The notes under the pieces: generated by a model | Databases searched by the model: none | What the model was told of the DNA's origin: nothing | What the model saw: only the letters and a program-made list of their open reading frames with translations | Part shown: piece after piece, positions 1-64,000 of the stretch | Layout of the letters: each line of letters starts with the position of its first letter | Numbering within the stretch: the first letter of the stretch is position 1 | Position numbers and translations under genes: made by a program | Source: Taeniopygia guttata | Taxonomy: Eukaryota; Chordata; Aves; Passeriformes; Estrildidae | Reading direction: 5' to 3' | DNA: 64,000 nucleotides | NCBI RefSeq assembly: GCF_048771995.1 | Contig: NC_133050.1 | Coordinates: 7,674,501-7,738,500 of the forward strand

Positions 1-20
1 CGGTCTGTCCCGTTTCCCAC

Positions 21-60
21 CTTTCACCCGCGCCGATTTGGTCTCGAATTTGGTCAGCAT
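21..60 (-). CDS. COPA: COPA (coatomer alpha) first coding exon, partial
   Basis: Read on the minus strand from the ATG at 60, the sequence gives MLTKFETKSARVK followed by a split G codon and a GTGGG donor at 20-19. This matches the start of vertebrate coatomer subunit alpha, whose first residues contact the beginning of the WD40 propeller. The protein is a subunit of the COPI coat on Golgi-derived vesicles. Only this exon lies in the window; the rest runs off the left edge. The gene is divergent from NCSTN with 129 bp between the two ATGs, the same arrangement as in mammals. Identification rests on 13 residues plus synteny. Confidence 0.93.
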
Positions 61-189
61 GGTGCCAGCCCGGCCCGGCCGCCACCCGGAACCTCCACGT
101 CGGCACCGCGGGGCCGCCCCGGAAACGGGCGCGGCTTCCGCAACGCCACTTCCGCCGGCATCGCGGAAGTGAAGCGGCCGCGGGCGGCG
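61..189. promoter_or_regulatory. COPA/NCSTN bidirectional promoter
   Basis: This is the entire space between two divergent start codons. It is very GC-rich and TATA-less. It holds several ETS-type cores: CACTTCCGCC near 148, GCGGAAGTGA near 163, and further GGAA/TTCC cores. A YY1-like GATGGCGGC overlaps the NCSTN ATG. This is the usual composition of a housekeeping bidirectional promoter. Start sites cannot be placed from sequence alone. Confidence 0.75.
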
Positions 190-3100
190 ATGGCGGCGGG
201 GCCGGGCCGGGGCTGCCCGGGAACGGCCCGGGATTCCCCGGGAACGGGCCGGGATTCCCTGGGGATGCTCCGGAATTCCCTGGGGATGCTCCGTGCGCTG
301 CTTGTGGCCGCGCTGGCGGCGGGTGAGCCCCGAGCGGGCGGTTTGGGGGTGCACCGGAATATTCCTGGTCCCCATTCCCGGTCCCATTCGTGTTCCCGTT
401 CTCGGTTCCCATTCCCGGTTCCTGGCCTCGGTCCCTGTTCGGTTCCTGTTCCTGGTCCCCGTTCCTGTTCCCATTCCCGGTGTTTCCTATTCTCGGTCCC
501 CATTCCCGGTCTCCATTCCCGGTCCCCATTCCTGTCCCCATTCCCGGTGTTTCCCATCCCCATTCCCGGTTCCCGGTCCCTGATCCCGCTGTTCCCGTTG
601 CAGCCCCGGCCGGGGGGAACTCGGTGCACCGCAAGATCTACATCCCGCTGAACCACACGGCGCCCTGCGTGCGCCTGCTCAACGCCACGCACCAGATCGG
701 CTGCCAGTGTGAGATCCATGGGAATTCCGGGAATTTGGGAATGCTGGGGGGGATGAGGGGTTCTGTGCTGCCCAATGTCACACACCAGATCGGCTGCCAG
801 TGTGAGATCCATGGGAATTCCTGGGAATTTGGGAATGCTGGGGGTGTGAGGGAGCCTCCCGGTGATCCTGCCAGCGACAGCCCCTCAGCTCCCTGCCCTG
901 CATTTCCCGGGAATTCTGAGGGGACAAATCCCACATTTCCACCCTGCAGCTCTCCCCCTCACTCCCTCATGCCCCTGCCCTGGTATCCCATGGATTTCCA
1001 GGGATTTTTCGTTGACATTCCCTGGTTTTCCATGGATTTTTTGGTGGGATTCCCTGGTTTTCCATCGACTTCTCCGTGGAATTCTCTGGTTTTCCATAGA
1101 TTTCTGTGGATTTTTCCGTGACATTCCCTCATTTTCCATGGATTTCCGTGGATTTTTCCGTGACATTCCCTGGAATTCTGAGGGGCTGATCCCACAGCTC
1201 TTCCCCTCGCTCCCTCACGCCCCTGCCCTGGTATTCCATGGAAACCCATGGATTTTTCCATGGGATTCCCTGGAATTCTGAGAGGACAAATCCCACATTT
1301 CCACACTGCAGCTCTCCCCTCACTGCCTCACGCCCCTCTCCTGCTTTTCCAGGGAACTGTGGGATTTGTCCCCTCAGAATTCCCAAATTTCCGCCCCACA
1401 AATTTCCCTTGCTCCCTCACGCCCCTGCCCTGGTATTCCATGGGAACCCAGGGATTTTTGTGCCGGGAATTCTGAGGGGCTGCTCCCGTTTCCATGGGTA
1501 TTCCATGGGAACCCAGGGGTTTTTGTGCTGGGAATTCTGAGGGGCTGCTCCCGTTTCCATGGGTATTCCATGGGAACCCAGGGATTTTTGTGCCGGGAAT
1601 TCTGAGGGGCTGCTCCTGTTTCCATGGGTATTCCATGGGAACCCAGGGATTTTTGTGCTGGGAATTCTGAGGGGCTGCTCCCGTTTCCCGCAGCCTCGCT
1701 GAGCGGCGACACGGGCGTGATCCACGTGGTGGAGCGGGAGCAGGACCTGGAGTGGGCCCTGGCCGAGGGCCCCCACCCCCCGTACATGATCCTGCTCGAC
1801 GGGAGCCTCTTCTCCAGGTGCCTCTGGCTGGGAACGCCGAAACCTGGGATCCCGGGTCCGAAATTCGGGATCCTGCCCTCCCCATCTCCGAAACCCGGGA
1901 TCCTGGCTCTGAAATCCGGGATCCTGCCCTCCCCCGGCTCCGAAATTCGGGATCCTGGCTCTGAAATCCTGGGATTTTTCCTTCATTTCCCTGATTTGTC
2001 CCTGGATTTCACTTTTCTCTGGATAAATCCCAAATTCCAGCCCCGTTTTCCCTTTTCCAGGGAGATTTTGATGCGGCTGAAGGGAAGCTCCCGGATCTCC
2101 GGCCTGGCCGTGGCCGCTGCCTCTCCCGCCCCTGCCCAAGGATTTTCCCCGGGACTGAAGTGTCCCAACGATGGATTTGGTGAGCAAAATTCCCAGCTTT
2201 TCCCCCTTTTTCCCAATTTGTCCCTGTTTCCCCCAGGTGTTCTCTTTTTTTCCCCCATTTTCACCATTTTTTCTTTTTATTTTTCCCATTTTTTTAAAAT
2301 CATTTTTCCTCATTTTTCTCCCACTTTTTTTCTGTGTTTTCCTGGTCTTTTTCAAAATTTTTTTCTCATTCCGTCCTTTTGTTTCCCCATTTTTTGACTG
2401 TTATTTCAAATTTTTTCCATTTTTTGTGTTTTTTTGTCCTGTTCTTGCCCTGTTTTTCTCATTTTCCCCCGTTTTTACCCCATATTCCCCGCCCCCAGGG
2501 CTGTACTCAGACTGGTCCGGGCTGCAGTTCTGTCACTGTTTTTCCCATTTTTTCCCCTTTTTTCTCCATTCTTTCCTTGTTTTATCCCATTTTTCTCCGG
2601 TTTTATCCCCATTTTCACCCCATTTTTCCCCCATTCCAGGGCTGTACTCAGACTCCTACGGGCCGCAGTTCTGGCCCTGTTTTTCCCATTTTTTCCCCAT
2701 TTTTCACTGTTCTTTCCCTGTTTTTCCCACAATTATCCCATTTTCCCCCCGTTTTTTTCCGGTTTTCCCCCGTTTTATCCCATTTTCCCCCGTTTTCACC
2801 CCTTTTTTCCCCGTTGCAGGGCTGTACTCGGACACGTACGGGCCGCAGTTCGCTCACTGCAACGGCTCCGAGTGGAACCCGGACGGCTCCGGGCTCTCCT
2901 ACGAGGATTTTCCCTTCCCCATTTTCCTGCTGCAGGACGCCAACGAGACCCAGCTCATCAAAGAGGTGCTGGGGGAAATCCCTTCCAAATCCAGAAATTC
3001 CACCGGAAAAATCATTTAAATCCAAAAAAAATCCATTGGAAATCCATAAAAATCCATTTAAAATTCATTTTGATCCATAAAAGTCCATTGGAAATCCATT

Positions 3101-6100
3101 AAAATCCCTTACAAATCCAGAAAAATCCAGCAAAAAAAAATTATCTAAATCCAAAAAAATCCATTGGAAATCTGTAAAAATCCATTTAAAATTCATTACA
3201 ATCCATAAAAATTCATTGGAAATTCATTAAAATCTGTAAAAATCCATTGGAAATCCATCCCTTGAAATCCATGGGAAATCCATTGAAATCCATGAAAATG
3301 CATTGAAATGCATGAAAATCCATGAAAATCCATTGAAATCCATGAAAATCCATTGAAATCCATGAAAATCCATTGAGATCCATGAAAGTCCATTGAAATC
3401 CATGAAAATCCATTCAAATCCATAAAAACCTATTTAAATCTGTAAATATCCATAGGAGACCCATTGGGACCCACAAAAATCCATGGGAAAATCATTAAAA
3501 TCCCCCGCAAAAAAAATCCGCAGAAATTTACAAAAATCCCCCCAAGAAATTTCCAAAAACCCCCAAAATTTCCCAAACCCCCCAGAAGCTGTGCAGCAGT
3601 CCCCGTGCTGAGGCAGCCGTGCTGTTTCCTGCAGTGTTTCCGAGCCCACAACCTGCCCCCGGCGCCAGGGGCAGCGCCGCAGTTCCCGCTGTGCGCGCTG
3701 CAGCTGCTGGCCCACATGCACGCCGCCGCCAGCACCGTCACCTGCATGCGCCGCAGCTCGCTGCAGAGCGCCTTCAGCATCAACCCAGGTCAGTGCTGCA
3801 CGGGGGGGCTGCAATGGGGCTGCAGCATCAACCCAGGTCAGTGCTGCACTGGGCTGCACTGGGGGGCTGCAATGGGGCTGCAGAGCGCCTTCAGCATCAA
3901 CCCAGGTCAGTGCTGCACAGGGGGCTGCAGTGGTGCTGCAGCCGTAGCCCAGATCGGCAGCACAAATCGTGGGAAAATCAGAGGGGAAATCCTGGGAAAA
4001 CCTTGGGAAAATCCTGGTAAACTCCGGGAGGATCCTGGGAAAAAATCCTGGGAGAATTCTGGGAAAACCTTGGGAAATCCTGAGGAAACCCTGGGAGAAT
4101 GCTGGGGACTTCTTGGGAAAATCCTGTGGAAATATTGGAAAACTCTGGGAGGATCCCAGGGAAATCCTGGGAGGATCCTGGGAAAACCCTGGGAGAATCC
4201 TGGGAGGATCCATGGAAAATCTTGGATAAATCGTGAGAAAATCACAGGGAAACCCTGGGAGAACCCTGGTGAATCCAGGGGAAATCCTGGGAATTCCAAC
4301 ATCCGGAGCTCCCTGAGTCCCACCAATCCCTTTGTGTTTTCCGTAGAAATTCCCCCAGAAATCCCATTTTTCCTGGTTCTTTTCCATAGAAATCCCGTTG
4401 TTCCGAGGGGTTTCCCATTTTTCCGAGGGGTTTCCCGTGTTTCCCCGGAATGTTCTCGTTCCCAGAGATCGTGTGTGACCCCCTGCTGGATTACAACGTC
4501 TGGAGCTCCCTGCAGCCCATCAACGCCTCGGCCCGGCTGCCGCCCGAGCAGCGCCTGGTCCTGGCGGCCACCAGGGTGAGAAATCCCGGGAAAATCCTGG
4601 GGAGATCGTGGGGCAAACCGTGAGGAAATCCTGGGAACATCTCTGGGAAAATCATGAGGAAATCCCGGGGAAAACCCTGGGGAAATCATGGAAAAACCCC
4701 TGGGAAAATCTGGGGGAAATAATGGAAAAATCCCGGGGAAATAATGGGAAAATCACGGGAAAATCCTGGGAACTTTTCTGGGAAAATCATGGGGGAAAAT
4801 GATGGAAAAGTCCTGAGAAAATGATGGGGAAATCCCGGGGAAATGTCCTCAGGAAAATCCTAGAAAAATCTTGGAGGAGTCGCGGTAAAATACCATTAAA
4901 ATCCACTGGAAATCACTTTTCTGGAACATTACCTCTCCCATTCCCATTTTTCCAGAACATTCCCATTTTTCCCGGTGGACAGCCACTCATTTTTCTGGAA
5001 CATTCCCATTTTTCCCATTTTTCCCATTTTCCAGGTGGACAGCCACTCGTTTTTCTGGAACGTGGCCCCGGGCGCGGAGGCGGCCGTCGGCTCCTTCGTG
5101 GTGCTGCTGGCGGCTGCCCAGGCCCTGCAGGCGGCCCCCGGCTCCCAGCGCCTCCCCAGGAACGTCCTCTTCGTCTTCTTCCAGGGGGTGAGCCCGCAAT
5201 TCCTGGGATTCCCTGGGATCCACCCCGGAATCCAGCCCAGGATCCTTGGGAATGGCTTTTTCACGGGTTTTTGGGTGGGATTGGCTCTGTTTCTGTTTCT
5301 GTTCCTTTTCTCGTTTCTTTTCCTCCCCTTTCTTTCCTTTCCTGCTTTTTCTGTTTCTTTTTCTTCCTTTTATTTTTTCCTTCGCTTTTTTTTCTTTTTC
5401 TTTCTTCCCTTTTTTTCTTTCCTTTTCCATTTCTTTCCCTTTCTTTCTTTGCTTTTTCCTTTCTTTCTTCTTTTCCCCTTCCCCCTTTTCCCTTTTCCTT
5501 TCCACGTTCCTCTTCCCTTTCCCTCCCCTTTCCCTCTCCCCACACCAGAATTTTGGGAATTTCCCCTTTTTCCTTTTCCCCTTTTTCCTTTTCCCCTTTT
5601 TCCTTTTCCCTTTTCCCTTTTCCCCTTTTCCCTTTATCCTTTTCCCTTTTCCCCTTTTTCCCTTTTTGCTTTTCCCCTTTTTCGTTTTCCTTTTCCCCTT
5701 TTTCCATTTCCCATTTCCCTTTTTCCATTTCCCTTTTTCCTTTTCCCTTTTCCCTTTTTCCCTTTCTGCTTTTCCCCTTTTTTGTTTTCCTTTTCCCCTT
5801 TTTCCATTTCCCTTTTTCCATTTCCCTTTTCCCTTTCCCCTTTCCCCTTTCCCCTTTTCCCACGGCATTCCCGTTTTCCAGGAGAGCTTCGACTACATCG
5901 GCAGCTCGCGCCTGGCGTTCGACATGGAGCACGACAAGTTCCCGCTGCGCCTGGAGAACATCGGCGCCTTCCTGGAGCTGGGCCAGGTCCGGAATTCCCG
6001 AGTTTTCCTGGAATTCTGGGAATTCCCTGAGTTTTCTCTGAGTTTTCCTGGGATTCCCTGAGTTCTCCCTGAAGTTCCCATCCCAGCTCTGATTTTTTTC

Positions 6101-9100
6101 CTGGAATTCCCATTGAGGGCCTCAGAATTCCCACCCTGGAGCTCAATTTTCCCTGGGATTGCCACCCAGGGTTCTGATTTTTCCTTGGAATTTCCGTTCC
6201 AGCTCTGATTTCCCTGGAATTGCCGTCCATCCCTGATTTTCCCGGATTTCCCGGGGCTGTTTTCCAGGTGGCCCTGCGGAACGACTCCGTGCTCTGGATG
6301 CACACGGATCCCATCTCCCGGCGGAATGAATCCGTGGAATCCCAGGTGAGCCCGGAATCCCGGGAATGTTCTCCATCCCAAAAAATCCCCGGGAATGTTC
6401 TGGCTTTCCCAGGATTCCTGGCATTCCTGAAATTCGCAGCATTCCTGGAATTCCTGGAATTCCTGACATTTCTAATTGCTGGCATTCGAAGCATTCCCGA
6501 ATTTCCCAGCATTCCCTCATTCCCATCATTCCGTCGTTCCCGCTCTTTCCCAGGTCTCGTCCATGCTGGCATTCCCTCATTCCTGCCTTTCCCTCATTCC
6601 CACTCTTTCCCGCTGTTTTCCAGGTGCACTCCCTGCTGCCATTCCCACATTCCCTGACATTCCCTGACATTCCCGCTGTTTCCCAGGTGCACTCCCTGCT
6701 GCCATTCCCACATTCCCTGACATTCCCTGACATTCCCGCTGTTTTCCAGGTGCAGTCCCTGCTGCCATTCCCTGACATTCCCGCTGTTTTCCAGGTGCAG
6801 TCCCTGCTGCCATTCCCAGTATTCCCGCTGTTTTCCAGGCGCACTCCCTGCTGCCATTCCCTGACATTCCTGCTGTTTTCCAGGTGCAGTCCCTGACATT
6901 CCCTGTTTTCCAGGTGCAGTCCCTGCTGGCCGCTCTCCGTGCCGCCGGGCCGGGCGCGGGTCTGTCGCTGCGGGAGCCGGGCCAGTCGCAGCCGCTGCCG
7001 CCCTCAGCGCTGCAGCGATTCCTGCGGGCGCGGCGCGGCCTGCCCGGCGTGCTGCTGGCCGACCACCGCGGCGCCTTCCGCAACAGGTACGGAAAAACGG
7101 GAATAACGGGGATAACGGGACAGGCAGGGCTGCTGGCCGACCACCAGGGAGCGTTCCGCAACAGGTACGGAATTCCAGGGAAAATGGAAAAAAACGGGAA
7201 TTCTGGGAGTGCTGGGGCAGGCAGGGCTGCTCAGCAGCCACCGCAGCGCCTTCCAGAACAGGTACGGAAAAACGGGAATTGATTCCAGGAATTCTGAGGA
7301 TGCTGGGACAGGCAGGGCTGCGCAGTGACCATTGGGGGGCGTTCCGCAACAGGCATGGAATAACGGGAATAACGGGACAGGGAAAATCTGGGAATTCTGG
7401 GAGTTCTGGGAACTGTGGGACAGGTGAAACCCCAGAATGCCAGGTACGTAATCCGGGAATTCTAGGACAGGTAAAATCCAGGAATTCTGGCACAGGTAAG
7501 ATTTAGGAATTCTGGGTATTCTGCACTGGGTACAAATCCAGGAATTCTGGGTGTTCCAGAGGGATTTCAGCTTCCCATGGGAACCCCGTGCTGAAAATGC
7601 AGGATCCCATCCCAGAAATCCGGGAATTCTGGGATTTCCAGCAAGATCCCTCCTTTCCCACCCCGAAAATCCGGGATTTTTCAGCCGGATCCGGCCCTTC
7701 CTGCGGGAATTCTGGGAATGCTCGGAGAAGCGCGAGGGAATTGCTCGGACAGGCGGGAGAAAATTCCGGCTTTTTTCGGGAGCAGCTCCCTGGCCCGGAG
7801 CCGGCGGCGCCGGAGCCGCAGCTGCGCTTCCCGAGGCCGCTCCCGGTGTTTTTTATGGAATGCTTTCCCAGCTGTTTCCTCTCCGCTTCCAGGGGTTTTT
7901 TGGGATCACCCCCCGTGACCCCGCTCCGGCTTTTCCAGAGGAGTTCTGGGATGTGGGGCAGGAATTTGGGAATCCCAAAAGCCCCAGATGGGATCCCTCG
8001 GGATCATCCCAGCTTTCCCGGGAATGTGGGAATCTGGAATTCCCATGGAATTCTGGCTGGGATCAGCCATTGATGGATGATGAACCTTTCATGGATAAAA
8101 TCCCTTGGAATTCCTGCTTTTTCCTCTGATTTTTTGGGAATTTTCCTCTCCCAGCTCATGGAATTCATTGATAAAACCCCTTGGAATCCCCATCTGGAAT
8201 TCTGACTCTTCCTCATTAATCCCGGAAAATCCCTCGGGAGAAGCTCTGGAATTCCAAGGGCTCCTCGTTAGTCCCAGAAAACTTTCCAAGAGAAGCTCTG
8301 GAATTCCAATTCTTCCTCATTAAAATCCCAGAAAATCCCTTGGGAAAAGCTCTGGAATTCCGACCCTTCCTGGTTAATCCCAGAAAATTCCTCTGGATTA
8401 TCTCTGGAATTCCGACCCCTCCCGGACAGGGAATTCAGGCTCCTTTTCCCAGCGGGGTTTTCCCTCCCTGCGGGCTGGGAATTCCGGCGTTTTCCTGGAC
8501 TTTTCCTGGACTTCTCCCGGGTTTATTCCCAGGTATTTCCAGAGCATCTACGACACGGCCGAGAGCCTGGGGCTGCGCTATCCCGAGGGGCTGAGCCCGG
8601 AGCAGCGCCTGGAATTCGTCACCGACACCGCCCAGGTGCCCAATTCCGGGAATTCCTGTGCTGCGGGATCCGGGCGTTCCTGGGGTTTGGGATTCCTGGG
8701 GTTTGGGATTCAGGGGATTCCTGGGATTCAGGATCCAGTGGATTCCTGGGATTTTGGAGCTGGGATTCCTAGGGTTTGGGATTTGGGAGCCAGGGGATTC
8801 CTGGGATTTAGGATCCAAGACATTCCTGGGATTGAGGATTTGGGATCTGGGACGTTCCTGGGATTTGGGATTTGAGATCTGCGGGATTCCTGGGATCCAG
8901 GGGGTTCTTGGGATTTGGGATCTGGGACATTCCTGGGGTTCGGAATTCGGGATCCGGGCATTCCTGGGAATCGGAGGGGGAGGGAATGCGGAAAAGGTGG
9001 GAAAAGCTGGGAAGGAGCCGGGTGGGATTTGGGATGGGCAGAGGGAGGAAAGCTTGGGAAAGGGGCGGGAATAACTCCCCAGGGGTTTGGGAAGAGGAGG

Positions 9101-12100
9101 GAAAAGCCGGAGCGCGGGCGGGAGGGATACGGGAGCGCTGGGACTGGGGAGCTTCGGGCCGGAATTCCCAGAATTCCCGGAATTCCCTGTTGCCGTTCGC
9201 AGGCCCTGGCCCAGGTGGCCACGCTGGTGGCCCGGGCTCTGTTCTCGCTGGCCGGGGGAGCCGCCGGCGCCGCCGAGAGCATCCGGGCGGATCCCAAAAC
9301 GGTGGGAATGCCTTCCTGAGTCCTGCTGGGAATGCTGCGGTGGGAACCCACACTTCCCCTGGAATTCCCCAGGGGCCTGATCCCTGGGATTGGAACCCCC
9401 AATTTTCCTGAAATCCCGGGAATTAAGTTTTCCTGAAATGCCTGGGCCTGAAATCCCTGGAATCAGGATCCCACATTTCCCTGGAATGCCCAGACTGGAA
9501 TCTTTAAGTCTGGAATCTCCCATTTGCCCGAAATCCTTGGAATCAGGATCCCCGGTTTTCCTGAAATCCTGGAGTTGGAATCCCCAGTATTCCTGAAATC
9601 CCTGGAATTAGGATCCCAAATTTTCCTAGGATCCCTGGACTTAGAGTCCACAATTTTCCTGGAATCCCTGGAATAAGAATCCCCGATTTTCCTGGAATTC
9701 CCACCTTTTCCTGGGATTCCCCATCCCGCCGTCTCTCCAGAATTCCAGCTTCTTTCCTGGGAGCCCCTCCTATCCCTGCAGTCCCTTTTTCCTGGGGAAT
9801 TCCAGGGAGATTCCCTGAGGGAATTCCGGGTTTTCCGGCAGGTAACGCGGCTGCTCTATGGATTCCTGCTCAACTCCAACAATTCCTGGTTCCAGTCTGT
9901 GATCAAACCCGACCAGAGGGGGATCCTGGGTGAGCAGAGACCCGATCCCGCTTTTCCTTGGGAATTCCCGGCCAGAGTTCCTCCTTTTTCTGCTGGAATT
10001 CCCGGCTGGGATTCTTTTTTTTCCTGCTTGAATTCCTCTTTCTCCAGCTGGGATTCCCAGCTGGAATTCCCATACCCCAGCTGAAATTCCCATTCCCAGT
10101 CCCATTTTTCCCGTTCCAAATTCCATTTTCCATGTTCCCAATCCCGTTGTTCCTGCTGTTCCCACCGTTCCCAATCCTGTTTTTCCTGTTCCCAATCCCA
10201 TTCCCAACCCCGTTTTTCCCGCTGTTCCCAATTCTGTTATTCCTGTTCCCAATCCCTCTGTTCCCATTCCCAATCCCATTGTTCCCGTTCCCAATCCCAT
10301 TTTTCCCGTTCCCAATCCCGTTTTTCCCGCCCCCAATCCCGTTTTTCCCACCGTTCCCGTTCCCAATCCCGTTTTTCCCGGCGTTCCAGGCCCTTTCCCG
10401 CAGCACTACGTGGCCGTGTCCAGCCCCACCAACACCACGCAGCTGCTGCAGGCGGTGCTGGGCAACCTGACCGGGGCCAGCGCCAACCTCAGCCGGGAGC
10501 AGTGCCAGGAGCCCGGGAAAACCCCGGGAACGCTGCCCGAGGTGAGCCGGGAGCGGGATTGGGATTGGGATCGGGATCGAGATCGGGAGCCCGGGAAAAC
10601 CCTGGGAATGCTGCCCGAGGTGAGCCGGGAGCGGGATCGGCATTGGGATCCCGGGAAAACCCCGGGAATGCTGCCCAAGGTAAACTGGGATTGGGGACTG
10701 GGATTGGGATCAGGATAGGGATTGGGGCCAGGATCCTGGGAAAACCCTGGGAACGCTGCCTGAGGTGAGCCGGGATCGGGATTGGGATTGGGGTGTCCGC
10801 CTGTCCCCCGCGCTGTCCCCGGCTGTCATTCCTGTTTTTTCCAGCTCTCATTCCCATTTTCCCTGTGTAATTCCTTGTGTAATTCCCGTTTCCCAGCTGT
10901 ACGAGTACTGGTGGGTGCAGGGCCCCCTGGATTCCAATTTCAGCTCCCGCATTCCTGGCTGTGTCTGCTCCAGTGTCTGTCTGTCCCAGGCTGTCATTCC
11001 CGTTTTTCCCAGCTGTAATTCCCGTTTTCCCTGTGTCATTCCCAGCTGTACGAGTACTGGTGGGTGCAGGGCCCCCTGGACGGGAATTCCAGCTCCCGCA
11101 TTCCCGGCTGTGTCCGCTCCGGTGTCCGGCTGTCCCCGGCGCTGTCCCCCGCCTTCGAGCTGCGCCGTTGGGACTCGCGGGAATTCTCCACCTGGACCGA
11201 GAGCCGCTGGAAGGACGTGCGGGCCCGGCTCTTCCTGGTGGCCAGCCGGGAGCTGGAGGTGATGTGCAGGGGGACACGGGGGCAGGGGTGGGACGGACAC
11301 GGGGACAGCCAGGGGACAGGGACAGCCAGGGGATACAGGGATGGGGACATGGAGATGGGACAGACAAGGGGACACAGGGACACAGGGATGGGACACAGGG
11401 ATGGGAGACGGACATCCAGGGGACAGGGACACAGGGGTCAGACAGGGACAGCCAGGGGATACAGGGATGGGACAGACAAGGGGACACAGGAATGGGACAG
11501 GGACAGGGACACCCAGGGGACACCCAGGGGACAGGGATGGGACACAGGGGTCAGACAGGGACAGCCAAGGGACACAGGGATGGGACAGACAAGGGGACAC
11601 AGGGACACAGGGATGGGGACACAGGGATGGGACAGGGACACCCAGGGGACACAGGGATGGGACAGGGACATTCAGGGGACAGGGACAGCCAGGGACACTG
11701 AGGGGACACAAGGAGGGGGATAACCAGGGGACACAGGGATGGGACACAGGGATGGGACACAGGGATGGGACAGGGACATTCAGGGGACAGGGACATTCAG
11801 GGGACATCCAGGGGACAGGGATGGGACACAGGGATGGGAGAGGGACAGGGGGACAGGACAGACACAGGGACAGGAGAGAGACGGGGACACCCAGGGGACA
11901 GGGAGGGACAGGGAGGGAGCCTGGGTTGATCCCAAAATCCCAAATCCCCAATATCCGAAATCCCCAAATCCCAACCATCCCAATCCCCAATATCCCAATT
12001 CCCAAACATCCCAAATTCCCGTTTTTCCAGCTGCCGACGCTGGCGCTGCTCCTGTCCCTGCTCTGCACCAAACCCCCAATATCCCAATATCCAATTCCCA

Positions 12101-12246
12101 AATTCCCAATTCCCGTTTTCCAGCTGCTGACGCTGGCGCTGGGGGTGCTGGTGCTGCTCCTGTCCCTGCTCTGCACCTTCCTCATCAATTCCAAGGCCGA
12201 GCTGCTCTTCGGCCTCCCGGCCCCGCCCGGCCCCTCCGGATACTGA
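190..12246 (+). CDS. NCSTN: Nicastrin, gamma-secretase subunit, 17 coding exons
   Basis: Nicastrin is the large glycosylated subunit of gamma-secretase, which cuts Notch, APP and other type I proteins within the membrane. Coding exons: 190-322, 604-708, 1694-1817, 2061-2179, 2820-2965, 3635-3788, 4466-4575, 5035-5187, 5882-5986, 6268-6345, 6914-7086, 8533-8635, 9203-9301, 9842-9929, 10390-10541, 11046-11258, 12124-12246. Phases agree throughout and total 725 residues plus stop (human 709). Matches to human include [29 protein letters not shown], the DYIGS motif (about residues 352-356), [22 protein letters not shown] and TWTESRWKD. One C-terminal membrane span (about 686-708) precedes a short tail ending PSGY. 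The ATG at 190 is chosen because its frame reaches a hydrophobic signal region and the correct donor phase. Exon 1 carries short internal duplications (NSLGMLR twice, GT-A/G-RDS twice). Many introns contain copied pieces of the adjoining exons. Confidence 0.96.
771..835 (+). repeat. Duplicate of the NCSTN exon 2 3' end with donor
   Basis: The stretch from CACCAGATCGGCTGCCAG through the GTGAGATCCATGGGAATTCC donor flank of exon 2 (691-725) recurs here in intron 2. It carries an intact GT donor but no acceptor of its own. Confidence 0.85.
1434..1690 (+). repeat. 65-bp minisatellite, 4 copies, ending at the exon 3 acceptor
   Basis: Copies begin near 1434, 1499, 1564 and 1629, an exact 65-bp spacing. 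The unit contains TATTCCATGGGAACCCAGGG and GGGGCTGCTCCCGTTTCC. The last copy runs into the real acceptor at 1691-1693. Looser related repeats (TTTTCCATGGATTTTT) fill 990-1430. Confidence 0.85.
2497..2690 (+). repeat. Two duplicates of the NCSTN exon 5 5' end with acceptor
   Basis: CAGGGCTGTACTCAGAC followed by a ...GGGC-GCAGTTCTG stretch occurs at about 2497 and 2637. Both mirror the true exon 5 start at 2820. They have an acceptor and about 45 exon-like bases ([22 protein letters not shown]), then fade into pyrimidine-rich intron with no donor. Confidence 0.85.
3010..3470 (+). repeat. AATCCATTGAAATCCATG-type minisatellite in NCSTN intron 5
   Basis: A tandem array of about 20-bp units related to AAATCCATGAAAATCCATTG, with older diverged units on the left. 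It contains no recognisable coding sequence. Confidence 0.85.
3805..3945 (+). repeat. Duplicates of the NCSTN exon 6 3' end with donor
   Basis: The end of exon 6 (AGCATCAACCCAG|GTCAG, 3775-3793) plus GTCAGTGCTGCAC recurs at about 3823-3850. A longer copy, including CTGCAGAGCGCCTTCAGC, lies at about 3878-3920. Each copy keeps the GTCAG donor. Confidence 0.85.
3960..4290 (+). repeat. GGGAAAATCCTGGGAAAACC minisatellite, NCSTN intron 6
   Basis: A degenerate array of roughly 20-25-bp purine-rich units (CTGGGAAAATCCTGGGAGGA). A sister array of the same family fills intron 7 (4580-4880), on the other side of exon 7. Confidence 0.8.
5280..5870 (+). repeat. Polypyrimidine tract (CCTTTTTCC repeats), NCSTN intron 8
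   Basis: About 590 bp of almost pure C and T on this strand, built from CCCTTTTCCCTTTTTCC-type units, running into the exon 9 acceptor at 5880-5881. Long open frames on both strands here are low-complexity artefacts. Confidence 0.9.
6600..6913 (+). repeat. Array of six extra NCSTN exon 11 acceptor copies
   Basis: The junction GCTGTTTTCCAG|GTGCAGTCCCTG of exon 11 (true start 6914) is repeated upstream near 6612, 6677, 6739, 6784, 6829 and 6873, with spacers of CATTCCCTGACATTCC. Each copy has a pyrimidine tract, an AG and about 18 exon-like bases. Confidence 0.88.
7087..7365 (+). repeat. Three duplicates of the NCSTN exon 11 3' end
   Basis: Near 7127-7170, 7222-7265 and 7315-7355 are increasingly diverged copies of GCTGCTGGCCGACCAC ... 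TTCCGCAACAGGTACGG. The first two keep the GTAC donor; the third has GCAT instead. Confidence 0.85.
8200..8440 (+). repeat. About 60-bp minisatellite, NCSTN intron 11
   Basis: Four loose units contain CTCTGGAATTCC and TTAATCCCAGAAAATCCC. The rest of intron 11 (7500-8200) is unique-looking or only weakly repetitive, with no coding signal. Confidence 0.7.
8640..8990 (+). repeat. GGGATTCCTGGGATTTGGGAT minisatellite, NCSTN intron 12
   Basis: Degenerate short units (GGGATTTGGGATCTGGGAC, GGATTCCTGGGATTCAGG) fill most of intron 12. Confidence 0.8.
9400..9700 (+). repeat. GGAATCCCTGGAATCAGGATCCC repeats, NCSTN intron 13
   Basis: Loose units of about 30-35 bp (TTTTCCTGAAATCCCTGGAA) make up most of intron 13. 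Confidence 0.75.
10085..10388 (+). repeat. CCCAATCCCGTTTTTCCCGTT minisatellite, NCSTN intron 14
   Basis: Roughly 20-bp units of C/T-rich sequence run up to the exon 15 acceptor. Confidence 0.85.
10542..10790 (+). repeat. Three duplicates of the NCSTN exon 15 3' end with donor
   Basis: The exon 15 end (CCCGGGAAAACCCCGGGAAC ... CTGCCCGAG|GTGAGC) recurs at about 10590-10625, 10648-10684 and 10735-10768, separated by GGGATTGGGATCGGGAT spacers. Two copies keep GTGAGC; one has GTAAAC. Confidence 0.88.
10893..11030 (+). repeat. Duplicate of the NCSTN exon 16 5' end with acceptor
   Basis: TTTCCCAG|CTGTACGAGTACTGG and about 95 further exon-like bases occur at 10900, a diverged copy of the true exon 16 at 11046. 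The frame reads [20 protein letters not shown], but no donor follows before the second copy begins. Confidence 0.88.
11262..11930 (+). repeat. GGGACACAGGGATGGGACAG minisatellite, NCSTN intron 16
   Basis: About 670 bp of purine-rich units (ACAGGGACAGCCAGGGGACA, ACACAGGGATGGGACAG). The array is open in several frames on both strands, which accounts for very long spurious reading frames. It is rich in GGG runs on this strand. Confidence 0.92.
12018..12075 (+). repeat. Duplicate of the NCSTN exon 17 5' end with acceptor
   Basis: TTTTTCCAG|CTGCCGACGCTGGCGCTG continues as CTCCTGTCCCTGCTCTGCACC and then breaks off. It is a partial copy of the terminal exon at 12124, which encodes the membrane span. 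Confidence 0.85.
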
Positions 12247-12638
12247 AAATCTGAGAAAACCTCCGGGAGAACCTCGGGAAACCCGGAATTCCGGGGAGCA
12301 TCCGTGCCCTGCGGGGAAATTCCCGGAATTCCAGGGGGGATCCATGCCCTGGGTGGGAAATTCCCATAATTTCGGGTTGGTTTAATGCCCTGAGTGAAAA
12401 ATTCCCGGAATTCCAGGTTGCCTGAGTGGCAAATTCCCAAAATTTTCTCGGAATTCCTGGTTGGACCCATCCTATTTTCCAGGGTGGAGCTTTCCCTAAA
12501 ATCCAGATAAAGGAAGGATAAAGGGTTTTGTGGTTTGTTTTTTTTTTTTTTTTTTTGGAATTGTGAAGAATTCCAGAGGGTCTGGGAATGTCCTGATAGG
12601 AAAAGTCCCTTTTTTCTTTGAGATTTGTAAATATTATA

Positions 12639-12644
12639 AATAAA
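12639..12644 (+). terminator. NCSTN polyadenylation signal
   Basis: An AATAAA lies about 395 bp past the stop codon in an A/T-rich patch that follows the otherwise GC-rich 3' UTR. It is the first canonical signal downstream of the gene. Confidence 0.7.
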
Positions 12645-13664
12645 TCCATGGGATTCCCAAATAACCTTTTTTATTTCCAGGTTTTTTTCCCTCGTTGGAG
12701 CCACAAAAAAAAAAAAAAAAAAGGGGGGGGGAAACGCTGGGAATTGGGGAAATCTGGGATTTGGGGAAATTTGGGATTTGGGGTTGGGATTGGGTGGATA
12801 AAAGGCACGGGATTTGGATCCCAAATAATTCATGGAAAAGCTTTGGGAAAACGGATGGGAAGGACACAAAGGGCTGGAGAGGAGCCGGAATTTGGGATAA
12901 TGAACTGGGAATTTGGGATAATGAACCGGGAATTCGGGGTAATGAGCCGGAAATTTGGAATCACGGGCCTGGAACCACGACTGGGAATGAGTCGTGGGAC
13001 CAGGAATGAGCAAAATCCCAGGAATTCCCGGGACAGGGAATGAGCGAAATCCCAGCAGAACCTTCCCGTGGGATTTTTGGGATCTTTGGGGTCCGAGCGC
13101 ATCCCTGGATGGAATCCCCCATTCCCGGCAATTCCAGAGGAGGAAAAGCTGAGCCGAAGGGAATTTCGGGACTTTCCCGGGAAAGGGATCCCAGCTCTGG
13201 GATCGGGGCCCCGTTTCGGGGTCAGCGCGGAGCCCCGGATCCCGTTCCGGAGCCCCCGGGATGGGAAAGGCGCCCGGAATTCCCGGCGGGAAGCGCTGGC
13301 GGGCGGGCGGGGGAGGCTCCGCTGCTCCCGCCTCATTCCCGGCTGGAATCGCGCCCGGAGCCGCGGCCTCAGCTGCGGCCGCGCCGGGAACGAGCCCAAA
13401 ACATCCCCCCGGGGCGGCGGGGAGGGGACTGGGGGTGGGAATGTGGGATCCGGGTGATGGATGTGGATTTGGGATTGGGGATGGGAGTGTGGGATCCGGG
13501 TGATGGATGCGGATTTGGGATGGGGAGGGGCTGGGAGCGATCCCAAAAATCCCTTGGGGGTGGCGGGGAGGGAATTCGGGAGTGTGGGATGGGGATGAGG
13601 CTGTGGGATTTGGGATTTGGGATGCGGCTGCGCCGGGAGCCGCTCCAGGCTCTGTCCCCTCGCA

Positions 13665-14285
13665 TTCCCCGTCTCCGGTCCCTGTCCCGTCCTGTCCCCG
13701 TTTCCCGTCCCCGTTCCCGTCCCGTTCCTGTCCCCGTTTCCCGTTCCTCTCCCGTTCCTGTCCCCATTTCCCGTCCCTGTCCCGTCCCTGTCCCGGTCTC
13801 CTGTCCCCATTTCCCGTTCCTGTCCCGTCCCTGTCCCGTTCCTGTCCCCGTCTCCATCTCCCGTCCCTGTCCCTGTCCCCGTTTCCCGTTCCTGTCCCCG
13901 TTTCCCGTTCCTGTCCCGTTCCTGTCCCGTTTCCCGCCCCTCCTGCCCGGGCTCGGTGCCCGCCGCTCTCGCAGCTGCTCCGGAGCGGCCCCGGAGCCGC
14001 GGGCGGCGACACGCGGGGCTCAGCTGGTGACAGCGGCGGGGACAGGGCCAGCGGGGCCGGGCAGCGAGCGGGTCGGAACCGGGGCAGAACGGGGACAGAA
14101 CCGGGACAGAACCGCCAGCGGGGCCGGGCAGAGAGCGGGTCAGAACCGGGGCAGAACCGGGGCAGAACCGGGACAGAACCGGGACAGAACCGGGACAGAA
14201 CCGCCAGCGGCGCGAGCCAGCGAGCGGGTCAGAACCGGGACAGAACCGGGACAGAGCGGGGACAGGGACAGGACAGGGGACCCCA
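13665..14285 (+). repeat. CCTGTCCCCGTTTCCCGTTC and GGACAGAACCGGGGCAGAAC arrays
   Basis: Two neighbouring arrays: C/T-rich units at 13665-13935 and purine-rich units at 14030-14285, joined by unique GC-rich sequence. Confidence 0.88.
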
Positions 14286-14904
14286 AAGTCCAGGGACGCG
14301 CGGGAGGATCCCGAAGGGATCTCGGGAGCTCCGGGAGGATCCCAAATGCGGGATGGGAGCGCCGGGATCCCCCGGGAACTGCAGCGGATTTCCCGAGGAT
14401 TTCCCGAGGATTTCCCGAGGATTTCCCGGAGCTGAACCGGGACAACCCCAGGAGGGCGAGGGCAGAGCCGGCCCCAGCGGCCGCTGTGTCCCGGCTGCAC
14501 TCGGGAGCGCGTTCCCGGCTGTTCCCGGGATATTCCTGGGTTTCTCCCAGCCTATTCCTGAGTTTCTTCCCTTTCACTTTTCCCGCTCCACCGCAGGTGA
14601 ATTTCCCGGGCGGGATTTGTGGGATGGAGGCTCTGGGTGGCCCCAAAGGGACCCGCAGCGTCCTCAGGGATCACCCGAGGGCTCCGGAGCCTCGGCATCC
14701 ACCGGGAATTCTGCTCCGGGCTCCCTTTTCCCATTTTTCAGGACCGGGAATTCCGCTCCGGGCTCCTTTTCCCGATTTCGGGATCGGGAATGCCGCTCCA
14801 GGCTCTTTTCCCCCTTTTCCCGGGCGGAATTCCCGCTGGAAAGGAGCACCGGGAGCAGCTGTCGCCTTTTCCCGGCCCGCATCCAGCGCGCCCCTCCCGG
14901 GGGC

Positions 14905-15255
14905 TCCCGCGCAGCCAATGGAATCCCGAATTCCCGCTTTTCCATATTTATGAGGGAAAAGGGAGGGGGAGCGGGAGAGGCCAATGAGGCTCCCGGGGTC
15001 GGGCCCAGGGTGGATAAATTGGGAATTTTTGGGGGGAGCGGCGAATTTCCTCCTTGGAGGCTCCGAAGCGGCGCTGCCGCCCCGGGAATTCCGGGATTCA
15101 TCCCGGATTCCCATCCCGGATCCGTCGCGGGACCTCGGGAGAATCCAGGGAAAGTTTTTCCCTTCCTCCATGGATGGATGAGCGGAGCGGATTCCAAATC
15201 CTGGGAATAGCTGGAGGAGAAAGGCCGGAGCCTGGGAATGGTGCGGGGCTCGGGG
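14905..15255 (+). promoter_or_regulatory. Candidate NHLH1 promoter and 5' non-coding exon
   Basis: GCAGCCAATGG (14909) and AGGCCAATGAG (14979) are two CCAAT boxes in the same orientation. Between them and just after lie CATATTTATGAGG and GGATAAATTGGG. A GC-rich stretch follows with a possible donor (CTCGG|GGTAAGGC, about 15254). Mammalian NHLH1 has an upstream non-coding exon, so a promoter 3 kb upstream is reasonable, but nothing here proves transcription. Confidence 0.3.
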
Positions 15256-16379
15256 TAAGGCGGCTTTTCCAGGGATCGGGAATGGCTCAAAAACCGGGAT
15301 GCGGGCGGGAATTCGGCCCCAGATTCCCGGGAAATGCCTCGATCCCAGTGCCACGTTTGGCTCCCAAATCCCTTTGGAAAAAAGGTTTTTCCTGGGAGGG
15401 TTGGGGAGCCGGGAAAAGGAAAAGAACCCGCCTGGAATCGGGGTCCTGGACGCGTTTGGTTTCCAAGGAAAATTGTCGGGAATTTCGTCACGCCACGGGT
15501 CGGGAATGGGAGGAAAAGGGCGAGGGGGGAGGTGGGAAGAATTCCCGGGGTTTTGCTGGGAGAAGTGGAGAATGACCAGGAATTCTTGGAGCGGCTGGGT
15601 TTGGGAATTGGGAGGTTTTCCCAAAAAAACAAAAGGAAGGGAAAAGAGGCGCTGGGAGCAGGAATTCCACGCCAAGGAAAAGCCCCGGGATAACCCAGGC
15701 CGGGAGTTTGTTTGGATCCGGGAATGAAACTTGAGTTTTCCCAAAAAAAAGTCTCCTGCTTCCCGCCCAGGTGTGGGATCCACCCCAAATTCCCGGGAAT
15801 CCCAGATGCAGAGGGCAGCTCGAGGGGCTGGATTCCCAAATTCCCAAATTCCCTTCTCGGGCTGAAACCGAGCCCAGAACAAATCCCGAACATCCAAATT
15901 CCCGGGAACTTCTTCGGGAGAGTCAGTGGGGAAAATCCCACCCCTCTCCCAGGGATTTTGGGAGCTCTTCCCGATTTTTTTTTTTTTCTTTTTTGAGGGG
16001 GTAAATTCCCACCATTCCAGCCTTTTAAAAAATCGGGATTGGGATCCCGGTGGGATTTGGGATCCATTCCCAGCCGCTTTTCCCATTCCAAAGTTTCTCC
16101 TGTTTTCCCCGTGGCATTCCCGGATTTCCAGGCGCGACAGCCGGGGATGGGGATGAGGATGAGGAGGAGAATGAGGAGGAGGAAGGAAAGGAGAGGAGCA
16201 TTCCCAGCTGATTCCCAGCTCATTCCCTGCTCATTCCCAGCTCATTCCCTGCTCATTCCCAACCCATTCCCGGCTCATTCCCAGCCGCTTTTCCCATTCC
16301 AAAGTTTCTCCCTCTTTCCCTGGACGCGCCGCATTTCCAGGGAAGGCAGCGGGGATGAAGATGAGGAGGAGGAGGAGGA

Positions 16380-16466
16380 GGATGGGAATGAGGATGAGGA
16401 TGAGGATGAGGATGAGGATGAGGATGAGGATGAGGATGAGGATGAGGATGAGGATGAGGATGAGGA
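16380..16466 (+). repeat. (GATGAG)n hexanucleotide microsatellite
   Basis: About 14 near-perfect GATGAG units, with related GAGGAGGAG before them. The open frame through it would encode DEDEDE, but it has no gene context. Confidence 0.95.
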
Positions 16467-16556
16467 GCGGGGGGCGGGGCGCGCTCCCGGCGCTCGGGAA
16501 TTCCCGGCGGATTCCCGGGAGCAGCTGCGGCCGCTCCATCTGCCGGGAGCGGAGCC

Positions 16557-16985
16557 AGCGGGGACAGACGGACAGACGGACGGGGGACAGGGAGGGGACA
16601 GGGAGGGGACAGACGGACAGGGGGACAGGGAGGGGACAGAGGGACAGGGGGACAGGGAGGGGACAGGGGGACAGGGACAAGAGGGGACAGAGAGGTGGGA
16701 CAGCCAGAGGGGACAGAGGGACGGGGACAGAGGGGACAGAGGCACAAGAGGGGGGGACAGAGGGGACAGCCAGCAGGGCCAGAGGGGCCAGAGGGGACAG
16801 CCAGAAGGGACAGAGGGGACAGCCGCGGGGACAGAGGGGACAGGCAGAAGGGACAGAGGGGACAGCCGCGGGGACAGGGGGGACAGCCAGCAGGGACAGA
16901 GGGGACAGGCAGCAGGGACAGAGGGGACAGAGGGGACAGGCAGCCGGGCCCGCCGCGGGGACAGCCGCGGGGACAGACGGGGCTC
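16557..16985 (+). repeat. GGGGACAGAGGGGACAGCCAG minisatellite
   Basis: A purine-rich array of roughly 10-20-bp units with dense GGGG runs. It is related in composition to the NCSTN intron 16 array. Confidence 0.9.
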
Positions 16986-17194
16986 ATTTGCGACACAAAG
17001 CCCGCCCCGCCCCCGCCGCGCATCCGCCACCTGCCACCTCCGGAGAGCCCCGGCGGCCCCAAATCCCCCCGCGCCCCAAATTTCCCCGTCCTCCCGAGCT
17101 CCCCGGCGGGTCCTGCTCCAGCCGGGAGCCGGAATTCCCTGAGCTCGTTTCCCAAAATCACCCGGATCTGACAGGGAAAAGCTGTGGGAAATCC

Positions 17195-17303
17195 TCGGTT
17201 TCCTTTTTAATTATTTTTATTTTTATTTTCTCTTACTTTGTTTTACTTTATTTTAATTTTTACTTTACTTATATTATTTTAAATATTTATTTTATTTTAT
17301 TTC

Positions 17304-17334
<31 letters not shown>

Positions 17335-17450
17335 TTATTTTTTATTATATTTTATTATATTTTATATTTTATATTTTATTTTATATTTTATTTTATTTTT
17401 TTTAATTTTATTTTATTTTATAGTATAATTTTTATTATTTTCCTTGATGT
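17195..17450. repeat. A/T-rich TTTTATTTTA low-complexity block
   Basis: About 250 bp of TTTTATTTTATATTTTATTT-type sequence interrupts GC-rich DNA abruptly on both sides. Confidence 0.92.
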
Positions 17451-17779
17451 CTCTGCCGGCTCCTTTCCCACCCGGAGCTGAAATTCCTGATCCTTCTTTT
17501 CCAGACCCGGCAGGATCTGACCTCTGAGGGCTCCGGAGCCACGTCCTGACCCCGAGAGCCCCAAAACCACGGGAAAATCTCGATCTGGTTTTTATGCCTC
17601 CAGCTGCGCTCCCGGCTCCGTCCCCTGGGGAAGTTTTCTCCGGGAACGCAGAATTCCCAAGGAAAATGCCCCAATTCCCGGCTGGAATGTGATGAGCAGG
17701 AGGAGGAGGAGGATCCCCACGGGCCTTGCTGCGAGCTGGGCAGGGGCGCCCCAAATCCGGGGACTTCTCCTGCTGAGGT

Positions 17780-18262
17780 GACCCCAAAACACCGGGACCA
17801 GCCTGGGGGTGACCCCAAAACACCGGGACCAGCCTGGGGGTGACCCCAAAACACCGGGACCGGCCTGGGAGTGACCCCAAAACACCGGGACCAGCCTGGG
17901 GGTGACCCCAGAACACTTGGAGGTGTCCCCAAATCCACGGGATCAGTTTGGAATCGTTCCCAAACTCCCCAGATCAGTTCAGAGCTGTCCCCAAACCTCA
18001 GATCATTTCCGAGCTGTCCCCGGGGTCCCTTTGGCTCTGTCCCCAAACGCCGGGGTCCCTTTGGCTCTGTCCCCAAACCCCAGATCAATTCCGAGCCGTC
18101 TCTGGGGTCCCTTTGGCTCTGTCCCCAAACCCCAGGACCAGTTCTGAGCTGTCCCCAAGCCCCGGGGTCCCTTTGGCTCTGTCCCCAAACCGCAGGACCA
18201 GTTCCGAGCTGTCCCCAAACCCCAGATCAGTTCTGAGCTGTCCCTGGGGTCCCTTTGTCTCT
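17780..18262 (+). repeat. Two minisatellites upstream of NHLH1
   Basis: A 32-bp unit (GACCCCAAAACACCGGGACC) repeats about five times at 17780-17925. Longer, looser units containing GTCCCTTTGGCTCTGTCCCC and GATCAGTTCCGAGCTGTCCC follow up to the NHLH1 coding exon. Confidence 0.88.
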
Positions 18263-18311
18263 GTCCCCAGACCCCGGGGTCCCTCTGGCTCCATCCCCTC
18301 TGCCCGTGCCG

Positions 18312-18707
18312 ATGATGCTGAACTCGGAGCCGGCCGTCCCGGCGGTGCCCCCGGTGCGCCCCGAGCCCCAGCCCGCAGCGGGGCCGGGCACCGGGGCAGC
18401 GGGGCCGGGCACCGGGGCAGCGGGGCCGGGCTCGGGGGCAGCGGGGCCGGGCTCGGGGGCCGTGGGCCCGGCCGGGAAGGAGCCCCTGAGCCGGGAGGAG
18501 CGGCGGCGGCGGCGGCGCGCCACGGCCAAGTACCGCACGGCGCACGCCACGCGGGAGCGCATCCGCGTGGAGGCCTTCAACGTGGCCTTCGCGGAGCTGC
18601 GGCGCCTGCTGCCCACGCTGCCCCCCGACAAGAAACTCTCCAAGATCGAGATCCTGCGCCTGGCCATCTGCTACATCTCCTACCTGAACCACGTCCTGGA
18701 CGTGTGA
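18312..18707 (+). CDS. NHLH1: NHLH1 (HEN1/NSCL1) bHLH transcription factor
   Basis: A neuronal basic helix-loop-helix factor that binds E-boxes as a dimer. The single coding exon gives 131 residues (human 133). The N-terminus MMLNSEP matches the family. Residues about 20-60 are a low-complexity Ala/Gly/Pro linker built from repeats of an 18-bp GGGGCCGGGCACCGGGGC-type unit. The bHLH, from [20 protein letters not shown] through ERIRVEAFN and [20 protein letters not shown] to SYLNHVLDV, is essentially identical to mammals and ends the protein. The start is the first of two tandem ATGs. A likely acceptor (TGTCCCCAG, about 18269) suggests an upstream non-coding exon. Confidence 0.96.
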
Positions 18708-19095
18708 CGTGTCCATCTTTCCATCCCTGTGTCCATCCCTGTGTCCATCTGTCCATCCCCGTGTCTGTCCAGCCATCTGCTACATCTCCTACCTGAACCA
18801 CGTCCTGGATGTGTGAGGGTCCGTCTGTCCATCCCTGTGTCCGTCCTGTGTCCATCTGTCCATCCCTGTGTCCATCCGGCCATCTGCTACATCTCCTACC
18901 TGAACCACGTGCTGGACGTGTGAGGGTCTGTCTGTCCATCCCTGTGTCCATCCCTGTGTCCATCTGTCCATCCTGTGTCCATCCCCGTGTCCATCCCTGT
19001 GTCCATCCCTGTGTCCATCTGTCCATCCCTGTGTCCATCCTGTGTCCCTGTGTCCATCTGTCCATCCTGTGTCCATCCCTGTGTCCATGTGACCC
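18708..19095 (+). repeat. Tandem copies of the NHLH1 3' coding end inside a minisatellite
   Basis: GCCATCTGCTACATCTCCTA through the stop codon (residues [14 protein letters not shown]) recurs at 18773-18818 and 18880-18923, each with its own TGTGA. Copies of GTCCATCCCTGTGTCCATCT separate them and continue to about 19095. The copies lie in the 3' UTR and cannot be translated from the normal frame. Confidence 0.92.
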
Positions 19096-19129
19096 CCTGC
19101 CCCCCTGGCCCTGCTCCCAGGGCTTTGGA

Positions 19130-19490
19130 GCAGCAATTCCAGAGGGACAGAAGAGCCAATCCGGGCGGGCTGGGACGGCAAATCCCAGAGGAATGGAGCA
19201 GCAAATCCCAAAACGTTGGAGCAGCAAATCCCAAAATGAGAGCGGAGCCGCAATTCCCAGGGCTTTGAGTGGCAATTCCTGAGGAACTGGAGCAGCAATT
19301 CCTGAGGAACTGGAGCAGCAATTCCCAGAGGAACGGAGCCAAAATTCCCAGAGGGATGGAGCCAAAATTCCCAGAGGAACGGAGCTGCCAATCCCAGAGA
19401 GTTGGGACAGCAAATCCCAAAAGGTTGGAGCTGCAATTCCCAGAGGAGCTGGGACCAGAATTCCCAGAGAACTGGAGCGGGAATTCCCGG
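19130..19490 (+). repeat. GAGGAACTGGAGCAGCAATTCC repeats, NHLH1 3' flank
   Basis: About 30-bp units (CAGAGGAACGGAGCCAAAATTCC) repeat some 11 times in the 3' UTR or flank of NHLH1. Confidence 0.8.
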
Positions 19491-19547
19491 GGCCGGCTCC
19501 TCCTTTTCCCCCAGACCCTTCCCTCCCCTCCCCCCCCGTCTCTGTGC

Positions 19548-19662
19548 CATGAGGATATTTATGGAATTAATTTATTTATTGAGAATTATGATTATTTATT
19601 ATTTATTATTATCATTAATTATTATTATCACTATTTATTATGATTACTATGATGAACTTATC
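19548..19662 (+). promoter_or_regulatory. AU-rich element-like block, NHLH1 3' UTR
   Basis: A/T-rich sequence with several ATTTATT units (ATTTATTATTTATTATTATC) sits about 850 bp past the stop in otherwise GC-rich DNA. In a transcript this would resemble a class II AU-rich instability element. No canonical AATAAA was found nearby on this strand, so the transcript end is uncertain. Confidence 0.4.
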
Positions 19663-19669
19663 CACTGTG

Positions 19670-21110
19670 TCCTTGTGCAATTTTGGGGGGGAAAGGAAAA
19701 GGTCTGTCCCCGTTCCCAACCCCTTTAGGGTCACTTTCCCCATTCCCAAACCGCTTTAGGGTCACTTTCCCCATTCCCAAACCCCCTTAGGGTGGCGTTC
19801 CCACCCCGGCAGACCCCAGACCCCTTTGGGGCCCGGCCCCATCTGGCCCCATTGTCCCTGACAATGGGAGCTCGGGGCTCATTGACATTCCAGCCCGGCA
19901 GATTGGGATTGGGAATTCCGGCCCCTCGGCCTGGGCCTCTCCAGGCCTGTCCCGCCACAATTCCCAGGTTTTTTTCCCTATTCTCCATTTTCCCCCATTC
20001 CCATTTTCCCCTGTTTCCAATTTTGACCCCTTCCCGATTTTCCCTATTCCCATTTTTCCCCCTTTTCCCATTATTTCCCCATTCCCATTTTCCCCCCATT
20101 CCCATTTTCCCTCTTTCCAGCCCTTCCCGTCCTCTCCCGCCTCTCCATCCCTCGGGAAAATCCCATTCCTTGGGGGAATCCACCTGGGACTGGGAGAAAA
20201 ATCCGGGAATTGCTCCAGGGGTGTCCCCAATGTCCCCCCAGGGATGTCCCCAATGTCCCCCCAGGGATGTCCCCAATGTCCCCAGGGGGGTGTCCCCAAT
20301 GTCCCCAGGGGGGTGTCCCCAATGTCCCCAGGGGTGTCCCCAATGTCCCCCCAGGAATGTCCCAAATTTCCCCAGGGGTGTCCCCAATGTCCCCAGGGGG
20401 GTGTCCCCAATGTCCCCCGGGTTTGTCCCCCCGTCCCCAATCACTGCCGGGGCAGCAGCGCCCCCTGCCGGGTCCCCCCAGCCCTGCCGCCCCCTCCCAG
20501 TTTGGGGACATCGCCCCCTGTCCCCCCCTGTCACCTCCCCCGCTGCGGGGACATCCCCCTGTCACCCTGGGAGCCCCAAACCCTTCAGGGCCGTGTCCCC
20601 AAACCCTTCAGGGCTCATTGTCCCCAAACCCTTCAGGGCTCATTGTCCCCCTCCCGCAGCCCTCGGAGGGGAGGGGCGGCCCCATAAAGGCCCGGGGGGG
20701 CAGCGCCCCTCCCCAGCTGCCGCAGCCCCATCTGCCGGGAGCGACCCCGACCCCATAAATCATCCCGGGAACAACCCCGGCCCCATAAATCATCCCCGGA
20801 GCGGGGCGGGAGAGTCCCGGGACAGCTGCGCGGGCGGCCCAGGGACCCCCGGCACAGACCCCACAGCAATGGGGTCACAGGGACCCCCGGCACGGACCCC
20901 ACAGCAATGGGGTCACAGGGACCCCCGGCACGGACCCCACAGCAATGGGGTCACAGGGACCCCCGGCACGGACCCCACAGCAATGGGGTCACCAGGGACC
21001 CCCGGCACGGACCCCACAGCAATGGGGTCACCCCCCAAAACCCCCAAATCCCCCAAAATCCCCCCGCCCCCGCCTCCCCCCGCCCCTTTCCCCTCCCGGC
21101 CCCTCCTCCC
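19670..21110. other. NHLH1-VANGL2 spacer with minisatellites
   Basis: No gene recognised. A TGTCCCCAATGTCCCCAGGG array lies at 20215-20425. A 38-bp unit (GGTCACAGGGACCCCCGGCA ... CAGCAATG) repeats about five times at 20850-21030. The rest is C-rich, weakly repetitive sequence. Confidence 0.75.
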
Positions 21111-21114
21111 CATT

Positions 21115-22206
21115 GACCCCACCAGGCATTTCAATCCCACCAATGGCAGCGCGGCTCTCTGCCCCCGCCTCACGCCATTGGTCAGCGCCGCCGGGGGCGT
21201 GGCCCGCGCGTTCCCACCCTCGCCCATTGAGCGCTCGGCTGTTCCGGGCAGCGGCCGCGCCCCCCCCCGCGCGGCGCACGCCGTGGGGCGGCCTTGGGGG
21301 GCTCGGGGGGATTTGGGGTCCCTCCCTGTGGGGGGATGAAGGGCTGGAGCCCCCCGTGTGTCCCCAGAGACCCCTGCTGGCTCGAGGGGTGCTGCTGGCC
21401 CTAAGCACCCCCAAAAAATCCCTGCCGCCGCCCTGGCTCTCCTGCAGGCCGGGGGTCCCCCCCATTTCCGCAGGGATGGGGCTGGGGTCTTCCAGCCGCC
21501 CCCACGCGCCCGCGAACCGCTGGGGCTGAGGGTCGGGGGTGACCCCAAACACGGGGGGCACGGCCGGACCACCCCCCACCCCCAGGACACCCCAAACCCG
21601 GCCGGAGGCAGGACCCGCACCCCATATTTTTTCGGGGGGGGGGTTTATGGGGTCCGGAATCCTTCCCCAAACCCCAAAACAAGGTGGGAGCAGCTGGGCT
21701 GTGCCCCGCCCCCGTGGGCTGAGACCCCTTGGGGGCAATTTTGGGGGGCTGAGAACCCTTTGGGGAGGCGATTTTGGGGTGCTGAGACCTCTTGGGAACC
21801 CACGCGGGAGGGGACACCAGGTGGGGGCTCAACCCTCACTGCCCCCCCCCAAAAAAAACGGGGGATTCTTCCCAAAAAAACGCTCCGTCCTCCCAAAAAT
21901 GAGAGGGGGGCTCTCCTCAAAAAACGCCCCCTCCCCCAAAAAAGCGCATCCTCACCCCAAATCCCACCGGCTCGGGGGGGTCTCTGGCTGTCGGGGGGGG
22001 TCCCCGGGAGTTCGGGGGTCCCCGGGTGTCCCCCCGCCCCAAACAATGGCCCCGCGGCGGCGCCGGGGGCGCGCAGCGCAGACAATGGGCGGGAGCGGGG
22101 GCGGGGGGGTCCGGGGCCGGGCTCGGGGGGGCTCCGGGGGACCGGGCTTTCCTCCGCCTCCTCCTCCTCTTCCTCCTCCTCCTCCTCCTCCTCCTCTCCT
22201 CCTCCT

Positions 22207-22237
<31 letters not shown>

Positions 22238-22285
22238 GGTTCGGTGCGGGGGGGACGCGCACAAAGGTGCGGCGGCGATGGTGAG
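21115..22285 (+). promoter_or_regulatory. VANGL2 CpG-island promoter and probable first exon
   Basis: CCAATGG (about 21137), CCATTGG (about 21174) and GCCCATTGAG (about 21221) are CCAAT-type boxes in both orientations, with GGGGGCGTGGCC between them, all in a CpG-rich block. A second extreme CpG block at 22020-22280 contains CCT and GCC triplet runs and ends GGCGGCGATG|GTGAGTGG, a good donor. This is the expected place for the VANGL2 promoter and leader exon, but the exact start site is unknown. Confidence 0.5.
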
Positions 22286-22679
22286 TGGGGGGCACCGGGG
22301 GGCTGGGGCCGCTGCCGGGGGGATCCCGGGATGCCGAACCGGCCCCGGGGCTGGCGGGGGAGCGGGGCCGCGCCGGGGCCGCGCCGGGCGCGCTCCCCGC
22401 GGGAAGGGCCCCGCCGGCCGCGGCTTTGCCTGGGCTGGCGGCGGCTGCGGGAGCCCCGAGCCCGGGGCTGGGCCGGGGGTCCCGGCTGGGGAGGGGGCGG
22501 TGGGACCCCCGGGAGCCCCCCGGGACCCCCCCCGGGACCTCCCCGGGGACCCCCGCGGGGACCCCGAGGGGCTGCGGGGCTCCGCTGGAGCCTCCTCGGG
22601 GCGCGGTGCGACCCCCGGGACCCCCTGAACCCCCCCCGGCGGCGGCCTCGGAGCGCTTTGTGCCCATCCCGGGGCACCT

Positions 22680-23150
22680 GCGGGGCGTCCCCGGGGTGTC
22701 CCCGGCACCCTCGGGGTGTCCCCCGTGTCCCCGGCACCTGCGGGATGTCCCCCGGTGTTCCCGGTGTCCCCATCACCCTCGGGGTGTGCCCCGGTGTCCC
22801 CAGTGTGTCCCCCCCGGTGTCCCCAGTGTGTCCCCCCCCTCACCTGCGGGGTGTCCCCGGTGTCCCCCGCGCTGTCCCAGGTGTCCCCATCCCCTCGCCG
22901 GTGTCCGGGCGCGGCGGGGCCGTCCCGGGGGTCCCTGGGGCGGGGTGTCCCCCGTGTCCCTCTGTCCCCCGTGTCCCTCTTTCCCCTGTGTCCCCCGTGT
23001 CCCTCTGTCCCCCGTGTCCCCCTGTGTCCCCCGTGTCCCTCTGTCCCCCGTGTCCCTCTCTCCCCCGTGTCCCTCTGTCCCCCGTGTCCCCCTCTGTCCC
23101 CCGTGTCCCTCTGTCCCCCGTGTCCCCCTCTGTCCCCGCTGTCCCCCGGC
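22680..23150 (+). repeat. GTGTCCCCCGTGTCCCTCTG minisatellite, VANGL2 first intron
   Basis: Two adjoining C/T-rich arrays (22680-22900 with CGGTGTCCCCGG units; 22945-23145 with GTCCCTCTGTCCCCC units). The remainder of the intron to 24.5 kb shows no coding signal. Confidence 0.85.
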
Positions 23151-24564
23151 CCTGCCCGGTGCCCGGGGGTCCCTGGCCGGGCGTGCCCGGTGCTCCCGGC
23201 TCCGGGACAGCCCCGGCCGGATCCCGAGCCGGTTCCTGGCGGAGCCGCCCTGGAGCCGCCGGGAGTTCCCGGGAGGAGCCCGGCCTGGGATGATTTTTTT
23301 TCCTTTGGGATCCTTTTTCCCCCCACCCCGCGGGCGGAGGTGAAAACGCAACAGAACAACAAAAAGAAATCAAAACACACAAAAAAAAAGGAGATTTGGG
23401 AATGATTCAGATCTCCTGGAAAAGAAGATTTTCTCCGGCTCCATCCCAGAAATCCGAGGATCTGGCCGGAGTCAGACGGGATCCCGAGGATTTTCCAGGG
23501 GCTTTGTGAAGCTGGGATGATCTAATTAATGAACAATCAACAATTAACAGGCGGCGGCCGGAGAGGGGGGACCTGGGGGCGGCCGCTTCGGGCCGAGGTC
23601 ACCCCGGAATTCCAGAGGGGCCGGGGACATCCCGGCCTCGGGAATGATCCCATGGGACCGGTCCTTGTTTTCCCGGCTCCGGCAGACAATGGGCCAGAGG
23701 AGCAGCCCCGAGGTCGCGGATCCGGCTCCATTCGGGATTTGGGATCAGTTTTCCAAGCGGAGCTTTTATGGATTTCTTGTCCGGCCGGGATGCTCGGGAA
23801 GAGGATCCTGGGAAGGGATTTGGGAATTCCCGGCTGGGAATTCCGGCAGCACCGCCCCAAATCCGAGGAGTTCCAGCCCTGCTGCCCTGCGGGATCCCTG
23901 GACGCGTTCCTCGATCCCGGCCGGATCCCGTCCCTGCCGCTTCTCCGGGATCCTGGACACGGATATTGGACTGGGGGGATCCCAAAGGATCGGGAGCTGC
24001 TGGAGAAGAGTTCTCACGGATCCAAAACCCCAATCCTGGGCGATCCGGGCGTCCCTTTGGGGCAGGAATTGGGGTTTTGGGGTTTCTCCTGGAGAAAACA
24101 TCGGAATTCCGAGCAAGGATGTGGATTTCTGGGATCGTCCTTCCCAAATCCCGTGGAGCCACCTGGAAGCAGCTTTGGGGTGTCCTTGGGATTGTTGGAA
24201 GGCATGAGGAGCTTGGATTTGGGATTTCTCCAGGGAATCCTGAACACCCCTCAGGAATTTGGGATTTCTCCAGGGAATCCTGAGCGCTCCCCAGGAATTT
24301 GGAATGAGGGAATTTAGGGATGTGGCGTGGGAATTCCAGAATCCCCAGGGTTTTTTTTTGCTGGGAATTTGGAATTCCGGGATCCTCCAGCTCTGGGATT
24401 CAGTTTTGCAGGTGCTGCAGGATTTCCAGGTTGGATCCTCATGGAAAAAGGGGCTGGGAAGGGAAGTGGGAAATTCCATGGATCGGAACGGGGCTGGAGC
24501 AGCTGGAAAAGGGAACGGAGGATCCTGAGGGACCTGGGGGGTGATCCATGAGAAAAGGGGGATC

Positions 24565-24805
24565 CAGAGGGAATTTGGGATCTGATCCCAGGGAACGGGG
24601 TCCGGACAAGAGGGATCAGCCTTGAGCTGTGCCAGGGCAGGAAATTTGGGATGGTTTTTCCATGGGAAAAGGGTTGGGAAGCAGCGGAAAAGGCCCAGGG
24701 AGGGTTGGATCCCATCCCTGGAGGGAATTCCTGGAATTCGGATGTTGATCCATCCCAGCTCGGACTCGGTGACCTCGGAGATCTTTCCCAGCCTGGACAA
24801 TCCCC
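24565..24805 (+). mobile_element. CR1 LINE 3' fragment
   Basis: Contains the CR1 3' UTR landmarks in order: GATCTGATCCCAGGGAACG, GGACAAGAGGG, TTGAGCTGTGCCAGGG, CCATCCCTGGAGG, GACTCGGTGACCTCGGAGAT. Old and diverged, without coding sequence. Confidence 0.8.
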
Positions 24806-25819
24806 GGATTCTCTCTCCCTTTGGAAGCACATCCCAGATTCCCGGCTGGATCCCGGAGTTGGAGTCTCCTGGCAAAGGAGCCTTGGGATGCTCCCACCCC
24901 ATTCCCAATCCCCCCTGATTCCCAGTTCCTCCAGGATGGAATCCCAGATCCTTCACCCACCAGATTCCCCCTCTCCAAGTGGGATTTTTCCCAGGAAATT
25001 TCATTCCCAGAACCCCGGATCAGGAAGGAGTGGATTTTCCTCTTGGAATTCTCTCTCTGGAGCCGTTGAGAAGAAGCTTTTTCTTGTGGAAACACTTGGA
25101 TTTATTTTTTTATTTTTAATTATTTTCGCTCTTTTGGGAATATTTGAATCCCAAACGTTGGATTTGAGGTTCAGGACTTTGATCCCGAGTCCCATCCCAG
25201 GAAAAATTCCAGCCTGGACTTGAAGACGTTGGGAATGGCAAAGACTCTCCAGCCCTGGGGGGATTTTTTGGGAGCTTTGATCATCCCAGGATTAAAAAAT
25301 AGGAATTTTCCTCCTCCTCTTTTGCATCCTGCTCTGGCTCCCGGCGTCTCCCAGACTCCAGGAATCCATTCCCGACTTTTCCAGGGCTGTGGAACCGGCT
25401 CTGCTGGAAAAGATTCCAAGAAAAATCCCCCTTTGTTTTTTCCTGCTGGAACGAGAGGATGAGGAGCTCCTGGATCCCGGATTCCTGCTGGGATTCCTGA
25501 ATTCCCTTTGGAAAACTGCTGGGGTGGGGATAACACCTGGCAAACCCCCTGATTCCTGGAAAATCCCGAATTTATTTTGGCTGAATCCACAAGTTGGGCC
25601 CAAGAGACCTCAGAATACCTGGAAAATCCCAGGATTCATGGAAAATCCCAAATTCACTTCAGCTGGAGACACTGGGATTTCTGGAAAACTCAGGCATTCC
25701 TGGAGAATCCCAAATTTATCCCAGCTGATCATTCAGGATGATGATTCCCAAAAATTTTAGGATGCCTGGGGTGGGGTGTCCAATCGCTTCTCCACGGTGC
25801 TCCCAAGGAATCCCCAAGC

Positions 25820-26270
25820 GCCGGGATTCGGGAATTGGCGCGTTTGGGAACTGGATTTGGGAACTGGATTTGGGAATTGGCAAGATTTGGGAATTGGATT
25901 GGGAATTGGTGGGATTTGGGAATTAGCGGGGTCCAGGAATTGGATTTGGGAATTGGATTTGGGAATTAGCAGGATTTGGGAATTTGGTGGGGTTTGGGAA
26001 CTGGCGGGATTTGGGAATTGGATTTAGGAACTGGTGGGATTGGGGAATTGGATTCAGGAATTGGATTTGGGAACTGGTTGGATTTGGGAACTGGCAGGAT
26101 TCGGGAATTGGATTTGGGAACTGGCAGGATTCAGGAATTGGATTTGGGAACTGGTTGGATTTGGGAACTGGTGGAATTCGGGAACTGGCAGGATTCGGGA
26201 ATTGGATTTGGGAACTGGCCGGATTCAGGAACTGGATTTGGGAACCTTTGGGATTGGGGAATTACGGGGG
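25820..26270 (+). repeat. GGAATTGGATTTGGGAACTGG minisatellite, VANGL2 intron
   Basis: A dense array of roughly 20-40-bp units (GGATTTGGGAACTGGCAGGATT) that stops 50 bp before the probable non-coding exon at 26321. Confidence 0.9.
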
Positions 26271-26320
26271 TCCGGGAATTTGGGAGGAGCTGCCGAATTC
26301 CCGCTGTTTGGCTCCCGCAG

Positions 26321-26457
26321 CTCCAGGGCGGCCCCCCCGTGCCGTGAGCAGCCCCCCATGCCCGGCCCGTGGCCGATGCCGGCCGCTCCAGAGGCTCCGC
26401 ACGCTCCAAAGGCCTCGGAGAGCGCCGGGACGGAGCCGCCGCCGCCGGAGCCGCCCG
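26321..26457 (+). other. VANGL2: Probable VANGL2 5' non-coding exon with a uORF
   Basis: A 137-bp GC-rich block has a strong acceptor (TTTGGCTCCCGCAG) and donor (GCCCG|GTGAGTGA) and sits among minisatellites. Joined to the next exon at 28376, it creates an upstream ORF from the ATG at 26358 (MPGPWPMPAAPEAPHAPKAS...) of about 40 codons. That ORF ends at the TGA at 28396-28398, in the same frame as the main protein. Its role as a leader exon is inferred from position and splice sites only. Confidence 0.55.
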
Positions 26458-26494
26458 GTGAGTGAGCCCGGGACGGTCCTGCCGGGGAAACTGG

Positions 26495-27548
26495 GCATAC
26501 TGGGACGTACTGGGACAGGATCCATCCATTACTGGGGATACTGGGACATGCTGGGACGAGATACATCCCATTGCTGGGGATACTGGGACAGGATACATCC
26601 CATTGCTGGGGATACTGGGACATACTGGGACAGGATCCATCCCCATCCCATTACTGGGACATACTGGGACATACTGGGACAAGATCCACCTGTTACTGGG
26701 ACATACTGGGACAGGATCCATCCATTACTGGGGATACTGGGACATACTGGGACGAGATACATCCCATCACTGGGGATACTGGGACATACTGGGACAGGAT
26801 CCACCCATTACTGGGACATACTGGGACAGGATACATCCCATTGCTGGGGGGACTGGGACATACTGGGGTGGGATCCATCCATTACTGGGGATACTGGGAC
26901 ATACTGGGAGAGGATCCACCCGTTACTGGGGTTACTGGGACATACTGGGACAGGATCCATCCATTACTGGGGATACTGGGACATACTGGGACAGGATCCA
27001 CCCATTACTGGGACATACTGGGACAGGATACATCCCATTGCTGGGGGGACTGGGACATACTGGGGTGGGATCCATCCATTACTGGGGATACTGGGACATA
27101 CTGGGAGAGGATCCACCCGTTACTGGGGTTACTGGGACATACTGGGAGAAGATCCATCCCATTACTGGGGTTACTGGGACAGGATCCAGCCCTTACTGGG
27201 GATACTGGGACAGGATCCGTCTCTTACTGGGGATAGTGGGCCGTACTGGGAAGGATCCAGCCCTTACTGGAACGGGATCCAGCCCTTACTGGGGATACTG
27301 GAACGGGATCCAGCCCTTACTGGGGATACTGGGAAGGATCCAGCCCTTACTGGGGTTACTGGAACGGGATCCAGCCCTTACTGGGGTTACTGGGACAGGA
27401 TCCACCCCTTACTGGGGTTACTGGGAAGGATCCAGCCCTTACTGGGGTTACTGGGACGGGATCCAGCCCTTACTGGGGTTACTGGAACGGGATCCAGCCC
27501 TTACTGGGGTTACTGGAACGGGATCCAGCCCTTACTGGGGTTACTGGG
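26495..27548 (+). repeat. TACTGGGGATACTGGGACA minisatellite, VANGL2 intron
   Basis: About 1.05 kb of GGATCCATCCATTACTGGGG / ATACTGGGACATACTGGGAC units in higher-order arrangement, then GGATCCAGCCCTTACTGGGG units. All three forward frames are nearly open through it. Confidence 0.95.
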
Positions 27549-27929
27549 CCATACCGGGACCCCCGGTGTCTCCGGCCCCATTCCCGTCTCCCAGACAATG
27601 GCGGGAGCGGGGAAAGGCCTCGGTTTCCATGGAGATCCGTGCGGGATCATCCGGAATTCCGGACAAAGGAATTGTTTTCGCCTCCTTGACCCCTTCTCCC
27701 CCTTTCCCGGGGCCTTGGGAAAGGGGCCCGAGGCTTTTTTGGGGTCGATTTGGTGGGAATGGGATTTCCATGGGAACCCGGGAAGCTGGGACGGCTCCCA
27801 GGGGCAGCTGGGGCCTCCCGAACTGCGGGACTGGGGCGCCGGATTCCCCCAAAACCCTCGGGAAAAGGCGGCAGGGTTTGGCAGGATCACCCCGGCGGAA
27901 TTCCCAGATTCCCAAGGGTGGGGGCGGAC

Positions 27930-28095
27930 ACAGCCCCAGATCCCAAATTCCCTCCTCCTCCCGACCCCAAATCCCCTTTCCCTGCCCCAGATCCCAAATT
28001 CCCTCTCCCTCCCGACCCCAAATCCCCTTTCCCTGCCCCAGATCCCAAATTCCCTCCTCCTCCCGACCCCAAATCCCCTTTCCCAACCCCATTTC
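27930..28095 (+). repeat. 46-bp C-rich minisatellite, VANGL2 intron
   Basis: About three and a half copies of a unit containing CAGATCCCAAATTCCCTCC and CGACCCCAAATCCCCTTTCC. Confidence 0.85.
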
Positions 28096-28144
28096 CCACC
28101 AGGCAATGGGATGCAGGGTCGGGATGGGCTCTGGGACCTTTCCC

Positions 28145-28345
28145 CCCTTACTGGACCATACTGGGCCATGCTGGGCTGTACTGGTTGTACTGGACCATAC
28201 TGGACCATACTGGGCCATACTGGGCCATGCTGGGCTGTACTGGTTGTACTGGACCATACTGGGCCGTATGGGCCATACTGGGCCGTATGGGCCATACTGG
28301 GCCATACTGGGCCATACTGGACCATACTGGGCCATACTGGGCCGG
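28145..28345 (+). repeat. GGCCATACTGGACCATACTG minisatellite, VANGL2 intron
   Basis: Short 10-bp-based units (CCATACTGGG) repeat about 18 times, ending just before the exon acceptor at 28374-28375. Confidence 0.92.
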
Positions 28346-28422
28346 CCCCAGTGACGTCCCCGCGTGTCCCCGCAGGCGGGCGCGTCCTTTTCTCCTGAGC
28401 GAGGCCACCCCAAGGTGACAAA

Positions 28423-28566
28423 ATTGAGCCCCTCAAGGTCACGGTCGACTTCCTGAAGGCGCCCCTGGGCCTGAAGAAGCCCCCGCTGAAGGAGGCCCTG
28501 GCCGCTCTCCCGGGAAAACCCAAATCCCACGTCCTGGAGCGGCACAAAGCCCGGCGCTCCGACGCC
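28423..28566 (+). other. VANGL2: Candidate VANGL2 N-terminal extension (near-cognate start)
   Basis: In the exon 28376-28637 the frame of the VANGL2 ATG is open from the TGA at 28396-28398 onward. An ATT at 28423 lies in strong context (GACAAAATTG, A at -3 and G at +4), exactly 48 codons before the ATG. The codons read as ordinary protein (IEPLKVTVDFLKAPLG..., ...SHVLERHKARRSDA), with Lys/Leu-rich amphipathic character. I recall a report of a longer vertebrate Vangl2 made from a near-cognate AUA with an extension of about this length. Here AUU would replace AUA. Translation is inferred, not shown. Confidence 0.6.
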
Positions 28567-31500
28567 ATGGACAACGAGTCGCAGTATTCCGGATATTCCT
28601 ACAAATCCGGCCATTCCCGCAGCTCCCGCAAGCACAGGTGGGGCACCCGCGCTCCCCGTCCCACATTCCGTGGGCGCCCCCATCCCGGTGTGTGTCCCAA
28701 CCCTGCTTTGCCCCTTTTCCCCCCATTTCCCCTTTTCCCAGGGATCGGCGGGAGCGGCACCGCTCCAAGAGCCGGGATGGGACACGTGGGGACAAATCGG
28801 TGACGATCCAAGCGCCGGGAGAGCCTTTGCTGGACAACGAATCCACGCGGGGGGACGAGAGGGTGAGCGGGGAAAGGGCTGGAACCCCGAGGGGGGATCC
28901 CGGCGGGCCCCGGGAGCTTCCCGGCGGAATTTCCCGGCGGAGCGGTCCGGCCGGTCGGGCCGGTCCCGGGAAAGGAGAAAATGAGAAAATGAAAGGAGAC
29001 ACGGCGGCGGCTCCGGCGGCGCCTCGGGAAAAGCCAGGGCTGGAAAACGCCCCCGGGATCCGATCCCGACGGAGCCAAACCTCGAGGATTTGCCCCAAAT
29101 TCCCACCCGGATGGAACAGGGCAGGCTGCCCCGCCCCCGGTGCCCCTCGTTCCCAAATTTTGGAATTCCTCCGGGCTCCGCGGAGCCCGATCCCGGCCTT
29201 TCATCCTCTCCCAGTCCGCCCACGCCGGCGGCTCCGGCGCTTTTCATGTTCCCTCTCCGGCGGCTTTTCCTGGGAATGGGCTCCCGAAGCCGCCCTTCCC
29301 GTCCCGCTGGAAAGCCCCGGGCTCCGCTTTGCCCTTTGGAATGAAATTCGTGGAGCCGTGGAATCGGCTGGAAGGGGCCTTGAGGATCATCCCATGGCAG
29401 GGACGCCTCCCGCTATCCCAGGGTGCCCCGAGCTGGGACTGGGCGCTTCCAGGGGTGGGGGATCCATGGAAAAACCTGTGCCAGGCACCCTCACAGGTGC
29501 CAGTTTTCCGGCAGAAACTTGTGGGGAAAGATCTGAAATGGGAAAAAAACCCAAATTCCGGGAACGTCCAAGTGCCCGAAAGCAGAGTGAGGGAAAGACA
29601 CCCACGGGGTGTGGGAAGGAATCCAGCTGGGAAGGAATCCAGGATTTTTGGCACCTCTCTGGCTGGGAGAGTGGGTTCTGGAGCAGGGAAGGGCCTGTCC
29701 GGAGCCATTCCCGACAATTCCCAACAATTCCCAACCATTCCCAGCCCTGCCGGCACGGGCAGCGGTGCGGGGGCGTGCCGGGCATGTTCCTTCTGGCCCT
29801 GCCAGCCGGGGGGGTTTGCCAGGAAATCCGGGAGCTGCCCGATCCCAAAGCTGCTCCTGCCGGGAGCTTCCCGATCCCAAAGCTGCTCCTGCTGGAGCCG
29901 GAGCTTTCCCAGAGGGAACATTCCCGGCGGAATCGCTGCTCTCCCAGTCCCGGGCTGAGGTTCTGCCGCCCCGAGGAAGGCGATGGCTCCGGGATGCGCT
30001 CCCGGCGTGGAGGTGGGATGGGGGTTTGGGAATGTTCCTCTGGGACTGGAGGAATTTGGGGCTACCCCTGGGAATGTGCCCTGGGCCCTCCCCAGGGTGA
30101 CAATTCCTGGTTTGGAACTGTGGTGGATGGGAGGTCCTGGAGGTGAGGACAGGTGGGACACGGAGCCACCCCCGGAAATGTCCCCTGCCCCCTCCCCAGG
30201 GTGACAATGGGGACACTCTTGGCTTGGAGGTGCAAAGCATGGGAGGTCCTGGAGGTGAGGTGGCCACCTGGGACAGGTGGGACACGGAGCCACCCCCGGA
30301 AATGTCCCCTGTGCCCTCCCCAGGACGACAACTGGGGCGAGACCACCACGGTGGTGACGGGGACGTCGGAGCACAGCATCTCCCACGATGACCTCACGCG
30401 CATCACCAAGGACATGGAGGACAGCGCCCACCTGGACTGCTCCCGCCACCTGGGCGTGGCCCTGGGCGTGGCCCTGGCGCTCCTGGCCTTCCTCACGCCC
30501 TTGGCCTTCCTCCTCCTCCCGCAGCTGCTGTGGCGGGAGGAGCTGGAGCCCTGTGGGACGCCCTGCGAGGGGCTCTTCATCTCGGTGGCCTTCAAACTCC
30601 TCATCCTCCTGCTGGGCAGCTGGGCCTTGTTCTTCCGCCGCCCCAAAGCCTTCTTCCCGCGCGTCTTCGTGTTCCGCGCCCTGCTGATGGTGCTGGTTTT
30701 CCTGCTGGTCGTGTCCTACTGGCTCTTCTACGGCGTGCGGATCTTGGACTCGCGGGACCGCAACTACCGCGGCGTGGTGCAGTTCGCCGTCTCCTTGGTG
30801 GACGCTCTGCTCTTCGTCCACTACCTGGCCGTGGTGCTGCTGGAGCTGCGGCAGCTCCAGCCCCAGTTCACGCTCAAGGCCGTGCGCTCGGCCGACGGCG
30901 CCAGCCGCTTCTACAACGTCGGCCACCTCAGGTGGGGACGGCCGCGGTGGCCGGGCGGGCGTTCCCGTGGTGGGAATGGGGGTTTGTTTTTGTGGAAAAG
31001 GTGGTGAGAGGCAGCGTGGAGAAGTTGGGAGGGAGCTGGAAGGGATCAGCCTTGAGGAAAGGGGATCTGACGGGGTTTTGGGTTCCTCCGAGGGGGGTTT
31101 GATCACAGGGAATGGGGTCAGGACAAGAGGGAACGGCCTCGAGCTGTGCCAGGGTGGGAAATTTGGGAAAATCCCTCCTGGAAAGGGCAGCCAGGCCTTG
31201 GAAGGGGCTGACCAGGGAGGTTTGGAGTGGCCATCCCTGGAGGTGTCCAAGGAATTCCTGGAGAGTCCTCGGGATGACCAAGTGGGACTCGGCCACCGCT
31301 CAGATCCTGGAGCTCTTTTCTCTGGGAATTGATGGAATCATGGAACGGTTTGGGTTGGAAGGACCTTAAAGATCCATGGGCAGGGACACCTCCCACCATC
31401 CCAGGTGGCTCCAACCCGACCTTGGGCACTTCCAGGAATGGGGCAGCCGCGTTTTTCCCCGGGAATTCCATTCCAGCCCCTCCTGTCCCTCACACATTCC

Positions 31501-33665
31501 CCACTCTCCCCGTGCCCCACATTTCCCCCGGCAGCATCCAGCGAGCGGCCGTGTGGATCCTGGAGAATTACTACCACGACTTCCCGGTCTACAACCCCGC
31601 CCTCCTCAACCTTCCAAAATCCGTCCTTTCCAAGAAAATGTCCGGCTTTAAGGTCTATTCCCTCGGCGAGGGTGAGATTTCCCTTTTCCCGTGGCCTCTC
31701 CTCTCCTTCTTCTCCCGTTTCTCCATCCCCATCCCTGTGTTCCTCTGGGGAATTTTTTTGGGGGAGCTCCGGGTGCGGAATCCGAGCTCATCCCTGGTCG
31801 GGACGGCCCCGCAGAGAACTCCACCAACAACTCCACGGGGCAGTCGCGGGCGGTGATCGCGGCAGCGGCGCGGCGGCGCGACAACAGCCACAACGAGTTC
31901 TACTACGAGGAGGCCGAGCACGAGCGCCGGGTGCGGAAACGCCGCGCCAGGTGCGGAGAAATCCGCGGATTCCCCGCCTCGGGAATGCCGTGGTGGGCTC
32001 CTTCCGGCTTCTCCATGGGTGGGGAGATTCCAGGGGGCGATCCCGGCTCGTCCCGAGGGCGGTCGTTTGGATGGATCTTCAACCAAGTTGGTTGAAGCTT
32101 GGCTTCCTTCATCCATTTGAGTAAATCCCACCAAATCCAAGATTTCCATCCCGGATCCAAGATTTCCATCCTGGATCCAAGGGATTTCTGTCCCAAATCC
32201 AAGGGATTTTGCATCTTAAATCCACAAGGTTTTCCGTCCCAAATCCGTGGGGTTTCCCATCCCAAACCCAAGGGATTTCCCATCCCAAATCCAAGGGATT
32301 TTCCATCCCAAATTCACGGGGTTTCCCATCCCAAATCCACGGGGTTTCCCATCCCAAACCCAAGGGGTTTCCATCCCAAATCCAAGGGATTTTCCATCCC
32401 AAACCCAAGGTGTTTCCCATCCCAAACCCAAGGGATTTTCCATCCCAAATCCAAGGGATTTTCCATCCCAAATCTGTGGGGTTTCCCATCCCAAACCCAA
32501 GGGGTTTCCCATCCCAAATCCGCGGTATTTTCCATCCCAAATCCGCGGGGTTTCCCATCTCTCCGGCAGGCTGGTGGTGGCGGTGGAAGAGGCCTTCACC
32601 CACATCAAGCGGCTGCAGGAGGAGGACCAGAAGAACCCGCGGGAGATCATGGACCCGCGCGAGGCCGCCCAGGCCATCTTCGCCTCCATGGCCCGCGCCA
32701 TGCAGAAGTACCTGAGGACCACCAAGCAGCAGCCCTACCACACCATGGAGAGCATCCTGCAGCACCTGGAGTTCTGCATCACCCACGACATGACCCCCAA
32801 GGTGCGTGGGGCCGTCCAAGCGGGATTCGGGTGGGTTTCGTCCCATTTGGGATCATCCCATGGGGAAAACGAGGGGTTGGAGCGAGGTGGGGTTGGGTCC
32901 TTCTCACAGGGAACTGGGAATGGAGCTGGAGCAGCCGGAGAAGGGAATGGAGAATCCTGAGGGAGCTGGGGGAGCTCAGCCTGGAGAAAAGGGGGGTCCA
33001 GGGGGGATTTGGGGTCTGCCAGGGGGGATTTGGGATCTGCCAGGGGGCATTTGGGATCTGATCCCAGGGAATGGGCATAGGACAAGAGGGAACGGCCTCG
33101 AGCTGTGCCAGGGTGGGAAATTTGGGAAAATTCCTCCTGGAAAGGCTTTGGAAGGGCCTCAGGGAGGGTTGGAGTGGCCATCCCTGGGGGTGTCTGAGGA
33201 ATTCCTGGAATTCTGGGTGAGCAGGCGGGGATTGGCCTCAGCTCAGACTCGGTGACCTCGGAGCTCTTTCCCAACCTGGACCGTCCCAGGATCCGCCCCC
33301 AGAAATCCCCAAAGCGGCACCACGGGGCCGTTTTTCCCTCCAAAGCCAAAGCCTGGGCCGAGCCGGGCGGGGCTGACGTTGCCGTGTCCTTCCCCTTTCC
33401 CAAGGCCTTCCTGGAGCGGTACCTGACGGCCGGTCCCACCATCCAGTACCACAAGGACCGCTGGCTGGCCAAGCAGTGGACGCTGGTCAGCGAGGAGCCG
33501 GTGACCAACGGCCTCAAGGACGGCGTGGTCTTCGTGCTGAAGCGCCAGGACTTCAGCCTGGTGGTGTCCACCAAGAAGATCCCGTTCTTCAAGCTCTCCG
33601 AGGAGTTCGTGGACCCCAAGTCGCACAAGTTCATCATGAGGCTGCAGTCGGAGACCTCGGTGTGA
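28567..33665 (+). CDS. VANGL2: VANGL2 planar cell polarity protein, 7 coding exons
   Basis: A core planar-cell-polarity membrane protein that binds Prickle and Dishevelled and is sorted asymmetrically at cell junctions. Coding exons: 28567-28637, 28742-28862, 30324-30931, 31535-31671, 31815-31950, 32570-32801, 33405-33665. They total 521 residues, the human length, with all phases matching. The N-terminus [20 protein letters not shown] includes the conserved Ser clusters. Four membrane spans fall at about residues 109-130, 148-168, 183-203 and 223-243, all in the 608-bp exon. The cytoplasmic C-terminus contains [20 protein letters not shown] and ends in the PDZ ligand ETSV. The last exon uses a CAAG acceptor. 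Non-coding leader sequence starts at 28376 or earlier. Confidence 0.97.
29355..29480 (-). mobile_element. CR1 LINE 3' fragment
   Basis: Antisense CR1 end: CTGGAAGGGGCCTTGAGGAT, CCATGGCAGGGACGCCTCCC and GGCGCTTCCAGGGGTGGGG in the order of the reversed CR1 3' UTR. Confidence 0.7.
30080..30323 (+). repeat. Duplicated acceptor region before VANGL2 coding exon 3
   Basis: A unit of about 110-135 bp containing GGGACACGGAGCCACCCCCG, GAAATGTCCCCTG-GCCCTCCCCAG|GGTGACAA and GGGAGGTCCTGGAGGTGAGG is present in successive copies. The last copy ends at the real acceptor (CCCTCCCCAG, 30323). Earlier copies keep the AG, followed by GGTGACAAT rather than GACGACAAC. Confidence 0.85.
31085..31285 (+). mobile_element. 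CR1 LINE 3' fragment
   Basis: GGACAAGAGGGAACGGCCTC, GAGCTGTGCCAGGGTGGGAA, TCCTGGAAAGGG and CCATCCCTGGAGGTGTCCAA appear in sense order. Confidence 0.85.
31325..31470 (-). mobile_element. CR1 LINE 3' fragment
   Basis: GAATCATGGAACGGTTTGGG, TTGGAAGGACCTTAAAGATC and CATGGGCAGGGACACCTCCC form a well-preserved antisense CR1 terminus. It lies tail to tail with the preceding sense fragment. Confidence 0.88.
32135..32562 (+). repeat. CATCCCAAATCCAAGGGATTT minisatellite, VANGL2 intron
   Basis: About 22-bp units (TTTCCCATCCCAAACCCAAG) run some 18 times up to the acceptor of the 232-bp exon. Confidence 0.92.
33050..33292 (+). mobile_element. CR1 LINE 3' fragment
   Basis: GATCTGATCCCAGGGAATGG, GAGCTGTGCCAGGGTGGGAA, CCATCCCTGGGGGTGTCTGA and GACTCGGTGACCTCGGAGCT, ending about 110 bp before the last VANGL2 coding exon. 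A short GGGGGATTTGGGGTCTGCCA repeat precedes it. Confidence 0.85.
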
Positions 33666-35150
33666 TTGGCCGGGATGGGACTTCTCCCGAATTCTTCCGG
33701 CTCCCAATCTCCGAATTTGGCACCTCCGGCGCCGCCAGGCTGCGGAAAACTGGGAATGCCGCTCCCGGCTCCGGCGCCTTGCTGGGATCATGACCACTCG
33801 TCCTTTCCTGAGGTGGCTGAGCCCCTTTTCCTCCTCCTCCTCCTACTCATTCCCAAAATCCGGATCCTTTGGAGCCGTAACTCAAGGGCTAATTCCAAGA
33901 ATTCCCAACTTCCTTCTTCACCAGCGTCCTGGAGCAGCTCCGGGTCCCACAGGCCTCCTGCTCCTGTCCGTTTCCTCCTGGACATCTGTCCTGGCTCTGG
34001 CCTTAAACCCCTGCCCGGCCCCGGGGCTGGGTTTGGAATCCCAAGGGAATCCTTTGGGCGAGGAGAAGGATTTTGGAAGCATCTCCAGGATCCGTGGCTG
34101 CTATGGAAAAGCTCCCGTGGTGCACCCCAGGTTTTGGGAGCGTCCTCCTCGCCTCCGGTTAGGAAAAACCAGCGGAAATTTGGGGTTTTTTTGGAGGAGC
34201 CGAAGGTTGAACTGAGGTTTTGGGATATTTTTTGGGTGGATTTTGCTGCTCCAGAGGGGATCCGCGTCCCAGATTCCAGCGGCTTCTCCGTGGGGCGATC
34301 CTGGATCCGTAACCCTGAGGAGCTCCTGGGAGAGGTCAACGAGGTCCTTCAGGAGCGTCCCTCGGTGAGGCGGCTCCGTGGTGATCCCACGGAATTCCCA
34401 CGGAATCCCACGGAATTCCCACGGAAAACGCTTTTTTTTTGCCTCCTCCTGGTTTTGCTCTTAAGGTCGCAAATACCTCATGGATGGATTTGGAATTTTA
34501 TTCCCTTTTTTTTTTCCCCCCCTGCTCCAGCTTCCACCTCCACCCTCGTGGGGTTGGAAGTGCCGGATTTCATTCCAGGGAGGCGTTTTGGGGTCGGGTT
34601 TTGGGGTCGGTTTTGTCCTAAGCACTAAAAAGGAAGAGTTTGGAGCCAGGGGAGGCTTCCCCAGTAAGCACCAGTAGCAAAATGGGGAGATCCATCCCGA
34701 ATTCCAGGAAATCCCCCTTTTTTGGGGGACTTTTTGGGGGGAATTCTTTAGGGAATTTCAACTGGGAGCCCATTTTGGGGCATTTTCCTGCAAAAAAAAA
34801 AAAAAAAAAGGCGGATGGATCTTCCTGGGAGGGGTGGGGAATTCACGATTCCATTTGGGAATTTTGGGAGATCAAAATTCCCTTTTTTTGGTTCCGTTTT
34901 CGGGGTTGGGTTTGGAATTTGTTTTCCCGCAGAGCCGAGAGTTTTGTGCATGCGTGTAGAAAGTTGTAAAATGTCAAATTAATGGTTTTTAATATATAAG
35001 AAAAGCTTGGATTTTCCCGGATTTTTGCAGTGGATCGGAGCGTTCCGGCAATGGTAGGAATTTTTTTTCCGTTGGTGTTTGGTTGTTTTTCGGGCTTTTT
35101 GTTTTTGTTTTTTTTTCATAGAGGAACTAAAATCGTACAATTTTGTTTTT
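33666..35150 (+). other. VANGL2: VANGL2 3' UTR
   Basis: About 1.5 kb of mostly unique, progressively A/T-rich sequence lies between the stop codon and the AATAAA at 35153. It contains runs of A and T (34797-34809, 35107-35117) but no repeats of note and no second gene on either strand. Confidence 0.7.
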
Positions 35151-35152
35151 TT

Positions 35153-35158
35153 AATAAA
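35153..35158 (+). terminator. VANGL2 polyadenylation signal
   Basis: AATAAA in TTTTTTAATAAAATGAATC, about 1.49 kb past the VANGL2 stop codon. Confidence 0.75.
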
Positions 35159-35189
35159 ATGAATCTGTTTTGACTTTTTTAAAATTAAA

Positions 35190-35195
35190 TTTATT
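35190..35195 (-). terminator. Polyadenylation signal for the convergent gene
   Basis: TTTATT on the plus strand reads AATAAA on the minus strand, about 140 bp past the predicted stop (35336) of the membrane-protein gene and only 32 bp from the VANGL2 signal. Confidence 0.6.
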
Positions 35196-35335
35196 TCAGC
35201 TGTGGGGCTGTGGGGCCAAGAGTTGTAGGGCCTGGGAGCCACTGGGGCCACCCTGGGACCCTCAGGAGCCACCCGGGGGCGAGTCCGGCTGGGAAGGAGG
35301 AGAATCGGGAGTTGGGAGAGGTGGGAATTGTCCCT

Positions 35336-38300
35336 TTATCCCAGAAATTGTCCCTTTATCCTGGGAATTCCCTTACCCCCAAGATTTTCCCTTTTTCCCC
35401 GGGATTTTCCCTTTTTCCCCAGGATTTTCCCTTTTTCCCTGGAATTTTCCCTTTTCCCCCAGGATTTTCCCTTTTTCCATGGAATTTTCCCTTTTTCCCC
35501 AGGATTTTCCTTTTTCCCAGAGAATTTTCCCTTTTTCCCCAGAATTTTCCCTATTTCCCCAGAATTTTCCCTTTTTTCACGGAATTTTCCCGTTTTCCCC
35601 AGGATTTTCCCTTTTTCCCCAAGATTTTCCCTTTTCCCCAGGATTTTCCCTTTTCCAAGCAGTACCGGGGGCTGGGGCGGTTCCGGCTGGTCCAAGGCGG
35701 TCTCGGTTTGCTCCGGGATTTTTGGGATGGGGTCATGGACCTGAGGCTGGACCAGAGCTCCCAAATCTGCAAGGGAAGGGTTGGGATGAGATCCGGGAAT
35801 TAGAGGATTTGGGAATTCTGGAAAGGTTTGGGATGGGAGGAGCTTTAGGATCATTCCCGCCATCCCAAACTGGAATCGAGCGCTTCCAGGGATGCAATAA
35901 CAAAATATCCCAATAAAATTGAACATCCCAGAAAAAAATGAAATATTCCAACAAAATTAAATATCCCAGAAAAAAAAAAAATCCAATAAAATTAAACACC
36001 CATTTAAAAAATAAAATAAAATAAAATAAAATAAAATAAAATAAAATAAAATAAAATAAAATAAAATAAAATAAAATAAAATAAAATAAAATAAAATAAA
36101 ATAAAATAAAATGTAAAAGAAAATACTCCAGTAAAATCAAAATATCCCAATAAAAGCAAATGCCCCAATTAAAAAACACCCCAATAAAATCAGACGCCCC
36201 AACAAAACAAAACCAGTAAAACCAGTTACCCCATTTACCCCACAGGGCTCACCTGAGGAGTCGCTGCCGCTCGTGGCCTGGTCCCGGATCCCTGTGACCA
36301 GAACAGACCCAAAACCTGGATTTTCCACCCCAAATCCCCTTTGGAAAACCCCAAAATGGAGCTGCCGAGCCCCAGTTTGGGTTTGGAGTAGGGAAAAAAA
36401 ACAAAAAGGCCAAAAATTTGTGTGAGCTGGAGCAGGAAAGGGCAGAGGTGACCCCAAAAGAGGCAAATTTGAGGTCAGATGAGAAATCTGGGATGAATTC
36501 AGGGAATTTTGGGATGAATTTGGGCGATTTTGGAGCCAGATCTGAGCAAGGGGAAACCTCCCGGCCCTGAGCTGGCACCACAGGAGGGATTTTGGGATCG
36601 GGATCCCCCTGATGCTGCTGCACCCCAAAAAGGGACATTTTGGGGCACCTTTGGACCTTTGGGGGCTGTGACTTACGGACCTTTTTGGGGAATTTCTGAT
36701 TATTTTGGGGTTGTGGCCTGTGGAGGTTTTGGGGTTGTGACTTCTGGATCTTTTCGGGGCATTTCTGATTATTTTGGGGTTGTGGCTTTGGGGTTTTTGG
36801 GGTTTTGGGGTGCTGGGAGGGAGCTCTGACCTTTGTCCTTGGTCCTGTGGTAGGTGACAAAGAGCACGAGCAGGGCCAGCACCACGAAGATGACGGGGGA
36901 CCAGAACCGGGCTGGGACACCCGAGGAGGTTCCTGTGGGGACAGAGGGGACTGGGAGGGGGGTTTGGGACATTCCAGGGTGGTGGCAGGGTCCCCAAGAG
37001 TACGAGAGGTCCCCCAGGGTGGTGACACCTCCCCCAGAAGGGTGACAAATCTCCTGGGGTGGTGACAGGTCCCCCAGAGTGGTGACACCTCCCCCAGAAG
37101 GGTGACACATCCCCCAGGAGGGTGACAAATCTCCTGGGATGGTGACAGGTCCCCCAGAGTGGGGACACCTCCCCCAGAAGGGTGACAAATCCCCCAGGAT
37201 GGTGACACATCCTCTGGGGTGGGTGACAAGTCCCCAGGGTAGTGGCACGTCCCTTAAAAGGGTGACAGCTCTCCCAGGGGTGGTGTCACCTCCTCATGAT
37301 GGTGACAGATCCCCGGGGACACTGACACGTCCCCATGACGGTGACAGAACCCTGGGGACAGTGCCACGTCCCCATAACGGTGACAATTCCCAGGGACAGT
37401 GCCACGTCCTGGGGACGTTGACAGAACCCTGGGGACAGTGCCATGTCCCCGTGACAGTGACAATTCCCAGGGACAGTGCCACATCCCCATGACGGTGACA
37501 ATTCCCAGGGGACAGTGCCACGTCCCCAGGTTGGTGACAATTCCCAGGGACAGTGCCACCTCCCTCCCTTCCCCGTGGAACTCACGGGTTCGGTTCCCCG
37601 CCGGTGTCACCGCGAGGTCCCCAAGGCTCCGGGGAGGGCTCGTGGTGGCCCTCGGCCACGCTGTCAGCGCGTCCCCGTCCCCGGTGGCCGTGCTGGGCTG
37701 TCCTGGTGGCTCCAGGGGGTCTCGTGTCCCCTCCGGGATCTCCTCGGTGACGTTCCTGCTCCCCGGCTCCTCTTCCTGGGAGCCGAGAGCTGGGAATTTG
37801 TGGGATTTGGGATTTGTCCCCCAAATTCAGGGGCAGGAATGGCAAAACCCACCCCAGTGACACCTCAGGGGACGTGGGACGGAGTTTGGGGACAGCAGCA
37901 GAGGGTGAAAGGTCAGGAGGGGCCCCAAAAGGAAATTCTGGAAAAGAGGCGAGGGAGGGAAATCCCGGGAATTCTGAGGGAGCGGGGACAGGATCCCAGG
38001 AACGGCCGGAGGTGTTCCAGGTGGGATTTGGGATGCAGACCCGGACAGTTCTGCCCCCAGAGGGTTTTGGGGCTCTGGAGCAGCTCCCAGGGAATGACCC
38101 CGACCCCAAAACCTCCAGGAGGGTTTGGGAAGCACTCCCAGGGACAGGGCGGGATTCGGGGATTTGGGGTGTCCTGGGGTCGGGTGGGGTGATCTGGGCG
38201 GGTTTTTCCAGCTCAGGAGGTCCCACAACTTTCCGAGGGGGCTGAGCTCGAGCAGAGCGGCGGCCCCACATCCTGTGGGGTTCACACCTCGCCCCCAACA

Positions 38301-38882
38301 CAGAAAACCCGAATTTTGTCAGGTTTTCGCAGTGGAAACGGGGGCTGGGGCTAAGCTGAGGCTGTTCCGAAACGCAGGAGATTTTGGGGTCACCAGCAGG
38401 GAATTACAAAATACCCCAAAATACCCCAAAACATCCCAAAATATCCTAATTTGGGGCATGGAATTGTGGAACATGAGGTGGAAGGGCCCACCAGGATCAT
38501 CCAAGTCCCATCCGTGGCTCTGCCGAGATTAAAACCAGCAAAACCAACCCAAAACGGTTCAAAAGCCCCTCCTGGGCTGGGATGGATTTGGGGAGCTGGG
38601 ACAGCTCAGAAGACCCCAAAACCCTCCTGGGAACACAACCCAGGCTCAGGAAAGCCAGACTCAACCCAAACCTGAGCTTAACCACCAGGAAAAGCCCTAC
38701 AGCGACTTCCCTGCGCTGCACCCGCTGCCTTCCACCCCTTCCTCTTCCTCATCTTCGTCCTCCTCATCCTCGCTCCGGCCCCACAGCCCGCGGTGCCCCC
38801 GGCCCCACTCACCGGCCCCGGAGCAGAGCAGGGCGAGGCAGAGCCCCCCAAAGCCCCTCGGGCCCATCCTGCCGCGCCCCAT
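35336..38882 (-). CDS. Unrecognised small type I membrane protein, 5 exons
   Basis: Exons in transcript order: 38882-38813, 37789-37586, 36932-36831, 36291-36253, 35766-35336. All junctions are GT-AG and phase 1, the phase typical of immune-receptor genes. The 281 predicted residues comprise a signal peptide (MGRGRMGPRGFGGLCLALLC) and a short Ser/Thr/Pro-rich ectodomain without Ig folds, carrying NVT and NRT glycosylation sites. A membrane span follows at about 101-119 (FWSPVIFVVLALLVLFVTY), then RTKDKG, IRDQATSGSDSS and a tail starting DLGALVQPQVHDPIPKIPEQ. After about residue 180 the frame enters a 20-bp minisatellite and becomes Gly/Lys/Glu-rich to the TAA. That part may not be real coding sequence. 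It lies between VANGL2 and SLAMF6; I know no mammalian counterpart at this position. Confidence 0.6.
35370..35662 (-). repeat. 20-bp minisatellite within the last exon of the membrane-protein gene
   Basis: About 15 units of ATTTTCCCTTTTTCCCCAGG (plus strand). On the minus strand it has no stop in any frame, and because 20 is not a multiple of three the encoded peptide cycles KGKILG / KRENLG / EKGKSW. Confidence 0.9.
35800..35900 (-). mobile_element. CR1 LINE terminal fragment
   Basis: GGGAATTCTGGAAAGGTTTG, GGATCATTCCCGCCATCCC and GAGCGCTTCCAGGGATGC resemble the antisense CR1 end. It sits just upstream (in the minus sense) of the exon 5 acceptor of the membrane-protein gene. Confidence 0.55.
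36005..36113. repeat. (TAAAA)n microsatellite
   Basis: About 20 perfect AAAAT units in an intron of the membrane-protein gene. Confidence 0.97.
36985..37570 (-). repeat. Minisatellites between exons 2 and 3 of the membrane-protein gene
   Basis: GGTGACAGGTCCCCCAGAGT / GGTGACACCTCCCCCAGAAG units (36985-37255) are followed by GGTGACAATTCCCAGGGACA / GTGCCACGTCCCC units (37270-37565). Confidence 0.9.
38455..38565 (-). mobile_element. CR1 LINE 3' fragment
   Basis: GGAATTGTGGAACATGAGGT, GGAAGGGCCCACCAGGATCA and TCCAAGTCCCATCCGTGGC form an antisense CR1 end in the first intron of the membrane-protein gene. Confidence 0.6.
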
Positions 38883-39640
38883 CCCCGCCCGGCCCCTCGG
38901 GACCTCCTTCCTTCCTTCCTTCCCCTTTCCACGCGCAGGAAGCGGCCGTTGGTGAGCCAAGGTGGCGAAACCCGGGCAGGAACGGCTGAAAATCGCCCAG
39001 GAGGTCCTTTCTCCACCCCACGGATCATTTCTCCACCCCACGGATCATTTCTTCACCCCACAGATCATTTCTCCAGCCCATGGATCATTTCTCCACCCCA
39101 CGGATCATTTCTTCACCCCACGGATCGTTTCTCTACCCCATGGATCATCTCTCCACCCCGTGGGTTTATCTCTCCAATCCGTGGGTTCATTTCTCCACCC
39201 CATGGGTTTGTTTCTCCATGGGAAGGGACAGGGAAAGGTTTTTAGGTCTGAGCAAGGGGTGGGGGAAGCTCCAGGAGCTCCCAAAATCCCTTCAGGACAA
39301 TCCCTGGAGCCACCAGAGCTGTGCCAACCCCATTCCGAGGATTTGGAGCCACCAGAGCTGTCCCAACCCAAATCCAAGGATTTGGTGCCACCAGAGCTGT
39401 CCCAAACCCAACCCGAGGAGGAGGAGAAGCTCCAGGAGTTCTCCAAATCCCTTCAGGACAATCCCCGGACCTGTTTAAATCCCGATCCAAGCCAAGGATT
39501 GGAATTCCAGGGGCAGATTTGGAGCCCGGTGGGCAAATCCCTCCCGTACAAAACCTGAGTTGCTTTTAACTCAAAATAGCATTCCAAAAATTCAATAAAT
39601 GTTAAAAAACACAGGGAAAACACAGGGAAAACACCAATTA
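38883..39640. repeat. Spacer with CCCCACGGATCATTTCTCCA and 39-bp arrays
   Basis: This separates the membrane-protein gene from the SLAMF6-like 3' UTR. A 20-bp unit repeats about 10 times at 39010-39220. A 39-bp unit containing GGAGCCACCAGAGCTGTCCC repeats three times at 39300-39415, flanked by copies of TCCCTTCAGGACAATCCC. No gene is visible. Confidence 0.85.
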
Positions 39641-39658
39641 TTCCACAGCAATGCCGGT

Positions 39659-39719
39659 TTTATTCCAAAAAATAAAGTGCAGGCAGGAAGGGCCCTGGGA
39701 TGCGCCTGGAATTTTTATT
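39659..39719 (-). terminator. Candidate SLAMF6-like polyadenylation signals
   Basis: Two minus-strand AATAAA motifs (plus-strand TTTATT at 39659-39664 and 39714-39719) lie about 1.9 kb past the SLAMF6-like stop. They are the first canonical signals downstream of that gene. Confidence 0.5.
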
Positions 39720-39974
39720 CCAGACACATCAAAGGCAGCTCCGGTTCCATCCGTGAATAATTCACCAAGGCACAGACAAAGAGCAGCGGGAAGGGAATTC
39801 CCAGAATTCCGGAGGCGTTCTGGAAAATCCAGGCCAGGTTGTGGTTTTGGGGCGATTTCTGCCGTTTCCAGGTGGATTTGGGGAGCAGGGAAAGGGGGAA
39901 CGTGTCCTGTGTCCCCCCGTTGGGTCCTTGTCCCCCAGCAGGACGCACATCACAAAGGAATTCTGCTCCTGGAG

Positions 39975-40330
39975 ATTCCTGCTGGGATCTCTAAATTCCT
40001 GCTGGGATCTCCAAATTCCTGTTGAGATTCCTGCTGGGATCCCCAAATTCCTGCTGGGATTCCCAAATTATTGCTGGGGTCCCCAGATTCCTGCTGGGAT
40101 TCCCAGATTCCTGCTGGGATTCCCACTGGGATGCCCAAATTCCTGCTGGGATCTGCATATTCCTGCTGGGATTTCCTCTGGGATTCCCAAATTCCTGCTG
40201 GGATTCCCAGATTCCTGCTGGGATTTCTTCTGGGATTCCCAAATTCCTGCTGGGATTCCCAGATTCCTGCTGGGATCCCCAAATTCCGGCTGGGATTCCT
40301 GCTGGGATGCCCAGAATCCTGCTGGGAATC
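39975..40330 (-). repeat. CTGCTGGGATTCCCAAATTC minisatellite, SLAMF6-like 3' UTR
   Basis: Units of about 20-25 bp (AATTCCTGCTGGGATTCCCA) repeat roughly 16 times. Confidence 0.9.
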
Positions 40331-40849
40331 CACCCAGTGCAGCAAAAATCCCTCACACAAAATTAAAACCCAAAGACACCAAAGTCGCTCTCCATGTCCC
40401 GTTTTCCCTCAGATCCACCCCAAATTCCAGATCCCAAATTCCAGATCCCAGATCCCAGATCCCAGATCCCAGCTCCTGGCCCTGCAGGGGTTGGTGGGGC
40501 TGAGGTTTGGGGTTTTTTGGGGGGGAGGGTGGGTGCTGCACAATTTAGAAAGTTCTGGAGGTGGGGGAAGGGAACAGGTGCCAAAACCACACCGATGTTA
40601 CAGGGGAAGCTTCTTGTTCTCTCTTCAGCTTCCTGGGGTTATTTTTGGTTGTTTTCGACCAAGCCAGAAGCTGAAGATTTGCAAGGCCCAGAATGCAGCA
40701 GAAGAGAAAAGCCAAAAATCATTTACGGAAAAGTTGTTTGCAAAAAAAAAAAAAAATCATCTACAAATAATAGTTTCCAATGATTCCCTGAGATGATTCC
40801 TTTTAAAATAAAAAAAAAAAAAGGGGTTTCCACCCAAAAGGGGCCGGTG

Positions 40850-40985
40850 TGGAGCCCTCGTCCCTGGAGGTGTCCAAGGAACCCACTGGATGTTGGTCTG
40901 GGTGACCAGGATTGATCCCAGGATGGAACTGGTGGTCCTGGAGGGCTTTTCCAACCTCGGGAATTCCGGGATTCCGTGGCAAACG
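40850..40985 (+). mobile_element. CR1 LINE 3' end
   Basis: GTCCCTGGAGGTGTCCAAGG, GACCAGGATTGATCCCAGG and GGTCCTGGAGGGCTTTTCCA appear in sense order. Confidence 0.75.
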
Positions 40986-41304
40986 CCTTTTAGGAGTCTC
41001 CTCCAGCTTGTCTTGAAGCCCCTGCAGCTTTGGCAGAGTTTTAGTCCAGGATCCCGGTGGGAGAGGGTGGCAAACGGAGCCTGAATCCCAAAAGTCTGGA
41101 GAGAGATCCCAAAAATCCTCCCTGAAATCCCAAACTGAGGCTGCTGAGAGGGAAACTGAGGCAGCACCAATGAGGAGGAGAAGCGGAGATCCCGGGAGGG
41201 TGAGATCAGCGCGATCCGGGTCCAGAGCAGGACGGGGGACGCTGGAGCTGTTCCAGAGTCACCTTGTGGGGTCCATCTGTCTGAGCGGGGAGTGGAGACC
41301 CTTT

Positions 41305-41610
41305 AAACCAGTTCCAGGCCCTTCTAAACCAGTTCTGGGTCTTTTAAACCAGTTCCAAGTTCTTCTAAACCAATTCTGGTTTCTTGTAAACCAGGTCCAG
41401 ACTCATTAAAACAGCTGCAGACTTTCAAATCACTTCCAGATTTTTTAAGCCAGTTTCATGTTCTGAAAAGTTTCATGTCCTTTGAATCAGTTTTATGTCC
41501 TTTAAACCAGTTTCATGCCCTTTAAGCCGGTTCTGGGACCTTCTAGTCCAGTTTGAGGTCCTTCTAGACCAGTCCCAGGTGCTTCTAGACCAGCTCCAGG
41601 CCGGTCCTGG
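41305..41610 (-). repeat. AAACCAGTTCCAGGTCCTTCT repeats
   Basis: About 26-bp units with CTTCTAAACCAGTTC surround the last coding exon of the SLAMF6-like gene. They overlap its 3' end, so the final codons border repeat sequence. Confidence 0.75.
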
Positions 41611-44600
41611 TGGCATTTTCTGCCGTCCCATGGTCCGCCTGCGAGGACAGAGGGACACGAGCTTGGTTTGGGGTGGTGGGAGTGATCCCAGCCTCGGATG
41701 GAGATCCAGGGCTTTGGTTTAGGGCTCTGGACCGCTCTGTCCTCGCCCAGCTCCAGGGGTTCCATCCCCCACCCGGGGCTGCCCAGCTCACCTTCTCCAG
41801 ACACTGGACCAGGGAATAAATGGTTTTGGGGGATCCCCCGTCCGCTGGCTCGGCTTTAACTCCGTTAGGGATGCGCTGTGGGAAGAGGATTTGGGAAGAG
41901 TTTCAGGGCTCGGTGCTGGAGAAAAGATCCCAAACCAGAGATCCCACAAAGACCCAATTCTGGAGGTGCTGCCTGTCCCAAGGCCAGGCTGGAGCTCCTG
42001 GGACAGTGGGAAGTGTCCCACCCTTGGAATGGGACAATTTTAAACTCCCTCCCAACCCCAAAATCCCCATTTCTCCCTGATCCCTCTAAAACTCAGCTTT
42101 TGGGGCTGGGCACGGAGTTTTGGGCACGTTCAGGTGCCCTTGGGCCACCTCCGGCTGTGGCACATCCCACTTGGAATTCTCAAATGGAGCCAGGGACTGT
42201 CCAGCTGTCCCCGGGGTGTCCCCAGGCTGTCCCCAGGCTGTCCCTGGGTGTCCCCAGAGTGTCCCCAGGCTGTCCCCAGGGTGTCCCCAGGCTGTCCCCA
42301 GCCCCAGACTCACCAGCTGGGAGGTGCCCACCTCGGCGTACACGGTCGTGTACTCGGCTGTGGCCGCTGCAATTGGGGAGAAAAGCAGGAATTTGGGGGT
42401 TTGGGATGCAGGGAATTCCCCCTGGGTGCTCCTGGCCGGGGGGTGGAGGGAATCCCAACCTCAGGAGTCCAGGCTTGGGTGAAACCTCGAGCCCAAAGCC
42501 CCTCGGAGCTGCTGAAGGTGGGAATGGTTCCTCATCCCCCCTCCCTGGTGCTGTGGGGTTGGGATGAACTTCCAGCACCAAGGACAGGGAAAATCCGCTT
42601 TTTTGCTTTTTTTTTTTTCTTTTCTTTTTTTTTTTAATCCCAAATTCCTGTCCGCTTTTGGAGGACAAAATCCATTTATTTCTTCTTCATGTCATCCCCA
42701 CATTGCTCATAGAACAGAGGAGGGGGAAAGGGGGATTTAAATCCTCTAAAATCCCATTTTGGGGTCGAAATTTCCCACTGGAATTCCTGGAGCAGGTGGG
42801 GATCGGGCACAACCTGAACTCGGTGGTTCTGGAGGGATTTTCCAGCCCCGGGGATTCTGGAATTCTTGGCTGGACTAACCCTGCGTCACCGAGTGGAATT
42901 CCTGGCTTTTCCCCCCAAAATGTCTCTTGCCAGCTTTTATTTTTCCCTGAATTCCCTCTTTTTTTTTCATGGTCCCGCAGCTGTGCTCCCAGCTCCCCCT
43001 TGGTGGTCTGGGATTAAATTTTCCAGCAAAAAATAAAGGGGGGAAATGGGATTTCAGGAATCTGGGCTCATCCCCCGGGATCAGCCCCTTCCACTCCCTG
43101 CCAGGACAGAGGGGTCGGGGTCCTTCAGCTCTGATCCCAAACCACGGCACTGGGGATGATTCCCCCGATCCTAAATGCAATTCCCTGGCTATTCCCACCA
43201 GGAACTGCCCCGAAATCCCACCTGTGTCCGCAGGCTTGGATTTGGAGAGATGGAATTTCTGCCAGCCTGGGGGAGATGCGACAGAATCAGAACCCCAAAT
43301 CTGCCTCAAATCCACACCAAACCCACACCAAATCTGCCCCAAATCCACCCCAAATCTGTCCCAAATCTACCTCAAATCTGTCCCAAATCTACCTCAAATC
43401 CACACCAAATCCACCCCAAATCTGCCCCATCCTGGCTCTGCCCCCCTCCCAGGTGTCCCCTCCTGCTTCCCAGGGCTCCAGGGATGTTTTTCCACGCTCA
43501 CCTTTGGATCTCCGGAAGAACAAGAGGGAGACCGATAAAAGCACCACAGCTACAACCACAGCTATGACCCCGACCCCGACCCCAACCCCGGCCTGGATGC
43601 TGGAGAGGGCACCTGGAAAAGGGAGAAGATGTGGAAGATCCCAGGGGAGCAGGATCAGCTTATCCCAACCTCAGCATTCCCATCCCATCAATTCCATTCC
43701 ACTGATCCTGTCCCATCCCCGAATCCCAATGTTCCCATGGCTCTCGGGGAATCGGGATCAGCCCATCCCAACCTCAACTTTCCCATCCCAAATCCCAGCC
43801 CCAACCTTCCCGTGTTTCTCAGGGAACCGGGATCAGCGTTCCCATGTTTCTCAGGGAACCGGGATCAGCCCATCCCAGCCCAAACTTCCCATGTTTCTCA
43901 GGGAACAGGGATCAGCCCATCCCAGCCCCAGCGTTCCCGTGTTTCTCAGGGAACCGGGATCAGCCCATCCCATCCCCAGCGTTCCTGTGTTTCTCAGGGG
44001 ACCGGGATCAGCGTTCCCATGTTTCTCAGGGGACCGGGATCAGCCCATCCCAGCCCCAGCGTTCCCATGTTTCTCAGGGAACCGGGATCAGCCCATCCCA
44101 GCCCCAGCGTTCCTGTGTTTCTCAGGGGACCGGGATCAGCGTTCCCATGTTTCTCAGGGGACCGGGATCAGCCCATCCCAGCCCCAGCGTTCCCATGTTT
44201 CTCAGGGAACCGGGATCAGCCCATCCCAGCCCAGCATTCCCGTGTTTCTCAGGGGACCGGGATCAACGTTCCCGTGTTTCTCAGGGAACCGGGATCAGCC
44301 CGTCCCACCTTCCCCCAGCTCTCCCGGCTCTCACCGGTGCAGAGCACGCCGGGGGTGCTGACGGTGACGTTCCTGCTGCTGACGGGGTTCCGTGCCGTGC
44401 ACGTCAGCGGCTCCGGCTCATCCCAGGCTGATTCGTTCCCCCACAGCAGCACCGAGCCCTCGCCCCACAGCCGATCCCGCACCCTCCAGGTGTAGGAGAT
44501 GTTCCCGACGCCGGCGCCGCGCGCGGAGCAGCGCAGGGAGAAGCTGCAGGTCCCGCTCGAGCAGTTCTGGGCCTCGCAGGTCACCGTGGGCTCTGCCAGC

Positions 44601-47068
44601 TCCCCTGGGGGCACAGCGGTGTCACGAACCTCTCTTGGAGTGTGGAAACCCCGAAAGAGCACAAACAGCACCTACTGAACACCTGGAGGGTGAAGGTGGA
44701 CTTCTTCCCACCGATGGTCACAGAGTAGGTCCCGGCATCCTCCATCTGCAGCAGGGAGATGCTGAGAGCACGGCCGTTCTCGGAGACAGCAAAACGGGTT
44801 TTGAATTTTTCTACTGAAAATATGGGTGGAGAAGAATCCTCAAACGGCACAGTCACGATGGGATCATTCCCAAAATTCCAGAATGCTGCTTCCTTGCCTC
44901 TGTTGTGGCTGTGGAAGGTCACGGACCCACCCAGGACCCCGAAGACGTCCTTGGTGTCGCTGGTGCTCACTGGGGAGAGAAAACGGGGAGGAAACTTGGG
45001 ATGGGGTGGGATGGAGCTGGGGGGAATGTAGGATAAAGGTGGGATGAAGGTGAGACCAAGGTGGAATCAAGGTGGGATGAAGCTGCTGCACGTGGAGAAT
45101 GAAGCCCATCAGGGCTGGGGCTGTGTGAAGGCTCATGGGGAGCTCCTGGAAGGGTCCCTGGGTGATGGAAGAGCACGAGGCCACCCCCAGGCTCAGCTCC
45201 CGCAGCCTCGTGTGGAGACCAGAGTCCAGAGAGGAACTGAAAGGGAAAGGGGAACGAGGAGCTGCAGATGGGAAGGTCAGGAAGAGTCACTGAGAGGACA
45301 GAGAGCTCCTGGCCAGACGCCATTCCTTGGAGGAGAATCAGGGAATTCTGGAAAGGTTCGGGTGGGAGGGACCCCAAATCCCTCTCATTCTGCTCTCCTA
45401 AAATCCCCACACCTTCCACCAGCCCGGGCTGCTCCCAGCCCTGTCCAGCCTGGCCTTGGACGCTGCCAGGGGTGTGTGGGGCAGCTCCACCACGTCTTCT
45501 CCTGGCTGAAGATTCCCTGTGGCCGCAGGGAAGGGCCCCTGTGAAACTGTGGGCTTGTTCCAGCAGTTCCATGACCTTCCCATGCTGGGGGCACCAGGTC
45601 TGGTGGCATCTGGCGGTTCCAGATGGGATCTGGCGATTCCAGGTGGGGTCTCACAAGACTAGGTGGGGTCTCACCATTCCAGGTGGACTCTCATCATTCC
45701 AGAGATGAGAACCCTCCCACTCTCCTTTGGATGCAGCCCCGGACAAGGTCCAAGGCCGCTCTGGTCCCATCCTTCCCTCCATGACCCTGGGCAGTGGTTC
45801 AAGGAGGAAGGAGTTGTTTTAATCGTTTTCGTGACTTCCCATTTCCAATCAACCGCGCCACCTGATTTATACTGGGAATGGAGTTTTTCTTCCCGGTTTT
45901 TCTAACAGGGAACTGGTCCTGGCTCAGCCCCGAGGTCGGGCTCGGAATTTCTGTCTCCCTCAGCCTCAGGGCACACTGGGACACGGGCAGCAGAGCATGT
46001 GGCAGGAAAAAGCTGCTGGGGAAGATAAACTCGTGGGAAATTTGCTGAATAACGCAGCCACAGGATGGTTCATATGATAAACACCCCCAGAGGCTGTGGG
46101 GAAGGGCTGTGGCCAAACCTTGCCCAATTTCCCTCTTTTCACCCAAAAAACACCCCAAGACGAGACCTGCAAAAATCGTGAGGCAACGCGGAGAGGAGCA
46201 GGAGCTGAGGGTAGAGCAGATGTTTGGAGCACATCTGGACCAGATGTGGACCTGATCGCTCCTTTTCAGAGGGGTCCCATGGCCAGGAGAGCGGCCTGGG
46301 CATCTTTTCTCCTGTTTGCCCCATCGTTCGCCCTGGTTGCCCCATCTCTGAGAGGCTGCCCCCTTCTCCACCCCTGCGGAGCTGATCCCACACATCCCCA
46401 CCCTCCTGAGGGTCCCTAAACCACCCCAAACCCACCACGGGCTCCCTGCCAAGGGACAAGGAGCGCCTGGCATGTGCAGAGGGACACGAGGAGGGAGCCT
46501 GGAGGTGAAAGTGGAAGGGAGAAAGCTGGAGATGGCTTGAGAAGGTCGGAAAGGTTCGCTCCGAGCACCAAAGTCCGAGCTCAGCGACCCAAGCAGGACA
46601 GGGACCTCCTGGCCAGACGTGCAGCTGCTCCTTGGAGGAGAATCAGGGAATTCTGGAAAGGTTTGGGTTGGGAGGGAACCTAAAATTATCCCGTTCCACC
46701 TCCTGGAAGCTTCCAGCGTCCCAGGTGGGTCCATCCCAGCCTCGGTCACTGCAGGGATGGCGAATCCACGGAATAACTTCTGCCAGGAGCTCCCCAGGCA
46801 GCAGCTGGCCAGAGGCTGGACCAGAGGTGGACACCAACCCTCTCCCAGCAGGTTTCCATGGCAGCGGGAGATCCGTGGATCCCACTCTGGGCACGGATCC
46901 ACCCCGTGGTGCTGCTCGGGTGGTCCCACCCATCCCCGCTCTCCCCTGACCCTAAAAACCCTCAAAGCACCCCAAAATCCCCTTCCCAGGGACAAGGAGC
47001 ACCTGGCACTCACCGGTTTGCTGGAGGAGCATGAGGAAGGCGAGAAGAGGGATCCAAGACACGTCCAT
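41585..47068 (-). CDS. SLAMF6: SLAMF6-like receptor (NTB-A/Ly108), 8 exons
   Basis: A SLAM-family receptor of NK, T and B cells. Exons in transcript order: 47068-47014, 44969-44676, 44604-44335, 43612-43502, 43266-43222, 42366-42314, 41875-41792, 41638-41585; 321 residues (human 332), phases consistent. Signal peptide MDVSWIPLLAFLMLLQQT. An IgV domain without the canonical disulphide (19-116; GVLGGSVTFH, LQMEDAGTYSV) is followed by an IgC2 domain with cysteines (117-206; FSLRCSARGAGVGNISYTW, CTARNPVSSRNVTV). The membrane span has a repeat-encoded GVGVGVG start. Two ITSMs are intact, TTVYAEV and KTIYSLV, and the tail ends in ENATRTGLELV. The second ITSM and the ending resemble human SLAMF6 (TIYSTI ... 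ATALDNVV), and the position next to VANGL2 agrees. CD84 is the main alternative. Confidence 0.75.
42770..42870 (+). mobile_element. CR1 LINE 3' end
   Basis: CTGAACTCGGTGGTTCTGGA and GGGATTTTCCAGCCCCGGGG match the sense CR1 terminus (ACTCGATGATC...TTTTCCAACC). Confidence 0.6.
43295..43430 (-). repeat. CCCAAATCTGCCCCAAATCCA repeats
   Basis: Short 10-11-bp based units beside the exon at 43222-43266. Confidence 0.85.
43640..44325 (-). repeat. TCAGGGAACCGGGATCAGCCC minisatellite
   Basis: About 13 units alternate a long form (with CATCCCAGCCCCAGCGTTCC) and a short form. The array occupies the intron between the IgC2 and membrane-span exons of the SLAMF6-like gene. Confidence 0.93.
45315..45480 (-). 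mobile_element. CR1 LINE 3' fragment
   Basis: GGGAATTCTGGAAAGGTTCG, GGTGGGAGGGACCCCAAATC and CCAGCCTGGCCTTGGACGCT form an antisense CR1 end. The flanking segment (CTCCTGGCCAGACG...CTTGGAGGAGAATC) is repeated at 46600-46650 next to another CR1 end, so the two share a duplicated segment. Confidence 0.75.
46635..46765 (-). mobile_element. CR1 LINE 3' fragment
   Basis: GGGAATTCTGGAAAGGTTTG, GGTTGGGAGGGAACCTAAAA and CACTGCAGGGATGGCGAATC. It lies in the first intron of the SLAMF6-like gene. Confidence 0.75.
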
Positions 47069-47820
47069 GGGCGTCCGGAAATGGAGAGGATTTTGGGCCA
47101 TCAGCACGCAAAAACCGTGCCACAAACAGGAAGAAGAAGAGAACCTGGATGGTTTTTCTGTGCCTGGGTGGGGCGAGGGGCTTTGGATGTGGTTGGGACG
47201 GAAATGACGTCAAGCAAATGGCTTTTGAAAGGCACAGTCATGGATATTTGAGGTATTGTTGGGGAAAAAGCGCCAGAATTTCCATGGAAGGATGAGGCTG
47301 GACCAGGAGAGTCACCGTGGCTGCGTGTGAACAGCTCAGGTGCTCCGTGGGACCAGCCCCAGCTCCCCCAGCCTGGGCCATACAGGAGCTGCTCCAGGCC
47401 CCCCCAAACCCCCAAAAAGCCGCCCCGAAAGTGGGACAATGGCCATTCTGGGGAAGCAGCACTTCTCCAATCCGGATGACTGAGGTCACATGCCGACGGT
47501 CGTGGTGAAATTTTGGGGAGAGGGGGAAGTAAGCTGGAGCAGATTAAAAAGTGATCTTAAAATGTTCTAAAAAATATTTTTTAAAGGTCCTTTAAAGATG
47601 GATTAAAAATCCTAAAAATAAGCTCTGATTCCTCTGCCCTGGTGAGGAACTGGGAGCTGCTGGTCCAGCCTGGTTTGGGATGCAAGGGACCTTAAGGACA
47701 ACGTTTTGGGGCTGGAACGGGGAGGTTTTTTGGGGCTGGAACAGGGATTTTGGGGTTGGAAAGTGCATTTTGGGGTTGGGTATTCCTCCCCTGCTGCTGG
47801 GGTGTCCGAGCTGGGGACAG
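47069..47820. other. Divergent spacer between the SLAMF6-like and CD244-like genes
   Basis: A 750-bp region between the minus-strand SLAMF6-like signal exon and the first recognisable exon of the plus-strand CD244-like copy. I see no signal-peptide exon for the latter here: no ATG is followed by a hydrophobic stretch and a phase 1 donor. A promoter for the SLAMF6-like gene is expected near 47070-47300. Confidence 0.6.
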
Positions 47821-47844
47821 CGGAGCCATCGCCATGTCCCCGAG

Positions 47845-49405
47845 TGTCCCCGGCGCTGGCGGCAAAGGGAAAGCAAAACCCCCGATCCCTGGAATGCCAA
47901 AACCGAGCGGTGGCCGCGGGAGGATCGCTGTGCCTGGTGCCGGAGAAACCCCTGTGGAACTGGATAAGCATCCAATGGAAAGTGGAAATTAATTCATCAA
48001 CGTTGCAGCAGATCCTGACGGCCAGGAGGGATGGAACTGTCTCCTATCCCAGAGGTTCTTTCCACGGGAGAGCGAAATTCCATCAGGGAAACCTCTCCCT
48101 GTGCATCTCCCCGGCTCACGGGGCAGATAACGGGGTCTATAGGGCCGAGTTCGAGAGTTCCTCCCGGATTTTGTCCCGGTGCTTCCGTGTGTCCGTGTGG
48201 GGTGAGTGGCTGGCTCCCCGTGTCCCCTGTGCCCGTGTCGCTCTGTGCCCTGTCACCGCGGCTGTCCCCGCAGAGCCCGTGGCGCAGCCGGAGCTGAAAT
48301 CCCAAATCCTGCAGCGGGGCCGGGGCTGGTGCCGCCTGGCCCTGCTCTGCTCCAGCCCCGGGAACGTCTCCTACAGCTGGGCCTGTCCCGGGGCCCCGCC
48401 GGGGGAGGGCCCGGGGCCGCTCCCGGGGCCGGGCCCGGACCCGATCCCGGGGATCCCCTCCCGCCTGGTCCGGAGGCTCCCCGAGGGCGCGGAACCCCAA
48501 ATCTGCCTCTGCAACGTCAGCGGCCCCGCGGGCTGGAGCGCGGCCCGCGCCCCGCTCACCTGCCCAGGTGAGCTCCCCGCGCATCCCGGGCTCGGGGAGC
48601 CGGGAGGGACCCGCGGGCTGGGGCTGAGCGTTCCGGGTTTACCGGCCGGGAGGGGGAATAACTGTGCTTACAGCGCTGGAAATATTCGGGGAAAAGCCTT
48701 TATGGAGATGTAAATTATGGCATTTAAAATTAACTTTTGTATGTAATATACATCATTATTGCATGTATTCTGTGTAAAATCTATAGTTGCATAAATAAAA
48801 TCCATTTATATCTCTAAAAGATATACTTATATATATAATATGTATTTATATACTATACTTATTTCTATATATAATGTATACTTATTTTTATATATAAATA
48901 TATACTTATATATAATATATATTTATACACTATTCTTATTTCTATATATAATGTATACTTATTTTTATATAGAAATATACCTATTTTCATATAAATAGAT
49001 ATTTTATATACATACAATATATACATTTTGATTTTATGTAATGCAAAAATATCAAGTTAGAGATTCAGGGAATCCTGAGACAGTTCAGATGGGAAGGGAC
49101 CCCAAATCAAAGCCTAATTCTAGGATTCTGGGATTCTTTTCCAGGAATTCCAGACAATTTCAGCCGCTGGAGACCCCTGGTCATGGCTGTGGCCGAGGGG
49201 CTGACCCTGCTCCTCGTGGGCAGCTGCTGCTGGTGGAGGGAGAGGAGGAAGAATTCCCGGGAAGGTTTGTTTGGAATGTCAGGGCAGGGTCCCAAATTTG
49301 GGGGTTCCGACCTCAAACTGACCCTTGGAACACCAAAATCCAGGAGTTGTGGAATCAAAACTTCTCAAAAACGCCCCAATTCCCACCCGTTTCCTTGCAG
49401 GATAA
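47845..49405 (+). CDS. CD244-like receptor copy lacking ITSM exons
   Basis: Exons: about 47845-48201 (IgV; start uncertain, 47821 also possible), 48274-48567 (IgC2), 49145-49264 (membrane span), then 49401-49405, where the spliced codon G|GA is followed by TAA. The IgV reads RAVAAGGSLCLVPEKP ... SLCISPAHGADNGVYRAEF. The IgC2 (RGRGWCRLALLCSSPGNVSY, ICLCNVSGPAGW) resembles human CD244 (RGRCQVALSC, GNVSYAW, CNVSNPVSW). The membrane exon (MAVAEGLTLLLVGSCCWW) is paralogous to CD244 at 63292-63417. The terminal exon, which in CD244 encodes DNGGYRHLG, is entered in the wrong phase because the four phase-changing ITSM exons are absent. The predicted tail is only RERRKNSREG. No signal exon was found. 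It could be a tail-less receptor or a decaying copy. Confidence 0.6.
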
Positions 49406-50016
49406 CGGGGGTTACAGGCGCCTGGGCTTCCCAAATCCCGCCGGCCACCAGCGCCCCTAAAACCCCGGAATTCCCATCCCTGTGGAATTCTTCTCCTGGA
49501 AACTCCAGCGGCCGCTGGGATCCCACCCGATGGAACAGAAATATCCAGAAATTCGGGGTTTTCCCCCAAAATTCCACCCCCGGCTGTGCCTGGGAGCGAA
49601 GATCTGGGGATGGGAAACTGCAGAAGGGATGGATTTGGGATTGGACAGGCGGGATGGGCGGGGAGTGGGAATTTTGTGGGGTTTTTAGGGCTTGGAAAGT
49701 TTGGGAATCCTTGTATTCTCTTTTTCTTGGTGCAAATACCGCTGAGCTGCACAATGAACCTGTTTAATTAATTAATTGGCTGATTAGAGCCTGGATTACT
49801 CCTCGGGCATGGGGAGGGAGCGGGAATTTCTTTGGGAATCAGGAATTCTAGGCTGGAATTCCGGGTGGGGATGGGGTGGGAGAGGCGATCCCGGGACTGG
49901 GATTTTCTTTGGGATCAGGATCGAAAGGGGTGGCGCCTCCTCTCCCTCATCCCAAAAATCCTCGTGGCTGTTCCCAGGCATTAATTGGGATCATTTACCG
50001 GGCGTTAATTGGGATC
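48663..50016 (+). repeat. Left arm of an inverted CD244 duplication
   Basis: Inverted relative to 61653-64000. It begins at TGTGCTTACAGCGCTGG, which is the reverse complement of the last bases of the window, and ends at CGTTAATTGGGATC. It covers an A/T microsatellite, the membrane exon, the terminal exon and the 3' flank. It is about 1 kb shorter than the other arm because the ITSM exons are missing. The pairing continues beyond the right edge, so the true outer end is unknown. Confidence 0.93.
48725..49040 (+). repeat. TATATA-rich microsatellite in the left arm
   Basis: TATACTTATATATAATATAT / CTTATTTCTATATATAATG units; the inverted counterpart lies at 63525-63860. Confidence 0.93.
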
Positions 50017-50172
50017 AGGCCTCGCGTGACCATCCCACATCACGTCGGGGACACCGCTGCTCGCTCGCTCCGGAGAGTTCCCCCAATTCCTCTGGGATCT
50101 GCTCTGGGATCCGCGAAGGATTCCCCCGGGATCGGCAGCGATTCCAGCCGGGACCGCGGATCCCGGGGAGGC

Positions 50173-53100
50173 TCAGGCCACCGGAAGGGTCACGCTGGCG
50201 TAAACCGTCGTGGGCTCCTTGGGGGGCACAAAATGGGGGGACAAAGGGGTCAGTGAGGTGGCCTGACCAAGGGTGCCCCACGGGTGGGGACTGGGGATGG
50301 TCCCCCTTACCTGGGACAGCGGGGAGCATCCCCGCGGGGTTGGGGACCCGGCTGGGGACCGGGGCGCTCCGTCGGGGGCCGCGGGTGGCCCGGTGGCCGT
50401 GGCGTAGATGGTGGTGCAGGACAGAGGGGTGGCGTTGGGGACGGTCCCTTTGGGCTTCTGAGGGAGGTGACAAAGGCTGGGCAGTGACCCGAGGGTCCCC
50501 ACGGGGCCACCCCGGTCCTGCCACCACCTTCTCCTGCCGGGGTTGTGCCCAGTGGGGCTCGGAAAAGGGGGAAATCGCGGGGTTTGTCCCCAAAGCCACC
50601 GTGGGATGTTGGGGGCTCAGCAAGTTGTGTCACTCGAGTTTATTCCCCCTTTTCTTCACCCTTTTTTCCCCGGCTTTCTCCCCCCTTTTCCCTCTTTTTT
50701 CCCCCTTTTTCCCCCTCACCTGCACCCGCTGCACCTGGGCGTAGATGGTGGCGCTGGCCGGGGTGACCTGGGAGGGGTCTGGGTCACCTGTGGGGTGGGG
50801 AGGGGTCGCACAATCCCGGGATCAGCCAGGTTGGAAAAGAATTCCAAGGTCACCCAGTCCGACCGGTGTCTGGCTCCCCCTTGGTCATCCCGAGGAATCT
50901 CCTGGAATTCCTCGGACACCTCCAGGGGCGGCCACTCCACCCCTCCCTGAGCCCCTTCCAAGGCCTGGCCGCCCTTTTCCAGGAGGGATTTTCCCAAATT
51001 TCCCACCCTGGCACAGCTCGAGACCATTCCCTCTTGTCCTGTCCCATTCCCTGGGATCAGATCCCAAATCCCCCCTGGGATCAGATCCCAAATCCCCCCG
51101 GGGATCAGATCCCAAATCCCCCCTGGGATCAGATCCCAAATCCCCCCGGGGATCAGATCCCAAATCCCCCCTGGATCCCCCTTTTCTCCAGGCTGAGCCC
51201 CCCCAGCTCCCTCAGGAATTCTCCTTTCAGGATTTTCTCAGCGCTCCCAATCCCAGTTCCTCCCGTGTCCAGCTGCCGTCCCTGGGGACACCGGGTGACC
51301 GCGTGGGGACCAGTCACAGCTTGGACTCGATGGCCTCGGAACTCCTTCCCAACCTCCGGGATTTTGGGGGACCCCCACCCACTCCAGGACCCCCAAACTC
51401 ACATTTGGCTGAGCGGGTGGCCCTGAAGGTGATGATGACCACGATGATGATGATGATGATGATGACGATGACACCGAGTGCCACCAGAGGCACCAGGAGC
51501 TCTGTCCTCACCTTGGGGACATCTGGGACGGGAGGGGACACACAAGGGAAGTGGTGCCACGTCACCCTGAGCCTTTTGTCACCTCTGTCACCTGATTTTG
51601 GGGCTGGTTTTTGTCACCTCTGTCACCTGATTTGGGGGATGGTTTTTGTCACCTCTGTCACCTGATTTTGGGGCTGGTTTTTGTCACCTCTGTCACCTGA
51701 TTTTGGGGCTGGTTTTTGTCACCTCTGTCACCTGATTTTGGGACTGGTTTTTGTCACCTCTGTCACCTGATTTGGGGCTAATTTCCATCACTTTGTCCCC
51801 TGATTTTGGAGGTGGTTTTTGCCACCTGTCACCGGATTTTGGGGCTAATTTCCATCACTTTGTCCCCTGATTTTGGAGGTGGTTTTTGTCACACCTGTCA
51901 CCTGATTTTGGGGCTAATTTCCATCACTTTGTCCCCTGATTTTGGAGGTGATTTTTGTCACCTGTCACCTGATTTTGGGGATGGTTTTTGTCACACCTGT
52001 CACCTGATTTTGGGGCTGATTTTTGTCATCTGATTTTGGGGCTGGTTTTTGTCACTTCATCACCGGACTCGGAGGCTGAATTTGTCACCTCTGTCACCTA
52101 ATTTGGGGTTGATTTGCTGCAGAACAGGAAACACAAAGGAACAGGAAACACCTCTGAGCTCTCTTTATTTGCCTTATTGGGCAAATAAATCCCTTATATG
52201 TGATTCCAGGGTTCTGGAATTCCAGGATCCTGGGGTTCCAGGATTCTGGGGTTCTGGGATCCCAGGATTCTGGAATTACAGGATCCCAGGGTTCTGGGGT
52301 TCCAGGATTCTGGGTTTACAGGATCCCAGGATTCCAGGATTCTAGGGTTTCAGAATTCCAGGGTTCCGGGATCCCAGGATTGTAGGGTTCCAGGGTTCTG
52401 GAATTCCAGGATTCCTGGGTTCTGGGGTTCCAGGATTCTGGGGTTCTGGGATCCCAGGATTCTGGAATTACAAGATCCCAGGGTTCTGGGGTTCCAGGAT
52501 TCTGGGTTTAAAGAATCCCAGGATTCCAGGATTGTAGGGTTCCAGGGTTCTGGAATTCCAGGATTCTGGGCTTCTGGGATCCCAGGATTTGGGGATCCCA
52601 GGACTTGGGGATTCCAGGATTCTGGAGATTCCAGGATTTTAGGGTTTTGGAATTCTGGGTTTACCGGATCCCAGGATTCTATGATTCCAGGATCCTAGGG
52701 TTCCAGCATTCCTGGGTTCTGGAGTTCCAGGATTCTGGAATTCCAATATTCTAGGTTTCCGGGGTTCCAGGATTCTGGAGTTCCAGGATTCTGGAATTCC
52801 AAGATTCTAGGTTTCTGGGGTTCCAGGATTCTGGAATTCCAAGACTCTAGGTTTCCGGGGTTCCAGGATTCTGGAATTCCAAGATTCTAGGTTTCCGGGG
52901 TTCCAGGATTCTGGAATTCCAAGACTCTAGGTTTCCGGGGTTCCAGCGTTCTGGAATTCCAGGATTCCGGGGTTCGCGGGACCTACCCCACTGCTCGGCG
53001 CCGCACTGCTGGGAGTGGAAGGCGGCGTGGCGGCGGCTGACGGGGTTGCTGGCGGTGCAGACGCAGCCGAAGGCCGCGCTCCGCAGGGCGTAGGAGAGGT

Positions 53101-55542
53101 TCAGGACGCCGCCGCTGCCGGCGCAGATCCCCCCGGTGCCGGTGCCGTTGTCCCGGCTGGCCCAGCTGTAGGAAACCTCGTCCCCCCGCTCCGAGGAGCA
53201 GCGCAGCTCCAGGGAGCAGCTGCCGTTGGAGGATTCCCGACGGAGGATCCGGATGGTGGGGTCGGACACCGGCTCTGGGGAGAGATGGGAATTCCAGGAT
53301 TTGGGAACGGAGGTCGGCGTTTTCCACCTCCGTGATCGCCACCCGCGCCCCAGAGCTGCTCCCAAAAGGCTGAGAGCACCCAGAAAAAAACAGCAGCATC
53401 CAGGAAAAACAGCGGGAAATTCCAGGGGAAGGCTGGGAATATCCAACAGAAAGCCAGGAGATTCCAGCAAAAGGCTGGGATCGGCCTCCAGCTCCGGAAA
53501 AGGGAGAAATGGAAATTCCAGGATTTTTTTGGGCATCAAAGTGGGCATTTCACAGCCCCTTGACCACCAGCCACCTCCCAGACCTGCTCCCAAAATGCCA
53601 GAATCACCCAAGAAAAAGCCAGGAACATCCAGGAAAAAGCCTGGAGGAACATCCAGAAAAAAGCCTGGAGGAACATCCAGGAAAAAACCTGGAGGAACAT
53701 CCAGGAAAAAGCCAGAATCATCCAGGAAAGGGCCAGAATCATCCAGGAAAAAGCCGGGATCACCATCACGGCGATTCCTGGAGGAATTTTTTACCGAACA
53801 CTTCCAGCTGGATCTGCCAGACCTCCTCCTCCGGCCCTTTGCTGACGCTGTACTCGTAGAGCCGCCGGTCATCCCGGCTGGTGTTGAGGATTTCCAGGGA
53901 AAAGTCCTCCTTGTGGAAGCGCATCCGCTCCGGCTCGAACTCCGTGTAATTCCCGCCGGAAATCTTCAGCAGGAATTTCTTCTTCAGCGGCTCCTCTATG
54001 GTTTTTTTCCAGGAGGCTTCCCCGCATTCCTCGGTGCGTTCCCGGAGCTCGCGAGGGATCCGCAGGAACGTCGCCTCCCCCAGAATTCCCAGCACCTTTT
54101 CCCTGGCTCCGATCCCTGGGAAGAGGCGAGGGAGAAGGGTTGAGGTTCACGGGGATCGTCCTCATCCCAGCCCTGGAATGGTTGGGATCCATCCTCATCC
54201 CAATCCCAGGAATCCTCCGGGATCGGGTCAGGGATGATGCTGGATCCAGCCTGGTGATCCACAGGATCCCAGATCCACGGGGGAAACCTCCAGGTCCAAG
54301 GATGAGACCCCAAATCCAAAGGGGAGACCCCAAATCCAAAGGGGAGACCCCAAATCCAAGACAGAAACCCCAAATCCAAGACAGAAACCCCAAATCCAAA
54401 GGAGAGACCCCAAATCCACAGGAGAGACCCCAAATCAGAAGAAGAGTCTCCAAATCCAAAGGTGAGACCCAAAATCCAAAGGTGAGACCCCAAATCCAAA
54501 GGAGTCTCTTTCCCAACTTCAAATATCCTGGGACTTTGGGAATTGCAGCCACCAGGGAGCAGGCTCAGGTACAAATCCCACAGCAGGGTTATTGTTTTGG
54601 AAAAAAAATTTGAGGGGTTTCATCTCCCACACACCAGGATTCCCCGTGGGAGGATTTTTTCCTCCCAAAACACCTTCACTGATTTTTATTCCAAGCCAAT
54701 GATTCAGATTTTCCTTGATTCAAATTTTCCTCAGTTCAGATTTTCCCTCATTTCTGAGTAAACAAATTTTGTTTTTGTAGGAAATTGTGAGAGGAGGAGA
54801 AGGAAGAGGAGGAGCCAAATCTGGAGCTCCCAAAAGCACAGAAGGGTCCCCATTGTGCCACCCCCACTTTTCCCAAAGTCTTTTTCATTGGTTTTGCCCT
54901 GGAAAGGAAACAGGAAATGAAAAAAAAAAAAGGAAGAAAAATGAAAAGGGAAAAGGGAAAAGGGAAAAAGGAAATGGGAAATGACCTCCTATGGGTGGAG
55001 CCTGGAATTTCAACTGGAAGCCCAGAGGGAATTTTGCCTCTCCAGACCCCCCAAAACCAGGGATTGGCCCCATTTTCTTGGAAGTTGTCCCATGGCAAAG
55101 GTTTGGAAGCTGGCGATCCTCAAGGTCCTTCAACCCAAACCATTCCATGATTTTATTCCTTGGGAATCTCCCAGCCCAGTGATTTGAGCCAATCCTCCGG
55201 GAATCTTCCTCTGGAGCCTCCCAGCTCCCTCCAGCACTGAATTAATCCCTCAGGGCTCCCACAACCCCGCTAAAATTCACCCAAATCCTTCACTTTTCCA
55301 GCTGAATTTTTTTTCCATCGCATTTTAATCCCCTCCTCCCTCTGGCAGAGTTTTAGGGACACTCCTCACATCCCACCTGGAGCACCTCCGCCCCAAAGCC
55401 CTAAACCCCTCCAGATCCACCCAAAAAAACCCCACAATTCTAGAAAAACCACCCAAAACCCCCCAAAACTGGGGAGGAAACCGTACATACCCCAAAGAGC
55501 TCCAAGGGTGAGGAGGAGCCGGAGCCAAGCGCCGGAGCCCAT
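50173..55542 (-). CDS. SLAMF1: SLAMF1 (CD150) receptor, 7 exons
   Basis: Self-binding SLAM receptor of lymphocytes and macrophages that signals through SAP. Exons in transcript order: 55542-55491, 54115-53795, 53274-52987, 51522-51403, 50787-50720, 50457-50311, 50217-50173; 346 residues (human 335), phases agree. Signal peptide MGSGAWLRLLLTLGALW. IgV at 18-124 (VLGILGEATFLRI, TSRDDRRLYEYSVSKG) and IgC2 at 125-220 (SCSLELRCSSERGDEVSYSW, CVCTASNPVSRRHAAF). The membrane span includes VIVIIIIIIVVII, encoded by an ATC run. The tail has three motifs in the human SLAMF1 order: ATIYAQV, a degenerate TTIYATA (human TTIYVAA) and a C-terminal TTVYASVTLPVA (human ITVYASVTLPES), which makes the assignment firm. 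Confidence 0.9.
50815..51065 (-). mobile_element. CR1 LINE 3' fragment
   Basis: CAGGTTGGAAAAGAATTCCA, GGACACCTCCAGGGGCGGCC, TGGCACAGCTCGAGACCATT and CCCTCTTGTCCTGTCCC are antisense to the CR1 3' UTR. A GATCAGATCCCAAATCCCCC repeat (five copies) follows to 51180. Confidence 0.85.
51290..51365 (+). mobile_element. CR1 LINE terminal fragment
   Basis: TTGGACTCGATGGCCTCGGA and CTCCTTCCCAACCTCCGGGA form the sense CR1 terminus, 40 bp from the SLAMF1 membrane exon. Confidence 0.75.
51575..52085 (-). repeat. 32-bp minisatellite, SLAMF1 intron 3
   Basis: About 15 units of GTCACCTGATTTTGGGGCTG plus GTTTTTGTCACCTCT, with variant units on the right. Confidence 0.95.
52200..52980 (-). repeat. GGTTCCAGGATTCTGGAATTC minisatellite, SLAMF1 intron 3
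   Basis: About 780 bp of short nested units (GGGTTCTGGGATCCCAGGAT, CCAAGATTCTAGGTTTCCGG) run to the IgC2 exon boundary at 52987. Confidence 0.93.
53600..53765 (-). repeat. ATCCAGGAAAAAGCCTGGAGG repeats, SLAMF1 intron 2
   Basis: Units of 24 bp and shorter run up to the IgV exon donor. Confidence 0.9.
54290..54515 (-). repeat. GGGAGACCCCAAATCCAAAG repeats, SLAMF1 intron 1
   Basis: About eleven 20-bp units in the first intron of SLAMF1. Confidence 0.92.
55085..55160 (+). mobile_element. CR1 LINE terminal fragment
   Basis: CTCAAGGTCCTTCAACCCAA and ACCATTCCATGATTTTATTC are the sense CR1 terminus, including the ATTCYATGATT end. Confidence 0.75.
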
Positions 55543-57640
55543 CCCGGGGTCACGGAGCCTCCAGCGCTCCGGGGCTCAGGAAGACCTTCCCCCCCAGGCC
55601 TCTCATTTCCTGTTTTCTGGGGGCTGACTGAGTCAAATTTTTGCCTTTTATCCTCTTCGGTCGGAAATTATTCAAAGCACGGGGTTGTGCTTCGTGCCCC
55701 AAAAAAGCTGCGGAGAAAAGCAGAAAATTTGGATTTGGTTTTTCCGCCAGAATTCTCTCATCCTGCTGGGGGTCCTCAAACTGCTCTGAAAAAAAAAGAG
55801 GGAAAACCCAGTTTTGAAGGAATTTCACGGAATTTTCCAGCTCTGGAGAGGTGGAAGCTTCAAAGCGATCCCGCTAAAGGATGTGGGCGGCTCCTCGGAG
55901 CATCCCAAAATCTGCTCCATCCCCCCCAGGGGTGGGACCACTCAGAAAGGTGAGAAAACCCCAAATTTCCCAGCTTGGAGCTCCACGGGATCCACAGAAG
56001 GAGGAGAAGGACGGGAGGTCCCCAAAAACTCACCTGGGAGAAGCCAAATCCTCGTTGTTGGTGGATTTGGGTGGATTTGGGATCAGCTGGGGGTGGGGAT
56101 GGTCCTTCCCAGTGGAATGGCTGGGAAAAGCCAGAAAAATTCCAGTTGTGGATCTGTGGTTGGAAAATCTTGGCTGGTTTTGGCGGAACACCTTTGAAAT
56201 ACGAGGGTTTTTTGCCTTTTTCTTTCCCCAAATTTCACTGCTTTTTCCAATTTTCTGAGTGTGGATGGAGCAGGAATTCCAGGATCCCTGAGGCTGGAGA
56301 AGAGCTCCAGGATCCAACAACCCAAGATGGCACCAACTCTCACCTTGCAGTTCCTTGGACACCTCCAGGGATAAAAATTCCAGGATTTCAACCCAAATCA
56401 AATCCCAGGATTGGGTCACATCCCGCTGCTTTCCAGGGAAGCCCAGCTCGGAGTTTTCCCACGAGGTTTTGCTGACGGGAAATGATTTTTAAACAGCAAA
56501 AAAAAAAACCCAAAACCACCCAAAAAAACCCACCCGGAACATCCTGTGAGGCTCCTCCTTCCTTTTTGAGAAAGCACCTGATGAGGTAAAAACCCAAAGC
56601 CATCATTTCCCAAAAATCAGACTTTTACAGAAAAAATACGGATGGGGAAGCGCAGGATGAATTAATCCAGGAAAAACAGCCACGGTTCCTCCTGGAAACT
56701 TCTGGAATGGGAGCTTGGAAGGATTTTGGGGTGGCAAAGTTGTTGGGGTGTTCAGGGGTATTTGGGGATTTTTTTGGGGTTTTTTTTGGGGTGTTTTTAG
56801 AGGCACAAATCCCACCTGGAATTCCCTTGGCCAGGCTGGATTTCTCCATGGATTTCTCCACCAGTTCATCCCCCAGGTCCCAAAAGGAAAATTTTCAACC
56901 AGGAAATGGTCCAAAAAAGCCAAAAAATCCCCCCAAAAAGCAATTTTCCCCACCTGGGCTTGGCTGGCACCAGACAGGAAAAATGAATGAAATCATCCAG
57001 AAGAAAATTCCTTTTGGGAAGCATTTTAGGGAACAAGGAACATAAAATGGTGACAAAAACCTCTTCTAAGTGAAAATAATGACCCTAAATCCTTTCTTCT
57101 CCCTATCAACTCATCCTGGAATTTTCTGGCTGGAAACTCGCCCGAGATCAATGTTCATTAATTTCCAGAGGTTTTTTGGATATATCCCAGATTTTATAAG
57201 TGGAATAAAAGCTCGAAGTCTCCACATGGGAATGGACCAAGACCCCAGAAATACTCGGAATTTTCCAAGGAGGTCCCTGTTGGCCCTTGGAGGATTCCAG
57301 CCTTGGGAATCATTGCTTAAAATGGAACTTTTTGGGATTTATGGAGGTGAAACCCCTGATTTTCCCCTTTTTTGGGCTGGGTTGGTGTGAAGCTAGAACT
57401 TTTCCACGTTTTTTTTTGGAGGCTCAGGGATCATCTCCATCATTCCCGAGATTTCTTCCCACCCCGCTGGATCCGTGTCCCACCCTCCGGAGCCAGGTCT
57501 TCCTCTGGGGGGCAAAGGAAGGGATTTTGTCCCCAAAAACGGGGCTGGGGAGAAACATCTCTGAGCTTTTTCCATCATCCTCTGATCCCCGAGCTGTGGG
57601 ATGTCCCGGCCCAGGGAAAAATCCAGAAAACCCTAAAAAT
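55543..57640. other. SLAMF1 upstream region and SLAMF1-CD48 spacer
   Basis: The first few hundred bases should carry the SLAMF1 promoter. A consensus AP-1 site TGAGTCA lies at 55629-55635, a TTTCCTG ETS-type core near 55607 and a TTATC (GATA on the minus strand) near 55647. From 55.8 to 57.6 kb the sequence is largely unique and A/T-richer than elsewhere, with short T-rich runs and a possible old CR1 remnant near 56270-56400. No exon was recognised. Confidence 0.5.
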
Positions 57641-57658
57641 GTGGTGTTCAGGATGGAA

Positions 57659-57664
57659 TTTAAT
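57659..57664 (-). terminator. CD48 polyadenylation signal (ATTAAA)
   Basis: TTTAAT on the plus strand is ATTAAA on the minus strand, about 305 bp past the CD48 stop. It is the first usable signal downstream. Confidence 0.5.
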
Positions 57665-57969
57665 GTGTAAACAAACTTTTGGGAAAGCCAAAACCGGCCC
57701 CAAACCCTCCCTGGCAGGGAGCGCCAAAGGAGGACCCCCCCAAAATCCCAGGAAACCGCAGGACAGGCTCAGATTTGGTCTCCGTGCAGATTTTGGGGCG
57801 GGGGACGGGAGGATTTCCAAATGAACCGGGAACGGAGCAATTCCGGGATTCCGCTCCCTGGCGCAGCTGTGGTTCTCCGTGCCTGGAGGATTTCGGGATC
57901 CGGGTCCGGACGCCGGCCCCGTGGTGGTGGAAGGGCAGGAGGTGAGCGGAGGTGTCGCCCGCGGGGCCC

Positions 57970-59768
57970 TCAGGCCGCACTGAGCAGGAGGAAGAGGAGG
58001 ACGAAGGCTCCCAGGGCCACCCGGCCGCTGGGCGTGGCGCAGGCGACGGACGAGGACTCGTCTGGAGGCAGAGGCAGATCCAGGAGCTCCGGGATGGTCC
58101 CCAAATCCCTCCCCAGACCCACCTGGGGCAGAGGGAAAGGGACCCACCACCCCCGGGATCCACCTTGGGGTTGGGATCTGCTCCCAGGGAAAAAGGGACC
58201 CCTGACCGCTCCTGGACTGATTTTTGGGGTTCAGGGACCCCCTGGTATCCCAAGGGTTCGTTTTTGGGGTTTAGGGACCTCTGGATCCCCTCTGGGCCCA
58301 GTTTTGGTGTTCAGGGATCCTCTGACACCACAGTGGAGTCAATTTTGAGGTGGAATCCAAAATCAGGACAGAGGAACAGCCCCAAGCTGTGCCAGGGGAG
58401 GTTCAGGGTGGGAAATTTGGGGAAATTCCTCCTGGAAATGTGGAAAAGGCCTTGGAAGGGGCTCAGGGAGGTTTGAGATGCCCACCCCTGGAGGTGTCCG
58501 AGGAACCCCTGGAGATCCCTCTGGGTGACCTCACAGGGTCAGCCCCATGTTGGACCGATGACCTCAGGGCTCTTTCCCAACCCAAACATTTCCGCACGAT
58601 CGCTCCGAAAGTCCCCAGATCCCCCCCAAAGCCACTCTGGGACCCCCCAAAGGCCAGGCCACCCCTCCCCGGAGCTGTGTCTGACCGTGGCCGTACCTGT
58701 CCAGCTGCAGGGGTGGTGGAAGGTCAGCGAGGCGTTGCTGGAGGACACGGGGTTGCTGACCTTGCACACGTAGGTTTCCACCACGGGGTTGAAGGAGACC
58801 TTCAGGACCGGGCCCTCCTTCATCAGGGGCTTCTGGGGTGTGATCCACTCGTAGGTGACCTCTTGGAGGCCCACAGAGCAGCTCAGGGTGGCGTTGCACT
58901 GCCAAGGGTCACCGTTGGTGGTGGCCACCACGTGGGGCTTCGGGACCAGGTCTGCAGGAGAGGCCGGGATGTCACAACGCCCTCCGGGAGCTGTGGGACA
59001 ATTCCCGGTCCCTGGACTCACCATAGACCTTCAGCCGGACCTTCTCGACGCTCTCCCTGCCCGTGTCATCCTCCAGGTACAGGTGGTACTCGCCGCTGTC
59101 GGCCAGGCCGAGCTGGCTCACCCGGAGCGTGGCGTTCTCCAGGAGCTCCAGGCGGCCCCAGAAGCGGCTCCGGGGGTAGCTGGGCTGCTCCCCCGGCCTG
59201 CAGCTGGCGATTCTCAGCTCGTTTTCCCAGCGCCAATGGATTTGGGAATATTTTGAGGGGTTTTGGGGGCTGCGGGGGTTCAGAAGCGCCACCCCCCCCA
59301 CGGCTCCGGTCACCTGCGAGGTTTGGGGCTCTCCTGCCCAGGCTGCCAAAAAAATTGGGGATGGTGGAGTTGGGCTGCTCGTCCTTCCCCAGGTCTTGGA
59401 GTTCCCACCAGGTTCAAAACAGAAATCTCTCAATTATTGAAATAAGATTTCAATAACTCCACCCTTCCCGGGGCCCTCTGCAGGCAGAGGGGCAGGAGCA
59501 GGATTCCGAATTTTCCCACCCCAAATCCCTCAGGGATTCGTTTTTCCCTCGTTTCTATTTTTTTGGGACCTCCTGAGGGACAGTCCGTTCCTCTCCCCGG
59601 GCGTGGCAGCTCCCATGGGGAGGGACCCGGTGGTGGCACCTTGTGGGGCAGGGTGGGGTCACCCCGAGGTCCCCAGCTGTCCCCAGAGCCGCGTCCCCAC
59701 CCCAGCCCCGTACCTCGCGCGGGGAAGAGGAGGAAGAGCAGCAGGGTCCGCGTCAGCCCCGGCGCCAT
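57970..59768 (-). CDS. CD48: CD48 (SLAMF2), GPI-anchored SLAM-family ligand
   Basis: CD48 is the GPI-linked ligand of CD244 and CD2-family receptors on leukocytes. Exons in transcript order: 59768-59714, 59342-59022, 58951-58697, 58061-57970; 240 residues (human 243), phases consistent. Signal peptide MAPGLTRTLLLFLLFPARG. IgV at 19-125 (VTGAVGGVALLNPR, SQLGLADSGEYHLYLEDD) and IgC2 at 126-210 (CNATLSCSVGLQEVTYEW, YVCKVSNPVSSSNASLTF). The last exon encodes DESSSVACATPSGR followed by VALGAFVLLFLLLSAA and a stop, with no cytoplasmic residue. That is the form of a GPI-attachment signal, with Ser/Gly candidates for the omega site before the hydrophobic end. Position between SLAMF1 and CD244 supports the call. 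Confidence 0.87.
58370..58600 (+). mobile_element. CR1 LINE 3' fragment
   Basis: CAAGCTGTGCCAGGGGAGGT, TCAGGGTGGGAAATTTGGGG and CCCTGGAGGTGTCCGAGGAA, ending CTCTTTCCCAACCCAAACAT. It lies in a CD48 intron in sense on the plus strand. Confidence 0.85.
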
Positions 59769-60329
59769 CTTCTGTCCCCAGTGTCACCTCCACGGGTGGG
59801 ACGGGGCCAAACCCGCGCTGGGACCCCCCTCGGGGTGGGACCCCGCTCACGGGGCGGCTGCTCCCCAGGACCCCCAAGGCCGGAGCCCCCCGAGACCCCC
59901 CAAAAGGCAGAGCTGGGGAGCTCTGAAGGGAAGTGGGGACAGCGCACGTGATGGAGGTTCCTGTTCTGTGTGCGACGTCACAAGTGTGTCACAGCCCCAC
60001 GATGGGGGGGCCTCATGCGCGCCCCACATCCCCACCGGAGTGACCCGGGGCCCCCAAAATCTTTCCAATCGCCTGAAAATCCACCAAGACTCACCCAGAC
60101 CCCTCAAATCCCCATAAAATCTACCCAAAGTCCCCAAAATGCCTCAAATCTCCCCAAATCCATCCAGGACCCCCCCTCCATTGTCCCGATGGCCAGTGGG
60201 ACACTGACCCCAAGGGTCACATCTCCCCCTCACTGGGGGTGACCAGAGTGACCCCAAAGCCTGGGGACAGCCGGGGGGATTCGGGATCTGCCAGGGGGAT
60301 TTGGGATCTGATTCCAGGGGGGATTTGGG

Positions 60330-60485
60330 ATCTGATCCCAGGGAATGGGAACGGCCTCGAGCTGTGCCAGGGTGGGAAATTTGGGATTATTTTTCCACGG
60401 GAAAAGGGTTGGGAAGCGCCGGAAGGGGCTCAGGGAGTGTTGGATCCCATCCCTGGAGGTGTCCGAGGGATTCCTGGATCAGCAC
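60330..60485 (+). mobile_element. CR1 LINE 3' fragment
   Basis: GAACGGCCTCGAGCTGTGCC, AGGGTGGGAAATTTGGGATT and CCATCCCTGGAGGTGTCCGA appear in sense order. Confidence 0.82.
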
Positions 60486-60705
60486 TGGATGACCAATGGA
60501 TGATCAATGAATGATCAATGGATGACCAATGGATGATCAATGGATGGCCACTGACTGACCAATGGATGATCAATGGATTGCCACTGGATGAACAATGGAT
60601 GACCAATGGATGATCAATGGATTGCCACTGGATGACCAATGGATGACCAACGGATGGCCACTGGCTGGTCACTGACTGACCACTGGATGACCACTGGCTG
60701 GCCAG
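60485..60705 (+). repeat. GGATGACCAATGGATGATCAA minisatellite
   Basis: About 16 units of 11-22 bp with ATGGATGATCAATGGATG, starting exactly where the CR1 fragment ends. Confidence 0.92.
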
Positions 60706-61069
60706 GCCGGGCTCTCTCCAGCTCTCTCCCGCCAGCCCCAGACAATCCCTGCGGGATTCCCGGGATCGGGAGCGGTTGGAATTCCAGCCCGGATTCCCCC
60801 CGCCGCCTTTGTCCCCTCTCCCCGGGGCCGCCGCTGTCCCCGCCCGGCCACCAACGGCCGCGGCGCCTTCCCACGGGCGGGGGGCGGCGAACACAGCGAC
60901 CCCCGCCACCCCCGGGGCCCCGGCCCCGAGCCGAAACCGGAGAAATGGGAACGGCGAAGTGGCGGAAAATTAGTCCTGATATGCAAATGAGGGTCATTAG
61001 AATAAATTACAGCGCACCCGCGCTTGTCCTGTGGGATGGGGAGGGGTTGGAGCTGCTCCAGGGGATGGG

Positions 61070-61395
61070 GTTTAGGGGAAATTCGTCTTTTTAGGGGAAG
61101 TTTGGGATGGATTTTAGGGGAAATTCTTCTTTTTAGGGGGAAGTTCAGGATGGATTTTAGGGAAAATTTTTCTTTTTAGGGGGAAGTTCGAGATGGATTT
61201 TAGGGGAAATTCTGGATTTTGGGGGGAAATCTGTGATGGATTTTAGGGGAAAATATTCCTCTTAGAGGGAAGTTCAGGATGGATTTTAGGGAAAATTTTT
61301 CTTTTTAGGGGGAAGTTTGGGGTAGATTTTAGGGGAAATTATTCCTCTAAGGGGGAAATCTGGGGATGAATTTTTAGGGAAAATTCTGGATTTTG
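61070..61395 (+). repeat. GATGGATTTTAGGGGAAATTC repeats
   Basis: About seven units of 40-50 bp with TTTTTAGGGGGAAGTTCAGG, downstream of the CD244 3' end. Confidence 0.88.
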
Positions 61396-62208
61396 GGGTG
61401 GCTGGGATGATCCTGGGGGGTCCTTTTCTGCCGGGATTTTCCACGATTCCGCGAGATGCCACCCAGGCATTCCCGGCGTTTTTTCCAATGGGTTTTCCAT
61501 CCTCTTTCACAATCCTGAGCTTTTCCCACCCAATCCCACACCAACCTGTCCATCAGCACCGACTTCCACAAGTGGAGGAAGGGTTGGGATCACCCCAAAA
61601 TGCCGGGAAAAACCGGGAATGCCGCAATTCCCTAAATTCCCTCCCGGCAGACGATCCCAATTAACGCCCGGTGGATGACCCCAATTAATGCCTGGGAACA
61701 GCCACGAGGATTTTTGGGATGAGGGAGAGGAGGCGCCACCCCTTTCGATCCCGATCCCAGAGAAAATCCCAATCCCAGGATTGCCTCTCCCACCCCATCC
61801 CCACCCGGAATTCCAGCCTAGAATTCCTGATTCCCAAAGAAATTCCCGCTCCCTCCCCATGCCCGAGGAGTAATCCAGGCTCTAATCAGCCAATTAATTA
61901 ATTAAACAGGTTCATTGTGCAGCTCAGCAGTATTTGCACCAAGAAAAAGAGAATACAAGGATTCCCAAACTTTCCAAGCCCTAAAAACCCCACAAAATTC
62001 CCACTTCCCGCCCATCCCGCCTGTCCAATCCCAAATCCATCCCTTCCGCAGTTTCCCATCCCCAGATCTTCGCTCCCAGGCACAGCCGGGGGTTGAATCT
62101 TGGGGGAAAACCCCGAATTTCTGGATATTTCTGTTCCATCGGGTGGGATCCCAGCGGCCGCTGGAGCTTCCAGGAGAAGAATTCCACAGGGATGGGAATT
62201 CCGGGGTT

Positions 62209-63417
62209 TTAGGGGCGCTGGTGGCCGGCGGGATTTGGGAAGCCCAGGTGCCTGTAACCCCCATTATCCTGCAAGGAAAACAGTGGGATTTGGTCCATTT
62301 TGGGGATTTTTCATCCCAAAAAGCCCCTGTGGATTCTCCGTTACCTCCAAGTAGGCGGTGGAGACCAAAGCTGGGTCCAACCTCTTCCTCTTGATGGAGG
62401 AAGGCTGCAGGGAAAAGGGGAAAATTCCCGTTGGGAAAAGTGGGACGGCGATCCCAGAACCTCGGGGGACACGGATTTGGTGTCCCCAAGGCTTGGGGAC
62501 GCTCCAGGCCAGCCTCACCCTCCGGCTGAACTGGACCATGGAGTAAACGGTGGAATTCCCGTGTTCCTCCCGGTGCCTGGGGTGCTCCTGCCAGGGAAAA
62601 AGGGTCGGGATGCACCAAAAAAGGAGAATTTTGGGATAAAACGTGGATCCGGCCTGGGAACCAGCAGGGATCCCACGGGAATGACCCTACCAGTGTCCTG
62701 GGACTGACCACGGCGTAGACGGTGGCTCCTTCCTGGGTGGCCTCGCCAGGCCCGGCCTGGGGACACCAAAAAAGCCGGGAATGGTTGGAGGGATCAACTT
62801 GGGGCTCCCAAAATTCCCACGTGGAGGGAATTTCCCCACGGGAAGCGCAGTCAGGCCGGGGAACTGCCCGAGGTTTGGGTTCCCACTCCTGGCGGGGCCC
62901 GAGGGGTGGCCGGACGCTGAGTGACCAGGCTGGGGTCAGGCCCAGGGTGGACTCGAGGACCTTTGAGGGCTTTCCCGACCCCAAAATTCCGGGATTTTGG
63001 GTGGGAAGGGACATTCCCGGCACTCACGGGGTCCTGGCGGGGTTTATTCTCTCCCACCTCGGCGTAGACGGTCAGCTCCTGCTCCGGGGGTCCCGGGGGG
63101 GCACCGGGGGTCTCTGTGGGGTCGGAATTTCCAGATTTTGAGGTTCCAAGAGTCGGTGTGGGGTCAGAATTCCCAAATTGGGGTTCCAAGGGTCAGTGTG
63201 GGGTCAGAATTCCTGGATTTTGGCGTTCCAAGGGACAGTTTGAGCTCAGATCCCCCAAATCTGGGATCCTGTCCCGACATTCCGGACAAACCTTCCCGGG
63301 AATTCTTCCTCCTCTTCCTCCACCAGCAGCAGCCGCCCACAAGGAGCAGGGTCAGCCCCACGGCCACAGCCACGACCACGGCCAGCAGTGTCCAGTGGCC
63401 AAAATCGTCTGGAATTG
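62209..63417 (-). CDS. CD244: CD244 (2B4) receptor, 3' half, cut by window edge
   Basis: CD244 is the NK and T cell receptor for CD48. Visible exons in transcript order: 63417-63292 (membrane span), 63113-63028, 62756-62691, 62587-62519, 62404-62345, 62268-62209; the Ig domains lie beyond the right edge. The membrane span VVVAVAVGLTLLLVGG is followed by CCWWRKRRKNSRE. Successive exons each carry one ITSM: ELTVYAEV, GATVYAVV, NSTVYSMV and a fourth, STAYLE|D, split across the last junction and lacking V/I at +3. Four ITSMs on separate exons is the signature of CD244, and SIKRKRLDPALVSTAY aligns with the basic stretch before the fourth human motif. The terminal exon reads DNGGYRHLGFPNPAGHQRP and stop. 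Confidence 0.88.
62825..62998 (+). mobile_element. CR1 LINE 3' end, CD244 intron
   Basis: GCCGGGGAACTGCCCGAGGT, GGTGGACTCGAGGACCTTTG and GAGGGCTTTCCCGACCCCAA form the sense CR1 terminus. It is absent from the opposite arm together with the ITSM exons. Confidence 0.65.
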
Positions 63418-63524
63418 CTGGAAAAGAATCCCAGAGTCCTGGAACTGGGCTGGAATTTGGGGTCTCTTCCCACCTGAACTGTCCCAGCATTCCCTGAATC
63501 TCTAACTTGATATTTTTGCATTAT

Positions 63525-63860
63525 ATTAAATTAAAATATATAAATAATTATGTATCAAAAATATAAAAATAAATCTATATTTTATGTATATAAAATATCT
63601 ATTTAGTATAAAAGACCTGGTATATTAATATATAAAATAGGTATACATTATATATAGAAATAAGTATAGTGTATAAATATATATTATATATAAAAATATG
63701 TATACATTATATATAAAAATATGTATAGTACATAAGTATATATTATATATATAAGTATATATTTCTATAGAAAAATAAGTATACATTATATATAGAAATA
63801 AGTATAGTATATAAATACATATTTTATATATATAAGTATATCTTTTAGAGATATAAATGG
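63525..63860 (-). repeat. TATATA-rich microsatellite in the right arm
   Basis: ATATATTATATATAAAAATA / TATAGAAATAAGTATAGTAT units; the inverted partner of 48725-49040. Confidence 0.93.
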
Positions 63861-64000
63861 ATTTTATTTATGCAACTATAGATTTTACACAGAATACATG
63901 CAATAATGATGTATATTACATACAAAAGTTAATTTTAAAATGCCATAATTTACATCTCCATAAAGGCTTTTCCCCGAATATTTCCAGCGCTGTAAGCACA

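Follow-up and report, generated by a model that had tools for sequence, protein, structure and literature searches.

A probable AUU-initiated N-terminal extension of VANGL2, homologous to that of Vangl2-Long, in Taeniopygia guttata

A long form of VANGL2, Vangl2-Long, has been demonstrated in human, mouse and Xenopus (PMC11065751). In human cells an isoform of ~70 kDa, dependent on an upstream codon, occurs beside the 62 kDa one and is lost when AUA-144 is mutated to GCA (PMC11065751). For IMCD3 cells, the estimated ratio of Vangl2 to Vangl2-Long is 3:1 to 4:1 (PMC11065751). A junction-type peptide was reported from SKBR7 cells (PMC11065751), and passages of another study describe a mass-spectrometry peptide spanning the junction of extension and canonical protein (PMC3460870). 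The legend to figure 1G of PMC11065751 gives AUA in all six species shown, chicken included. According to passages of a further report, the translated region upstream of VANGL2 is now annotated as coding in GENCODE, is conserved in fish species and has an ATT start in some birds, in strong Kozak context (PMC11317171). AUU starts are also described for other genes: according to passages of PMC4892431, PTEN-M has a proven start at an AUU that is conserved and preceded by A at -3, and HDGF appears with an AUU start in a list in PMC9789052.

We analysed a window of 64,000 nucleotides from T. guttata (contig NC_133050.1, positions 7,674,501 to 7,738,500; coordinates below are those of the window) and found, directly upstream of the VANGL2 ATG, an open frame of coding character with homology to the human and Xenopus extension. 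We put at roughly 0.93 the probability that 28423-28566 encodes the N-terminal extension of Vangl2-Long, initiated at AUU with leaky scanning to the AUG. Each element, from the extension and its start at a non-AUG codon to the ATT in birds, has been published before; the finding is correct but not new. Ivanov et al. (2011) reportedly made an earlier suggestion, as cited in other papers. The start exon reads as follows.

28376..28637, plus strand: VANGL2 exon spanning the last part of the 5' leader, the extension and the canonical ATG; splice sites inferred from sequence (CAG acceptor before 28376, AG/GTGGGG donor after 28637)
28396..28398, plus strand: in-frame TGA, the upstream limit of the extension, read from sequence
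28423..28425, plus strand: ATT from which Vangl2-Long probably starts, a near-cognate codon flanked by A (-3) and G (+4); ten-base context CAAAATTGAG, against CAAAATAGAG in Xenopus
28423..28566, plus strand: 48-codon N-terminal extension, translation IEPLKVTVDFLKAPLGLKKPPLKEALAALPGKPKSHVLERHKARRSDA, from frame, codon usage and peptide homology
28567..28569, plus strand: canonical VANGL2 ATG, from sequence and homology to solved VANGL proteins

The frame of the ATG stays open upstream as far as the TGA, and from the ATT to the ATG there are exactly 48 codons (144 nt). No ATG occurs in any frame from 28376 to 28566. The exon probably starts after the CAG acceptor at 28376, and thus the in-frame TGA sits within the same exon; downstream, the reading frame carries on into the exon at 28742. 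Direct reading therefore confirms the original prediction of a frame open back to a TGA, with an ATT 48 codons upstream of the ATG, A at -3 and G at +4. That prediction had also pointed, rightly, to a reported AUA-started long vertebrate Vangl2 with an extension of the same length (PMC11065751). Immediately 5' of the ATT, AAGGTGACA at 28412-28420 looks like a splice donor (AAG/GTGACA); if this putative donor were used, the mRNA would lose the ATT start.

Downstream of the start exon, peptide anchors placed the remainder of a gene whose seven coding pieces run from 28567 to 33662.

28742..28862, plus strand: VANGL2 coding exon, ends inferred from flanks
30324..30931, plus strand: VANGL2 coding exon with the transmembrane part, ends inferred; Pfam Strabismus, E 6.3e-100 over 30342-30929
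31535..31671, plus strand: VANGL2 coding exon, ends inferred
31815..31950, plus strand: VANGL2 coding exon, ends inferred
32570..32801, plus strand: VANGL2 coding exon, ends inferred
33405..33665, plus strand: last VANGL2 coding exon, with stop TGA and protein end ETSV; Pfam Strabismus, E 1.1e-38 over 33405-33662

These pieces contain 512 residues; three more from split codons, together with the DDNWGE that opens the third coding exon, bring the total to 521, the length of human VANGL2 (PMC11065751). The joined 314-residue N-terminal part, extension included, scored 545 bits against solved Vang-like protein 2 (9jk7_A) and 426 and 424 bits against Vang-like protein 1. Thus, the gene is VANGL2, and an identity as VANGL1 was rejected. 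With all three solved VANGL sequences the alignment begins no earlier than query residue 48 or 49, at the canonical Met or the residue preceding it. Pfam Strabismus was found in two of the three VANGL2 exons submitted (those with the E values above); the extension with the first exon had a family match in neither Pfam nor NCBIfam, the latter being made for prokaryotes.

We compared the extension with the human one over the residues printed as text, namely 30-47 and the last three of 48. Human Vangl2-Long residues 30-47 are printed as the antigen peptide PKRPQPAALERYKARRSD (PMC11065751), and residues 30-47 of the extension here are identical to it at 11 of 18 positions, ungapped and in register. 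When the human peptide was scored against all 127,894 six-frame positions of the window, these same residues were the best match (BLOSUM62 57; runner-up 30). Additionally, the last three extension residues with the canonical N terminus agree at 15 of 16 positions with the junction peptide given in passages of PMC3460870. The gene, the 48-codon length of the extension and the -144 position of the start codon are all shared with human Vangl2-Long, the gene and the length with mouse as well (PMC11065751).

For Xenopus, the start region was taken from two published morpholinos (PMC11065751). From -4 to +6 the two species agree at nine of ten bases, and the sole change is ATA to ATT. The first seven residues, IEPLKVT here and IESLKES in Xenopus, agree at 4/7 counting the Ile itself. 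Over the full 36-nt Xenopus stretch, 19 of 36 bases match, which ties for sixth place in the window (both strands, five places better), so that homology of the whole stretch at the DNA level is not significant by itself; we regard only the core ten bases (9/10) and the residues as informative in this comparison. The Xenopus extension has 53 codons, against 48 here.

The locus has an in-frame extension of ~50 codons, a homologous peptide and, at -144, a near-cognate AUN Ile codon whose context has a purine (-3) and G (+4). Most vertebrates have AUA at this codon; the literal AUA common to the six species of PMC11065751 is replaced by ATT here. Vangl2-Long is made in human, mouse and Xenopus; here it is predicted from the sequence. 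As chicken has AUA according to the legend to figure 1G (PMC11065751), the codon change lies within birds. The bird region described in passages of PMC11317171 belongs to the same gene and has the same codon change and a strong Kozak context, and the text there leaves the species unnamed.

An open frame alone is not beyond chance at this composition, since about half of the matched first-order Markov sequences (10,203/20,000) were stop-free over 56 codons. This would suit a stretch that is untranslated in this species and either conserved only as 5' leader or open by chance in GC-rich DNA, as would the thousands of human non-AUG extensions without signs of selection mentioned in PMC9789052. 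We consider such a reading extremely improbable given the in-register human peptide homology, the codon-type composition and, in passages of PMC11317171, the place of VANGL2 among the cases given a GENCODE model with a non-AUG start. A codon-usage score trained on the canonical VANGL2 exons, with the extension left out, gave +0.469 per codon in the extension frame and -0.086 to -1.202 in the other five. None of 2,586 stop-free 48-codon segments (from 4,901 sampled elsewhere in the window, on the plus strand only, every 7 bases, overlapping and therefore not independent) attained that value. GC at codon positions 1, 2 and 3 is 0.729, 0.417 and 0.875 in the extension, and 0.609, 0.391 and 0.936 in the canonical exons. 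The extension thus resembles VANGL2 coding exons in codon usage and in third-position GC, and a chance open frame, with which the openness is compatible, is rejected by peptide homology and codon usage together.

A coding scan with similar training on canonical exons yielded a segment at 28426-28635, whose first codon directly follows the ATT; as it takes in 23 canonical codons from the training set, this segment is supporting evidence only. Shadows of VANGL2 exons on the minus strand also came out of the same scan, 33383-33676 and 30323-30715 among them. Two claims of the original prediction are borne out by these data: that the gene is VANGL2, by the match to solved Vang-like protein 2 and Pfam Strabismus, and that the 48 codons are protein-like, by the codon score and the human peptide match. 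Among phages, a protein search at E 1e-5 found no match, and none of the pattern matches in viral contigs (69) or in bacterial and archaeal genomes (229) was confirmed by tblastn, as expected for a vertebrate gene; these three collections yielded neither a further vertebrate copy nor a second bird sequence.

The extension could instead be translated mainly from an in-frame near-cognate further downstream, ACG 28441, CTG 28498 or CTG 28534, which would make it shorter. Each of the three has G at both -3 and +4, and Xenopus shows a third, intermediate band for which the authors suggest another site between both starts (PMC11065751). However, it is around the ATT/ATA codon that the ten bases are conserved, Xenopus keeps some of the first residues (4/7), and human initiation requires the AUA codon (PMC11065751). 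We therefore judge a mainly downstream start very unlikely.

Under the preferred reading, with initiation at the ATT, a scanning 43S complex with Met-tRNAi would sometimes initiate at the AUU, aided by the A at -3 and the G at +4, yielding VANGL2 with 48 extra cytoplasmic residues. Most complexes would scan past it, meet no intervening AUG in any frame and start at the canonical AUG, giving ordinary VANGL2. Leaky scanning would thus explain both isoforms: the AUU is a near-cognate codon with a strong context, and complexes that pass it would come next to the first AUG. In planar cell polarity complexes the long and short forms would join each other and VANGL1, as has been described for mammals and Xenopus. 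We infer initiation at the ATT, the isoform ratio and the function from other species. The proposal of a conserved mechanism with a changed start codon is supported to this extent, by the ATT on the same codon and the homologous extension, and was already printed for some birds according to passages of PMC11317171.

PTEN-M offers the closest parallel for the codon itself, both cases being in-frame extensions of a conserved protein from an AUU with A at -3, although the gene is unrelated and the PTEN-M extension has 146 residues (passages of PMC4892431). For PTEN-M, an RNA structure on the 3' side of the AUU has been raised as a possibility (passages of PMC4892431); none stood out here, as RNA folding of two 60-nt stretches 3' of the ATT gave no unusually stable hairpin (z 0.65, 0.21). 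A downstream hairpin aiding near-cognate initiation was rejected, since none of three stretches stood out from shuffled sequence (z 0.65, 0.21, -0.08).

The locus offers a natural codon variant of a non-AUG start that is conserved and required in development: the peptide is kept, and so is a strongly placed AUN codon, but the exact triplet is not. It may be useful as a natural test of AUA versus AUU strength, and it provides a reason for annotating the long VANGL2 isoform in birds. The ATT variant leaves the current view unchanged. It is unlikely, in our estimate, that ATA to ATT is non-neutral and resets how much long VANGL2 is made relative to the short form, ACG 28441 or CTG 28498/28534 adding intermediate isoforms; if it were so, birds with ATT and birds with ATA would differ in planar polarity dosage.

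Repeats approach the start exon closely. A tandem array of the 10-base unit TACTGGGCCA (19.9 copies, 28149-28343) stops ~30 bases 5' of its acceptor, and arrays of the related TACTGGGACA type lie within 26490-27548. An 823-codon stop-to-stop frame (25927-28398, plus strand), mostly repeats, enters the exon and terminates at the same TGA that bounds the extension; it is probably a mere repeat artefact. Across the window there was no Rfam match at gathering scores. Other coding-like sequence flanks VANGL2 on both sides.

603-11264, plus strand: coding-like pieces from the coding scan, probably nicastrin; 2822-2971 confirmed by Pfam Nicastrin small lobe
18459-18704, plus strand: bHLH gene, Pfam HLH, E 3.9e-21
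44306-59223, minus strand: several coding-like pieces from the coding scan with Ig-like sequence; V-set below the Pfam cut-off in two of four submitted, none in the other two

Nine pieces of the window were submitted to Pfam, of which four had any match and five had none. The nicastrin-region pieces 4450-4578, 10395-10634 and 11040-11264 had no Pfam match, and the piece at 53778-54098 had no relative among solved chains at E 0.1. The bHLH gene is probably NHLH1 and the Ig-like pieces are probably SLAM-family receptors, and the order resembles NCSTN-NHLH1-VANGL2-SLAMF of human 1q23. The window has short introns and many TACTGG-type arrays, a combination typical of bird microchromosomes.
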